Shown piece by piece: positions 1-64,000 of a stretch of DNA of 64,000 nt. Position 1 is the first letter of the stretch. Every line of letters begins with the position of its first letter. Below the pieces are notes generated by a model. It worked only from the letters and a program-made list of their open reading frames with translations. It was not told the DNA's origin and searched no databases. The DNA is from Liquidambar formosana (lineage: Eukaryota; Streptophyta; Magnoliopsida; Saxifragales; Altingiaceae), in the NCBI GenBank assembly GCA_039720395.1, contig CM077822.1:20543267-20607266 (forward strand). The letters are read 5' to 3'. The position numbers and the translations under genes were made by a program.

Positions 1-697
1 ACTTTCTAGGTGAGGAAAAAGCCCTAACCCGTAACTAGGCACTCATCTGGCAAGCAAAGAGTTAAGCCAGTGAGGAAAGTGAGATCTCCAAAAGCCCTAG
101 TCAGCAACTAGGCACTCATTAGGCCAGTAAAGAGCTAAGCCTATGAGCAAACTCCGTGATATCTCCAAAAACTTCATGGCCTCTCCAAAGGCAAGTCTCA
201 CCTTCATCTAATTGCACAAAGACCAACTCAGTTGGACTACTTCCTTCACCCAAGCCAGTAAACTTGGCCTTGAAAGTGAGGGGCTACTGATGTGGGGGAA
301 AAATCCGGCCCAATATAATAGCACCACGTGGACTCAAGAGGGTCAACTAAGCTCCCTCACAAAGGGATATTATTAACTTGATATTTAATTAATCAATAAT
401 CCAACCCTAGAATAAAGGGATTGATATTATCACTTATTAATCAAGTCCTACAAGGACTCTAGCCTCCTAATCCGATTAGGAGAGGGACACCCACTACAAA
501 TAGGGACTCTCTCCACATATGCAAGGTACGTACAATTCACCTTCTACATTCTATGCTCATTGAATATTATCTGACTTAAGCATCAGAGGGGCTCCCGGCA
601 ACCCACCGGTCGCTTGAGCCTTATTTTGTAGGTACACATGAGGAGAACGTGAGGTCAATGTTGCAATATTGACTGTGGCGATTTTTCGTCATCAACA
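1..697 (+). mobile_element. Element A: 3' end of an LTR retrotransposon
   Basis: Only the 3' end of this element lies in the window. Bases 1-240 have no long reading frame and contain an imperfect direct repeat (two stretches around AACTAGGCACTCAT, at about 30-50 and 100-120). A purine-rich tract (AAAGTGAGGGGCTAC, 273-287) sits directly before a TG dinucleotide, as expected for the polypurine tract before a 3' LTR. The right end is CA, followed by the flank GTGTT, which is also present at the undisrupted site in the duplicate copy (13911). The superfamily is not proven because no coding region is visible; the polypurine tract and LTR ends suggest Ty3/Gypsy. Confidence 0.8.
288..697 (+). repeat. 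3' LTR of element A (410 bp)
   Basis: It begins TGATGTGGGG directly after the polypurine tract and ends CATCAACA. A TATA-like CTACAAATAGGG lies around 493-505 and would mark the promoter. The right junction is exact, because the duplicate copy (13911 onward) has GTGTTAATGCC uninterrupted. Confidence 0.8.
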
Positions 698-1632
698 GTG
701 TTAATGCCCTATAATGTCATGAACATGATTGAACGAGGATGGGGAGATGGAGGCATGCATCTAGGGAACTTCTCATATTTTTCTTACGTAACAATGATAA
801 AACCAGGAATTTGCATGCATGCAGATTGGAAAACGTACGAAAGATGGAAAGATGAAAAAAATTATTTCGTTAGGTAAGATGAAATGATTGAGAAACAAAA
901 GAATTGAAGGGTATGTTTCGTTAGGTAAGATGAAATGATTGAGAAACAAAAGAATTGAAGGGTATGTTCAATGGCTGGTGGTTGAAAGAGAGAATGTCGA
1001 AAAAATTAGGTTTCAATGGCCTGCAATTTGCTTCTATTTTTAGTTTCACTGCAGCGAATGTACTTCCTTGATTTAAGCTTGGCCACTCTCTCAAACGCGT
1101 AATAGGGGCCAAATTTACCTTTGCACCCATACCCATTGCGCTCACAGTAGGAACTAGGAAGGAAGGAATCGAAGTGGATCACATTTGCTCTCTTTTCTAT
1201 ATATTAAATATCATTTTAATTAATTCCTAAATATTATACTATCTTTTCGTTTGTTAAAATGCCCCCCCCCCCCCCAAAAGAGAAAATGGCAACGCATTTT
1301 GCTCAGCAGGCAAAGCTCGGAGTGGGAGTATGGGTTGAGGTAGGAAAAGTGGCTACCAAAGCAGACGCCAAACAAATAGGCTATTGCATAGGGTAATATT
1401 ATTTTGCCCCACACTTTATCCTACATTTTGTCTTACTATGTGTATTTGGAAGGATTTCAATTTTTAAGATTTAATTATATTAGTGGGTCGGGTCCCATAA
1501 CTTTACTCTCTCAGATACACATAGTAAAGTGTAAGGTAAGGTAGCATTATCCTTGCATATATAAGTTTGAACTGTGGAAGTACAAAAGAAGAGAGAGTAC
1601 GGCATTCATCATTTTCAAGTGTCTAACTCTTG
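698..1632. other. Intergenic DNA shared with copy B, no gene seen
   Basis: This stretch corresponds to the upstream flank of the CSLD exon in copy B. It contains a local direct duplication (TTTCGTTAGGTAAGATGAAATG at about 865 and 918) and a 15-base C run at 1261-1275. A short minus-strand frame at 921-1145 is partly shared with copy B (14843-15046) but frameshifted there, so I do not call it a gene. Confidence 0.6.
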
Positions 1633-1832
1633 GGCATGTTTGTTTAGCCAAAATGGAATAGATGGAAATAGAATCTGATTCCATATTTGAAGTAGTCTAA
1701 AATGGAAAGGGATTTGAAATGGCTGCCAAACATGCTGTTTGATTCTATTCTCATTTAAATTACTTCATCCAAACACGCTACTTAAAAGGAATTGGAATGT
1801 GATTCCATTCCGTTCCAACTAAATAAATATGA
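1633..1832. mobile_element. MITE, family with CATGTTTGTTTAG ends
   Basis: About 200 bp with inverted ends: CATGTTTGTTTAG at the left and a degenerate complement (CTAAATAAATATG) at the right, with a TGGAATAGATGG / CCATTCCGTTCC inner pair. Further copies lie at 9273-9488 and 20575-20733. The copy in duplication B is internally deleted by about 45 bp. Target duplications are not clear, so the superfamily is left open. Confidence 0.65.
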
Positions 1833-2718
1833 CTTCAATAATTTTTTCTAGGTCTAAGCACGTATTACGAAGTATTTTTTTTAATGACTTTAATAAAAGA
1901 TCTAATTGGTTCGATTTCGTTTGAACTGGCCCAAGTTGTTTTTTGTATGGCCCAAATGGATGCTAAAACAACCCAGTTCCAATATTATGTGTGCGCGAGT
2001 CCTATCATGCCATCAGTATACCATTTTCTAATGGATTTCAGGTTCAAAATATGAATTTCAAGAAGGAAAATGCTACTTCACCCATATTTTACCATCCATC
2101 TTGGACTATGCTATTTCACCAGTCTATTTCACCCACATATGGATGGGTGAGAGAACGTGGGTGAAATAGCATAGTCCTTTCAAAAATTATCTCTCATCCC
2201 ATCCTTTTGCAAAAGCTGCAGAAACCATTCTTATCAGTAGCAATGCAAAGTTAGCCTGTGTGACAGTAACCATGGCAAGTGCAAAATGTGTAAACGCTGA
2301 AGATGTCAATGTGGAGTCAGAAGGTGCCCACAACCAATCAACAGACTTCATTCCAAGGGGCATGTAAAATTTGCCTACATAGATAAAATTTGCATTATCC
2401 CATATGAATTGTGTATAAATCACCTAGTAACAATTTATTGGTCTGTCTAACATTGGCAAACCTTTAATGTAACTTGATCATACAGATGATGCCGACCATT
2501 TTGTCCAAAAATTTCAATGAACACCATATATATAGTCTTTCTTCAGATAAATTAAACCATTATGGTTTTTATCAACTTGCTATAGCCGTAGGGGGATGAA
2601 ACTATATTCACATACTAGGTTCTGATATCACATCATTCGGCACAAAACGTTTAAGATAAAAATGATAAATGTCATATCAATTAATAGAAAATGCCCATAT
2701 ATAACAAAAGAAGTTTCT
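1833..2718. other. 3' flank of the PP2-B gene, no gene supported
   Basis: Non-repetitive DNA downstream of the minus-strand PP2-B gene, conserved in copy B. It contains a local inverted pair around 2100-2175 (CATCCATCTTGGACTATG / CATAGTCC). A 78-codon minus-strand frame at 2187-2423 is well conserved in its first part in copy B but frameshifted at its end there. I recognise no family in it. Confidence 0.5.
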
Positions 2719-5220
2719 TTAACCTATGTTTCTTTCTTTTGGCCGAAGCTCAATACCTTGCACAATGAGGCCAGACTTTCCATTAAGGACTTCAACCTCC
2801 CTCAACCGCATCTCCACCTCACCATCATCTTGACCACTGAAGAACTCCCCCATCTCAATCTCCATCCACCCATCCCCTCTCTCCCGCGGAAATTGTCCAT
2901 CCTCTCGTTGAGGTGCCCGTATCCCTCTTTGTGATTGCAAATAAACAGTTTTGTCATCACCTCCAGCCTCATTTCCAACTTCTCCAGCCATGAGAAATTT
3001 GACTGACACCTTTGTTGGGGGATGAAGCCCATGGCTATCGCCCGCAAGCATGAAAACGAAATAAGCAGCATAAGTTGTATTAGGGGACAGAAGTCTAGTT
3101 TCCATCTTCCCTTGAATGTCAAGCCAACACACAAACAGAAGTTGAGCCACCTCCAAGAATCTGCATATACTAATTACATGCCCATGAGTCATAATTGGAA
3201 TGAGTAACAAACAAATTAATATGCATTTAAGAGAGAGAGCAAGAGAGAGAGAGAGAGAGAGACCTGGACTCAGGTAGAGATGTCCAAGTCCAGTAATGTG
3301 GAGTATCTCCCCAAGCAATTGATAGCTTTCTCGCTCCGATCATATAACATTTCTTCCCACTCATTGTGTCTAGTGCAAAGCTCTGTTTAAACACGGTACC
3401 AAAAATTTTATTAACGGAAGCAAAAAATTGAGCAATAAAAAAAATGGTATTATGTTTGAAAAATTCAACAAATTATATTCTTGTTTATGTTCCACATTGC
3501 TAAATATGACCTGTTGGTGATTGCAAGTATATAAAATTTGCCTAACTCCCTACACAATCGAGCTTAGAGCATCTCTAATGGTGTGCTATTGCCATATTTT
3601 AGCAATAGCCCACCTTGTTGCTACTTTAATAGTGTGCTAAAGGGTGTGCTAAAAAATAGCAATATCACACCCTTGTGCCAAAATAACATAAAGGTGGTTA
3701 GAAAAAGAAAGGAGATCGTGATGCGCCAAAAAAATTAGGAGAAATATCCAAAACCTCTCTCAAATATAAAATCATATCTAAAAACCTCATTAAATATTTT
3801 TTTTATCCATCTAATCCAAATAAAAAATAATTATATCCATTAACTCCAATCAGTTAAAATTTTGTTTACTACGGTGAAAAAAAAAAGACTGATCCGACTA
3901 TAATGCCCTTCTTTCACAATAATATGTTTAATAACAAAAATGCATATTCAAGTGAATTTTCTCTTTTGCCCCCTCTTTCCTAAACTTGCATACATGCTCT
4001 CCCACTCTCTCTTTTTCTTCTCCTTTCCCTCCATGTGTACATTAGAGAAGAATTAATTAATCATAGTTTTTTTTTTTTTTTCTAATTACATTAAAAATGA
4101 TAAAAGTATAAATTCAATTAAATATGCAATTTTTTCATTAAACGCATTAATATTAAAGAAGGGTATTTTAGTCGGATCAATATTTTCTTTTAACAGCAGT
4201 AAACAAAAAATTCACTGGTTGGAGTTAATAGATATAATTCTTTTTTATTTGGATTAGATGGATAGGAAAAATATTTAATATAGTTTTTGGATATGAATTT
4301 ATTTTTGAGAGATTTTTTGGATATTTCCCCAAAAAATTACATATTGTGTCATTTGGACCTTCAGAGCACGTGATGCCAAATTATAGCATTTAACACTATA
4401 ACTTGTGCTAAAATAGAAATCGTACGGGCAAAATAGCATAAACCACTAGAGATGGTCTTATATCTGAATATAATTGAAGGGGACTCCAAACTTCTTAGGC
4501 TTGCTATGTGGCTGGGATTATGTTTTAGAAATCAAAATGAATAACTTTTTGGGGGTTTCTTGACTCAAAGTTTATATGTATGCAAAATTCTAATATATTC
4601 TTAATGCTTGGGATTGAATCTTCAAATTAAATTCTTATATTGTTTTGATTTCTAAAATGGAAACTCAACAGAGTTTATGGTTGGTACTAGATTCAATTGC
4701 ATAGGGAGTTTTTTTTTCTTGGTTCCAAAATCATAAAAATTATCAAATTCAATATTATAGTTTATTTTCTTCTTGCATATTTTTTTAACAACTAAACAGG
4801 ATTATGTTTAACTTAGCTGATTTATTTTATAAATTGAGTACCGTTTTTCCTTTTTTCCAAAATTTGATTTGAAAGTAAAATTTGAACAATGAGATAGAGT
4901 ACTTCCCAGCAGAATTGCAGCAAGAGGGAAAATGGATTTAAAAAAAAAAAAAAGTGGAGGAAATTGACCTTAGTAACCCCATCTAAGAGAATGGGAGAGT
5001 CGCAAAGACGGAAGTAGAGGTCCTTCTTGGTGGAGAACACTAGGGGAGAAATCGACGTGGAGATGATGTGTCGATAATCGTGCGGCAGAAATCTCTCCCA
5101 CACGGTGTCTGATACGGCCGCCGATCGAAATCCGGAGGAGATCACCGATGATCTGCACACATCCCGAGGAGTTGTTAAGGACAGAATATGGGATATGCAC
5201 TCCTCAGGCAATTTTTCCAT
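2719..5220 (-). CDS. F-box / PHLOEM PROTEIN 2-B (PP2-B) family gene, intact, three exons
   Basis: Predicted SCF ubiquitin-ligase substrate adaptor with a C-terminal PP2 (Nictaba-like lectin) domain. Exons, minus strand: 4969-5220 (252 bp), 3264-3382 (119 bp), 2719-3160 (442 bp); 813 bp, 270 aa plus stop. Exon 1 holds the F-box from residue 1 (MEKLPEECISHILSLTTPRD, tryptophan WERFLP at 41). Exon 2 gives the PP2-B core SGKKCYMIGARKLSI and WGDTP. Exon 3 gives the PP2 signature LSPNTTYAAYFVF and the terminal GLIVQGIELRPKE. Splice sites are canonical: donors AAG/GTCAAT and CAG/GTCTCT, acceptors AACAG and TGCAG. Phases join correctly (0, then 2). Length fits the family (about 270-330 aa). Intron 1 (1586 bp) carries two nested MITEs. 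The start is the ATG that begins the family's usual MEKLPEECI. I see no break; expression is unknown. Confidence 0.88.
3567..4457. mobile_element. PIF/Harbinger-like MITE in PP2-B intron 1 (copy A)
   Basis: Ends GAGCATCTCTAATGG and CCACTAGAGATGGTC are imperfect inverted repeats, flanked by TTA on both sides (3564-3566, 4458-4460), as for Tourist-type elements. The orthologous copy is 22480-22759, so the insertion predates the duplication. Here it is split by a younger 593-bp MITE. Confidence 0.8.
3738..4330. mobile_element. 593-bp Mutator-type MITE nested in the Harbinger MITE
   Basis: Long inverted ends beginning GGAGAAATATCC / GGATATTTCCCC, flanked by a perfect 9-bp duplication AAAAAATTA (3729-3737 and 4331-4339). 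The duplicate copy has the empty site at about 22655-22664. Inner inverted pairs (GATCCGACTA / TAGTCGGATC) show that the arms extend well over 100 bp. Confidence 0.88.
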
Positions 5221-5396
5221 CCCTTCTCTCTATCTCTCTGTCTGAAACACCCACAAGGAAACACACTCTGTTGAAGAAAGGGTCTTGAGATGTGCCGTCC
5301 CTTTGAAGGTGAGAACGTTTCCTAACAACGAAGTTGAATTGGGTGAAATCTTTGCGGCTAAGTATAAAATTTTTTTAAAAAAAATGACTATAAGAA
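5221..5396. promoter_or_regulatory. 5' flank of PP2-B copy A
   Basis: About 175 bp between the PP2-B start codon and the fold-back element. CT-rich repeats (TCTCTCTATCTCTCTGTC) occur just upstream of the ATG. I see no convincing TATA box in the right orientation and spacing, so only the location marks this as the promoter region. Confidence 0.4.
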
Positions 5397-5790
5397 GGGG
5401 AATGGCTATTGCAACCCTCCATTCTTATAATCCATCCATTTCTTTTTAGTTTTTAAGATTTTATGAAAAATATAAAAGATTTTTGCAAAAAGCTGTTGCT
5501 TGTTCCACTAGAAACCACTATTTTGAACAACTTTATAGAAAAAAGTTTTTCCAAAATATATCGTTTAAGTAGACTTTTTGATAAAAAATGAAATAAAGGT
5601 TATAAATGGCAAAAAAGTATATCTAAACGATAGATTTAAGAAAAACTTTCTTCTACAAAGTTATTCAAAATGACATTTTCTAGTGGACATCAAAGCCGGT
5701 TTTCATAAAAATCTTTTATATTTTTCATAAAACTTTAAAAACCTAAAAGATGAGGGGGTGGGATGATAAGAATGGGGGGTTGCAATAGCC
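5397..5790. mobile_element. Fold-back MITE with GGCTATTGCAACCCTCC ends (copy A)
   Basis: About 390 bp and almost entirely palindromic. The left arm (TTTTTAAGATTTTATGAAAA, ACTAGAAACCACTATTTT, TATCGTTTA) is mirrored in the right arm (TAAACGATA, AAATGACATTTTCTAGT, TTTTCATAAAACTTTAAAAA). The end sequence is shared with the MULE that starts at 24130, so this is probably its non-autonomous derivative. The orthologous copy is 23730-24128. Confidence 0.82.
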
Positions 5791-6692
5791 ATACACATGT
5801 AATATCATTTTCAAGATGACGGCCCAAGGGTGTAAAATGGGCTACGTTGGGTTAGGCTGCCTTTCATGCGAGCTGAGTTGGGCTCATATTAGGCTAGTCG
5901 AGTTTAGTATTCATTTGGGCTGGGCTAAAAAAAAAATAGAGCCCATGCCTGATCTTGAGCTTAGGACATCTTTCGGGCTTATGTCGGATTTCAGTTTAGT
6001 CTAATTCATTTTTTTTATTGTTTTTTTTTTACTAAATAACATTTTAACTCTTTGAAGTTTATAAATGTAAAATAGTTACAAATTATAAAGGCATTTGCAA
6101 ACATTATATAACTGTTTATATGATTTAATAAATTTTATAAATTATGATAAAACATTTGTAAATGATCATTGGTTAAGGGTATTTTAATTGTTTTTATAAG
6201 TATAATTTAAAATTAAAAAAAAAAAAAAGAAAAAGAAAAATAGCCTTGAAACAGTCATATATTTGATCATTGAAACATTTGTGAATTGGGTAACCTACAA
6301 ACTGATAACTCAAAGCAACTGTTTAGCATATATAATTTTTTTTTATTATATTTCAATATGTTATCATTAATGTGATGATGTGAATGATGTGCATTAGTTA
6401 AAAATTGAAAGGTCAAAGTATAATCGTTGAGAGTTATTTCTTCTTTGTTTGTGGCATTTATAAGTTATGTTTCATTATATTTTTTTAATCTCATGTAAAA
6501 TCTAACAATAAATACAAACTCATATAATAGTCATACACCCACATAGGCAACGATCTTTGCATAGAGTTGAAACAATTAATGATCTCTAAGGAGCACACTC
6601 AAGATCTTTTAATAATTAATAATTAACGCCTTTTTATTACAATATTTTCCTTTCCCTTTACTTTTCTTTAAACAACCACTAAGGAAAAATAA
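5791..6692. other. AT-rich intergenic DNA, nothing identified
   Basis: This begins where the duplication ends. A patch at 5816-6005 is rich in GGGCT/GGCTGGGCT words and looks like repeat debris. The rest is AT-rich with homopolymer runs. I see no gene. Confidence 0.5.
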
Positions 6693-6709
6693 TAGAAATC
6701 TATTTCTTT

Positions 6710-7775
6710 TTTTTTTTTTTTATTGGTCAATAGATAGAAATATATTGATGAAAAAACTCAGTACACGATAGAGGAACAATCCTCCACTAAGAACGGCTCT
6801 AGCCAGCTAGGAGGAGTCTCTAGCCATACTTCTAGACTCTCTACCCCAAGAGCATACTTAGCAATAGCATCCGCAGCTCGATTACACTTTCTCGGGATTG
6901 AAACAAACTTAACTACATTCACTTCCCTAGCTAGATGGAAAATATCATTACACAAAACCTCCAGATCTGCTCCCATAGCACCCCTTTTCTGTAAGCATTT
7001 GATCACTGCCTGTGTGTCTCCTTCCACCTCCAAGCTCTTAAACGCAGATTCCAACGCCAAATTTAGACCTTCCCTCAGTGCATGGGCTTCCACGGCTTGA
7101 GCAGATAACGCAGCCTCTATTTTTTTTTTGCAAAGCCTGCTAAAAAATTCCCTTTCTCATCTCTAATTATAACCCCAATGCCCCCAACTTTATCATTCTC
7201 CCTCCAAGCTCCATCAGCATTCATTTTAAAATTGGAAAAAACAAGAGCTTGCCAACAGATAGGTTGTTGGGACGGAGGAAGTCTAGAAAATGCATCATTT
7301 TTACCTTCCAGATTATTAGCTTGCATAACATCTATGTATTCCTTTGCATCCGCCAAAGCCTTCCTTGAAACATCTCGTGGTGCCCATTCAATCTTATTAA
7401 AAACTCTATCATTGCGAGCCTTCCAAATCTGCCAAAGAATAAAAGCCGCTTCCCCCTGGATCTCATCTCTTTCATTAGATTCCTTCCACTTTGTGCACAG
7501 GTTTTCCACCATTGCATGAATGAGGAGCCGCCCACCGATCTGTTATCTATTTGAAGATGACTACTAAACCAAACAACTTGGGCAAAGTGACATGCCGTGA
7601 AGAGGTGCACCAAAGACTCAGAATCTTCCTTGCAAAAGCAACAGTTATCCTCAATGGAGGGGTTCCTCTTTTTTAGCAAGTTACCCATTGGTAAAGCTTG
7701 ATTAAAGCCTCTCCACATGAAGTGTTTTATCTTCTCAGGAATATGAAGGTTCCATAAATTTCGCCGACTCTTTGT
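6710..7775 (-). mobile_element. 5'-truncated LINE (L1-type) with 17-bp target duplication
   Basis: A minus-strand insertion ending in an A tail (the T run at 6710-6721 on the plus strand). It is flanked by a perfect 17-bp duplication TAGAAATCTATTTCTTT at 6693-6709 and 7776-7792. Only the last 1.07 kb of the element is present, as usual for 5'-truncated LINEs. It encodes the end of the zinc-knuckle region and a C-terminal RNase H domain. Confidence 0.9.
6758..7775 (-). pseudogene. LINE ORF2 remnant: zf-RVT region plus C-terminal RNase H
   Basis: Reading minus-strand from 7775: CCFCKEDSESLVHLFTACHF with its Cys/His pattern (zf-RVT type), then AFILWQIWKARNDRVFNK, then the RNase H domain (FKMNADGAWRE, GGIGVIIRDEKGNFLAGFA, EAHALREGLNLALE, VEGDTQAVIKCL, RAADAIAKYAL). 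The acidic residues D (NADGAW), E (EAHAL), D (GDTQ) and D (AADAIA) are all present. Two breaks are visible: a 1-nt frameshift near 7505 and a homopolymer indel in the T run at 7120-7129 that creates a stop. The copy is inactive. Confidence 0.85.
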
Positions 7776-7792
7776 TAGAAATCTATTTCTTT

Positions 7793-8744
7793 CCTCTCAT
7801 TTTTCCCTAAACAACCAAACACTAGAAAGTTTTCTATTTTCCTTTCCTTTTCTTTTCCTTCTTTTTTTTTTTCCTTACTTTTTCTTTTTTACTTACACTT
7901 TCCGCAAACCAAATAGAGCGTAAACAACTCAACTAGGGGTTTTAAAGAAGATACAAATGAATGTATTCTAAATGATGTATGTGAGATGACATAATATAAT
8001 AAAATTATTATATAAAAATATATTTTTTCTTAAATATCCTGTAATGATATATTTGATAAAATATATCAGTAAGTAATGCTTTGACAAAACCTGATTTTCT
8101 TTGCATAATATTGCAATTTTACGCCCAGGCTTTGAAGTTTAGTTTAAAATTTCTATTGGGTCTTTGACAAATTTTGAGCTATTAATATATATGGATTTCT
8201 TCTGTAATGATATATTTGACAAACTTATTGTTGATTTGGGCATTATTGTGTGGAATTTTTTGAACATAGATGAAAGGAAGAGAAGGATTTAAGACTGATA
8301 TGATGGAAAAAATGGAGAGCAAGTCAGGATGGGTTGATATTGCTAGGCTATCAGCCGAACGCTGTCTTTTATACGGCAGTGGTGGATATTTTTTTGCTTA
8401 TAGTCTTTTTAGTGAGTTCTGTAACTTCTATGTCCAAGTTTAATTCTTTCTCTTTTGGTGGACTAATTTGTCTACGATGCATTAATTCGTGTTTTTTTTT
8501 TAATACTTTTTCTCAAATAATATTGTTTTAAATCACAAACCAATCTTTTTGCTGCTTCCATGATTGTAATTTTAGACTCATATATGCTGTTTATGTGTTG
8601 TTTCACTCCAAATACTAGCCTTGCACCTTACCATTTGCAAAATGTTTCAGAACATTTTCTTAAAACAGATGGGCTTCCTTAATGAGTATTGCAGCATGAG
8701 TAACAATAAGTCCACTCTATTGATGATTTTTTTTTTTTTTTTAA
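7793..8744. other. AT-rich intergenic DNA, nothing identified
   Basis: Pyrimidine-rich stretch at 7793-7890 followed by AT-rich sequence. The TSD-containing target of the LINE continues here. No coding, RNA or repeat signature recognised. Confidence 0.45.
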
Positions 8745-8935
8745 TTTTTAATTTTATATATTTTTTTGGTTTGACGGTCAAGCTGTCCTGACTAACTTGC
8801 ACGCATTTCGACTAAATCCCTCTTCGGGCGATCTTAAGGGCACATTCCCCCACATTGGCCTAATACATTCAAGAATTAATTCCTGGAGTGCTCCTAGAGG
8901 AATCGAACTCAGGTTGATAGAATAATTTGCTCGGA
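8745..8935 (-). mobile_element. SINE-like tRNA-derived repeat (Au-like 3' end)
   Basis: On the minus strand a B-box-like GAGTTCGATTCCTC is followed by GGGATTTAGTCG, GCGTGCAAGTTAGTCAGGAC and an A-rich tail, which appears as a long T run at 8728-8742 on the plus strand. This arrangement resembles the plant Au SINE family. The 5' part with an A box is not clear, so the copy may be truncated. No target duplication identified. Confidence 0.45.
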
Positions 8936-9272
8936 TGTCAGTTTCATTGCGGTTTGTTTTGTCAATTTTATGCTTCTGTGTTTACAATGAGGACATAACG
9001 ATCTCACAATTTTTCAAAAAACCCACACGCTAGAACCATATAATAATAATCTAATTAGCAAATTTTTTTTTTTTAGAAAAAAAAAAAATTGGAATGAATG
9101 AAATGCATGACAGTTTTAAGTAGTGACAATTCCCTGCTAAGTCAATCGCGTTCTCTGCACAAGTATATAGTATATACTAATATCATATGCTTTGCATACT
9201 ATCAATGCTTACAACAGGTGGTGTTCTTCTTGCATTAATTGGGTTCAGTATATTAAGACAATTAGACCTCAG
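8936..9272. other. Intergenic DNA, nothing identified
   Basis: AT-rich, no gene or repeat recognised. Confidence 0.4.
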
Positions 9273-9488
9273 GTCATGTTTGTTTAGTTGGAATGGAATG
9301 GATGGTATGGAATTTAATTTTAATTCATTCCAAACAGCATGTTTGGATGAGGTATTTTGAATGGGAATGGAATCAAATAATATGTTTGGATACTTATTTC
9401 AAATCTATTTTTATTCCAGATTACTTCAAGCATGAAATTATATTTCATTCCCATCCATTCCATTCCATTTCAACTAAACAAACATGAC
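9273..9488. mobile_element. MITE, family with CATGTTTGTTTAG ends
   Basis: The best-preserved copy of the family: left end GTCATGTTTGTTTAGTTGG, right end TTCAACTAAACAAACATGAC, with inner TGGAATGGATGG / CCATCCATTCCA. It is 216 bp and has no coding capacity. Confidence 0.8.
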
Positions 9489-10464
9489 TCAAAGGTACGT
9501 GAAAGTGTTGAATTTGCTTTTAGGGGCACATATGGCCTTACAAGGCAACAATACATGGAGTTTTAAGTGCTCGTGGACTTCTGTGGAAGCCTAAAAAGTA
9601 CGCCATACATATAACCGTAGAGCTAAAATTTGCCTCATGTGATAAAGCAAATCTTGAGTTATATTTGGCTCAAGAAATGACTTTGTTGCAAATCTGTCAC
9701 ATCTGTCATATGATGATTAAAACAGCTACATTTTTCATGTAATGTATTCTTATTGTAGTGATTTATTTTTACTTTATAACAATTTAAAAAATGGTTTTAA
9801 AACACCAAAATGTCTGACATGGTAGAGTTGTTATTTTATCAACATCTACTCAATGTAATTGATTTCACCTTTCATATCTTTCATATTTAACTTAAGAGTC
9901 ATGGGAATTTTAATAATTTAAAAAAAAATAATAATAATTTTTATGAAAATTGATAATACATTGTGGAGGACAAAAGAAAACATAAAGAGGGAGATCCGGG
10001 GCGCGTATAAAAATGATCTTTCCGTTCACAAAAAATTTCAAACTTACATCAAAATGAAAAAAAGACCAAAAACAAGCTAGGGAATAACCAAAGAAAAACG
10101 AAGAAAAGAAAGAGGAATATATATGAACTCTGAAGATCGAATAAGAAATGAACTCCAAAGATCCTTCAATTAGGGCACTGGGCCAGCACTCTATTCCTTC
10201 ATCCTTCCTCTTTCGCGCTTCCAATCGGTAGTAAAGCAAACCCTTATTCCACTCTTCCTATAATTTTTCATTTTCTTTGAACTCAATGTTGAATTATTGA
10301 TGAAACTATTTCTGGGTTTTCCATCTTTGTGCTTATTCACTTCAGTTCCAAAAATTCTAAAGAAGATGTTGAAATCAAAGCTCCTAATAAGGACTCGCGC
10401 GGAGGGGGAAGAGCTCGACAATATACTGAACAAGACAAGGAGTCTTCATAGTATTGTTCCCATG

Positions 10465-10496
<32 letters not shown>

Positions 10497-11090
10497 TTCG
10501 GGTTTTTTCTTGTATCATAATCAAATAACTCCATTTTTCATTGAACTATTGAAGTTAAACATTCCCCAAATAGAAGTATGACTAAATAATGTTGCAATAT
10601 GTTTATTTTTCACAACAAAGAATTCTTTTCTTTATGATTAATGATTAATGAAACCTTATATATATATATTCCATGCATTAAATAGGATTTCAAGGTTTCA
10701 ATTTAAGTATAATACTCCTAAAAACTTCAAAAAGAAATTTGTTGAAATTCTAAAAGCTTTATATCCTTCTATCATCAATAAAAGCAATCAGTATTAAAAA
10801 TAAATACGGAGTATTTCATTTTTTTTAGCGCTCTAATAAGAAGGGTTTCTAGTTGAACTACCATTCAATTCGAGTGAAATTTCTAAAAAAAGGGGTTATG
10901 TTACGAATCTCCCTCTCTCACTCATTGTAACTTCATTAGCATTTTTGCAATATATTTCTTATTCAAACTTCTAATTTCATGCAGAATTTTAAACTTTTTT
11001 TTTTTCCAACATACGTGCTGCAATATTTCTAGTATAATAAAAGTTTTTTTTTTTTTTCCTTGCTATGATAATTAAAGGTTATTCATTTAC
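9489..11090. other. Non-coding DNA left of the CSLD exon, probably remnant CSLD intron 1 and intergenic
   Basis: The GT donor of the CSLD exon lies at 11089-11090, so the adjoining bases should be former intron 1. No later CSLD exon is found on the minus strand anywhere between 698 and 11090. Contains a 29-base T tract (10464-10491) and short chance frames only. Confidence 0.5.
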
Positions 11091-11493
11091 CTGTAAGGGC
11101 TAAGAATAGCGGCTGGAATCTTCAACTTCCTAGTGAGAGGCTTCCAAGGCTTGTCCATAAAATTAGACATGCTCATCGCACCACCATCCTGCCCATAGCT
11201 TTCCTCCTCCTGCGGTGATCAGAACGCGTTCCCAATACCGTACGTTCCTTTCGTCTCGAACAACCAACTGTTGTGATCAAAGTCCCCCGTCTGGCTCCTC
11301 GACAGCGTCGATTTATTGTTCGACTTCATCAGCGACATCTTTCTCTCCATCTTCGCCCCGCCTTCATCTTCCCCGCCCACCCGTCTTGTCATCCCCACCC
11401 GTGGTTGCGAATCGGGTTTTGAATCCGACGTCGAAGGTCCCATCCCCACCATGGGTTGGTTGTCCGGTGTTGGTGGCATCATCACCGTGTAAT

Positions 11494-13684
11494 CAAAGGC
11501 GGAGCCAGGATTTAAAATTGCCCTGGGCTAAGTAAAAAATTATTCCCTCAATTCCACTATGTTTGATAACTTTTTGTCAAGTACATATTAAAAAGGGGTA
11601 TTTATTGCATTATCTTGTCATCCATTTAATTTTAATTTTTCCAATTTTCCCTTCAAAAAGCTTCTCAAAAGAAAGAACTATAATTATAAGGAAAATGTTA
11701 AAGGGGACAAACCCATTAGACCGAATGGATGACGAATTGGTCAATTGACCAATATACCCTATTTACTCTAAATATAAAATATGGCACTTATTTTCTCTTC
11801 CAGAATTCTCGCCCCCTCTCTCTCCCTCTCTCTCTCTTATTACTTAAGTCTTAAACTCCTCACTCTATTCCATATTTTTCTCTCTCTCTCTCTCTCCTTC
11901 CTTTTATCTTTATCTTTTATCTAAAACCACCAAATAAGGGACGTTCTTGCCGGAAGTCTCAACCACACCGGACAAACGTTTCTACCGGAAACTAGTCTCC
12001 GTCAACCTCCAAGGATTTGCTTGTCAAGGAACCCACCAAGGATCTACTTGCCGATCTGTACCGCTCTTTCTCATCCTCAGATTTGTTTTTTTCTACTGTG
12101 TTCATGCTTGGCTAGATCTTAGAGCATGAAGGTTGGGGTGCGATTTGTGTAGTGTGACTTCAATCACAACCTACCGCTGTTCGAGGAGCTTGATGGTGTG
12201 ATTTTTACATGGCTTCACCTTGTTTTTAAGGGATCTAACAGTGGATTTGTCTGGTTCTTCTTCATCTTCCTCCTTTTTTTTTTTTTTTTTTTTTTTTGGG
12301 TGCTACTGCTTGTATTATTTTGGATCAGGATGTTTATTGTGTTTTAAAGGGTAATTATATTGATTTTCAAGATAATTAACCTACCGCTGTTCGAGGAGCT
12401 TGATGGTGTGATTTTAAAGTGGCTTCACCTTGTTTTTGAGGGATCCAACAGTGGATTTGTCTGTTCATCTTTTTTTTTTTTTTTTTTTTTTGTGGTGCTA
12501 CTGCTTGTATTATTTTGGATTAGGATATTTATTGTGTTTTAAAGGTTAATTATATTGATTTTCAAGATAATTTTTATGAAACTTTTAGGTAATTTTTAGG
12601 GTAATTCTCTTAATTATTAGGTAATTTTTAGGGTAATTATCCTAATTATTTAGATAATTTTTAGGTAATTTTTTTCAAGAATTTCACCCTACTGGTTGGA
12701 TTAAATTTTTTTTTTTTTCAAAATATATTTTATCTTGATTTTCTGCCGCTGATTGTATCTAATTTTTTTATCTTGATTTTTCTGCTCCTGATTGCATCAA
12801 GGTATGTTTGAGGAGTTTATCTTGATTGTTAATTTGATGATATTATCTTGTTTTTGCTTTGAATTTTTTTCATTTTCTGGTTGTTATCTGAATATTCAAA
12901 ATAAAGATAGTTGGATCTTTTTGATATTGAGCGTGATTCTTGCTTTTTGATTTTGAGTGTGATTTTCGGTTGAGTATTTGGGACAAATAGGAAAGTAGGT
13001 TTTTGGTCTTTTTGGTATGGATGCGTAAAATTCTGAGAGGGCTATTTTTTGTATCTAACAAATGGGAAGCTGACAAGTCAGTCGACCCCCTTCTTCAGCA
13101 TTGTATCTTTCGTCCCATCTATCACCACCCTAATTATAATGAAGGTTATTTTTATAAAGTAAAAGTATTTTTGGTTTTGACTTTTGAAAATAATCAAACA
13201 TTTAGAGACTTTCCAAATTAGAAAATGTGATCAAACAACATAAAATGGAATGAGTAATAAACACAAATATATGTGTACATGAGCGAAATAAAACCAATTG
13301 ACCTGACCTTATACTTAAGAATTCAAATGAAATATAAAGTAAGTATGATAAATGGAAAAGTGACTTGGGCTTAGAAAAATGTCATAGGTTAAGTTTAGAT
13401 GGACTAAACCCTAAAAGAAGTAGATATAATAAATGAAAGAGTGATTTGGGTTTTAGGTAGATGTCATGGGTTAAGTTTAGATAGACAAAAATCTAAAGGT
13501 TAAAGGTTTAATAGTTATTGGCCTCTTTCTTTCCTGGGCTAAGGACCAAAAACCCAAATCATAATACCTATAAAAAAAAAAAACAAAGGCTGTACCCAAA
13601 TCATAATACCTATAAAAAAAAACAAATGGCCCAATTTGCCTTGGGCTACAGCCCAGGGCAGCCTCTTCTTTAGCTTTGCCCTTG
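11494..13684. mobile_element. Non-autonomous hAT element inside the CSLD exon (2191 bp)
   Basis: Terminal inverted repeats CAAAGGCGGAGCCAGG (left) and CTTTGCCCTTG (right, complement CAAGGGCAAAG), flanked by a perfect 8-bp duplication CGTGTAAT (11486-11493, 13685-13692), the hAT length. No transposase frame inside. Subterminal CCCTGGGCTA / TAGCCCAGGG-type words are also inverted. It contains a 210-bp tandem duplication. Confidence 0.9.
12169..12582. repeat. 210-bp tandem duplication inside the hAT element
   Basis: CCTACCGCTGTTCGAGGAGC recurs at about 12170 and 12380, and the following 190 bp are repeated with few differences (GGATCTAACAGTGGATTTGTC versus GGATCCAACAGTGGATTTGTC). A T run of different length sits in each unit. 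Confidence 0.85.
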
Positions 13685-14135
13685 CGTGTAATTGATGTAG
13701 TCGTTGGGGACGGTGAACTCTCCGGACATGTCCAAGTCAACGTCTCGGGAGAGGCTAACCACGCGGTCGCTCGATGTCCCGCGTGCGAATTTCACGACTT
13801 GAGGCGGACGGCCGGCAGTTGACGACGACGACGAGAGGGAGGATTTCTTTGTTGGGCTTGTTGAAGTGGCCATCTTGATCTTGCCTTGGTATAATGTTCA
13901 ACAAAAGTTTGTGTTAATGCCCTATAATGTCATGAACATGATTGAATGAAGATAGGGAGATGGAGGCATGCATCTAGGGAACTTGTTCATATTTTCTTAC
14001 TTAACAATCATAAAACCATGAATTTGCATGCATGCAGATTGGAAAACGTACGAGAGATGGAAAGATAAAAAAAATATATATATTTCATTATGTAAGATGA
14101 AATGATTGAGAAACAAAAGAATTGAAGGGTATGTT

Positions 14136-14797
14136 CAGGGGCGGATGCACTAAGGTGCATCCATGCGCACGTGCAACCACTTAAATTTTTATTAAAAAAA
14201 AAAAAATTTGATTAGTAATTTTATTTAAATTTATTTAAATGCTTTAGCCCCCATTGAGAAAAAATGGTTAATTTTGATTAAATTTGGTTAAATTTTGGTT
14301 AAATTTATTGATGTACACCACGTTTGTAGATTATATAAAGTTGGGTTTAATTTGTGAATTGGTTCTTATGTGCAATCATTGAGAAAAGCCTTGTCCCACA
14401 TCAGGTGGGCGGTGTTAGGGGTGGTATATAAGTAAGATTCTACATCTCTAAAAGTTGCTTAGGTTTTTGGATTATGGCATGCTTGTTATTCATTTATGTC
14501 AATGTGTGGTCATGTGACTTTCCCTATTTTCCCATCTTGTTGAGACCTCGTCTCACATAAGGTTGATCGAGATGGGGGTGTTAGGAGTAGTATATAAGAT
14601 TTTGCATTTTTAAAAGTCGCTTACACATTTTAAAATATAGCATGCCTATTGTTTTGTCATTTCATCACTTTTGGTTAGTCATGTCGATGCATGGTTCTAC
14701 TTTTCTCTATCTAACTCTTAAAAACCGAAATATATATATATTAAAAAAAAAAATCAAACAATGCAACCATTGAGAAAAATTTTTGGATCCGCCCCTA
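14136..14797. mobile_element. Non-autonomous hAT element (662 bp) private to copy B
   Basis: Ends CAGGGGCGGATGCAC and GGATCCGCCCCTA, with a perfect 8-bp duplication GGTATGTT (14128-14135, 14798-14805). Copy A retains the empty site (GGGTATGTTCAATGG, about 959-973), so the insertion followed the duplication. No coding capacity. Contains a repeated segment (CTCACATAAGG / CCCACATCAGG with AGTATATAAG). Confidence 0.92.
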
Positions 14798-15810
14798 GGT
14801 ATGTTTAATGGCTGGTGGTTGAAAGAGAGAATGTCGAAAAAATTAGGTTTCAATGGTCTGCAATTTGCTTCTATTTTTAGTTTCACTGCAGCAAATGTAC
14901 TTCCCTTGATTTAAGGTTGGCCACTCTCTCAAATGCGTAAAAGGGGCCAAATTTACCTTTGCACCCACACCTATTGAGCTCACAGTGGAACTAGGAAGGA
15001 AGGAGTCGAAGTGGATCACATTTGCTCTCTTTTTATTAAATATCATTGTAATTCATTCCTAAATATTATACTATTTTTTCGTTAGTTAAAATGCCCCCAA
15101 AAGAGAAAATGGCAACTCATTTTGCTTAGTAGGCAAAGCTTGAAGTGGGAGTATGGGCGTTCGGATTCAGTGATGATGTAGACACCCCATTTTCACCCCC
15201 ATGAGATCATGATATCATTTGGTTAGGTTTAGAAGCATTTAGGAGTCCCTAAGCCTTAAAGGACACTTTTGCCCTTTAAGCCTTAGGAGGATAGGTCATC
15301 ATTGCATGTATATTTTTGTCTCTTTGTTGAGTCCCATCACTTGCATTTAGTTTCTAGGATCATTTTGGATATGTGTGTCAAATTTGGTTCAATTCCAAAT
15401 AGGTTTGGATAGTTAATTAGAACTTTTGCAACTTGAAGGGTAATTTCGTCTTTTATTTCGTATATTTTTCCAATTGACTTCCAAATTTGTTCCGGAGTGT
15501 TCCATTGACCTTAGAATGATGAAATGAGTCCAATTTAAGAGCCAATTTAATTTATTGATAGGTTTTGGATTGGTTCACCACATTACGCTATGGTTAATTG
15601 ACCTTTTTTTCGGGTAACCGCCTCATGAAAACCCAGCCACCTGACCGTGGTCAGGGATTTTTGGTTCAAGAATATTCTAGGCTTATTCTACATTGAATCC
15701 TTGAAATTTTGGCTTTTGAATCACTCAAATCGGAGTTAAAATGAAGAATTTGTGTCCGTTTGAAGTTCGGAGTCCGTACCGAGTCAGAATTCCAAAATTT
15801 TGGGATTCCT

Positions 15811-15867
15811 CTCGGGTGACCGGTTCACCCAACCGGTCCAACTGGTTCACCCAACCAGCCACCCGAG
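15811..15867. promoter_or_regulatory. CTCGGGTGACC palindromic cluster, solo LTR
   Basis: Begins CTCGGGTGACCGGTT and ends with CACCCGAG. Between these are ACCGGTC and two GGTTCACCCAACC copies. It lies about 200 bp upstream of the LTR TATA box. Equivalent clusters occur in the other LTRs and in front of the antisense genes of C and D. Confidence 0.75.
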
Positions 15868-16590
15868 TGCTCCGTCCTAAATTGTCTCTCTTTGCATTTT
15901 TGACGGAATGGGACTCTACCACTCCGAATTTCAGCCTTCTAAAGGACTTCTAAGCCTATTGGGAGGTGGTTTTGAGTTGTTTAACATTCATGGGATTTAA
16001 TTACAGCCCTAGATTGATTTTATGGTGAATTAATCTCAACCATTGGTTCATATGGTTGGTTGGTTATAAATAGAGGCTCATTCATCAGCATAAAGGACTT
16101 TTTGGCTTATTTGACACTTCATATTCATAAGAGAGAGAGGGACCATGAGTTTGCACACACCCATATCACTTGGAGAAGGCTTTCTACTGCAATTTCAAAG
16201 GAGAACTAGAAGGGAACCAAGCCAAAGAGAAGGAAGAACGCAGCAAAAACCCTTGCTTTGTTGTAAGTCTCTTTTGCATTCTTTTACGATTTCTTCTTCT
16301 TCTACTCCCTTATCTGCATAGTTATAGCTTAATATTGAATTCGGAATCATATATATATATACTATATTTTAGAGTGTATATGATTCAAATATGATGTGAA
16401 AGCATGCTAGTGGAATAGGATTGCGAATTGCTTGCTGTTAGGATAGTTTCTCTCTTAAGGATAGAGGTACGTTTTGCATAAAAAATCAGTTGATGTGTTT
16501 AGGTCGTTTTTTCTTCATGGTTCAATTATATGCATGATTTTAAGCATCTTTTGTATAGGAATCTTGCTGTGTAAGCCTCATCTCCATAGG

Positions 16591-16920
16591 CAGGGGCGGA
16601 GCCAGGATTTATCTCCAAGGAGGGCACTGTGCTATGATTTTATAAAGTGGGAACTGGGAACTAAAAGTCCTAGAAAGCAATTTTTTTAAAAAAATTACAT
16701 TTTAGTTATCATTTGTCAATTTAATACCAGAAAAAGGATTTTTGTTGTCAACTTATTACAAATTGACTGTAAATATACGTTAAAATGACTACTATCTTCT
16801 TCTTTTTGGCATTATGTTGAGAAATAGTCATGAAATGGTAATATCTCTCCCCAAAAAAAAAAAAAATTGGTTCAGCTAGGGGGGGCACGTGCCCCCCAAG
16901 CCCCCCTGGCTCCGCCCCTG
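16591..16920. mobile_element. 330-bp hAT MITE inside the solo LTR
   Basis: TIRs CAGGGGCGGAGCCAGG and CCTGGCTCCGCCCCTG are perfect complements. The 8-bp flanks TCCATAGG and TTCATAGG match at 7 of 8 positions. It is absent from the D LTRs. The TIR resembles that of the hAT elements at 11494 and 14136. Confidence 0.92.
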
Positions 16921-17399
16921 TTCATAGGTGTATGGATGATTATTCTTTTCGAGGATAATTATCGTCCTTAGAGAGTGAGGTTGTGCATAGGTGCTTTCTA
17001 GAGTGTGTTTAAGTGCGCTGTGAGTTTCTTTGCATTTTTAGGTATATATTTTACGTAAGATATGTGAAGAAATCATTCATGTGGAGTGATTTCTACGTAA
17101 AATTATCTCCGGGTAGTTTTAGTTAAGAAAGCTCGCCGTAAGGATGATTATTTCACATTCTTACATAAAGTACTTACCTAAGGCATCATGTTAGATTTTC
17201 TTTTCATGTTTTGGATTGTCATATGATATTTTCATCATGGTAATTCATATTTGACATGTTTTTGATAGTTTTGTGCATGTTAGGGTGTTTAGAGCATATA
17301 GGAGCATATTAGGATTTTGTTTCTCTTTTGATTTTTGTTATTTGCATGAGTATTAGGTTATTATATGCATGTTTAGCATTCTGTCCAGATTGATTTAGG

Positions 17400-17720
17400 T
17401 CTTCTAATGATGATTTGAGCATGAATATGAATGATTTGAGCTTAATAATTGCCTTATAGAATACATAGGGTGATTAATTGGTGATTTCTCGATGTTTCGC
17501 GATGATTTGAGCATATAGGAGCATATAGGATTGAGTTTTTCTTTTGATTTTTGTTATTTGCATGAGTGTTAGGTCATTATATGCATATTTAGTATTCTGT
17601 CCAGATTTGAATTAGGTCTTCTAATGATGATTTGAGCTTGAATATGAATGATTTGAGCTTAATAATTGCCCTATAGAATACATGGGGTGATTAATTGATG
17701 ATTTCTCGATGTTTCGGGAT
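17400..17720. repeat. Tandem duplication in the LTR (about 170-bp units)
   Basis: A unit running from CTGTCCAGATT through GATTTGAGC, TTAATAATTGCC and GATTTCTCGATGTTTCG occurs twice in a row. The same two-unit structure is seen in the D LTRs (43560-43900 and 62580-62920, opposite strand). Confidence 0.75.
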
Positions 17721-18215
17721 AATTTGCATATGGTAAGTGGTTCATGGTAAGTCTTGTGTGAATTGTTCTCTTCTCCCCCCTTTGGGTTATTCTCTTTACT
17801 TTGGACTGTAATTCTTAAGTTTCCATGTTTTCTAAAACTCCTTTTTAAATAAGAGTTCTATATCTTTTAGAATTCTACTTTTATTAAAATTCTGTTTTAT
17901 CTAGAGTTCTATCTCTTTTAGAATTCTACTTTTCTCAAACTTCTTTTTGAATTAGAGTTCTATCTCTTTTCAAATCCTATCTTTTCTTAAATTCCTTTTT
18001 TGGAAATCTTTCTTCTTTTAAAACTCTTCTTTTCTTTTAATAGAAACTTAAGGTTTATAGTTCATTGTAAAGGGAGTAACCCCTTCTCAATTGAACTACG
18101 TGGACTTTGATCTTTGCATCTTTGTATGCAAGGTACGTAGGCGCTCATTTGATGTTCAAGTCCGCCCTAGGATACTAAGTATCCTAGGTTTTCTTTTTCT
18201 TTTTCTTTTCTTTCT

Positions 18216-18420
18216 TTTATCCATTTGTCCATCACATATTTGTTAGTGGATAGGATGGATTTGTTTATTTATCCATTTGTCCATCACATATTTGTTAGTG
18301 GATAGGATGGACCCATGTTTACACGTTTATCCATCACATATTTGTTAGTGAATAGGATGGATTTGTTTGCTTATTCATTTACCCATCACATATTTGCTAG
18401 TGGATAGGATGGATTTGTTT
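18216..18420. repeat. Minisatellite in the LTR (CCATCACATATTTGTTAGTGG units)
   Basis: Four to five units of about 45-60 bp, each with CATCACATATTTG and AGTGGATAGGATGGA. Also present in both D LTRs (about 42805-42990 and 61825-62010). Confidence 0.8.
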
Positions 18421-20574
18421 ATTCATTCTCTCCCTCTTTTACCTGCTTTCCATATCTCTCTTATCTGTTCATGGATGTTTATAATGCTTTATGGATGTTT
18501 ATGGATGAATGTGGATGGTTTATGGATAATTCTTTACATATGCATGGTGACTAATTAGGAAGTGATTGAAATAGCCCATATAAATTCAGAGACCCATTTT
18601 GGGGCGATGTGGGTGCCTATAGGATGTTTCCTAGAACCTTCCCACATCGTAACTTAGTCTCCGAATCCTCTCTTGTTTTGATTAGACCTGCTTTTCCTTG
18701 ATCGTAGTTATGTGTTTGGTTTTTTAAAGATTTCTTTTTAAAACTATTTTCATGATTTTCCTTTTTTCCTTAAAAAATGAGATGGCGACTCCTTGTTTGT
18801 TTGTTTTTGTGAACCTTTTAAAAACCAGATTTTTATTCATTTAAATATCTACAAGTCTTTTTAAAAAAAGGGTGTTCCTTCCCCCACCGGATCGAAACCT
18901 ATGGTTTACAGATGAGATAGTGTTTTCTCAGCACCGTGCCAAGCTGCTTCAGATTTTGACACGTGGTTCAACACTTCATCCAACGACTGAATCAATCCCA
19001 CTTAATAAAACAACCTAAACGTTTGCGTTTTGAGTCCAAAATGCATCCTTAACGGCCGCAAGGCACCGTTACCCCCAAAACGCTGCGTTTTGCCCATTTG
19101 AAGTAAAACCATTGTCGCCTGGCAATGTGCTCCGTCGGCGGAGACCCACTGCTGACTAAGTGACTAGAAACCAGATCTGATGCTCGCGAGTGATGGCATA
19201 AGTGATCGACGTCAAGGAGAGTTCATCGGCGAGATGGTGATGACTGATGGTGACTTGAAGGTAGTGTTAACAGCAGCAAAAAGTCTCCATCGAGATGTCG
19301 TCGAGCTCCTGCCAATAAGATACCTTCTACCTTTCTTTCGCCAACCTTACCCTCTTCTCTTCTCTACAGAGGGTAAGATACCCTCTTGCATCTCGAGCCA
19401 AACCCAACCACTCCATCGACCCCATATCACCATCACAAGCCAGAATCAAGAATCAAAACACAGCATCCCTACCACCATGATCACCACCATCGTACACCGC
19501 CACGGCTCCACTATCAAAACCACAAATCCAAAACCAAACCCACATCAGAAGATGCTACTGAAAACCCCCCCCAAACCCAAAATTCCTTGTACTCAGTTCT
19601 AAAAAAAATCCTAACCTCACCCAGAGTTGGCTTTACATGCTTTAAAATTTTTAAAAAAAAAAAAGAAAAAAGAAAAAAAAGAGAAGCTCATCACCGTCGA
19701 GCACTACAAGTCAGATCTCACCGATAGCCCTCACCGCGGGTCCTCTCATCGCCGTCGATCTCTCCCTAAGGTCTCGAGGGTGGGTTCTCACGGTGGTCGC
19801 CTTTAGGTCAAAATCTGACAATGAAAAAGAAGGGGCTTTGAAGCTTAATCAGATCCAAACCCAAATTTGAAAACTCCAGATCTGCCATGTAAGGTGGCAT
19901 CTCCATCTCCTCTCTCCCTCAACACCAACTTCAGATATGGAAAGGAGCTCGAGGTTCTCACAAACGACGGGCCATCAGCGGTGTCTCACCGGTGAAAACT
20001 CGACGGATCCAACGGCGGGAGCTTGATGGGGTTCTTGGGTGCGTTTGGTAGAGATGAAGCGATGGCGTTTTGGGGGTAACGGTGACTTGCTCCTGTTAAG
20101 GATGCATTTTGGACTCAAAACGTGAACGCTTGGGTCGTTTTATCAAGTGGGCTTGATTCGGCCGTTGGATAAAGTGTTGCGCCACGCGTCAAAATCTGAA
20201 GCAGCTTGGCACAGTGCTGAGAAAACACTATCTCAGCACTGAATCCGAACGCGGAGTATGGGTTAAGGTAAGAAAAGTGGCTACCAAAGAAGATGCCAAA
20301 CAAATAGGCTATTGCATAGGATAATACTATTTTGCTTCACACTTTATCTTACATTTTGTCCTATTATATGTATTTGGAAGGGTTTCAATTTTTAAGATTT
20401 AATTATATTAGTGGGCCGGGTCCCATAACTTTAATCTCCCAAATACACATAGTAAGGTAAAGTGTGGGACAAGGTAGCATTACCCTTGCATATATGAGTT
20501 TGAACTGTGGAAGTACAAAAGAAGAAAGAATACTGCATTCGTCATTTTCAAGTGTCTAACTCTTGGACATGTTT

Positions 20575-20733
20575 GTTTAGCTAGAATGGAATAGGTAGAA
20601 ATAGAATCTGATTCTATATTTGAAGTAGTCTGAAATGGAAAGTGATTTGAAATGATTGCCAAACATACTGTTTACACGCTATTTGAAAGGAATTGGAATG
20701 TGATTCCATTCCGTTCAAGCTAAACAAACGTGG
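20575..20733. mobile_element. MITE, family with CATGTTTGTTTAG ends (copy B, shortened)
   Basis: Orthologue of 1633-1832, lacking about 45 internal bases. Right end CTAAACAAACGTGG is better preserved than in copy A. Confidence 0.65.
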
Positions 20734-21634
20734 CTTCAGTAATTTTTTCTAGGTCTAAGCACGTATTATGAAGCTTTTTTTAGTGACTCTAATAAAAGAT
20801 CTAATTGGTTTGATTTTTGTTTGAACTGGCCCAAGTTGTTTTATGTATGGCCCAAATGGATGCTAAAACAACCCAGTTCCAATATTATGTTCGCGCGAGT
20901 CCCATCAGGCCATCAGTATTCCATTTTCTAATGGACTTCAGGTTCAGAATATGAATTTCATTATGGAAAATGTTACTTCGCCCATATTTTACCACCCACC
21001 CATATTTTACCATCCATCTTGGACTATACTATTTCACCAATCTATTTCACCTACATATGGATGGGTGAGAGAATGTGGGTGAAATAACATAGTCCTCTAA
21101 AAAATTATCTCTCATCCCATCCTTTAGCAGAAGCTGCAGAAACCATTCTTATCAGCAGCCAATGCAAAGTTAGGCTGTGTGATAGTAACCATGGCAAGTG
21201 CAAAATGTGTAAATGCTGAAGATGTCAATGTGGAGTCACAAGGTGCCCACAACCAATCAACAGACTTCATTCCAAGAGACATGTAAAATTTTCCTACATA
21301 GATAAAATTTGCATTATCCCATATGAATTGTGTATAAATCAACTAGTAACAATTTATTGGTCTGTCTAACATTGGCAAACCTTTAATGTAACTTGATCAT
21401 ACAGATGATGCCTACCATTTTGTCCAAAAATTTCAATGAACACCATATATATAGTCTTTCTTTAGATAAATTAAGCCATGGTTTTTATCAACTTGCTACA
21501 GCCGTAGGGGGATGAAACTACATTCACATACTAGGTTCTGATATCACATCATTCGGCACAAAACATTAAGATAAAAATGATACATGTCCATATCAATTAA
21601 TAGAAAATGCCCATATATAACAAAAGAAGTTTCT

Positions 21635-23520
21635 TTAACCTATGTTTCTTTCTTTTGGCCGAAGCTCAATACCTTGCACAATGAGGCCAGACTTTCCGTT
21701 AAGGACTTCAACCTCCCTCAACCGCATCTCCACCTCACCATCATCTTGACCACTGAAGAATTCCCCCATCTTAATCTCCATCCACCCATCCCCTCTCTCC
21801 CGCGGAAGTTGTCCATCCTGTTGTTGAGGTGCCCGTATCCCTCTTTGTGATTGCAAATAAACAGTTTTGTCATCACCTCCAGCCTCATTTCCAACTTCTC
21901 CAGCCATGAGAAATTTGACTGACACCTTTGCTGGGGCATGAAGCCCATGGCTATTGCCCGCAAGCATGAAAACGAAATAAGCAGCATAAGTTGTATTAGG
22001 GGACAGAAGTCTAGTTTCCATCTTCCCTTGAATGTCAAGCCAACACACAAGCAGAAGTTGAGCCACCTCCAAGAATTTGCATATACTAATTACATGCCCA
22101 TGAGTCATAATTGGAATGAGTAACAAACAAATTAATGCGTATTCAAGAGAGAGAGCAAGGGAAAGAGAGAGAGAGACCTGGACTCAGGTAGAGATGTCCA
22201 AGTCCAGTAACGTGGAGTATCTCCCCAAGCAATTGATAGCTCTCTCGCTCCGATCATATAACATTTCTTCCCACTCATTGTGTCTAGTGCAAAGCTCTGT
22301 TTAAACACGGTACCAAAAATTTTATTAACGGAAGCAAAAATTGAGCAATAGAAAAAATGGTATTGTGTTTGAAAAATTCAACAAATTATATTCTTGTTTA
22401 TGTTCCACATTGCTAAATATGACCTCTTGGTGATTGCAAGTGTATAAAATTTGCCTAACTCCCTACACAATCGAGCTTAGAGCATCTCTAATGGTGTGCT
22501 AAAAGGTGTGCTATTGTCATATTTTAGCAATAGCCCACCTTGTTGCTACTTTAATAGTGTGCTAAAGGGTGTGCTAAAAAATAGCAATATCACACCCTCG
22601 TGCCAAAATAACACAAAGGTGGTTAGAAAAAAAACAGGAGATTGTGATGTGCCAAAAAAATTACATATTATGTCATTTGGACCTTCAGGGTTTAGTACTA
22701 TAGCTTGTGCTAAAATAGAAATAGTACGGGCAAACTAGCATGAACCACTGGAGATGGTCTTATATCTGAATATAATTGAAGGGGACTCCAAACTTCTTAG
22801 GCTTGCCATGTGGCTGGGATTATGTTTTAGAAATCAAAATGAATAACTTTTTGGGGGTTTCTTGACTCAAAGTTTATATGTATGCATAATTCAAATATAT
22901 TCTTAATGCTTGGGATTGAATCTTCAAATTAAATTCTTATATTGTTTTGATTTCTAAAATGGAAACTCAACACAGTTTATGGTTGCTACTAGATTCAATT
23001 GCATAGGGAGTTTTGTTTTCTTGGTTCCAAAATCATAAAAATTATAAAGTTCAATATTATAGTTTATTTTCTTCTTGTATATTTTTTTAGCAACCAAACA
23101 GGATTATGTTTAACTTAGCTGATTTATTTTATAAACCGAGTACCGTCTTTCCTTTTTTCCAAAATTTGATTTGAAAGTAAAATTTGAACAATGAGGAGTA
23201 CTTCCCAGCAGAATAGCAGCAAGAGGGAAAATGGATTTAACAAAAAAAAAAAGGTGGAGGAAATTGACCTTAGTACCCCCATCTAAGAGAATGGGAGAGT
23301 GGCAGAGACGGAAGTAGAGGTCCTTCTTGGTGGAGAACACTAGGGGAGAAATCGACGTGGAGATGATGTGTCGATAATCGTGCGGCAGAAATCTCTCCCA
23401 CACGGTGTCCGATACGGCGGCCGATCGAAATCCGGAGGAGATCACCGATGATCTGCACGCATCCCGAGGAGTTGTTAAGGACAGAATATGGGATATGCAC
23501 TCCTCAGGCAATTTTTCCAT
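21635..23520 (-). pseudogene. F-box / PP2-B gene, copy B, last intron acceptor lost
   Basis: Orthologue within the duplication of 2719-5220. Exon 1 is 23269-23520 (MEKLPEECISHILSLTTPRD, WERFLP), exon 2 is 22178-22296 (SGKKCYMIGARELSI, WGDTPRYW) and exon 3 is 21635-22076 (LSPNTTYAAYFVF, GLIVQGIELRPKE). All three have the same lengths as in copy A and no stops. However, the acceptor before exon 3 reads TGCAA instead of TGCAG (plus-strand 22077-22078 TT rather than CT). The nearest downstream AG would shift the frame. Residues DACRSS, ARELSI and TPRYW look closer to the family consensus than copy A. Probably a recent pseudogene; a distant cryptic acceptor cannot be excluded. Confidence 0.8.
22480..22759. 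mobile_element. PIF/Harbinger-like MITE in PP2-B intron 1 (copy B)
   Basis: 280 bp, ends GAGCATCTCTAATGG / GGAGATGGTC, TTA on both sides (22477-22479, 22760-22762). Uninterrupted form of the element at 3567-4457; the empty site for the 593-bp MITE is at CCAAAAAAATTACATA (about 22651-22666). Confidence 0.82.
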
Positions 23521-23729
23521 CCCCTCTCCCGTCTCTCTGTCTGAAACACCCACAAGGAGATGTGCCGTCCCTTTGAAAGCGAGAACGCTTCTTATCAACG
23601 AAGTTGACGTAGCGACTAAGTCGTGCCCTTGACTTTTGAGTTATGACCTTTAATTTAACAGATTTTTTTATAAAAAATTTAATAAAAAAAAATGACTAAG
23701 AGAACATATGTAATACTCCGTATCATTTT

Positions 23730-24128
23730 GGGAACGGCTATTGCAATCGTCCCATTTTATCATCCGACTCTTTTTTCTTTTTTGTTCTTAAGATTTCATG
23801 AAAAATATAAAAGATTTTTACAAAAACAGATCACTCGGTCTACTAGAAAACATCATTTTAAACAACTTTACAGAAGAAAGTTTTTCCAAATTCTATCATT
23901 TAGGTAGACTTTTAGGCAAAAAATGAAATAAAAGATATAAATGGCTAAAAAGTATATTTAAACGATAGATTTAGGAAAAACTTTTTTCTACAGAATTGTT
24001 TAAAATGATGTTTTCTAGTGGACATCATTGCCGGTTCTCATAAAAACCTTTTATATTTTGCATAAAACCTTAAAAACCTAAAAGATGCGGGGTGGGGTGA
24101 TAAGAATGGAGGGTTGCAATAGCCGTTC
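23730..24128. mobile_element. Fold-back MITE with GGGAACGGCTATTGCAA ends (copy B)
   Basis: Orthologue of 5397-5790 with better ends: GGGAACGGCTATTGCAA and TTGCAATAGCCGTTC. It directly abuts the MULE starting at 24130, which has the same terminal sequence. Confidence 0.85.
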
Positions 24129-24129
24129 A

Positions 24130-26308
24130 GGGAACGGCTATTGCAACCCTCCTAAAGGTTAAGTTGCCCCCCCCAATTTTTTCATGAGAAAAATGATGCT
24201 TCAAAATGACCAAAAAGGGCATTATGTGTTTAACCCACCCCACCCCTCATCTGAATCCCTCACGTTTGCGCGCCAAAACCCCTCACCCTCCCGTTCCACT
24301 CTCCGGCACCCCTTTCTGGCAACATTATCCGGCAACCTTTTCCGGCAACTTTCTCAGGCACTTCCGGTAACTCTCATCCTCATTTCTCACTTTCTCATAA
24401 CCACCCCTAACCAATATATCATTTTCATCCCTCACTCTCTCACAACAACCCTTAAACAAAAATCCATAACCCATTTGTAGTAGTTTTTACGTTTTTTATG
24501 AGCAATGGAGGAGGAAGAAGTCAGTTGGAATGGTGTTGGCAACAAGGAGGTATGTATTTTGGCTTCAAAGTATGCAAAAATGGCGATTTTTTTTTTTAAT
24601 GCAGTCGCGCATGTTCGACTCTGGTAATCCGAACATTATAGTAATGTTCGGTTTTACAAAACCAAGCATAACTATTTTGTTTGGTTTTAGAAAACCGAAC
24701 AGTGCATGGATTATTCAGTTTCCAGTAATGCTGTTCGGTTTTAAACAACCAATCATAAATATTATGTTCTGTTTCATCTGACCGTTTAAAACAGATATGT
24801 TCGGTTTTAGACAACCAAACATGTGGTCAGAGTTTGGTTTGAATTAACCGAACAGTTCCAGAATAGTTTTTTTGTTTTTTTTTAAAGCATCGGATTATTA
24901 CTTTTATTTTACCATGTTTTATTCTTGTCTCAGGCTTCCTCAAAAGCCAGCATCCACAAGTCGTCATGTGTTATGGATTATAATAATGAATTCACAAATT
25001 ATGAGGTAAATAAAACTTATGAAAATTTTCATTTACTTGATGGAATAAATATAATTCATGAAGTTAAAGAATATAAATGAATTTATTTTCATGTGTAGGT
25101 CTTCAAGAGTAGAGAAGCATTATGCAATTGGGCTCGAGAAGTAGGAAGACAAAATGGGTTTGTTATTGTGATAACCAAATCTGATATTACAAGCAAAGGT
25201 AGGACAGTAAGACTAAAGCTTTGTTGTGAGCAAAGTGGCTATTATATAAATAGGAAAAAAGACGTTGAGACCGAACATGAGAAGATGCGAAGAAAGGAAA
25301 CTGGCGCGAAGAAGTGTGGATGCCCCTTTGCTTTAAAGGGTGAGAAGATGCCAAATGATGATGAATGGATGTTGAAGGTTTTATGTGGAATACATAATCA
25401 TGAAGCTGCAAAGTATCTCGAGGGGCACTCCTATGCTGGTAGATTATCAAAGCAAGAGAACTCATTAGTGCTTGACATGTCCATTAAAATGAGCCGGCCT
25501 AAAGACATTCTAGTTACTTTGAAGCGAAAGGATATACTCAATACAAGCACCTTGAGGACAATCTACAATGCACGTCAAAAGAATAGGGTAAAAGAGAAGG
25601 TTGGGAGATCACAGATGCAATATTTGTTGGGTAAGTTAGCTGAGCATAAATACATTGAATGGCATAGGAGTTCTGATGATAGTGATGCCATTTTGGATTT
25701 ATTTTGGGCACACCCTCGTAGTGTGGAGTTGTTTCGTGCCTTTCCACATGTGTTGATAATGGATTGCACATACAAGACTAATAAATATCGTCGACCCCTC
25801 TTTGAGATTGTTGGAGTCACATCAACTAACTTGACATTCTCTGTGGCCTTCGTATACATTCAGCATGAACGGGAAGATAACTACACATGAGCATTGAATA
25901 GATTGCGTAGTCTTGTTGAGGATCAAAATATTTTACCTGGTGTCATTATCACGGACAGAGAGTTGAGCTCGATGAATGCCATTGAGAAGGTTTTCCCCAA
26001 TGCTAGGCATTTATTGTGTAGATGGCACATTTCAAAGAATGTTCTAAGTAATTGTAAGAAGTATTTTGAGTCGGGAGATCAGTGGGAGAAGTTTAACTCC
26101 CAATGGAAAATAGTTGTCTTGTCTGCCACTGAATCTGAGTACTTAACTCAAGTGGACATATTGCATAAAAACTTCAATACCTCTCCTAAGGCCCTACAGT
26201 ATGTGTTAAGTAGTTGGTTGACCCCTTACAAGGATAGGTTTGTCTCGGTTTGGATAGACACATGTATGCATTTTGGGAATCGGACGTCAAACAGGTGTAG
26301 CTTCTAAG
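24130..26308 (+). mobile_element. Autonomous-type MULE, 5' part, interrupted by element B
   Basis: Starts GGGAACGGCTATTGCAACCC, the same end as the neighbouring MITE. It contains a 5' non-coding part (24130-24504) with a repeated CGGCAAC / CGGTTTT-type composition, including the GTTCGGTTTTA repeats at 24645-24850 that fall in the first intron. A transposase gene follows. The right half, including the other TIR, would lie beyond the nested elements, outside the window. Confidence 0.8.
24505..26308 (+). pseudogene. MULE transposase (FAR1-like DNA-binding plus MULE catalytic domain), interrupted
   Basis: Exon 1 24505-24549 (MEEEEVSWNGVGNKE), exon 2 24934-25005, exon 3 from 25099, all phase 0 with GT-AG borders. 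Exon 3 opens FKSREALCNWAREVGRQNG, then the FAR1-type zinc-binding CGCPFALKG and GIHNHEA. The catalytic domain follows with the first Asp in LIMDCTYKTN and the second in ITDREL, then RHLLCRWHISKNV. The expected catalytic Glu region (NRVESAH-type) is cut off just after GNRTSN. A TGA at 25888-25890 interrupts the frame where related proteins have Trp (YTWALNRL-type context). The end near 26295 (ACAG/GTGT) could be a natural donor. Inactive here because of the nonsense codon and the insertion of element B at 26309. Confidence 0.87.
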
Positions 26309-29300
26309 TGTCACACCCCATTTTTGTCACCTTAGCTAGGACATATCATTTCATGTAGGATTTTGAGTCCTTTTTTAGTCTAGTCTTTTGCATTGAGTTT
26401 CTATGGCATTGAATATCATGTGTATGAATTTTGAAGTGATTTGGAGTTCGTTTCGATAGTCAATAGGAACTTTTGTGACTTTAAGGGCATAATCGTCTTT
26501 TAAGCCGTATATTTTCCATTTGACTTTGGAATGAATCTCGAGTCATTCCTTTGAGTTCATATGGTTACATAGAGTCCATATATAGGTTTAATTTCATAAA
26601 TTAATGGTTTAAGATCAATTCGACTCATAATAGTTCGGGTTGGCTAAAAGACCCTTTCTTGGTTTGCTCAAATTGACTCACAAGAACCGATCAATTTTCT
26701 CTTATTTAACTTCAATTGGGCTTTATTTACATCCTAGGTATGTTTAGAAAGATCGAATTTCGATTGGGAAAGCATTCGGTTCGACCTTGTGTACAAACCC
26801 AACTTAGCGACGGTAAGGCACCATAGTTAACCACCTTTGTAAAACCTAACCATGCACCCATGGTTAAGGATTTTTGTCCTAAAATGTCTAAAAATGTGTT
26901 CCCCTTCGATACACGATCGTTTTGGCTTTTATTTCGTCAAAATCGGACTTAATTTGAACATTTTAGGACTTTTAGAGCAAGTGGAAGTCAAAACCGAAGC
27001 GGAATAGGAGAACCCTCGGGTAACCGTCCGGGGCTGGACGGTCAGCCGTCCAAGCCCAAACGGCTAACCGTCCAGGCCTAGTTGGTCACCCGAGGACTCC
27101 GTCTTCAACTCAACTTCTGACTCTTCTCTCCCTCTTTTGACGGTTTCCTCCGCCATTACAACTTGTTTTCTCTTAGGAGTGTGTAAGTTTGAGTTTTTTG
27201 AGCACCAAGAGAGTCTCTAATAGCCCTAGGATCATTATTTAATGAATTAATCTTAGCCATTGGTTTAGGGGGTCAGTTCTCTATATAAAAGACATGATAT
27301 TCAGCACATAAGGGGAGGTTAATTGTACTTTACACTTAGAGAGAGAGGGAGCTACGAGTTTGGAGAGCTAGAGGGACATCAAGAGGAGGCTCTTCAACCC
27401 CAAGCAAGCAAGAGAACAAAGAGTTTGAAGACAAGGAAGGTTCTACAATAGGTAAGCTTCTTCTTGAATGCTGAACATGAGTTTTCTCCTTCTCCTTCTC
27501 CTTCTCCTTCTATGATAGTTCTAGTGCATGATATAACTCCACATGTTAGGGTAGTTCCATGTTTTTAGGATGTATTATGAATGATTTTGAGATAGTTTAT
27601 GGCTTTATATGCTTGATAATCCTTGGTTTACCAAGGATTTGAAAGCGTTACTCTTTCTATCTTCTTAAATCATGCATAGTTCATATGTCTAGGTTGCTGT
27701 GATTATTATCATGAGTTGATGCTTCTGTTAGTTAATATATATGATATGAATGATATTGATGATGATTTGAGCATGTGTTAGAGTCATTTTATAGGTTTTT
27801 ATGCATAATTGTGAGATTAGGGTTTCGATAACCCTAAAATCACACAGGTCTTATACAGCATGCTTAGCTTAGTTTTGTGAGTAATTTCTCATCATAGTCA
27901 TTCTATATATGCTGCATATAGTTGAATCATGCTAGGTTTGCATTCATGTAGTAGATTTTATAGGGTTTTTGGAGATATTATCCTTTTCTAAGGATAATTA
28001 TCCTTTTCGTTGAGTAAGGTTCTGCATGAGAACTTTCTGTGATGTGTTTAAGCATGAAATCACTTCTATTGCATTCTAATATATATATTTTACGTAGGAT
28101 ATAATAATAGCACCTCCCCATAACGACTTTTTTACGTGAAATTATCTTAGGATAATTTCGCTTAAGAAAGCTCGCCGTAGGAAGGCCTATTTTCATATTT
28201 TACATAAAATATCATCTTTTTGGGTAGAATAGACTTAGTTATCATGTTTATTGATATTATTGGAGTCTCCCATGCTTGTTAGTATGTCTTTGGTAGGTTT
28301 TTTATGCATGTTAGTCAGGTCATTGCATGTAGGATTGAGTTTGAGTCCTTAGTTATTCATTATTCTTGTTGTTTGCATGATAAATGGATGATTTTAGGCC
28401 TTGTCATGGTTCTGTCCATATTAGTATATTGCTCTATTTGCATGATTTTGTGCACTTGTAAGGGTGCAAACAGGTACAAAGCTTGTCCTATTGCAAATAG
28501 GGCCGCTATTGCTTGAAATTGCTAATGCTTGGAGCTTTTGCGCTTAGGTAAATAGGGTATGAAGTGCCCTAATTCACTTTTCTTCTTTCTTTTCTCTTCT
28601 CCCTCCTAGGGTTATGTCTTAATACGAACATATGGTGATTATCAAAGGTTTCCTTTATCAATAAAATTCTGGTTTTCTATCAAAGTTTTCCTCTTGTGGA
28701 AGTTTTCCAAATTTAGACTATTTAATACATTTTCAAATAAGGGAACCTAGGGTTTTTACCATAGGTTTGTATTAGGTTGTAACCCTATTCTTTTCGAACT
28801 ACGTGGACTTTGATCCATGTATTTCGTTGTATGGTACGTAGGCGCTCTTCGTGAGGCTTAAGTCCGTTATAGGATCCAAGTATCCTAGGCTTTTCTTTTC
28901 TTTTCTTCTTTTTTCTGTTTTGTTTTATTTGTTTGATTATGCATGGATGAGATGATTGGATGGAATATATGATATGCATGCTGTCTTGTGATGATATATG
29001 ATGATATTTGAGTGAAAAAGATCTTAAGTTAGCCCAATCAAATTAAGAGACCAACTCGGGCGATGTGGGTGCCTATGGGCTTTGCCCAGAACCTTCCCAC
29101 GTCGTAACTTAGCCCCCGAATCCAATTTTCTGGTTTTAAAGACTTTGCTTTTCCTTTAATGGGGTCATGTGGTTTTGAAAATAAAACATTTTTTGTGGTT
29201 TTCCTCTTTTTCCTAAAAAATGAGGTGGCGACTCCTTTTCTTTTGTTGTCTTTTAAACCTCCTTATCTTTTCACCAAACAAACTCCCTTGTGGGCGCCGC

Positions 29301-29319
29301 GCTTTTCCGTGGGTTCACA
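26309..29319 (+). repeat. 5' LTR of element B (3011 bp)
   Basis: TGTCACACCCCATTTTTGTC ... GGGTTCACA. TATA box in CTATATAAAAG (27281-27291). Upstream palindromic cluster 27014-27095. Downstream transcribed part contains a (CTTCTC)n tract (27488-27512) and the block TTTACGTAGG...AAAGCTCGCCGTAGG (28087-28185) shared with the D family. Same family as the LTR at 34549-37515. Confidence 0.92.
27014..27095. promoter_or_regulatory. Palindromic cluster, element B LTR
   Basis: Bounded by CCTCGGGTAACCGTCC and GGTCACCCGAGG, with inner GGACGGTCAGCCGTCC and ACGGCTAACCGTCC. About 190 bp upstream of the TATA box. The inner half-site is CCGTCC/GGACGG, unlike the ACCGGTT of the D family. Confidence 0.75.
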
Positions 29320-29322
29320 GTT

Positions 29323-29340
29323 TGGCGACTCCACTGGGGA
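29323..29340 (+). other. Primer binding site of element B
   Basis: TGGCGACTCCACTGGGGA, three bases after the LTR end. Element D has TGGCGACTCTGCTGGGGA in the same position. Sequences of this type are used by Ogre-like elements (tRNA-Arg reported for that group); the exact tRNA was not checked here. Confidence 0.75.
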
Positions 29341-29998
29341 TGTCGAGGGCTAGACTCATTTAATTTGATTGGGCTAAATTAATTTCTTATTGTTTAATAA
29401 AATCAATCAATTGCATCCGCTTAATTGTGTGCTTTCATTTATTGCATTGTGTGCGCAATTGTTGCATGATCACTCGATTGTCCCTCGATGTATCTTTGCC
29501 AACTGATAGCCTAGTCCGACCTTGGTTTTCCTGATTCCATGTATTGGGCGAAGCTATCAAACCTCTCTTGCCAAGTACCCTTGGGCTTGCCCTTGGGTAT
29601 ATCAAATGGATCAATCACGTACTGTTGGACCCACGCGACATTCCTGATGTCACATGTGGTTAGGTATAAAGATTGATACAAGCAAAGTTGAGGACCCTAG
29701 CCTACCCTCTTAAAAGAAAGAATTGCATGTAATGGGCCTTCTAGGACACCGTTGGATCACCTATATGCACACACATTGTTGTGATGATATGCTACCGTGT
29801 TTGTGATGTGTTGCCATACTTTGTTGATTGAGTGGGTAATTAAAGGAAACTTTACATCATACATCCTTAATACGTACCCTTCCCCATGACCCCTACAAGG
29901 GTAATTGGTTAAGAGAACTAATTAAAGGTGTACGTTGTAAAAATTTTGAGATAATTATGGAAGCTTAGGATGGACCCTTAGGCTGAAAAATTGAGTGT
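29341..29998 (+). other. Leader of element B
   Basis: Untranslated leader between the primer binding site and gag. No open frame. Contains TACCCTTGGGCTTGCCCTTGG inverted words also present in the D leader (about 61050, opposite strand). Confidence 0.6.
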
Positions 29999-32900
29999 TT
30001 GCCCTATGTTAGAGGGAGAGACGTGCTGGCTTGGATCCGTAATCAACAAAGGCGCCTAGTCAGTACTGATTCTGTCACCGAGTCGGATATGGCCGAGGAA
30101 AGAGCTAGCAACCGGGGTTTCAACTTTGAGGCCACTTTGAAAGCTATCATGGAAAAGCTTGACCACACTGCCCAGGTATCCGAGACCGCACTCAAGATGG
30201 CTCAAGACATTCAACAGAAGAACTCTGAACCTGAATCTAGGGCCCGTGCCACTGACAACAATCAAGGATCCAATGATTCCGAATCTGCTGAGGAACCATT
30301 GGGAGAGGGGGAGAACCACCTAAGACAAAGGAAGGGGATACCAAAGCCACATCAAGAGAGAACTCAACTATCCTGGCAAACAAGGTCGAGGCCTTAGAAC
30401 GAACTCTGAAGGGAATCCGTAGATCTGATGATATGGTGGACATCCGTACTTTGTCCTTATTCCCAAAGGCTCGTATTCCACTACAGTTCAAGATGCCGGA
30501 ATTGGAAAAATTCGATGGGATAGGCTGTCCTAAGACCCACCTCAAGATGTATGTGCGAGCTATGCACGCTCGAGGGGCGAACGATGAGTTATTGGCTCAA
30601 ATGTTTCACGAGTCATTAGCAAGTTCCGCCTTGAAATGGTTTTTGTCATTGGAGGAGAACAGAACCAAGACTTGGGAGGATGTGTGCAATGCATTCACGG
30701 ACCATTACAAGTATAACACTGAAGTGGATGTCACGCGAAGGGACTTGGAAACCACTAAGCAAGGGGTTAATGAGACTTTCTCTGCCTTCATCACTAGTTG
30801 GAGACAAAAGGCTTCCAAAATTACAGATAGACCGAATGAGGAAGACCATATTCAGTTGGTGGTGAAGAACTTGTTGCCCGTATATCATAAGCACCTCCTT
30901 GCTCACTACTTTCCGAACTTCAAGGCTCTTATTGGGGCTGGCACACAGGTTGAAGATGCAATCGCTGATGGAAAAATCAAAACTGAGGAGGTCCAAAGGA
31001 GTCGAAGGACAAACTTTGGAGGAAAACCCAATGCTGAGGTCAATACCATTACCCAACCCGCTCGCCCTTTCTCCCTAAATGACTCCACCTCACCTCGCCA
31101 ATTCACCTCGCTATACATGCCACTCGAAAGAGTTTTTAAAAAGCTGAGAAGCCGTGACCTCTTGAAACCCCTCGACCCAAGGCCTCCACCAAACCCATTG
31201 CCCAAGAACTACAATGAAAATGAGTATTGCAAGTTCCACCAAGCCAAAGGCCATCCAACCAACCGTTGCTATCGCCTCCGTCATGAGATTCAAGATTTGC
31301 TTGACAAGCAGATCATTTCACCACCCACCACACTAAATCGCCCAAATGTCACTCGAAATCCCCTCCCTACCCACAATGTGCCTCCTCCCAACAACATAAA
31401 TGCCATCGAGCTTGGCTCGTCCCAATCCCGTCAACCCATAAGGCAGTACACACCACTTCGCATGACCTTGACTTGGGTTTTCCACCAATGCTGTGATAAA
31501 GGGCTTATATTGCCACACCATCCAAAGCCGAGGCCTTCGACTCCTCATCAATTCTGTTTGTACCATCAGGCGCCCGGACATGATATGGAGAATTGTGTCA
31601 TACTGAAAAAGGTAGTTCAAGACCTTATTGACCAAAAGGTTTTGGTATTGCCAAAGAAGTCCGTGCAGCGATAGTTGAAAGAAAGGTTCGAGGCAGGAGA
31701 TCCTAAAGTAGGTTTGCTGAGAGAGTCGTCCGGAAAGTTTGATTACTATGCACTCTACCTCGACCCCACCCCTGATGAGCCTATAATCCCCACAGGTTGG
31801 GATGAGTTACCAGAGGAAGTTCAAATGGAGGAGATCGACATGATCACATGGGATGATCTCATGGGTGACGTAGGTGAGATTGATGATATGTGGATGAGCG
31901 ATGACGAGGTAGAGCACATAACTAGAGGGGGTCGCCATTTCAAGCCCCCGCACTTAGAATCTGATAACCTATTGGGAGATTTGGAAGGTAATCGCCACCT
32001 CGACTTGCAAGAAGAGGAGGACGAAGTGCTTAAGCAATTGAGAAAGACTAATGCCAACATCACTACATGGGGTTTGCTCATGGCCTCTTATAAGCACAGG
32101 CAGACAATCTTGAAGTTGCTCAACCAGATACAGGTTCCCATCGACACATCTCCGGAAAATTTGGTGAACTTGGTGAATCCAACCTCGAAGAACTTGACCA
32201 TTGTGTTCTCAGAAGCAGACCTACCTAAAAGTGGACCTAGTCATTCACAAGCCATGTACATCACTGTCGACACCATGGGAAAGAGGGTTCCAACAGTCCT
32301 GATTGACAATGGTTCCGCTCTTAATGTATGCCCTCTCAGAACTGCCACTGTCTTGGGATTGGATCCTACCGACTTCATGCCATCCGGGCAAACAGTGAGA
32401 GCCTATGATAACACCCGCAGAGAAGTGATTGGAGTGGTCACCTTGCCGCTGATTATGGGGCCTATAGAATTCAGAGTGGAGTTCTAAGTGCTGGATGTCC
32501 CGTCATGCTTCAATCTCTTGTTGGGGAGACCTTGGATACACCCCGCAGGGGCTGTCCCTTCTTCATTACACCAAAAAGTCAAGTTCCCTTATGAAGGGGC
32601 CATCGTCACACTCCAAGGTGATTATGACTTGAAGTTGTCAGGGGTACCCATTTGCGAGATCAAGCCTGAGCCCATTAGAGTACCATTGTCTGGATTCGAA
32701 TATGTTTAATGCATAGAGAAAGAGCCAGAACAGAGAGAGTTGATACCTCTCGACTTTTGCCCTCATGGCAATTTACATGTTGGGAACATAATGAAGAAAA
32801 TGAGTTTCTTCCCAGGCATGGGACTAGGACGCCGTCAGCAAGGCATACCGGTATCCGTTCAGAGCCGCATTGTCACCTATACCTTCGGATTGGGGTATAA

Positions 32901-33392
32901 GCCTTCCAAGAAAGAACGTATGGAGATGTTGCAGAGAAGCAGAGAAAGGGTCAAAGCAAAAGCAGAAGGGAGGGTGCCAGATATTAGAATCTCGCCATAC
33001 CGACCTACCTTGAATGGCTACTTTGTTAAGGAGGGGGAGGATTTTCTATTCTGTGGATTCTCCGAACCATCCATTGACAAAGCAACCAAGGCGAGAGTTC
33101 CAGGGTTTGAAATATTCTTCACTGAGTGGTATCCCATCACTGCTACAAAGGTTGATGATGAAGCAATCAATGATGACTATTGGGAAGAGAAGAGCGAGGA
33201 CTGGGCAGAACAGATGGATTCGGAAGCCATGATTACAATGTTTCAAGATACGGTTCTTGCTTTAGAGGAATCAGATTTTGAGTGTTCTTCAATTCACTAT
33301 GTAGCCGTGCCGCTCCTTAATTGGTATCTTGAAGAGGGTACCGTCGCAGAAATTCTCAAGGGCAAGGATCTCGACTTACCTGATAGTAGCTT
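29999..33392 (+). pseudogene. gag-pro of element B, disrupted
   Basis: Nucleocapsid/capsid and aspartic protease polyprotein. N-terminal part at 29999-30330, then a shift of frame into 30433-31674. Gag signatures: LSLFPKARIPLQFKMPEL, KFDGIGCPKTHL, WEDVCNAFTDHYKYNTEVD, RRDLETTKQ. Two short CX2H-like knuckles CKFHQAKGHPTNRC and CLYHQAPGHDMENC lie at about 31230 and 31560. Protease at about 32290 with the active-site VLIDNGSALNVCPL and later FNLLLGRPWIH. Breaks: frameshift near 30330, TAG at 31672-31674, TAA at 32485-32487, frameshift near 32709. Element D has sense codons at the two nonsense positions (CAG and CAA), so both stops are C to T changes. It ends at an intron donor at 33393. Confidence 0.88.
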
Positions 33393-33559
33393 GTAGGTTC
33401 GTTTGGTAGTCTTGTTTAGTTTCCTTTTCAAATAAAAGTGTGTCCGCCTAGCCCACCTTGTGGAGTTAGGAGTCGTTCCCTAGTTGTGGCACATGTGTCT
33501 TCTTTTCTTTGTTTTTGTTAGTTCAGTCAATAAAGTGTGTTTCTTTTCATTATTTGCAG
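33393..33559 (+). other. Predicted intron between gag-pro and pol, element B (167 bp)
   Basis: Donor GTAGGTT follows a phase-2 exon end; acceptor TTTGCAG precedes T GTT TCC. Removing it deletes the gag-pro stop (TAG within the donor) and joins gag-pro to pol in frame. Element D has an equivalent intron with the same donor. Such an intron is a known feature of Ogre elements. Confidence 0.75.
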
Positions 33560-34548
33560 TGTTTCCTTTCTCTCTTCTATGGATATCTATGGCATGGATA
33601 TAGATCCTAGGAATGACGTCCCTCCGGAGCTCGTCGAGCAAAGGAAAAGGGGTGTTATCGAACCTAACATGGATGAATTGGAATCAATCAATCTAGGGAC
33701 AGATGAATTGCCAAGGATAATTAAAATTGGGATAACTCTCTCGCCTGCTGAAAAAGAAAAATTGATAACACTTCTAAAAGCCAACATAGAGGCCTTCGCA
33801 TGGTCTTATGAGGATATGCCTGGCATTGATCCAGATATTGTGCAACATTACATCCCCACTAATCCCACTAAAAAGCCTGTAAAGCAGAAATTAAGAAGAT
33901 TAAAACCGGAATGGGCTTTGAAAGTAAAAGAAGAGGTAACTAAACAATTAGATGCCGGGTTTCTCCAAGTTGTGGAGTACCCTGAATGGCTGTCTAACAT
34001 AGTGCCTGTGCCTAAAAAAGATGGGAAAGTGCGAATGTGTGTCGACTTCCGCGACCTTAATGCTGTAAGCCCAAAGGACGATTTCCCTCTACCACATATC
34101 AATGTGTTGGTGGATAGTACAGCAGGCCATGCTCTTCTCTCCTTCATGGATGGGTTCTCCGGTTACAACCAGATAAAGATGGCGCCTTGAGACATGGAAA
34201 AGATGGCCTTTATCATGCAGTGGGGCACGTATTGCTACAAGGTAATGCCTTTTGGCTTGAGAAACGCCGGGGGTACTTACCAAAGAGCTGCTACGACCCT
34301 ATTGCATGATATGATCCATAAAAAAGTAGAGGTGTATGTGGACGACATGATAGTCAAATCTGTAGACCGGGAAGGACATTTCGCGGCATTGGAGAAGTTC
34401 CTAGAACGGGCGAAGAAGTACAACCTCCGACTGAATCCTCAGAAGTATGCCTTTGGAGTCACTGCAGGGAAGCTGTTGGGTTTCATGATCACTTAGAGGG
34501 GAATTGAAGTTGATCCAAGGAAGATAAAAGCTATCACGGAGATGGAGC
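33560..34548 (+). pseudogene. pol of element B: reverse transcriptase, truncated
   Basis: RT only: FAWSYEDMPGID, KQKLRRLKPEWALK, VPKKDGKVRMCVDFRDLN, SFMDGFSGYNQIKM, and the catalytic YVDDMIVKS at about 34337. TGA at 34188-34190 and TAG at 34494-34496 (CAG in element D) stop translation. At 34548, within the connection region (EVDPRKIKAITEM), the 3' LTR of element C interrupts the gene. RNase H and integrase would continue beyond element C. Confidence 0.9.
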
Positions 34549-37515
34549 TGTGAACCCCGGAAAACAGCCCACAAGGATTTGGCAAAAAGATAGGTGTGAA
34601 AGACAACAAACGAAAAGGAGTCGCCACTTCATTTTTTAGGGAAAAGAGGAACACCACAAAAAAGTTTTATTTTCAAAACCACATGACTCCATTAAAGGAA
34701 AAGCAAAGTCTTTGAAACCAGAAAATTGGGTTCGGGGGCTAAGTTACGACGTGGGAAGGTTCTGGGCAAAAGCCCATAGGCACCCACATCGCCCGAGTTG
34801 GTCTCTTAATTTGATTGGGCTAACTTAATATCTTTTTCACTCAAATATCATCACATATCATCACAAGGCAGCATGCATATCATATATTCCATCCAATCAT
34901 CCATGCATAACCAATTAAACAAAACAGAAAAAAAGAAGAAAAGAAAAGAAAAGCCTAGGATACTTGGATCCTAGAACGGACTTGAGCCTCACGAAGAGCG
35001 CCTACGTACCATGCAGCGAAATACATGGATCAAAGTCCACGTAGTTCGAAAAGAATAAGGTTACAACCTAATACAAACCTATGGTAAAAACCCTAGGTTT
35101 CCTCATTTGAAAATACTTTGATTTAGGCCAAAACGGAAAACTTCCATAAGAGGAAAACCTTGATAAAAACCAGAATTTATTATTGAAGGAAACCTTTGAT
35201 AATTACCATATGTCCATATTAAGAAGTAACCCTAGGAGGGAGAAGAGAAAAGAAAGAAAAAGAAAGGTGAATTGGGGCACCTTCAAATCCACTTACCTGA
35301 GCGCAATAGCTCCAAGCATTAGCCATTTCAGACCATAGCAGCCCTATTTGCAATAGGACAAGCATTGTACCTATCTGCACCCTTACAAGTGCACAAAACC
35401 ATGCAAAGAAAGCAATATGCAAATCTGGACAGAACCTTGACAAGGCCTAAAACCATCCATTTATCATGCAAATAACAAGAATAATGAATAACTAAGGACT
35501 CTAACTCAATCCTACATGCAATGACCTAACTAACATGCATAAAAACCTATGAAAGACACTCTAACAAGCATAAGAGACTCCAATAATATCAATAAACATG
35601 ATAACAAAGCCTATTCTAGCCAAAAGATGATATTTTATGTAAATTATGAAAATAGACCTTCCTACGGCGAGCTTTCTTAAGCAAAACTATCCTAGGATAA
35701 TTTCACGTAAAAAAGTCGTTATGAGGAGGTGCAATCATCATATCCTACTTAAAATATATACCCTAGAACACGACAGAAGTGATTTCATGCTTAAACACAT
35801 CACAGAAGGCTCTCATGCGAAAACCTACTCAACGAAAAGGATAATGTCTCCAAAAAACCTATAAAACTCACTACATGAATGCAAACCTAGCATGAATCAA
35901 CTATATGCAGCATATATAGAATGACTACGATGAGAAACTACTCAAAAAGCTAAGCTAAGCATGCTGTACGAAGCTTGTGCGAATTCAAGGTTATCGAAAC
36001 CCTAACTTCACAACCATGCATTAAAACCTATGAAACAACTCTGAGACATGCTCAAATTATCATGAATATCATTCATATAACATATATTAACTAACAGGAG
36101 CATCAACTCATGACAATTATCACAGCAACCTAAACATGTAAACTATGCATGATTTAAGAGGATAAAAAGAGTAATACTTTCAAATCCTTGGTAAACCAGG
36201 GATTATCAAGCATATAAAGCCATAAACTATCCTAAAATCATTCATATAACATCACACAAGCATTGAATTCAATCCACAAGAAGAGCAACTTCATGCACCA
36301 TAACTATCCTAGAAGAAGAAGAAGAAGGAGAAGAAGAGAACTCATGTTCAGCATTGAAGAAGAGTACTTACCTCTTGTAGACTCTTCCTTGTCTTCAAAC
36401 TTCTTGTTTCCTTGCTTGCTTGGGGTTGAAGAGCCTCCTCTTGATGTCCTTCTAGCTCTCCAAACTCGTAGCTCCCTCTCTCTCTAAGTGTAAAGTGCAA
36501 TTAACCTCCCCCTATGTGCTGAATATCATGTCCTTTATATAGAGAATTGACTCCCTAAACCAATGGCTAAGATTAATTCATTAAATAATGATCCTAGGGC
36601 TATTAGAGACTCTCTTGGTGCTCAAACAACTCAAACTTACACATTCCTAAGCTCAGACAAGTTGTATTGGCGGAGGAAACCGTTAAAAGAGGGAAAGAAG
36701 AGTCAGAATTTGAGTTGAGGAAGGAGTCTCTCGGGTGACCATCTAGGCCTGGACGGTTAGCCGTCTGGGCTTGGATGGCTGACCGTCCAGCCCCGGACGG
36801 TTACCCGAGGGTCCTCTATTTTTTCTCCGCTTTTGACTCCCACTTGCTGTAGTAGTCCTAAAATCTTCAAATTAAGTCCGATTTTGACGAAATAAAAGCC
36901 AAAACGACCGTGTTGCGAAGGGGAACACATTTTTAGGCATTTTAGGACAAAAATCCTTAACCATGGGTGCATGGTTAGGTTTTACAAAGGTGGTTAACTA
37001 TGGTGCCTCACCGTCGCTAAGCTGGGTTTGTACACAAGGTCGAACTAAATGCTTTCCCGATCGAAATTCGATCTTTCTAAACATGTTTAGGACATAAATA
37101 AAGCCCAATTTGAGTTAAATGAGATAAAATTGGTTGGATCTTATGAGTCAATTTGAGCAAACCAAGAAAGGGTCTTTTAGCCAACCCGAACCATTACGAG
37201 CCGAATTGATTTTAAACCATTAATTCATGAAATTGAACCTATATATAGACTCTATGTACTCATATGAACTCATGGGGATGACTCGGGATTCATTCCAAAG
37301 TCAAATGGAAAATATACGGCTTAAAAGACGATTATGCCCTTTAAGTCGCAAAAGTTCTTATTGACCATCGAGATGAACTCCAAATCACTTCAAAATTCAT
37401 ACACATGATATTCAATACCATAGAAACTCAATACAAAAGACTAGACTCAAAAAGGACTCAAAATCCTACATGAAATGATGTGTCCTAGCTAAGGTGACAA
37501 AAATGGGGTGTGACA
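34549..37515 (-). repeat. 3' LTR of element C (2967 bp)
   Basis: On the minus strand it begins TGTCACACCCC (37515) and ends GGGTTCACA (34549). TATA box TATATAAA is the complement of 36534-36541. It aligns along its length with the B LTR with many substitutions and small indels, so the two elements are from one family but not recent sisters. Confidence 0.92.
36730..36810. promoter_or_regulatory. Palindromic cluster, element C LTR
   Basis: Bounded by CTCGGGTGACC and GGTTACCCGAGG, with inner GGACGGTTAGCCGTC, GGCTGACCGTCC and CCCCGGACGG. About 190 bp upstream (in element orientation) of the TATA box. The inner half-site agrees with the antisense PMD promoter cluster of the same element (39066-39144). 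Confidence 0.75.
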
Positions 37516-37530
37516 GAAGCCCCTCATTGG
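37516..37530 (-). other. Polypurine tract of element C
   Basis: On the minus strand CCAATGAGGGGCTTC immediately precedes the LTR start TGTCACACC. Element D has the near-identical CCAATGAGGGGCATC. This fixes the LTR as a 3' LTR and the element orientation as minus. Confidence 0.85.
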
Positions 37531-39060
37531 TGAACAAGTTTCACTTGCGAGCCAATGATCAAAGAACAACCCATTTTTGTTTGATGGATTAATCTCATTA
37601 ATACCAACAAACTCAAATGGAACCAAAAGGATAGACTTCGTCATATCCAAGCATGCGACGATTTCATCGAAGCAAAGAATTGATTGCATTTCAATGCATG
37701 CCAACTTCGTTGGTGCGCTCATGCAAATGCCTTTACCCTACACTAATTGCATTAGTGATATAACAACTCATTTTTGTTTGATGGATTAATCTCATTAATA
37801 CCAACAAACTCAAATGGAACCATAAGGATAGACTTCGTTATACCCAAGCATGCGACGATTTCATCGAAGCAAAGAATTGATTGCATTTCAATGCATGCCA
37901 ACTTCATTGGTGCGTTCATGCAAATGCCTTTACCATGCACTAATTGCATTAGTGATATCCACATGGTCTTCTCATGATGCGAAACTAGTTGCACTAGTGC
38001 ATCACAAGGTATCCTACCAATTTCATTGGTAATTCTCAAAACGAGTTATTTTATAACTCATAAGTCATTATTTTATGTGAATTACCGGCGAATTGAATGT
38101 CCATCAATTCAAAAACAAGTGCATTTCATGCCAGTCTCATTGGGGATAACAAAGGTGGTGAGTTATTTCATAACTCATGACTTATCATTTCATGTGAAAG
38201 TATCATTATCACACGATTTCATGCCACTTTCAGTGGAAACAACAAAAATAGGGAGTTATTTCATAACTCTTGAAAGTATCATTATCACATGATATGAGAC
38301 CCAATCCCAAGTCAATTGATTCAAAATCAAGCTCATTTCCTATCATTTTATGTGAAATTATCCTTATCACATGGAATGACAGTGTACTGGGAGTCATTCA
38401 ACTCGAAATCAAATTCATTTTATGTGAAATTGTCTTTATCACACGAAATGACAATGTATTGAGAGTCATTCAACTCAAAATCAAGTTCATTTCTTATCAT
38501 TTCATGTGAAATTATCTTTATCACATGAAATGACATTGAATTGAGAGTTAATTGATTGAAAATCAAGCTTATTTCATGTCATTTCATGTGAAATTATCCT
38601 TATCACATGATACAACATTGATTTTGAAAGTCAATTAATTGAGAAACAAGGTGCATTTCATGCCCTCTTCACAAAGATAGCAAGTTACTTCGTAACTAGC
38701 ATAACTCATGAATCATCGTTTCATGTGAAGTTATCTTTATCACATGATTAGCAAGTCATTTCATGTGAAATTATCTTTATCACATGATATGATATCACTA
38801 TCATCTCCAAGAGAATTGAATTCCAAGACTTGAAAGTCAATCAATTCAACACCAAGCTCATTTAATGAGAAAGCCATTTATCATGGCTATTGTAATTCCT
38901 CGTTATGCGGGCAAATACAATGACCCAAGATTCAAAAATTTCATTGAAACTTGATAAACTTGAGGGATATATTCATCCCATAACTCAAGGATTGCATAAG
39001 AAGTCAATTTGGAGAAGTTTAGAGGTCGCAAGCGCGCGAGACGGGGCAAACGGGCAAAGC
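37531..39060. repeat. Tandem-repeat region of element C
   Basis: Two 197-bp direct repeats (from ATTTTTGTTTGATGGATTAA at 37573 and 37770), then at 38050-38800 many irregular copies of CATTTCATGTGAAATTATC and TTATCACATGA separated by CAATTGATTCAAAATCAAGC-type words. No gene; short frames here are repeats. It sits between the polypurine tract and the PMD promoter, as the tandem repeats of element D do. Confidence 0.8.
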
Positions 39061-39065
39061 GGGCT

Positions 39066-39174
39066 AGGGTGACCATCTGCCCTCAGATGGTCAACCGTCC
39101 AGGGCAAGATGGCTGACCGTCCAAGGTGGGACGGTTACCCGAGGCCTTCATCAAAAAATCTAGGTTTTATAAAA
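39066..39174 (+). promoter_or_regulatory. Antisense promoter of the PMD gene in element C
   Basis: A palindromic cluster at 39066-39144 (GGGTGACCATCTG, GATGGTCAACCGTCC, GGCTGACCGTCC, GGGACGGTTACCCGAGG) is followed after about 22 bp by a TATA box TTATAAAA (39167-39174), and the PMD ATG lies 271 bp downstream. The cluster resembles that of this element's own LTR. Confidence 0.7.
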
Positions 39175-39437
39175 CCCAACTCTTGCATCCTCATACCCAC
39201 ATTCTCCTAGCCCGAAAATTAGAGAGTTTCTCTCTCTAAACTCACATCCTATCTTCTCCTTCTCTCATTCTCTCATTCTCTCATTCCTACTTCAAAAACA
39301 TTCAATCCAAACATCAAATGCACATCAAACAACAACAAATCAAGCCCATTTAACAATCAAAACAACCAATTCACATCATCTTTGGAAATCAAACCAAATC
39401 AAACCCATTTTTCACAAACCCAACTCCATCATCAAGA

Positions 39438-42096
39438 ATGTCATCAAGCAAGGACTCAAGCACCAAGTATCCATTCTATGGGGTCAAAAGCAAGTACAAG
39501 GCACCACTCTATGATACTCCACAAGATAGGGTGTTGCTTGAACCCGACCAACATCTCTCATTCATCCATTCCCAACAAGAGGTATGTTTACCCAACTTAA
39601 CACTTTTCTTTTGAATCTTTTGATTCTTTTGATGAAATTGCATTCCCTTCTACTTCTTTTGAATACCCCTTGGGTTGTTGAGTGATATCCCTTGATTTGG
39701 CAAGGATTGAACACACAAATTCTTTTCATTTGAAAGCTTGAAAAATGGCACCCATCAAGTGTTTGATGAAATGCCCAAGTGAACTAAAGATGTTCAATCT
39801 CTACCAAATCAATGTATATCAACAAGTAAACACTCAAATGAGTAATATGCTATGATTTAGCAAGGATTGATCATGCAAAAATCTTTTGTTTCAAGGCTTG
39901 GGAAGTGCCACCCCCCAAGTGTTCGATAAAATGCCTAAGTGATAAAAAAGTGTTCAATCCTTGCCAAATTAAGGCATATGAACAAGCAAACTCACAAACA
40001 TCCATTAGCAATTCACTTCATGAATAAAAACAACTTTTTGACATCTTTTGGAAAACAATTTGAAACCAATTGCTAGTGCAAGCTTATTGTTTCTATGTTC
40101 TTTCAACTAACCCTCAAGGTATTTTCAATGGCTATAGCCCAATTTTCAGGACATGCGCACTAGGTCCTCTGTCAAAGGACTCATTGAATGGTGGCGAAAC
40201 ATGGAAAACTTCCTACCTATTGCCAAGGGCTATGTCGAAAAAACCGGTTTTGGTCCATTCCTCGACTCTTTGTGGAATGACCAATGTGATAGGCAAGCTT
40301 TACTAGCCTTGTCTGAGCTATGGTGGGACACCACCAATACATTCCATTTTGGCTTCGGGGAGATGACAATAACCCCAAGGATTTCACCATGATCATGGGC
40401 TTGAGCATTAAGGGCAAAAGCTTGGAGTTCTATGAAGAGGCTCACACGGATGAGGATTATCTCTTAGCTTACCTTGGGATGGAAGTTGAGGTAATCAAGA
40501 AAGCAGTGCGTCGCACTTGGCTTTTTAACAAGTTTGCTAAACAAAGGGAGAGCGAGGGTGCGAGCCCCGATTGTATTACAAGGGCATTCCTTCTGTATAT
40601 GATCTCATGCACATTCTTTGCCGACACGGGCGACCTAGCCCCTTTGGGTCTCCTTGCAAGCATGGAGGATGTTGACAAGATCAGGAAATTCAACTGGGGA
40701 GGGGCTGCTCTAGCCACCATGTATCGCACAATGTGTGACATGTCACGCGGTGTGACCAAGGATTTTGGCGGGATGCCCTTTGTTTAGGAGGTAATGCTAC
40801 TTCCCTTTCATTTCTTTTTATTTTTTCTTATATTATCTTTTCTTTTTGACTCTTTTCTCAACTTTTGACAGGTTTGGTGCTATGAGTACCTCAACCTATG
40901 TCGCCCATCCCTTACTGAGGAAACAATCGAATGGCCTACCCTCAAGAATTACTCCCCCACTTATGTGTCCATCCGGGGGCGAATCGTCATGATTACGCCT
41001 TTGCTAGAGCTCACCTAGCAAGCCTCACTGCTGATATGGTGAAATTCTTTCCCTATTTTTTCCTTTTCTTTTTACTCCCAATTTCTTATTTTGGATTTTT
41101 GAACAGATTGAATGGAATCCATGGAAGATATGGGTACCAATGCTACCCAAGCGATGCATTCCTAGCTTGATGTTGACTGGCAAGAGGGTGCTCTTGGAAG
41201 GTCCCGTGGGTAGGTACTGGTACCTAGGGGAGCGTGTCTTACGACAAGTCATGGGTGATGTGAATGCCGCTATGGCTCCAATGCCTCTACCATTTAACAT
41301 GAGGCATGCTAACTTGATGGAGGGGGAGGAGTTGTGGGATGCCCTGAGAGGCTGGGATGCGGAGGAGTTCACTTCTCCTAACATTGCATATGACATTTTC
41401 TGCCTCCAATACTTGATGAGGCCCAGGGTAACAGGCCTCCCTCCTCAGGGGGTAAGTTTTTGACGCTTTCTTAGCCTTTTATTTTGATAGAGACTCTATT
41501 TAATAGGTGAACACTTGCAGGGTCGACGACCACGAGGGCATAGCTCGACAGTGGGCTCAGGAGTGGTTCCCAGCTCTGAAGATGATGAGATGGAGGAGGA
41601 TAGGTCACTACCCTTGCCTCAACCTAATTGGTTCATTGATCTGTGCTGCAGGTCGGACTTTGTCAAGACCGCCATAACTCATCCTGCATTTGATGAATCC
41701 CCTAAGATCGACCCAAATCGAGAACAGGTGAGTTCTCTTTATGAGTATTTCTTTTCTTCTTTCGGCATTACCTTCAGTTTAACCTCATTGATTATCCTAG
41801 GTACCTGCGGCGTATGCCCAAGAGTTCATTGACCTGAGTGAGGGCTTGAGGCGTGACCTTATGAGGATGAGCCTAGCCAAATCCATGGCGGAAGCTCGTT
41901 TGGATGTCATGGTACGTGTTCAACCCACTATAAAGTTCCCATTTGTGGTTTTCAACCAACCTTATTCTCATACTTGACTTCTTTGCAATGGATTTTGTAT
42001 ATGCAGCCACCACCAGCAATGCGCCCTCCTAGAGCACCTCGTGGGGGTCGTGATGGAGCTGGGCCGAGCCGCAAAAGAAGCTCTGGGAACCGTTGA
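39438..42096 (+). pseudogene. Antisense plant mobile domain (PMD) gene of element C, seven exons
   Basis: Exons: 39438-39581, 40150-40790, 40872-41038, 41107-41451, 41521-41727, 41801-41911, 42007-42096; all GT-AG, phase 0 by comparison with element D. PMD signatures: ELWWDTTNTFHFGFGEMTIT, FTMIMGLSI, RRTWLFNKFA, RAFLLYMISCTFFADTGDLA, FNWGGAALATMYRTM, EWNPWKIWVPML, LEGPVGRYWYLGERV. The tail PSRKRSSGNR is basic. Breaks: a 1-nt deletion near 40378 (exon 2 is 641 bp), a TAG at 40785-40787 where D has TGG, and a 1-nt deletion in exon 3 near 40977 (167 versus 168 bp). Role unknown; PMD proteins of plants (MAIN/MAIL type) act in silencing and genome maintenance. It is not functional as it stands. 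Confidence 0.85.
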
Positions 42097-42291
42097 GTAC
42101 ATTTACTTTCTTGTTGGGCTTGTAGAAACAATGAGACAATGGCTATCTTTTTGCACTTCATGCTTGTGTTTTGTACTTGCCACCTAAAACCAAACTTTCT
42201 TATCCCTTATTATGGATACTTGTTGTGCTTGTTTGAATCTATCATGATGATGTTATGGTGCCTTTCTCATGAAAATTTGAGTCAATGTGAG
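42097..42291 (+). other. 3' flank of the element C PMD gene
   Basis: Less than 200 bp of AT-rich sequence between the PMD stop codon and element D. The last five bases GTGAG (42287-42291) are the presumed target duplication of D; the partner lies outside the window. Confidence 0.6.
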
Positions 42292-45200
42292 TGTGAACCA
42301 CGGGTTTCGATCCAGGGAGGAAGGAAAACCCTTCTTTTAAAAAGACTTGTAGAAATTTAAATTAATAAAAATCTGGTTTTCAAAAGGTTCACAAAAACAA
42401 AACAAATAAGGAGTCGCCACCTCATTTTTAGGAAAAGAGGAAAACCATAAAAAAAGGTTTTTAAAGAAAACCTTTGAAAACCAAACCTCATGACTCCGAT
42501 CAAGGAAAAGCAGGTCTAATCAAAACAAGAGAGGATTCGAAGACTAAGTTACGATGTGGGAAGGTTCTAGGAAACATCCTATAGGCACCCACATTGCCCC
42601 AAAATGGGTTTCTGAATTTATATGGGCTATTTCAATCACTTCCTAATTAGTCACCATGCATATGCAAAGAATAATCCATAAATAATCCACATTCATCCAT
42701 GAACATCCATAAAGCATATAAACATCCATAAAGCATGTAAACATCCATGAACAGATATGAGAGATATGGAAAGCAGTAGAGAGATAGAGAAAATGAACAA
42801 ACAAATCCATCCTATCCACTAGCAAATATGTGATGGATAAATGAGCAAGCAAACAAATCCATCCTATCCACTAACAAGTATGTGATGGATAAATGAGTAA
42901 GCAACAAATCCATCCTATCCACTAACAAATATGTGATGGATAAATGTATAAGCATGGGTCCATCCTATCCACTAACATATATGTGATGGACAAATGGGTA
43001 GAAAGAAGGAGAAAGAAAAAAGAAAACCTAGGATACTTAGTATCCTAGGGCGGACTTGAACATCAAATGAGCGCCTACGTACCTTACATACAAAGATGTA
43101 AGGATCAAAGTTCACGTAGTTCGATTGAGAAGGGGTTACTCCCTTTACAATGAACTATAAACCCTAAGTTTCCATTAAAAGAAAAGAAGAGTTTTAAAAG
43201 AAGAAGGATTTCCAAAAAAAGAATTTGAGAAAAGATAGAAGTTGAAAAGAGATAGAACTCTTATCCAAAAAGAAGTTTGAGAAAGATAGAATTCTAAAAG
43301 AGATAGAACTCTAATTAAAACCGAAGTTTGAAAAAAAGTAGAATTCTAAAAGAGATAGAACTCTAATTCAAAAAAGGAGTTTGAGAAAAGTAGAATTCTA
43401 AAAGAGATAGAACTCTAATTAAAACAGAATTTTGGGAGAGTTGGAAACTTAGGACTTCTAATTCAAAGTAAAGACAATAACCCAAGGGGGAGAAGAGAAC
43501 AATTCATACACAACTTACCATGAACCACTTACCATATGCAAATTATCCCGAAACATCGAGAAAACAACAATTAATCACCCCATGTATTCTATAGGGCAAT
43601 TATTAAGCTCAAACCATTCATATTCATGCTCAAATCATCATTAGAAGACCTAATTCAAATCTGGACAGAATACTAAACATGCATACAATGACCTAAAAAT
43701 CATGCAAATAATCCCGAAACATCGAGAAATCATCAATTAATCACCCTATGTATTCTATAAGGCAATTATTAAGCTCAAATCAACCATACTCATGCTCAAA
43801 TCATCATTAGGAGACCTAAAATCAAATCTGGACAGAATACTAAACATGCATATAATGACCTAAAAATCATGCAAATAACAAAAACCAAAAGAAAAACAAT
43901 ATCCTAATATGCTCCTATATGCTTTAAACACCCTAACATGCACAAAACTATCAAAAACATGCTAAATAGGCATTACCATGATGAAAATATCATATGACAA
44001 TCCTAAACATGAAAAGAAAATCTACCATGATGCCTTAGGTAAGTATTTTACGTAAGAATGTGAAATAACCATCCTTACGGCGAGCTTTCTTAAGTAAAAC
44101 TATCTGAAAATAATTTTACGTAGAAATCACTCCGTATGAATGGTTTCTTCACATATCCTACGTAAAATATATACCTAAGAATGCAAAGAAACTCACAGCA
44201 CACTTAAACACACTCTAGAAAGCACCCATGCACAGCCTCACCCTCTAAGAACGATAATTATCCTCGAAAAGGATAATCATCCATACACCTATGAAGACGA
44301 GGCTTACACAGCAAGTGTCCTATACAAAAGATGCTTAAAATCATGCATATAATTGAACCATGAAGAGAAAATGGCATAAACACATCAACTAATTTTTCAT
44401 GCAAAACGTACCTCTATCCTTAAGAGACAAACTATCCTAACAGCAAGCAATTCGCAATCCTAGTCCACTAACATGCATTCTCATCATATTTGAATCATAT
44501 ACACTCTAAAATATAGAGTATATATGATTCCTAAATCAATTCTAAGCCATAATTATGCAGAGAATGGAGTAGAAGAAGAAGGAATTGTAAAAGAAAGCAA
44601 AGGAGACTTACAATGAAGCAAGGGTCTTCGCTGCGTTCTTCCTTCTCTTTGGCTTGGTTCCCTTCTAGTTCCTCTTCGAAATTGCAGTAGAAAGCCTCCT
44701 CCAAGTGATATGAGTGTGTGCAAACTCGTGGTCCCTCTCTCTCTTATGAATATGAAGTGTCAAATAAGCTAAAAAGTCCTTTATGCTGATGAATGAGCCT
44801 CTATTTATAACCAACCAACCATATGAACCAATAGTTGAGATTAATTCACCATAAAATCAATCTAGGGCTGTGATTAAATCCCATGAATGTTAAACAACTC
44901 AAAACCCCCTCCCAATAGGCTTAGAAGTCCTTTAGAAGGCAGAAAATCGGAGTAGTAGAGTCCCATTTCGTCAAAAACTCAAAAAGAGAAAATTCAAGAT
45001 GGGACTCTCGGGTGACCGGTTGGGGTGAACCGGTCCAACCAGTTGGGCCCAACGGGTCACCCGAGAAGAATCCAAAAATTTTGGAATTCTAGCTCGATTT
45101 GGACTCCGAACTTCAAACGGACACAAATTCTTCATTTTAACTCCGATTTGAGTGATTCAAAAGCCAAAATTTCAAGGATTTAGTGTAGAATAAGCCTAGA

Positions 45201-45698
45201 ATATTCTTGAGCCAAGAATCCCTAACCACGGTCAAGTGGCTGGGTTTTCATGAGGCGATTACTCGAAAAAAGGTCAATTAAGCATAGGGTAATGTGGTGA
45301 ACCAATCCCAAACCTATCAATAAATTAAATTGGCACTTCAATTAGACTCATTTCATCATTCTAAGGCCAATGGAACACTCCGGAGAAAATTTGGAAGTCA
45401 ATTGGAAAATATACGAAGTAAAAGACGAAATTGCCCTTCAAGTCGCAAAAGTTCTAATTAGCTATCCAAACCTATCTGGAATTGAACCAAATTTGACACA
45501 CATATCTAAAATGATCCTAGAAACTAAATGCAAGTGATGGGACTCAACAAAGAGACAAAAACATGCATGCAATGATGACCTATTCTCCTAAGGCTTAAAA
45601 GGGCAAAATTGTCCTTTAAGGCTTAGGGACTCCTAGATGCTTCTAAACCTATCCAAATACTATCATGATCTCATGGGGGTGAAAATGGGGTGTCTACA
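42292..45698 (-). repeat. 3' LTR of element D (3407 bp)
   Basis: On the minus strand TGTAGACACCCC (45698) to GGTTCACA (42292). TATA box TTATAAATAG (complement of 44811-44820). Contains the minisatellite (42805-42990), AGAGATAGAACTCTAATT-type tandem repeats (43205-43430), a perfect 23-bp palindrome (43027-43049) and the AAAGCTCGCCGTAAGG block (about 44040-44170). Same family as the solo LTR at 15177-18910. Confidence 0.94.
45007..45065. promoter_or_regulatory. Palindromic cluster, element D LTR
   Basis: Bounded by CTCGGGTGACCGGTT and GGGTCACCCGAG with inner GAACCGGTCCAACC and GTTGGGCCCAAC. About 190 bp upstream (element orientation) of the LTR TATA box. The right-hand LTR copy lies beyond the window. 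Confidence 0.78.
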
Positions 45699-45713
45699 GA
45701 TGCCCCTCATTGG
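45699..45713 (-). other. Polypurine tract of element D
   Basis: On the minus strand CCAATGAGGGGCATC abuts the LTR start TGTAGACACC. Confidence 0.87.
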
Positions 45714-47202
45714 TGGAGTTTGCTTCGCAAGCGACACCAATGTTAAAAAAGACAGCCCATTTTCACAAGAAAATGGCAAAGAACCAAGGCTTTGAACTTC
45801 AACAGTAACTACTGAGGATGTTCATGACCGCTATAATGCACACTTGTACAAAATAGGGGGGGTTGTGTGTGACTCGAAAGTCATTTAAACACACGGTACT
45901 CTCATATGCCTATTCTTGCTAATAGGAACACATATGCTTCTATAATGTATGCTCATTCTTTATAATGAGGACACGCACAAGATAGGGGGCGTGTGTGACC
46001 ACAAGGATCATTTAAACACACTATACTTTCATACGCTCACCTCACTGGATGAGAGACCTCGTATGCTTCCATAATGTACGCTCACCTCACTGGATGAGAG
46101 ACCTCGCACAAAATAGGGGGCGTGTGTGACCACAAGGGTCATTTAAACACACTATGCTTTTCATACGCTCACCTCACTGGATGAGAGACCTCGTATGCTT
46201 CCATAATGTACGCTCACCTCACTGGATGAGAGACCTCGCACAAAATAGGGGGCGTGTGTAACCACAAGGGTCATTTAAACACACTATGCTTACTAAACAA
46301 AATCATGAAACTTTAATTTTAACAACTTTGTTAAAATCAAGTGAGGGCAATCCATTCATTGTGCTACAATTTCCTCAAGAAATAAATAGCAATGCAAAGC
46401 AATCCATGTATGTGACTCAAAGAGTCATTTAAACATACTATCACAAACACTTCTATCCAAGCAATAACAAGCTTTATTTTAACAATCTTTGTTAAAATTA
46501 AGCGGAGCAAATATTCCAAATGTACTATAATTTCCTCAAGAAATTAATAGCAATGCAAGATAATCCATGTATGTGACTCAAAGAGTCATTTAAACATACT
46601 TCCAAAACTAACTCCAATCAAGCAATCATAGGCTTTATTTTAACAATCTTTGTTAAAATTAAGCAAGGCACACACTCTAATGATGCTATAATCTCCTCAA
46701 GAAATTAATAGCAATGTCAATTCACGACAAAGAATCAAGAAATAACAATTTCATGATCCTTACAAAGCATCTCAAGCATCCAATCAACTCAACATCCAAT
46801 CAACAAAGCTTTATTTTAATCCGAGGATTAAAAATAAGCAAGAACATTCAATTAATCCCAACGTGCTATAATTTCCTCAAGAAATAAATAGCAATAGCAA
46901 TTCAATCACAAGAAATCAAGGAATGTAAAATTCCATGGTTCCAAACAAATATCATAAGCATCATCCTTCCATCATCCAAAGATAAAGCCTTTCAACAAGG
47001 TAATTGTCAAAGTGGGCTTGCAAATATCACCATGAGTGCACTAATAATTCAATTAGTGACTAATCACTATTCATTTCATTCATTTCAAATCATTCACATC
47101 AGGTTCTAGGCCTTTCAAGAGAGATTTCATCGAAAAATCAAGCGAAAAAGGGGCCCGGTTAAGCGAAATTGTGTGAAAAATGCACAAAACGAGAAATGGG
47201 CT
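45714..47202. repeat. Tandem-repeat region of element D
   Basis: Two arrays. At about 45886-46290 there are three units of 125-131 bp with CTCACCTCACTGGATGAGAG (twice per unit) and GGGGGCGTGTGTGACCACAA. At about 46310-46890 there are four units of about 160-180 bp with TTTAACAATCTTTGTTAAAA, CCTCAAGAAATTAATAGCAA and TGACTCAAAGAGTCATTTAA, the latter containing the palindrome TGACTC..GAGTCA. No gene. Same position relative to the polypurine tract as in element C but unrelated in sequence. Confidence 0.82.
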
Positions 47203-47310
47203 TGGGGGACCGGTTGGACCGGTTTGTGAACCGGTTGGACCGGTTGGGGCCAACCGGTCACCCGAGAGCAATTTTTCTGCTACACTTTTTTGGGTGTTTT
47301 GGCTATAAAG
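47203..47310 (+). promoter_or_regulatory. Antisense promoter of the PMD gene in element D
   Basis: Cluster 47203-47267 (GGGGGACCGGTTGGACCGG, GTGAACCGGTTGGACCGG, CCAACCGGTCACCCGAG), then CTATAAAG at 47303-47310, 36 bp further on, and the ATG 245 bp after that. The ACCGGTTGGACCGGTT core is the form found in this element's LTR and DUF7745-like promoter, not the CCGTCC form of element C. Confidence 0.75.
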
Positions 47311-47554
47311 CCTTGCACCTTCCTCATTTGTTCATCATCCTTTTGCTTATTTTTGAGAGCTTCTCTCTCTAGAAACCCAAAACCCAACATTCCCAACTCC
47401 AAAATACCAAAACTTTGGCATTAAAATTGAATCATTGTGGTGATTAAACACCAACAACATCACTTTCAAGGAATCAAAACAACCTTTGATTCATCAAATC
47501 ATCCTTCCCAACTTACTTTTTCAAATCAAACCCATTTTTTCAAGAACACCCAAC

Positions 47555-50500
47555 ATGAGTTCTTCATCAAATAAATACTCCGATGCAAAATATCCACATC
47601 ATTTCCTCAAGAAAACATACAAAGCACCTCATTATGAAGATCAACCGGATAGCTTGCTCTTGGAACCCAACAATCATCTCTCCTACATCCATTCCATGAA
47701 TGAGGTAAGATAATTCCCAACTCCTTCAAGTTCATTCTTATTCTTTCATTTCATTGTTTCTTTTCAAATATTTGCTATTCTCATGAATGAAATGCATTGA
47801 GTTCTTGCTATTTTGACAACTTTTGGGAGTTTTCCATATACAAAGACCTCATTTTCCAACATAGGCATAACTATGCCCACCAAGTGTTTGATAAAATTCC
47901 CAAGAGAATAAAATCATTCTTTTTGCTTTCAAATGGTCAAGATAATCAAAAGTGAACTCAAGAGCACTCTCTAGAATGCCAACCCATGAATTTTGAAGTT
48001 CTTTTCTTTACAAAAAACCTTGTAGGCATAACTATGCCCACTAAGTGTTTGATAAAATTCCCAAGAGAATAAAATCATTCTTTTTCTTTTCAAATGCTCA
48101 AGGTTCTTGCACAAACTATCAAAGATATTTTCCAAGGAGTTTACCCCATGAGTTTAAAAAACGTTTTTCTTCACAAAAATCATGTGGGCATAACTATGCC
48201 TACTAAGTGTTTGATAAAATTCTCAAGAGAATAAAATCATTCTTTTTCTTTTCAAATACTCCAAGTTCTTAAACAAAACATCAAAGGTATTCTCCAAGGA
48301 GTTTACCCATGAGTTTAAAAAACATTTTTCTTCAAAAAAACATGTGGGCATAGCTATACGCCTCAAGTGTTTGATAAAATTCTCAAGAGAATAAAATCAT
48401 TCCTTTTCTTTTTCAAATACTCCAAATTCTTAAACAAAACATCAAAGGTATTCTCTAAGAGGTTTACCCATGAGTTTAAAAACATTTTTCTTTACAAAAA
48501 TCATGTGGGCATAACTATGCCTACCAAATGTTTGATAAAATTCTCAAGAGAATAAAATCATTCATTTTCTTTTCAAATGCTCAAAGTTCTTAAGCAAAAC
48601 ATCAAAGGTATTCTCTAGGAAGTTTACCCATGAGTTTTAAAAAAACATCTTTCTTTTCAAAAACATGTGGGCATAGCTATACGCCTCAAATATTTGATAA
48701 AATTCTCAAGAGAATAAAATCATTCCTTTTTTTTTTCAAATATTTTAACCAACCCAAGGAAAACTCATGGGTATTCTCTTTGAATGCTATCCTCTGATTT
48801 TTGAAACACTTTCCTTTGCAAAAACTTTCTTTTCACATGTGTAAACTTTTGAAAATCTTGAAAAACCATGAATTTAAACATTCTTGAGTTATTCATTAAG
48901 CATAGCAAATACTCAAAATAACAATTTCCATGATTTCCTTTATTCTTTGTAGCCAAATTTCGAAGATAGAACGAGGCACGCTCTTGAAGGAGTGATTGAG
49001 TGGTGGCGCAAAATGGCTACACGGCAGCCCGAAACCCAAAAGATCATAATTAATGCGGGTTTTGGAGATTTTCTGAATGCTTTATGGGTGGAGCAGAGGG
49101 ATAGACAAGCTTTGCTAGCCCTCATTGAGTTGTGGTGGGACACCACCAACACTTTTCACTTTAGTTTCGGGGAAATGACTCTTACCCCAACAGACTTTAC
49201 TGTTATCACAGGACTTCGCCTAGGTGGGCGGAGATTATCTTATTATGATAATGCTCACGGGGATCCCTATTATCTCCTGGAACAACTCGGGACCATGGTT
49301 CCTGTTCAAAGGGGTGGAGTACGCCGAACTTGGCTAAAGATTCATTTTGGCGATCAAAGAGAAGAGGATGACGCGAATCCATCTTGTCTTGCCCGAGCAT
49401 TTATGCTATATATGTTGTCTAGCATATTCTTTGCTAGCTCTGGTGATGTTGCTCCTTTAGGACATCTTGCTTGCATGGAGGACGTTTGGGGGATAGGCGA
49501 TTACAACTGGGGTAACGCCGCTCTTGCTGTACTGTATAGGTCTATGAGCAACAGATCGCGTGGAGTGAGCACAAACCACTGTGGGATGTCCTTTATCTGG
49601 GAGGTAAATTAACCCACAAATTTCCTTTCTAATAATATTTGCAATGAGTACACATTATCACTTTCTTTTGAAATTCATTTTCTCTTTTGAAAACAGATTT
49701 GGTACTACGAGTATTTGGGGTTTGAGCGTCCCCCCCTCATTGACAATGATCTTTCATGGCCTGTGATGTCCAATTATCACATCGACAACAGGTGTGACTC
49801 GGTGGATAATAAACACGACTATGCCCATGCCAGGGCATTCCTAGCTTGCATTACTGCTGACAAGGTAATCCCTAAAACTTTTATCTTTTGAATTCTATCT
49901 TCTTTCAATTCTTTCTCTTAACACCAACTCATGAATTAGGTGGACTGGGATCCATGGGCACAATGGAAATATGCCCTTGAGGAGCAATGCCACAGATGTG
50001 TAGACATGACAGAGAAGCGGATCCTCCTAGAAGGTCCTATGGGTCGCTACTGGTACCTCGGGGAGCGAGTTTGGCGCCAAGTAAAAGGCAACATCAATGC
50101 AGCTGCAGTTCCTATGGCGCCACCTGAAGGCATGAGACATGCCAACTCCTTGCAGGGGCGCGAATTGATCAAAGCTATACGAGGCAAGGAGGCGATTGAC
50201 TTCATAGTTCCGAATGGGAACTACGAGAGTTTCTGTAGGAGGTATCTGATGCCTCCTAGGGCCGTAGGAGTTCCGCCCGTAGGGGTAAGTACATACTCAA
50301 CCCTATGCATGCTTTGCAAGTGTTTCCTAGCTGACTGTGTGCAACTCTTTTCAGGGACGGCGAGCTCGTGGTCACCACTCCACAGTGGGTTCGACCTCGG
50401 GCACGTCAGGGGTGCATATGGATAGTGATGATGAGGGCATGGATAGGGATGCACTGCCCCCTTTGCCACGGCCTAGGTGGTCCATTGATTTGTGCCAAGG

Positions 50501-50977
50501 AGGCGACATCGTGCCCATAACTATAGCACCTCCCGTGATGGACGAGGTTCCTCAGATAGATCCTAGATATGAGACTGTAAGTTTCAAGGTTGACTTGATT
50601 CTCTTAATCCCCAACTATTCGTTAGACACTTCTTACCCAATTTCTCTTTTCACAGACACCCGCCGAGTATTCACAAGAATGGATCAATCTCAATGCCAGC
50701 TTGAGGAGGGACATGATGAGGATGAGCCTAAACCTATCAAGGCAAGAGGCATATAGAGCGGGCGAACACTCGCACCCAGTAAGAATAGCTCAAATCAAAA
50801 ACTTTTGAAAATCTTTGGTTTTCTCTTTTAAAAAGTGGTACTCACATCATCTATTTTCTTGGAAACTTGCAGATTGATTCCTTCCCTCAGTACAACCCAG
50901 CCGCGGCTCCGCCACCTCCTCCATCATTAGACGAAGCAGGGCCAAGCAAGAGAAGGAAACCACGAAGGAAGCGTTGA
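47555..50977 (+). CDS. Antisense plant mobile domain (PMD) protein of element D, seven exons, intact
   Basis: Exons 47555-47704, 48953-49603, 49697-49864, 49940-50284, 50355-50576, 50656-50778, 50873-50977: 150, 651, 168, 345, 222, 123 and 105 bp. All are multiples of three, all introns are phase 0 and GT-AG, giving 587 aa without a stop. PMD signatures: VIEWWRKMA (about residue 64), LIELWWDTTNTFHFSFGEMT (about 96-115), VITGLRLGG, RRTWLKIHFG, RAFMLYMLSSIFFASSGDVA, YNWGNAALAVLYRSM, DPWAQWKYAL, LEGPMGRYWYLGERVWRQV. The tail SKRRKPRRKR looks like a nuclear localisation signal. Intron 1 (1248 bp) holds a tandem array. Length fits PMD proteins of the MAIN/MAIL type, which act in chromatin silencing; its job here is unknown. 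It is transcribed against gag-pol, so its introns are not removed from the genomic RNA. Confidence 0.87.
47860..48790. repeat. 160-bp tandem array in intron 1 of the element D PMD gene
   Basis: Six units with GTGGGCATAACTATGCC, AAGTGTTTGATAAAATTC, CAAGAGAATAAAATCATTC and TTTACCCATGAGTTTAAAAA, starting near 47863, 48026, 48185, 48344, 48505 and 48669. Alternating units differ (ACTATGCC versus GCTATACG), suggesting dimer-wise amplification. Confidence 0.85.
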
Positions 50978-51267
50978 AGACACTTATTTTAAGTTTAGGA
51001 AACTCAATTTAAGCATCTAGAAACTCTTAACTTGTGAAATCCTTGTACTAAGCCTATGTGGGCATTTATGTTATCTTTCAAGTTCTTTCTTTTAAAACCA
51101 AGTTCATGCATTCCCCACCTTTGAATTATGATATCTATCTCTTGTTGGTTGAATCTCATGACTCTTGACTCAAATTTGAGTCAATTTAGGCTCAAAATGG
51201 TCAAAATTGGCCTTCCGGAGCATACGGGGGTCAAAAATGGTCAAAACCGAGAAATGGGGAAAACGGC

Positions 51268-51420
51268 CTCGGGTGACCGGTTGGGCCCAACCGGTTGGAC
51301 CGGTTGGCCTCAACCGGTCTCCCGAGCGCTTTTGCTGTTTACGCGTTTTGCGACTTTTTTGACGCTTTTTCGACTTCTAATCCTTCTAGGACTCAAATTT
51401 GAGCCTAAAGGCCTATAAAA
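51268..51420 (+). promoter_or_regulatory. Antisense promoter of the DUF7745-like gene in element D
   Basis: Cluster 51268-51326 (CTCGGGTGACCGGTTGGG, CCAACCGGTTGGACCGG, CTCAACCGGTCTCCCGAG) followed 87 bp later by TATAAAA at 51414-51420; the ATG is 56 bp downstream of the TATA start. The flanks also contain repeated GGTCAAAA words at 51210-51245. Confidence 0.75.
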
Positions 51421-51469
51421 ACACCCCCCACATGTTCATAAACCATTATTATTCATTCAACATCAATTC

Positions 51470-52735
51470 ATGGAGACTTTTGATAGCTTTTTGACACTTT
51501 GCTTCAGCAACATGAGTAAGGAAGACAAAAGGGTTTTTAAGAGTTATGGCTTGGACGCGCTCTATTCCCTTACCAAAGTCAAGGTAAATTGGACTATGCT
51601 CTATGCTTCTATATACTTTTGGGATCCCGAGCTTCATGTTTTCCGTTTCCATCACAATGAAATTTGCCCCACCCATGAGGAATTTTGCGCGCTGTTCGGA
51701 GTGCAACCGTCAGGGCCCTTCATCCTTCCATACCTTCGACAAGGTTATGTTTCTTCTTTTGCTTCTCTTTTGGAAATCTCTACCCACGATGCAATGGCCT
51801 TCATAAAAGATAACATGATAGATTTGAACAAGCTAGCAACATCTTTCCTGCCCCTTGGGAGGTCATGCGGGCTGCCTTTGTCTCGACCGCGTCAGCACGC
51901 CTTAGCTTTTTGCTTGATTGGGCGATTTCTCATCACCAATGGTATGTTGTTTGTCCCAATTGAAATTTGTGAGCTTGTAACTCCTCTTTCTAAGTCCCAA
52001 AACATAATTCCAATGGTTCTAGCGGAAACTCTCAATGGGCTAGACAAGGTACAGGATCGGTTTGAGGCGAACTTTGAGGGCAGCCCTCTCCTTCTTCATA
52101 TGTGGTTGCTAGAGAGGTTAAACCTCTTATCATCTCCTCGTGTTGCAAATTATGGGCCTCAGCACTTCCGTCTGCGTGTTCCTGAATTCCCGTCAGATGC
52201 TTCTCCTGACGAATGGCTTAGCATGCTGTACCACACCTCATGGCGATCTATCTGTTGGCACGTGCCTCACTGGAAGTGTGACGAAAAGGTGCTCTTGCGA
52301 ACTGTGGGCTGTACACTGATCAAGTTGATGGGCTTGAAAGCGACTTCTTTTTACTGGCCATCTCGAATCCTTCGGCAATTTGGTGCAGTTCAAACAATTC
52401 CAAACAACCAAGCGAGCACCATTCAGACAAATTCAAGGCAAGTTCACCCCGTTCAACCTGTTTCTCAATCTCTAGTCAAATGGATGGAAGATAGATGGAA
52501 TAGCTGGAACTCCGCTACCTTAGTACCAAACACTAGTGGTCCTTATGAGCTTAGCAAGGAATACAAGAAGTGGTTATCTGAAGACATTGGCCACAAAGAA
52601 ACAACAATGAGGGCTCAAGTAGCTGAGTTGATTGGGATTCCTTCACTGGGGAGTACAAAGAGATCAAGGGAGGATGACACCAAAGTGAACAAGACTACTG
52701 GAACAAAGAAGACTTCTCAGAGAGCAAGGAATTAG
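51470..52735 (+). CDS. Antisense 421-aa protein of element D, DUF7745-like, intact
   Basis: Single-exon open frame with its own TATA box 56 bp upstream. I do not know its function. The N-terminal half has VNWTMLYASIYFWDPELHVF, CPTHEEFCALFGVQPSG and HALAFCLIGRFLI, a pattern I associate with the plant DUF7745 domain found in repeat-associated proteins. WLLERLNLLSS and WRSICWHVPHW follow, and the C-terminal 70 residues are hydrophilic and basic (KRSREDD, KKTSQRARN). It lies between pol and the PMD gene, antisense to pol. No stop or frameshift interrupts it, unlike the five stops in gag-pol. Alternatives: a diverged PMD-related protein. It could be a DNA-binding or silencing-related factor, but this is inference. 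Confidence 0.75.
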   Translation: METFDSFLTLCFSNMSKEDKRVFKSYGLDALYSLTKVKVNWTMLYASIYFWDPELHVFRFHHNEICPTHEEFCALFGVQPSGPFILPYLRQGYVSSFASLLEISTHDAMAFIKDNMIDLNKLATSFLPLGRSCGLPLSRPRQHALAFCLIGRFLITNGMLFVPIEICELVTPLSKSQNIIPMVLAETLNGLDKVQDRFEANFEGSPLLLHMWLLERLNLLSSPRVANYGPQHFRLRVPEFPSDASPDEWLSMLYHTSWRSICWHVPHWKCDEKVLLRTVGCTLIKLMGLKATSFYWPSRILRQFGAVQTIPNNQASTIQTNSRQVHPVQPVSQSLVKWMEDRWNSWNSATLVPNTSGPYELSKEYKKWLSEDIGHKETTMRAQVAELIGIPSLGSTKRSREDDTKVNKTTGTKKTSQRARN

Positions 52736-53120
52736 CAACCTTTTTGAATCTTAAGCACATTAAGCACAATAATAGTCCTTTGAGACTTGCAATTATTATA
52801 AATAAAACTATTATCAATTTCTCTAGTTTTGAATGAATTGCCATCAAACAATTAACTTTGATTTATGAATTGCTTTATACATTGCCATGCCCCTTGTTTC
52901 TTTTTCAATTGGACCGCACCCAAGGTAACTTTTATGGGCTACCTACGTATCTCCATCATGTTTGTAAACATTTTCTTCTTTTCTTTTCTTTTCTTTCTTT
53001 TTTTCTTCTTCTTTTTTTTTTTTTTTTTTTTTTTTTTTTGAATGATGGAGAATCAGGCCCTCGTAGTTTATGCTTTTCTTTTGCCTAGGCCGCCCTTATG
53101 GGTTTTTAACCTATCAAGCT
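52736..53120. other. Junction between antisense DUF7745-like gene and pol, no gene
   Basis: AT-rich 3' flank shared by two convergent genes. Contains a CTTTT/T-run tract at 52975-53039 and AAATAAAAC polyadenylation-like sequence downstream of the DUF7745-like stop. Confidence 0.5.
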
Positions 53121-56100
53121 TTACACATGGTATCTCTTGAGTTGATCTAAATTGGTTGGTTGAGAGAACTCTATTCCATCCAAATCCATCAATCGAACTG
53201 CTCCTCCTGGAAATATCTCCTTTATGATGTAGGGACCGCCCCAGTTAGGCCTGAACTTGCCCCTTAGATCAAAAATAGGCGCGCGGATTTCTTTCAGCAC
53301 TATGTCTCCATCTTTTAAGCCACGATCCTTGACACGCTTGTTGAAAGCTCTAGCTATTCTGCGCTGATAGCCTTGAACATGGTATAGGGCATTTAAACGC
53401 CTTTCATCAAGCAGAACTAGCTCATCATATCTGTTTCTTACCCACTCTACTTCTGACAACTGATCTTCCGCCATTACTCTGAGAGAAGGGATTTCTAACT
53501 CGATTGGGAGAACTGCTTCCATGCCATAAACCAACGAGTACGGTGTAGCACCTGTGGAAGATCTGATTGAAGTGCGATAACCCCATAAGACGAGTGGCAA
53601 CCTTTCTGACCAGTCATTGTACTTCTTAGCCGACTTCTGTAGCATGTTCTTTACATTCTTGTTAGCTGCTTCAACTGCTCCATTTGTCTGCGGCCTATAA
53701 GGGGAAGACTTGTGAACTCGGATGCTGTACTTCTATAAGATCTCTTCTACTTCGCCTCGGAAGTGTTGTCCATTATCTGATATGATCTCATGTGGAACCC
53801 CATACCGACAAATGATGTGGGTCTTAATGAAATGGGCCACTTGCTTTGACCCCAAGGTTTTGTAGGACTTCGCCTCTACCCACTTAGTGAAGTAATCTAT
53901 TGCCACCAAGATAAACTCATGACCTTCCTTTGACTTAGGATGGATCTTTCCAATGATATCTATTCCCCAAGTTGAAAAGGGCCAAGGGGATGACATAGTA
54001 TTCAAAGACATTGATGGAAGGTGTTGAACATTGGCAAAGATTTGACAGTTATGGCACTTCTTGACATGCAGATGACAATCTCTTTCCATGGTGGTCCAAT
54101 AGTAACCGAGACGAGCAATCTTCTTAGCTAGCATATAACCATTCATGTGGGGTGCCCCTGCTCCTTCATGTACCTCTTCAATTATTCTTTGAGCTTCTTC
54201 CTCTGTCACACAGAGTAAGTGGATGCCGTCGTAGGATCGTCTGTATAACTTTCCTCCGCACATGATGTAGTGGGTAGCCAATCTTCTCAGCGTATGCCTG
54301 TCTACTTTCGAAGCTCCTTCAGGATATTCCCTTTTCTCTACGAATCTCTAGATGTCATAGAACCACAGATGCCCATCTGTTACTTGACTATTCTGAACAC
54401 TGCAGCAGTACACTGGCTCTTTTCTTCTTTCAATCATGAGTGGATGAACATTTCCGCCTTTTGGGATTTCCACCATGGATGCCAGTGTAGTAAGAGCGTC
54501 AGCAAAGTGGTTTTTTACCCTTGACAAGTAGTGGAACTCTATTTTGTCGAATTCTTTGGTAAGTGCTTCTAGATAAGCATGATAGGGTAACAACTTCTCG
54601 TCTCGAGTCTTCCATTCCCCTTTGATTTGGCAGATAATCAAGGCTGAGTCTCCGTACACTTCTAATTCCTCAACTCCCAACTCTAAGGCTGCTTCCAACC
54701 CTAGGATGCAAGCTTCATATTCGGTGATGTTGTTTGTGGCCTCGAACCCTAACTTCATTGCCAGAGGGGTGTGGGCGTCATCAGGAGAAATCAACAAGAC
54801 TCCAATGCTGAAGCCCCTTCTATTTGCAGCGCCGTCGAAGTAGACTTTCCATGGCTTCTTTTCTATCTCCAATATGTCCTCGTCGGGGAACCCTTGTTCG
54901 ATGCCATCTCCTTCTGAAACTGGATTCTCGGTTAAATGTTCTGAAATGACTCTCCTTTTTATCGAGCTTTGTACCACATACTTGATATCGAATTCAGATA
55001 ACAACATCAACCACCGCGCAGTACGATAAGTCAACATTGGCTTTTCAAGCAGATATTTGAGTGGATCCATACGGCTAACGAGGAACACCTGCAAAGATAG
55101 CATGTAATGGCGGAGTTTTTGAGAAGCCCACACCAATGCCACGCAAGTCTTTTCCACAGCGTTGTAGTTCACCTCATAGTCTGTCATTTTCTTACTTAGA
55201 TAGTAGATGGCATTCTCTTTCCTTGACTCTTCCAAGTATTGTGCAAGCATTGCCCCCATAGCAGTTTCTGTGACGGTTAAGTACAGCAACAACGGCTCCC
55301 CTTCTCTAGGTGGAACCAGTATCGGTGGATTGCTTAAGTAGCGTTTAATGGCTTCAAAAGCATTCTGGCATTCCTCGTTCCATTCTTTTGGTTCTCCTTT
55401 CTTTAGTAACTTGAAAACAGGCTCACAAATGGTAGTGAGTTGGGCTATGAATCGGCTTATGTACTGCAATCTTCCTAGGAAACCTCGGATTTCCTTCTCA
55501 TTCTTGGGCGGCAGCATCTCCAGAATGGCCTTGATCTTGCTTGGATCCACTTCAATTCCCCTCTGTGTTATCATGAAACCTAGCAACTTTCACGTAGTGA
55601 CTCCGAAAGCACATTTTTGAGGGTTGAGGCGAAGCTTGTACTTTATGATTCGATCGAAGAACTTTCTGAGCACAGCTACATGTCCTTCCCTATCTTTTGA
55701 CTTGACAATCATGTCATCGATGTAAACCTCGACCTCTTTGTGTATCATGTCATGCAACAAGGTGGTAGCAGCTCTCTGATAAGTCGCCCCTGCATTCTTT
55801 AACCCGAACGGCATTACTTTGTAACAATAGGTCCCCCACTGAGTGATGAAGGACGTTTTCTCCATATCTTCTGGTGCCATCTTGATCTGATTGTAACCTG
55901 AGAAACCATCCATGAAAGAAAGAAGAGAGTGCCCTGCGGTACTATCAACTAACACGTCAATGTGTGGTAGTGGAAAGTCATCCTTAGGGCATGCCTTATT
56001 CAAATCACGAAAGTCTACACACATACGCACTCTGCCATCCTTCTTTGGAACTGGTACTATATTTGCAAGCCATTTAGGGTACTCCACAACCTTAAGGAAC

Positions 56101-56517
56101 TTAGCTTCTATCTGCTTGATCACCTCTTCTTTTATCTTCAACGCCCACTCAGGCTTCATTCTCCTTAACTTCTGCTTGACAGGCTTCATGTCAGGATTAG
56201 TCGGAATGTGATGCTGCACTATGTCTGTGTCTACTCCGGGCATATCTTCATAAGACCAGGCGAATGCTTTAAGATTCTCTCTCAACAACTCAACCAATTG
56301 CTCTTTTTCAAAAGGGGAAAGTGTTGTACCAATTTTAATTATTTTTGGCAATTCATTCGTCCCTAGATTAATTGATTCTAGTTCTTCTGCAATTGGTTGT
56401 GCTATCCCTTTATTCCTTTGCTCAATGAGCTCGGGAGGGATATCAACGTCTCTAAGGTCTATTTCCATGCCACACACATTAAGAGACAAGAAGGCGCGAA
56501 GACAAGGAATGTAATCT
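53121..56517 (-). pseudogene. pol of element D: RT, two RNase H domains, integrase; in one frame with three stops
   Basis: Second exon of gag-pro-pol, entering after the intron with a one-base join. RT: MCVDFRDLN, SFMDGFSGYNQIKM, catalytic YIDDMIVKS (about 55720). The first, Ty3-type RNase H (YLSKKMTDYEVNYNAVEKTC) is degenerate. A second RNase H follows: VYFDGAANRRG, ITEYEACILGLEAAL, YGDSALI, FADALTTLA, the dual arrangement typical of Tat elements. Integrase: HVKKCHNCQ, WGIDIIGKI, IISDNGQHF and the Glu-containing AVEAANKNV, then a C-terminal GKFRPNWGGPYIIKE. In-frame stops: TGA 55590-55592, TAG 54348-54350, TAG 53733-53735. No frameshift over 3.4 kb. Not functional as written. Confidence 0.93.
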
Positions 56518-56665
56518 CTGCGAGAAAATAAAGAAAGTACCAATCACTAATTGAAGACTCTGAAATAACAAAACAATACTTACGACAACTCTAAATGACT
56601 CAACAAATGAAATACTTAAACAAAGACAGATTGTTTGCTGACTCGAGACTCAAAAGAAAACCTAC
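56518..56665 (-). other. Predicted intron between gag-pro and pol, element D (148 bp)
   Basis: Minus strand: donor GTAGGTT at 56665, acceptor TCTCGCAG ending at 56518. The exon before ends in phase 2 and the exon after starts with one base (A), then GAT TAC ATT, so splicing removes the gag-pro TAG and joins the frames. Same donor heptamer as in element B. Confidence 0.77.
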
Positions 56666-59600
56666 ATATCCTCTACTGGCTTAGACTCTTCTTTCCTTGG
56701 AATAAGAACAGGGGATCCTTCAGTGTACCAATTCTGAAGTGGCTCGCTGACTGTCTGGAATGCTGGAACTGGAACCTCTTCGTGATCTTCGATGGCTAGC
56801 ACACATTCTGAAAACAATCGGCCCATAACCTCTGAATCCATGCTGTCTGCCCAATCTTCTTCTTCTCTGTCGCTATCTATTGCTGAATCCTTAACCATGG
56901 TTGCTGTGATCGGATACCACTCAGTCTCAAAGAAGATCTCAAACCCTGGGACTCTTGCTCTGATGGACTCCACATAAGTAGGCTCCGGAAAACCACAATA
57001 TGGGAAATCTTCCCCCTCTTTCACAAAGCACCCATTCAAGGTTGGCTTGTAAGGCTTAAGCGGGTGAAATACAGTGTGCCCACGAGCTTTAGCAATTTCT
57101 TTCTCTTTTCTCAACCACGCTCGTTCCTTGTAATCTGCTTGTGTTGGCTTATATCCCAAGCCAAAGGTATGTAAGGCCGACTGGTGCTTAATTGGCTCTG
57201 AAATTCCTCGGTGCCTTGGTCCCATTCCCATGCCAGGAAAGAAACCCATGATCTTCACGATTTCAGCAACATGCAAGTTCCCATGTGGTGAAAAGTCTAG
57301 TGGGATAAGTTCTCTACCTGCGTGTGCTGAGTTCATAACCTGTACATATTCAAACCCTGACAACGGCATATCTGAAGGATCGTGCTTGATCTCACAAATG
57401 GGGATTCTTGACATTTGACTAGCAGCGAGTTCATAGTCTCCTTGTAGGGTCATAATAGATCCTTTGTAGGGGAACTTAACTTTTTGGTGCAAAGACGATG
57501 GGATGGCCCCATTTGGATGGATCCATGGTCGGCCTAGCAAGAGATTGAAACAGGCAGGAACATCGAGAACTTGGAACTCAACCTCGAACTCTGCCTGTCC
57601 TATGATTAATGGTAAGGTCACCATACCAATTACTTCCCTTCTTGTGTTGTCATATGCTCTCACTGATTGCCCAGATGGCACAAAATCTGTAGGTCCCAAC
57701 CCAAGAGATGTAGCAGTACGAAGTGGACACACATTCAAAGCAGAACCATTGTCAATAAGGACGGTGGGAACCCGTTTCCCTAGGGTATCAACAGTTATGT
57801 TCAAAGCTTGCACATGATCTCTCCTCCTTTTTGGCGAATCAGCTTCTATGAAGATTATGGTAGCTGCTTTCTCGACAGGGGTTATAAGGCTCACTAACCC
57901 CTCCGGTGAAGTATCAATGGGTACCTGGACATGGTTCAAGAGTTTAAGCATAGTCTGACGGTGCTTGAGAGAAGCCATAAGCAATCCCCATATAGTAATG
58001 TTGGCTTGAGTCTTTTTCAATTGCTTTAGGACTTCATCCTCTTCATCGTAGATTTAAGGTCTTTGCCCTTTCTCTAGTGCTTCCATCGGATTTTCATTCT
58101 CAAGGTAGGACGGTTTGAAGTGACGAACGCCCCTAATCAAATGATCAACTTCTTCAGAGTCTGCCCATAGATCATTTACTTCATCGCTACAGGTTTCATC
58201 CATGATGTCTCCCCATTCCAGCATATCTACCTCTTGCATTAGAGACTTTTCTGTCGGCCGTTCTTCTTTCAAGGATTTTCCCCATCCGGTTGCATAGACT
58301 GGGGATTTCTCTGTTGGTTGCTCATCTTCCCATGGATTTCCCCATCCAGTTGCACAAACAAGAATGGTTATTGGAGGCGGTGCAGTGTAGAGAACATAGA
58401 AGTCAAACTTCCCAGATAGTTCTCCCAATAAACCCACTTCAGGGTCTCCGGCATCATACCTTTCCTTCAACTGTTGCTGAAATAACTTTCGAGGCTTACT
58501 CGGCTTCTTCGGCACTTCCTTCTCAACAACCTTTTCCTTCCCCATAGGCTTTTTCTCAGGATTTGCCCATTCTAGCATATCAATCTCTTGCATGTTTTCT
58601 TCATGTAGGGTGGGCAACAATGTAGGCACTTCGCATGGACTTGGCTGCAGAACTATCAGAACTCTCTCATCAATCAAGTCTTGGACCACTTTCTTTAACA
58701 AGGTGCAATCCTCGGTATCATGGCCAGATTTTCTATGGTATAGGCAAAATGATGGGTTAGGGACAAGTGAAAGCTGAGGTGGAAGGGGAGTGATAAGGCC
58801 TCTTTTCTTGCAATGGTGAAATACATTGGTGAGACTCATAGGCAAAGTGGTATAATGGCGAATGGGTCGAGGTGGATGAGGTGAATTATCTTCTATTGCA
58901 TTAACATTAGAAGTAGGGGATGGGTTATGGGATGGCAAAGGATTTTGAGTGACATTGGGACGGTTGGGAGGAGTAGGTAGGCCTATGATCTTCTTGTCAA
59001 TGAGGTCTTGTATTTCATGTCTGAGACAGACACAACGGTCTGTTATATGGCCTTTGGATTGGTGGAAATGGCAGTACTCATTTTCGTTGTACCACCTAGG
59101 CAATGGATTTGGTGGAGGTATTAGGTCAAGAGGTTTGAGGATGCCCCTTGCTTTCAATCTTTCATAAACCTTGTCTAGTGGTGCATACAAATCAGAGAAT
59201 TTACGAGGAGTAGAATTGTTGCCAATGTTCCATGGCTGTTGTGGAGCGATTGCATTCACTTCAGCGGGTGCCTTTCCATTGTTCCCTATCCGATGAAACC
59301 TTGAAGGATCTTCAACTTTAAGCGTGCCATCAGTTATGGCATCTTCCACTTGTGTCCCCGAACTAATCAAAGCTTTGAAAGTGGGGAAGTGATGAGCGAA
59401 CAAGTGCTTATGATATATAGGCAATAGGTTCTTGACTACCATTCATATCTGTTCTTCTTCATTAGGCCTATCGAACATCTTAGAAGCTTTCTTCCTCCAC
59501 CTAGTGATGTAGGAAGAGAAAGATTCATTTGCTGCCTGTTTGGTAGTCTCCAAGTCTCTCCTTGTCACATCAACCTCCGTGTTATACTTGTAGTGATCGG

Positions 59601-60492
59601 TGAATTCCCTGCACACATCTTCCCATGTTCTAGTCTTTGACTCATCCAAACTTAGAAACCAATGCAGCGATGAAGTGCTAAGTGATTCATGGAATAATTG
59701 GGCCATTAACTCCTCGGAAGCACCACGAGGTTGCATTGCTCGGATATACATTTTCAAGTGAGTCTTAGGGCAACCCGTTCCATCAAACTTCTGTAACTCT
59801 AGCATCTTGAATGAAGTCGGCAATCTCGCTTGAGGGAAGAGAGAAAGAGTGTGGATATCCACAAAATCATCAGCACGGCGAATACCCTTCAAAGTTTTCT
59901 CCAAAGCCAACATCCTTGCAGCCATCATCTTTTGGTCATCACTCATAGGAGGATTTTCAGTGGTGGGGATGAAAGTGGATGATTGGGTGTAAATGGGGAT
60001 GTTTTGTAGTGGAGGTTGAGTATGTGGAAGTGGTGGATTTTGAGGTGATGATTGAGTATGTGGGAGTGGTGGATTTTGGGCTTGGCCTCCAACTTGGGCA
60101 AATGGGTTGGATTGATTTTGGACAATGGGGACTTGAGTGTCAGGTATGGCCTGATCTGTAGGAATGTTGTGGATAAGGACAGGAGTTCGATTGTTGATCT
60201 CTTGTGCCATTCTTATCGCGGTTTCAGACTTCACTGACACCTCTTCCAATTTCCCGAATATATCATTCAATAACCTCTCAATTCTTCGCGGATCCGCGGG
60301 AGTCCCAGAAACAGATGTCCCCTTAGGTGTAGCCGGATTATTCAATGCAAAAGTCTTATCCATGGCGAGGTCTTGTTCAGTATTTCCTCTGATCAAACGG
60401 CCTGAAGAGTCACGAGTCCAAGCCAGCACTCTATTACATCCAAATGACCCGTACTTAGTTACAAAGTGACACAAAGCGCCTTTTGTCTCCAC
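56666..60492 (-). pseudogene. gag-pro of element D, one frame with two stops
   Basis: Starts METKGALCHF at 60492. A proline-rich linker with repeated NPPLPHTQ-type units (about residue 135-170) is followed by capsid motifs LSLFPQARLPTSFKMLEL, KFDGTGCPKTHLKMYIRAM, WEDVCREFTDHYKYNTEVD, RRDLETTKQ. Two knuckle-like CHFHQSKGHITDRC and CLYHRKSGHDTEDC motifs come next. Duplicated CATGWGNPWEDEQPTEKS-type units lie at about 58240-58360. The aspartic protease has VLIDNGSALNVCPL and FNLLLGRPWIH. In-frame stops: TGA 59443-59445 and TAA 58054-58056; no frameshift. It ends at the intron donor at 56665. Extra sequence after the protease (ELIPLDFSPHGNLHV, FFPGMGMG, PTLNGCFVKEGEDF) is shared with element B. 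Confidence 0.92.
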
Positions 60493-61291
60493 AATTGATT
60501 TAAACGGGCAGGTAATGGTCCAATAACATTCCTTTAGTTGGGCCTCTCATCCTTATAAGCCCAATGGGCTTTAGGTAAGAAGGTCATACTAAAGGGATGT
60601 AGGTCGATTGATTTTAAAGTCATGTTACCCCTTAAAATTAACCACCCACACAGCATTCATTCATATCTCCAACCGCATTCAAGAGCAAGAAACCGGATCA
60701 CTGTATCGAGGGCTTTGTATCATCTTCTCAAAGAACCATAACATGAATTGTATTGCCATTCATTCCATTCACATTCATTCCCACAACACACATTCATACC
60801 ACACATACATTCATTCCATACACACATACATTCAAACACACATCCACTCTGTACCTGCATTCATTCCACGAGCATGGTGACTTTAAACTAGGCGAGTCCA
60901 TGTGTCCTAGACAGTCCACTATATGCACTAAAAAGGGTAGGATAGGGTCCCCTACTTGCTTGAATCAACCATATACCTATCACGTGTGGCATGAGGGATG
61001 CCACGTGAGTCAAGTGGTACGTGTTGATCCATTTAATATACCCAAGGGTAAAACCCAAGGATACGTGGCAAGAGGAGTTGATAGCTTCGCAAACATGACA
61101 CCCGAGAACGAGGGGAACCGGGGTCAAGGCTAGGCCAATCAGAAAAGGCAAGGATACATCGACCTATCATTCAAATGCAATTGCGCACACAATGCAATAA
61201 AGTAAACACACATTCAAGCGTATGCAAGTGATTGATTTTAACTTATGCAATTAAATTAGCCCATATAAATTCCTTGAGTCTAGTCCACTAA
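60493..61291 (-). other. Leader of element D
   Basis: Untranslated leader between primer binding site and gag. Contains a CATTCATACCACA / CATACATTCA simple-sequence stretch at 60750-60855 and a CACGTGGCAT / ATGCCACGTG pair near 60980-61010. No gene supported. Confidence 0.6.
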
Positions 61292-61309
61292 TCCCCAGCA
61301 GAGTCGCCA
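61292..61309 (-). other. Primer binding site of element D
   Basis: Minus strand TGGCGACTCTGCTGGGGA, three bases after the LTR end. Matches the site of element B except for two bases. Confidence 0.8.
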
Positions 61310-61312
61310 GAC

Positions 61313-64000
61313 TGTGAACCACGGGTTTCGATCCAGGGAGGAAGGAGAACCCTTCTTTTAAAAAGACTTGTAGAAATTTAAATTAATAAAAATCTGGTTT
61401 TTAAAAGGTTCACAAAAACAAAACAAATAAGGAGTCGCCACCTCATTTTTAGGAAAAGAGGAAAACCATAAAAAAAGTTTTTAAAGAAAACCTTTGAAAA
61501 CCAAACCTCATGACTCCGATCAAGGAAAAGCAGGTCTAATCAAAACAAGAGAGGATTCGGAGACTAAGTTACGATGTGGAAAGGTTCTAGGAAACATCCT
61601 ATAGGCACCCATATCGCCCCAAAATGGGTCTCTGAATTTATATGGGCTATTTCAATCACTTCCTAATTAGTCACCATGCATATGCAAAGAATAATCCATA
61701 AATAATCCACATTCATCCATAAACATCCATAAAGCATATAAACATCCATAAAGCATGTAAACATCCATGAACAGATATGAGAGATATGGAAAGCAGTAGA
61801 GAGATAGAGAAAATGAACAAATAAATCCATCCTATCCACTAGCAAATATGTGATGAATAAATGAGCAAGCAAACAAATCCATCCTATCCACTAACAAGTA
61901 TGTGATGGATAAATGAGTAAGCAACAAATCCATCCTATCCACTAACAAATATGTGATGGATAAATGTATAAGCATGGGTCCATCCTATCCATTAACATAT
62001 ATGTGATGGACAAATGGGTAGAAAGAAGGAGAAAGAAAAAAGAAAACCTAGGATACTTAGTATCCTAGGGTGGACTTGAACATCAAATGAGCGCCTACGT
62101 ACCTTACATACAAAGATGTAAGGATCAAAGTCCACGTAGTTCGATTGAGAAGGGGTTACTCCCTTTACAATGAACTATAAACCCTAAGTTTCCATTAAAA
62201 GAAAAGAAGAGTTTTAAAAGAAGAAGGATTTCCAAAAAAAGAATTTGAGAAAAGATAGAAGTTGAAAAGAGATAGAACTCTTATCCAAAAAGAAGTTTGA
62301 GAAAGATAGAATTCTAAAAGAGATAGAACTCTAATTAAAACAGGAGTTTGAAAAAAAGTAGAATTCTAAAAGAGATAGAACTCTAATTCAAAAAAGGAGT
62401 TTGAGAAAAGTAGAATTCTAAAAGAGATAGAACTCTAATTAAAACAGAATTTTGGGAGAGTTGGAAACTTAGGACTTCTAATTCAAAGTAAAGACAATAA
62501 CCCAAGGGAGAGAAGAGAACAATTCATACACAACTTACCATGAACCACTTACCATATGCAAATTATCCCGAAACATCGAGAAAACACCAATTAATCACCC
62601 CATGTATTCTATAGGGCAATTATTAAGCTCAAACCATTCATATTCATGCTCAAATCATCATTAGAAGACCTAATTCAAATCTGGACAGAATACTAAACAT
62701 GCATACAATGACCTAAAAATCATGCAAATAATCCCGAAACATCGAGAAATCATCAATTAATCACCCTATGTATTCTATAAGGCAATTATTAAGCTCAAAT
62801 CAACTATACTCATGCTCAAATCATCATTAGGAGACCTAAAATCAAATCTGGACAGAATACTAAACATGCATATAATGACCTAAAAATCACGCAAATAACA
62901 AAAACCAAAAGAAAAACAATATCCTAATATGCTCCTATATGCTTTAGACACCCTAACATGCACAAAACTATCAAAAACATGCTAAATAGGCATTACCATG
63001 ATGAAAATATCATATGACAATCCTAAACATGAAAAGAAAATCTACCATGATGCCTTAGGTAAGTATTTTACGTAAGAATGTGAAATAACCATCCTTACGG
63101 CGAGCTTTCTTAAGTAAAACTATCCGAAAATAATTTTACGTAGAAATCACTCCGTATGAATGGTTTCTTCACATATCCTACGTAAAATATATACCTAAGA
63201 ATGCAAAGAAACTCACAGCGCACTTAAACACACTCTAGAAAGCACCCATGCACAGCCTCACCCTCTAAGGACGATAATTATCCTCGAAAAGGATAATCAT
63301 CCATACACCTATGAAGACGAGGCTTACACAGCAAGTGTCCTATACAAAAGATGCTTAAAATCATGCATATAATTGAATCATGAAGAGAAAATGGCCTAAA
63401 CACATCAACTAATTTTTCATGCAAAACGTACCTCTATCCTTAAGAGAGAAACTATCCTAACAGCAAGCAATTCGCAATCCTAGTCCACTAACATGCATTT
63501 TCATCATATTTGAATTATATACACTCTAAAATATAGAGTATATATGATTCCTAAATCAATTCTAAGCCATAATTATGCAGAGAATGGAGTAGAAGAAGAA
63601 GGAATTGTAAAAGAAAGCAAAGGAGACTTACAATGAAGCAAGGGTCTTCGCTGCGTTCTTCCTTCTCTTTGGCTTGGTTCCCTTCTAGTTCCTCTTCAAA
63701 ATTGCAGTAGAAAGCCTCCTCCAAGTGATATGAGTGTGTGCAAACTCGTGGTCCCTCTCTCTCTTATGAATATGAAGTGTCAAATAAGTCAAAAAGTCCC
63801 TTATGCTGATGAATGAGCCTCTATTTATAATCAACCAACCATATGAACCAATGGTTGAGATTAATTCACCCTAAAATCAATCTAGGGCTGTGATTAAATC
63901 CCATGAATGTTAAACAACTCAAAACCCCCTCCCAATAGGCTTAGAAGTCCTTTAGAAGGCAGAAAATCGGAGTAGTAGAGTCCCATTTCGTCAAAAACTC
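61313..64000 (-). repeat. 5' LTR of element D (partial, 2688 bp in window)
   Basis: Aligns base by base with 42292-44979 with no large indel. The distal part, including its palindromic cluster and LTR start, is beyond the window. The perfect palindrome recurs at 62047-62069. Confidence 0.95.

Follow-up and report, generated by a model that had tools for sequence, protein, structure and literature searches.

Palindromic promoter modules with element-matched cores at the LTRs and antisense genes of Tat-type retrotransposons in Liquidambar formosana

Described systems closest to the locus

VANDALs are Mutator-like elements. As DNA transposons they differ from the elements described here, which have LTRs and reverse transcriptase (RT), RNase H and integrase domains. 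The VANC21 and VANC6 proteins of Arabidopsis VANDALs are described in PMC5735166 as element-encoded, with a short motif that is specific to the family and recurs in noncoding regions, and with faster divergence than the transposition enzyme; all of these traits are found here too. The initial annotation of our locus had regarded a bidirectional autoregulatory circuit of this kind as not described; with VANC of VANDAL as a close precedent (PMC5735166), that claim was too strong. Our elements depart from VANC in that they carry two related antisense genes, their sites are dyads grouped into modules that are anchored to a TATA box at both LTR and antisense promoters, and their DUF1985 matches lie below cut-off.

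Retand elements with the antisense gene TRP28 are a further precedent. As here, they are Ty3/gypsy elements whose antisense genes lie between pol and the 3' LTR, and antisense proteins with predicted DNA binding and a regulatory role have already been proposed for them (PMC11963269). The abstract and discussion of that article name no binding sites. The protein families found here, in contrast, are PMD and DUF7745. The antisense proteins of HTLV-type retroviruses are unrelated to those of our elements, and we know of no lineage-specific dyad arrays in these viruses. Like the present elements, they carry a gene in antisense at their 3' end, and regulatory roles are proposed for it (PMC11963269).

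PMD, a domain whose function has been described as unknown, is present in retrotransposons of plants as well as in silencing factors of the host (PMC8616336, PMC9289625). MAIN/MAIL1 and the DOWN motif resemble our system in that PMD proteins go together with a promoter motif that is tied to expression (PMC7156037, PMC9899485), but MAIN and MAIL1 are host genes. We found no literature linking PMD with DUF1985, and DUF7745 was absent from the matches listed for retrotransposon literature from 2024 on. For the arrangement of dyads at LTR and antisense promoters, no description was found in the literature searched, which lay mostly outside subscription papers and preprints.

Palindromic modules and antisense genes in the window

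The window is the whole 64-kb stretch of DNA that was analysed. All seven clusters of the initial annotation were found again as modules of 57-80 bp, four starting exactly where it had placed them (15811, 36730, 45007 and 51268) and three shifted by 1-2 bases (27015, 39064 and 47201). Its division of the inner half-sites into a D family and a B/C family was borne out in every module: those at 15811, 45007, 47201 and 51268 have class D cores, those at 27015, 36730 and 39064 class C cores. A TATA-like box follows all seven, as it had also stated. By the written patterns, window dyads of the three core classes are confined to these modules. When at most 2 mismatches are allowed, CTCGGGTGACC is matched 17 times in the window; shuffles average 5.4, and 0 of 100 reached 17. 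Paired 9-bp frames with at most 1 mismatch per side number 5 in the window, and none of 10 Markov nulls has one; at most 2 mismatches give 14, some overlapping, against 1-3.

The 3' LTR of element D (42290-45699, minus strand, ends approximate) is 98.6% identical over 2,692 bp to the 5' LTR (61310-64000, minus strand), which is cut by the window end, so that its module is expected just outside. The 3' LTR module (45007-45065, minus strand) contains two class D dyads and lies 197 bp above the TATA box TATAAATA (44802-44809, minus strand); 40 scored genomic places match it at 96-100% over 88-92 bp. On the plus strand, a class D module at 47201-47266 and a TATA box (TATAAAG, 47304-47310) form the promoter of the antisense PMD gene, whose coding exon (48992-49612) scores 84.7 bits for PF10536 against a cut-off of 34.9. 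Further along the same strand, a class D module with two dyads (51268-51326) and a TATA box (51414-51419) precede the DUF7745/PMD-like open frame (51470-52735), which encodes 421 aa with no internal stop. The gag-pol region (53121-60492, minus strand) carries an integrase zinc-binding domain, RNase H, RVT_3, RT and G-patch, the gag being recognised by its resemblance, at the DNA level, to the gag frame in element B. RVT_3 is a second RNase H-like domain. Integrase is called from the zinc-binding domain, rve reaching 29.6 bits, below 32.6. With two LTRs, RT, integrase, the second RNase H-like domain and antisense frames between pol and the 3' LTR, element D is assigned to the Tat clade of Ty3/gypsy from domains and layout rather than from a reference tree.

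In element C, modules with three class C dyads each are found in the LTR (36730-36809, minus strand; TATA-like box 36534-36541) and at the antisense PMD promoter (39064-39143, plus strand; TATA-like box 39168-39173), and a PMD coding exon (40320-40787, plus strand) scores 50.8 bits. Element C seems to be interrupted by element D at about 42.3 kb, since the element D LTR starts there. The LTR of element B has a module of three class C dyads (27015-27094, plus strand; TATA-like box 27282-27289). A D-family LTR (15177-18911), for which no same-strand partner was found within the window, contains the module at 15811-15867 (plus strand; TATA at 16065).

The antisense genes adjoin gag-pol; they are element-encoded and separate from the transposition enzyme. 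The DUF7745-like protein matches both PMD (PF10536, 67.1 bits against 34.9) and DUF7745 (PF24924, 51.1 against 26). Its predicted fold is VANC21-like, in agreement with 9lnj, a structure of VANC21 with DNA. A meeting note (PMC8756742) mentions co-evolution and a VANC21 structure that was unpublished. The first structure model rested on 9 sequences; with a pLDDT of 40.9 it was not good enough and was discarded. Foldseek searches of PDB and of viral models returned no significant hit, and profile searches run on PDB sequences yielded nothing judged relevant. A plasmid search was empty, and the bacterial and archaeal records among the matches listed in a prokaryote-contig pattern scan were judged to be chance. 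Some PMD proteins show weak DUF1985 matches, none above the curated cut-off among 7 proteins (best 30.0 bits against 35.1); in the genome, 0 of 83 matches passed it, 150 of 916 candidates having been scored. The predicted VANC21-like fold and these weak matches support the element-encoded DNA-binding factor proposed in the initial annotation. When one C element was compared with one E element, the values were 90-93% for pol/int, 73% for DUF and 60-70% for PMD: the antisense proteins diverge faster than the transposition enzyme.

Core agreement and promoter spacing across the genome

The module observation is confirmed and extends far outside the window. The outer frame CTCGGGT...ACCCGAG, taken without the ACC, occurs at 6,002 places in the Liquidambar formosana genome, where the reversed control has 36, and the exact frame CGGGTRACC...GGTYACCCG at 565 against 1 for the reversed pattern. 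The frame encloses 2-3 dyads, inverted repeats of mostly 7+6+7 bp spaced 22-23 bp, whose cores fall into three frame-bearing classes: D (ACCGGTT), C (RCCRTCY) and E (RCCRCCY). The correlated core per element that had been anticipated holds in 11/11 D, C and E elements with at least two assignable sites, 28 of 28 assigned sites agreeing within their element; L018, L015 and L012 are each taken as a single element from spacing and orientation only. LTR-module loci without a usable antisense promoter (L001-L008, L009, L011, L013 and L014) were left out of this comparison, as were L019-L024, L026-L028 and the E-class LTR of L010; in L027, which has a PMD fragment, neither a PMD nor a DUF module was found. 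A nesting of C inside E was considered and dropped, the trees leaving the branching unresolved.

These results suggest that each lineage may recognise its own copies through lineage-specific paired sites and the proteins it encodes. We give odds of roughly two in three to the whole explanation, namely that a lineage-matched element protein binds the arrays at LTR and antisense promoters. Each Tat-type Ty3/gypsy lineage would carry the two antisense genes, PMD and DUF7745-like, and at least one product, possibly either of the two, would be a sequence-specific DNA-binding protein with a VANC-like fold. It would bind probably as dimers side by side, on dyads about two helical turns apart. The bound arrays would lie in the LTR promoter and in both antisense promoters of its own element, so that its action would reach both the gene that encodes it and the element as a whole. 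VANC21 suggests, by analogy, that removal of silencing marks or activation of transcription would be the most likely effect; autoregulation, as put forward in the initial annotation, and repression would be other possible outcomes. Were the specificity of the protein to drift, all sites would have to follow, hence one core per lineage.

Matching cores could also arise by concerted evolution without a matched factor, if gene conversion, template switching or duplication copied modules between promoters within an element. In C as well as in E, LTR and DUF modules of one class indeed have common spacers, with 6 and 5 of 6 as the best matches, as copying would predict. PMD modules, in contrast, have the half-sites of LTR and DUF modules but other spacers. 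Between one C and one E element, moreover, the same base differs in 16/16 half-sites across all three promoters, and half-site positions 2 and 6 never differ, whereas the flanks are only about 70-75% identical. The distance from module to TATA box argues in the same direction, since it depends on promoter type and is kept across core classes. In a scan of 31 sites, TATA lay at 187-198 bp from LTR modules, at 87-89 bp from DUF modules, and from PMD modules at 24-25 bp in C and in 3/4 E, and at 36-37 bp in D. A weak TATA, TTTAAAC, is the box in L025 and at three PMD promoters of class E; L033, whose PMD site is divergent, has only TATATA, at 168 bp from it, and the stretches fetched for the LTR sites L034, L035 and L036 ended short of any TATA. 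We thus consider copying unlikely.

A fourth lineage without the outer frame

The outer bounds, initially described as fixed, are not universal, because the frame is missing from a fourth lineage, which is divergent. Two of its elements carry TGCGTACGCA arrays in 20-21 bp phase in the LTR and next to each of the two antisense genes, with one core, unrelated to those of D, C and E, in all three places. A few spacers recur within one of these elements, as copying would allow, but the 20 spacers between palindromes in L162 agree on average in only 3.9/10 bases.

Four cores, three ACC-sharing variants and TGCGTACGCA, coexist in this one genome. This bears on a host transcription factor or host PMD complex of the MAIN/MAIL1 type, with different lineages using different host factors. 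A promoter motif common to MAIN/MAIL1-dependent genes in Arabidopsis (PMC7156037) lends this idea some appeal. The coexistence of the cores and the fact that class follows element at all assigned promoters speak against it, and the printed Arabidopsis DOWN motif, CATGCAGTTT, is at chance level in the window (7 matches with at most 1 mismatch, 6.6 expected) and absent from the modules; we regard a host factor as quite improbable. Alternatively, the palindromes could be DNA or RNA structures, small-RNA sources or repressor targets. The modules are palindromic overall, and VANC targets are reported to overlap RdDM targets (PMC10398659). Base pairing, however, needs neither the same base change in 16/16 half-sites of three promoters nor a 20-21 bp phasing of separate 10-mers, which makes this explanation very improbable.

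Binding by a lineage-matched element protein would invite a broader, tentative proposal, to which we give slightly less than even odds: PMD, DUF7745 and DUF1985/VANC may be one superfamily of fast-evolving sequence-specific DNA-binding proteins, used by giant LTR retrotransposons as a private address code. Each lineage protein would read only its own dyad arrays at LTR and antisense promoters, proteins and sites would co-evolve, and MAIN/MAIL1 would be domesticated readers. Combined with exact target arrays for each lineage, a predicted VANC-like fold gives PMD a testable job and ready DNA targets. If true, self-recognising anti-silencing would extend from one DNA-transposon group to LTR retrotransposons, and four natural sets of protein and sites would be at hand for studying specificity change.

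Finally, three loci (L009, L011 and L022) each have a pair of LTR modules that differ in class and lie 1.5-2.7 kb from each other. As their flanks match different LTR families, we read them as putative neighbouring LTRs.

A palindromic module at LTR and antisense promoters

All seven palindromic clusters that the initial annotation had placed at LTRs and antisense gene promoters of the window are present, within 2 bases of their assigned positions, and they exceed chance. The window contains five paired 9-bp frames (at most one mismatch per side), versus none in each of 10 Markov nulls. Across the genome (718 Mb scanned, 370 contigs), the exact frame CGGGTRACC...GGTYACCCG occurs at 565 places, against one for the pattern read backwards, and the frame minus ACC (CTCGGGT...ACCCGAG) at 6,002, against 36. 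Three core classes, the D and C noted earlier and a third, E, were read by eye among the matches listed, from 50 distinct places per frame pattern that are the first along the contigs and not a random sample.

Within the frame, each module is a run of two or three dyads, a dyad being a 7-bp half-site, a spacer mostly of 6 bp (shorter in some D modules) and the reverse-complement half-site. The start-to-start step is 22 bp in C and E and 23 bp in D, and dyad number differs among copies of the same class. In a tally of parsed dyads, the half-site is mostly (A/G)CC(G/A)TC(C/T) in C, (A/G)CC(G/A)CC(C/T) in E and ACCGGTT in D, every class having a few exceptions. At sites with a TATA box in the fetched stretch, the distance from the module to this box is kept within a promoter type across classes: 187-198 bp at LTRs, 87-89 bp at promoters of the DUF7745-like gene (DUF), and, at PMD promoters, 24-25 bp in C and three of four E sites and 36-37 bp in D. 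Thus, position tracks promoter type and the core tracks lineage.

The PMD antisense gene of the window (48992-49612, antisense to gag-pol) matches PF10536 with 84.7 bits, and an antisense open frame of 421 aa (51470-52735, also antisense to gag-pol) scores above the cut-offs of both PMD and DUF7745. Element D carries G-patch, RT, RNase H, a second RNase H-like domain and an integrase zinc-binding domain; its gag region resembles that of element B, and its LTR pair is 98.6% identical. In the class-D PMD gene, the stretch that separates the start from the main exon (47862-48742) is probably an intron and contains ~160-bp units in a tandem array. A fragment with a MULE transposase domain (25168-25890) adjoins the elements.

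Agreement of cores within elements

Two or three promoters could be assigned from fetched stretches in 11 elements: four D (window, L034, L035, L036), two C (window, L025 with L030) and five E (L016 with L029, L017 with L032, L018, L015, L012 with L033). The proposal that cores agree within a family and differ between families was borne out, all 28 assigned sites matching the class of their element. One E-like match apiece also lies inside two C-class PMD modules, and both L012 modules are degenerate (2 matches each). Against shuffled pairings, LTR and PMD cores agreed in 9/9 elements with both sites (permutation P 0.0009, copies within a class being related). Moreover, a protein search made without the motif found 102 DUF places, and the eight that were read all had a module at the expected place (by eye, one class C and seven class E; the L161 module has lost one side).

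In an E sub-family (L155, L156, L158), tandem repeats around ATATATTCAA precede the DUF promoter and replace the apparent PMD gene end seen elsewhere; these copies may lack the PMD gene or have it in another place. At L018, a single E-class LTR is apparently the 3' LTR of one element and the 5' LTR of the next, flanked by gag on one side and PMD on the other, as it seems in a tandem recombinant.

The C and E lineages are closely related, with 90-93% protein identity in pol and integrase pieces, versus ~70-75% identity in promoter flanks. The trees do not settle the order of the C/E split. When homologous modules were compared between a single C element (L025/L030) and a single E element (L016/L029), half-site position 5 differed in 16/16 half-sites (LTR 6, PMD 6, DUF 4; T in C versus C in E in 15, A versus C in one), positions 2 and 6 in none, and positions 1, 3, 4 and 7 in 6, 2, 3 and 3 of 16. 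Outside the half-sites, differences affected 21/48 spacer bases, 5/10 linker bases and 7/48 bases of the outer frame. At a flank divergence of 0.28, 16/16 would have P 1.4e-9, but this position was picked post hoc, and the half-sites are non-independent if modules were copied. LTR and DUF spacers agree within a class, which suggests copying of modules between these two promoters. PMD spacers match those of LTR and DUF at no more than 2-5 of 6 bases; copying would hardly account for the PMD module, and its core most likely kept pace through separate substitutions in all six half-sites.

A fourth lineage with another palindrome

Two elements of the same retrotransposon group (L010 with L031, and L162) form a divergent lineage 4, with 61-67% protein identity to D, C and E in integrase, 25-32% in DUF and 27-32% in PMD. 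The outer frame, proposed to be fixed, holds in D, C and E and fails here: no CTCGGGT module was found near the lineage-4 genes, which carry TGCGTACGCA palindromes in its place. L010/L031 has 23 copies (at most one mismatch) in 16.5 kb (null mean 0.175, maximum 2 in 200), and L162 has 28 in 7.6 kb. In both elements, one array lies inside the LTR, above the TATA box, and one directly upstream of the DUF gene. Beside the PMD gene, two further array regions precede the detected exon (10588-10990 and 11640-11722 in joined L010/L031 coordinates; 1604-1787 and 2486-2588 in L162), and either could be the promoter one. This lineage provides the independent test that the initial annotation called for, and, as far as read, it agrees in having one core at its LTR and antisense genes.

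In L162, 20/22 gaps under 60 bp between copies are 20 or 21 bp, and the spacers are mostly unrelated (mean agreement 3.9/10 bases across 20 spacers), although a few recur. Genome-wide, TGCGTACGCA pairs number 7,986 versus 0 for the control, and 41/50 spacings among the pairs listed are 19-21 bp, 15-45 being allowed. TGCGTACGCA pairs are absent from the 64-kb window. In the loci read, arrays also occur away from promoters.

Possible control by element-encoded proteins

The simplest reading is that the PMD and/or DUF7745-like protein would bind the arrays of dyads that its own element carries in the LTR and at both antisense promoters. Since the antisense promoters carry the same sites, the supply of the binder would itself depend on the binder. 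That the proteins bind, that they do so as dimers, and in which direction they act are inferences; we give this explanation roughly two chances in three. That PMD, DUF7745 and DUF1985/VANC proteins make up one superfamily, serving as a private address code of LTR retrotransposons, is a more tentative idea, which we judge slightly less likely than not. Both judgements are tempered slightly by in-frame stops and by the two candidate positions of the lineage-4 PMD promoter; they draw on one genome, four core classes, 11 multi-promoter elements plus two lineage-4 elements, and one protein model.

The nearest precedent for the mechanism is VANC of the VANDAL transposons, and the elements here behave likewise as far as tested. 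VANC21 and VANC6 bind motifs specific to a family and bring about methylation loss on their own families (PMC5735166), a loss countered by RdDM (PMC10398659). By this analogy, we favour anti-silencing or activation over repression. We keep the present elements apart from VANC members, because the DUF1985 matches of their proteins stay below the cut-off and they belong to another type of element. For element type, the nearest precedent is the Retand antisense proteins, whose DNA binding is predicted (PMC11963269). Antisense genes of plant LTR retrotransposons are well known as such (PMC7264820), and DUF1985 and the plant mobile domain were not found together in any paper of the literature searched.

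Protein searches also matched records under the names Modestobacter lapidis and Geminicoccus harenae (P0006, P0012), which contain pieces of this plant retrotransposon protein and probably reflect contaminated bacterial assemblies. A family protein of Tasmannia lanceolata (P0007) bears the name serine/threonine-protein phosphatase 7 long form homolog, yet matches PMD and DUF7745.
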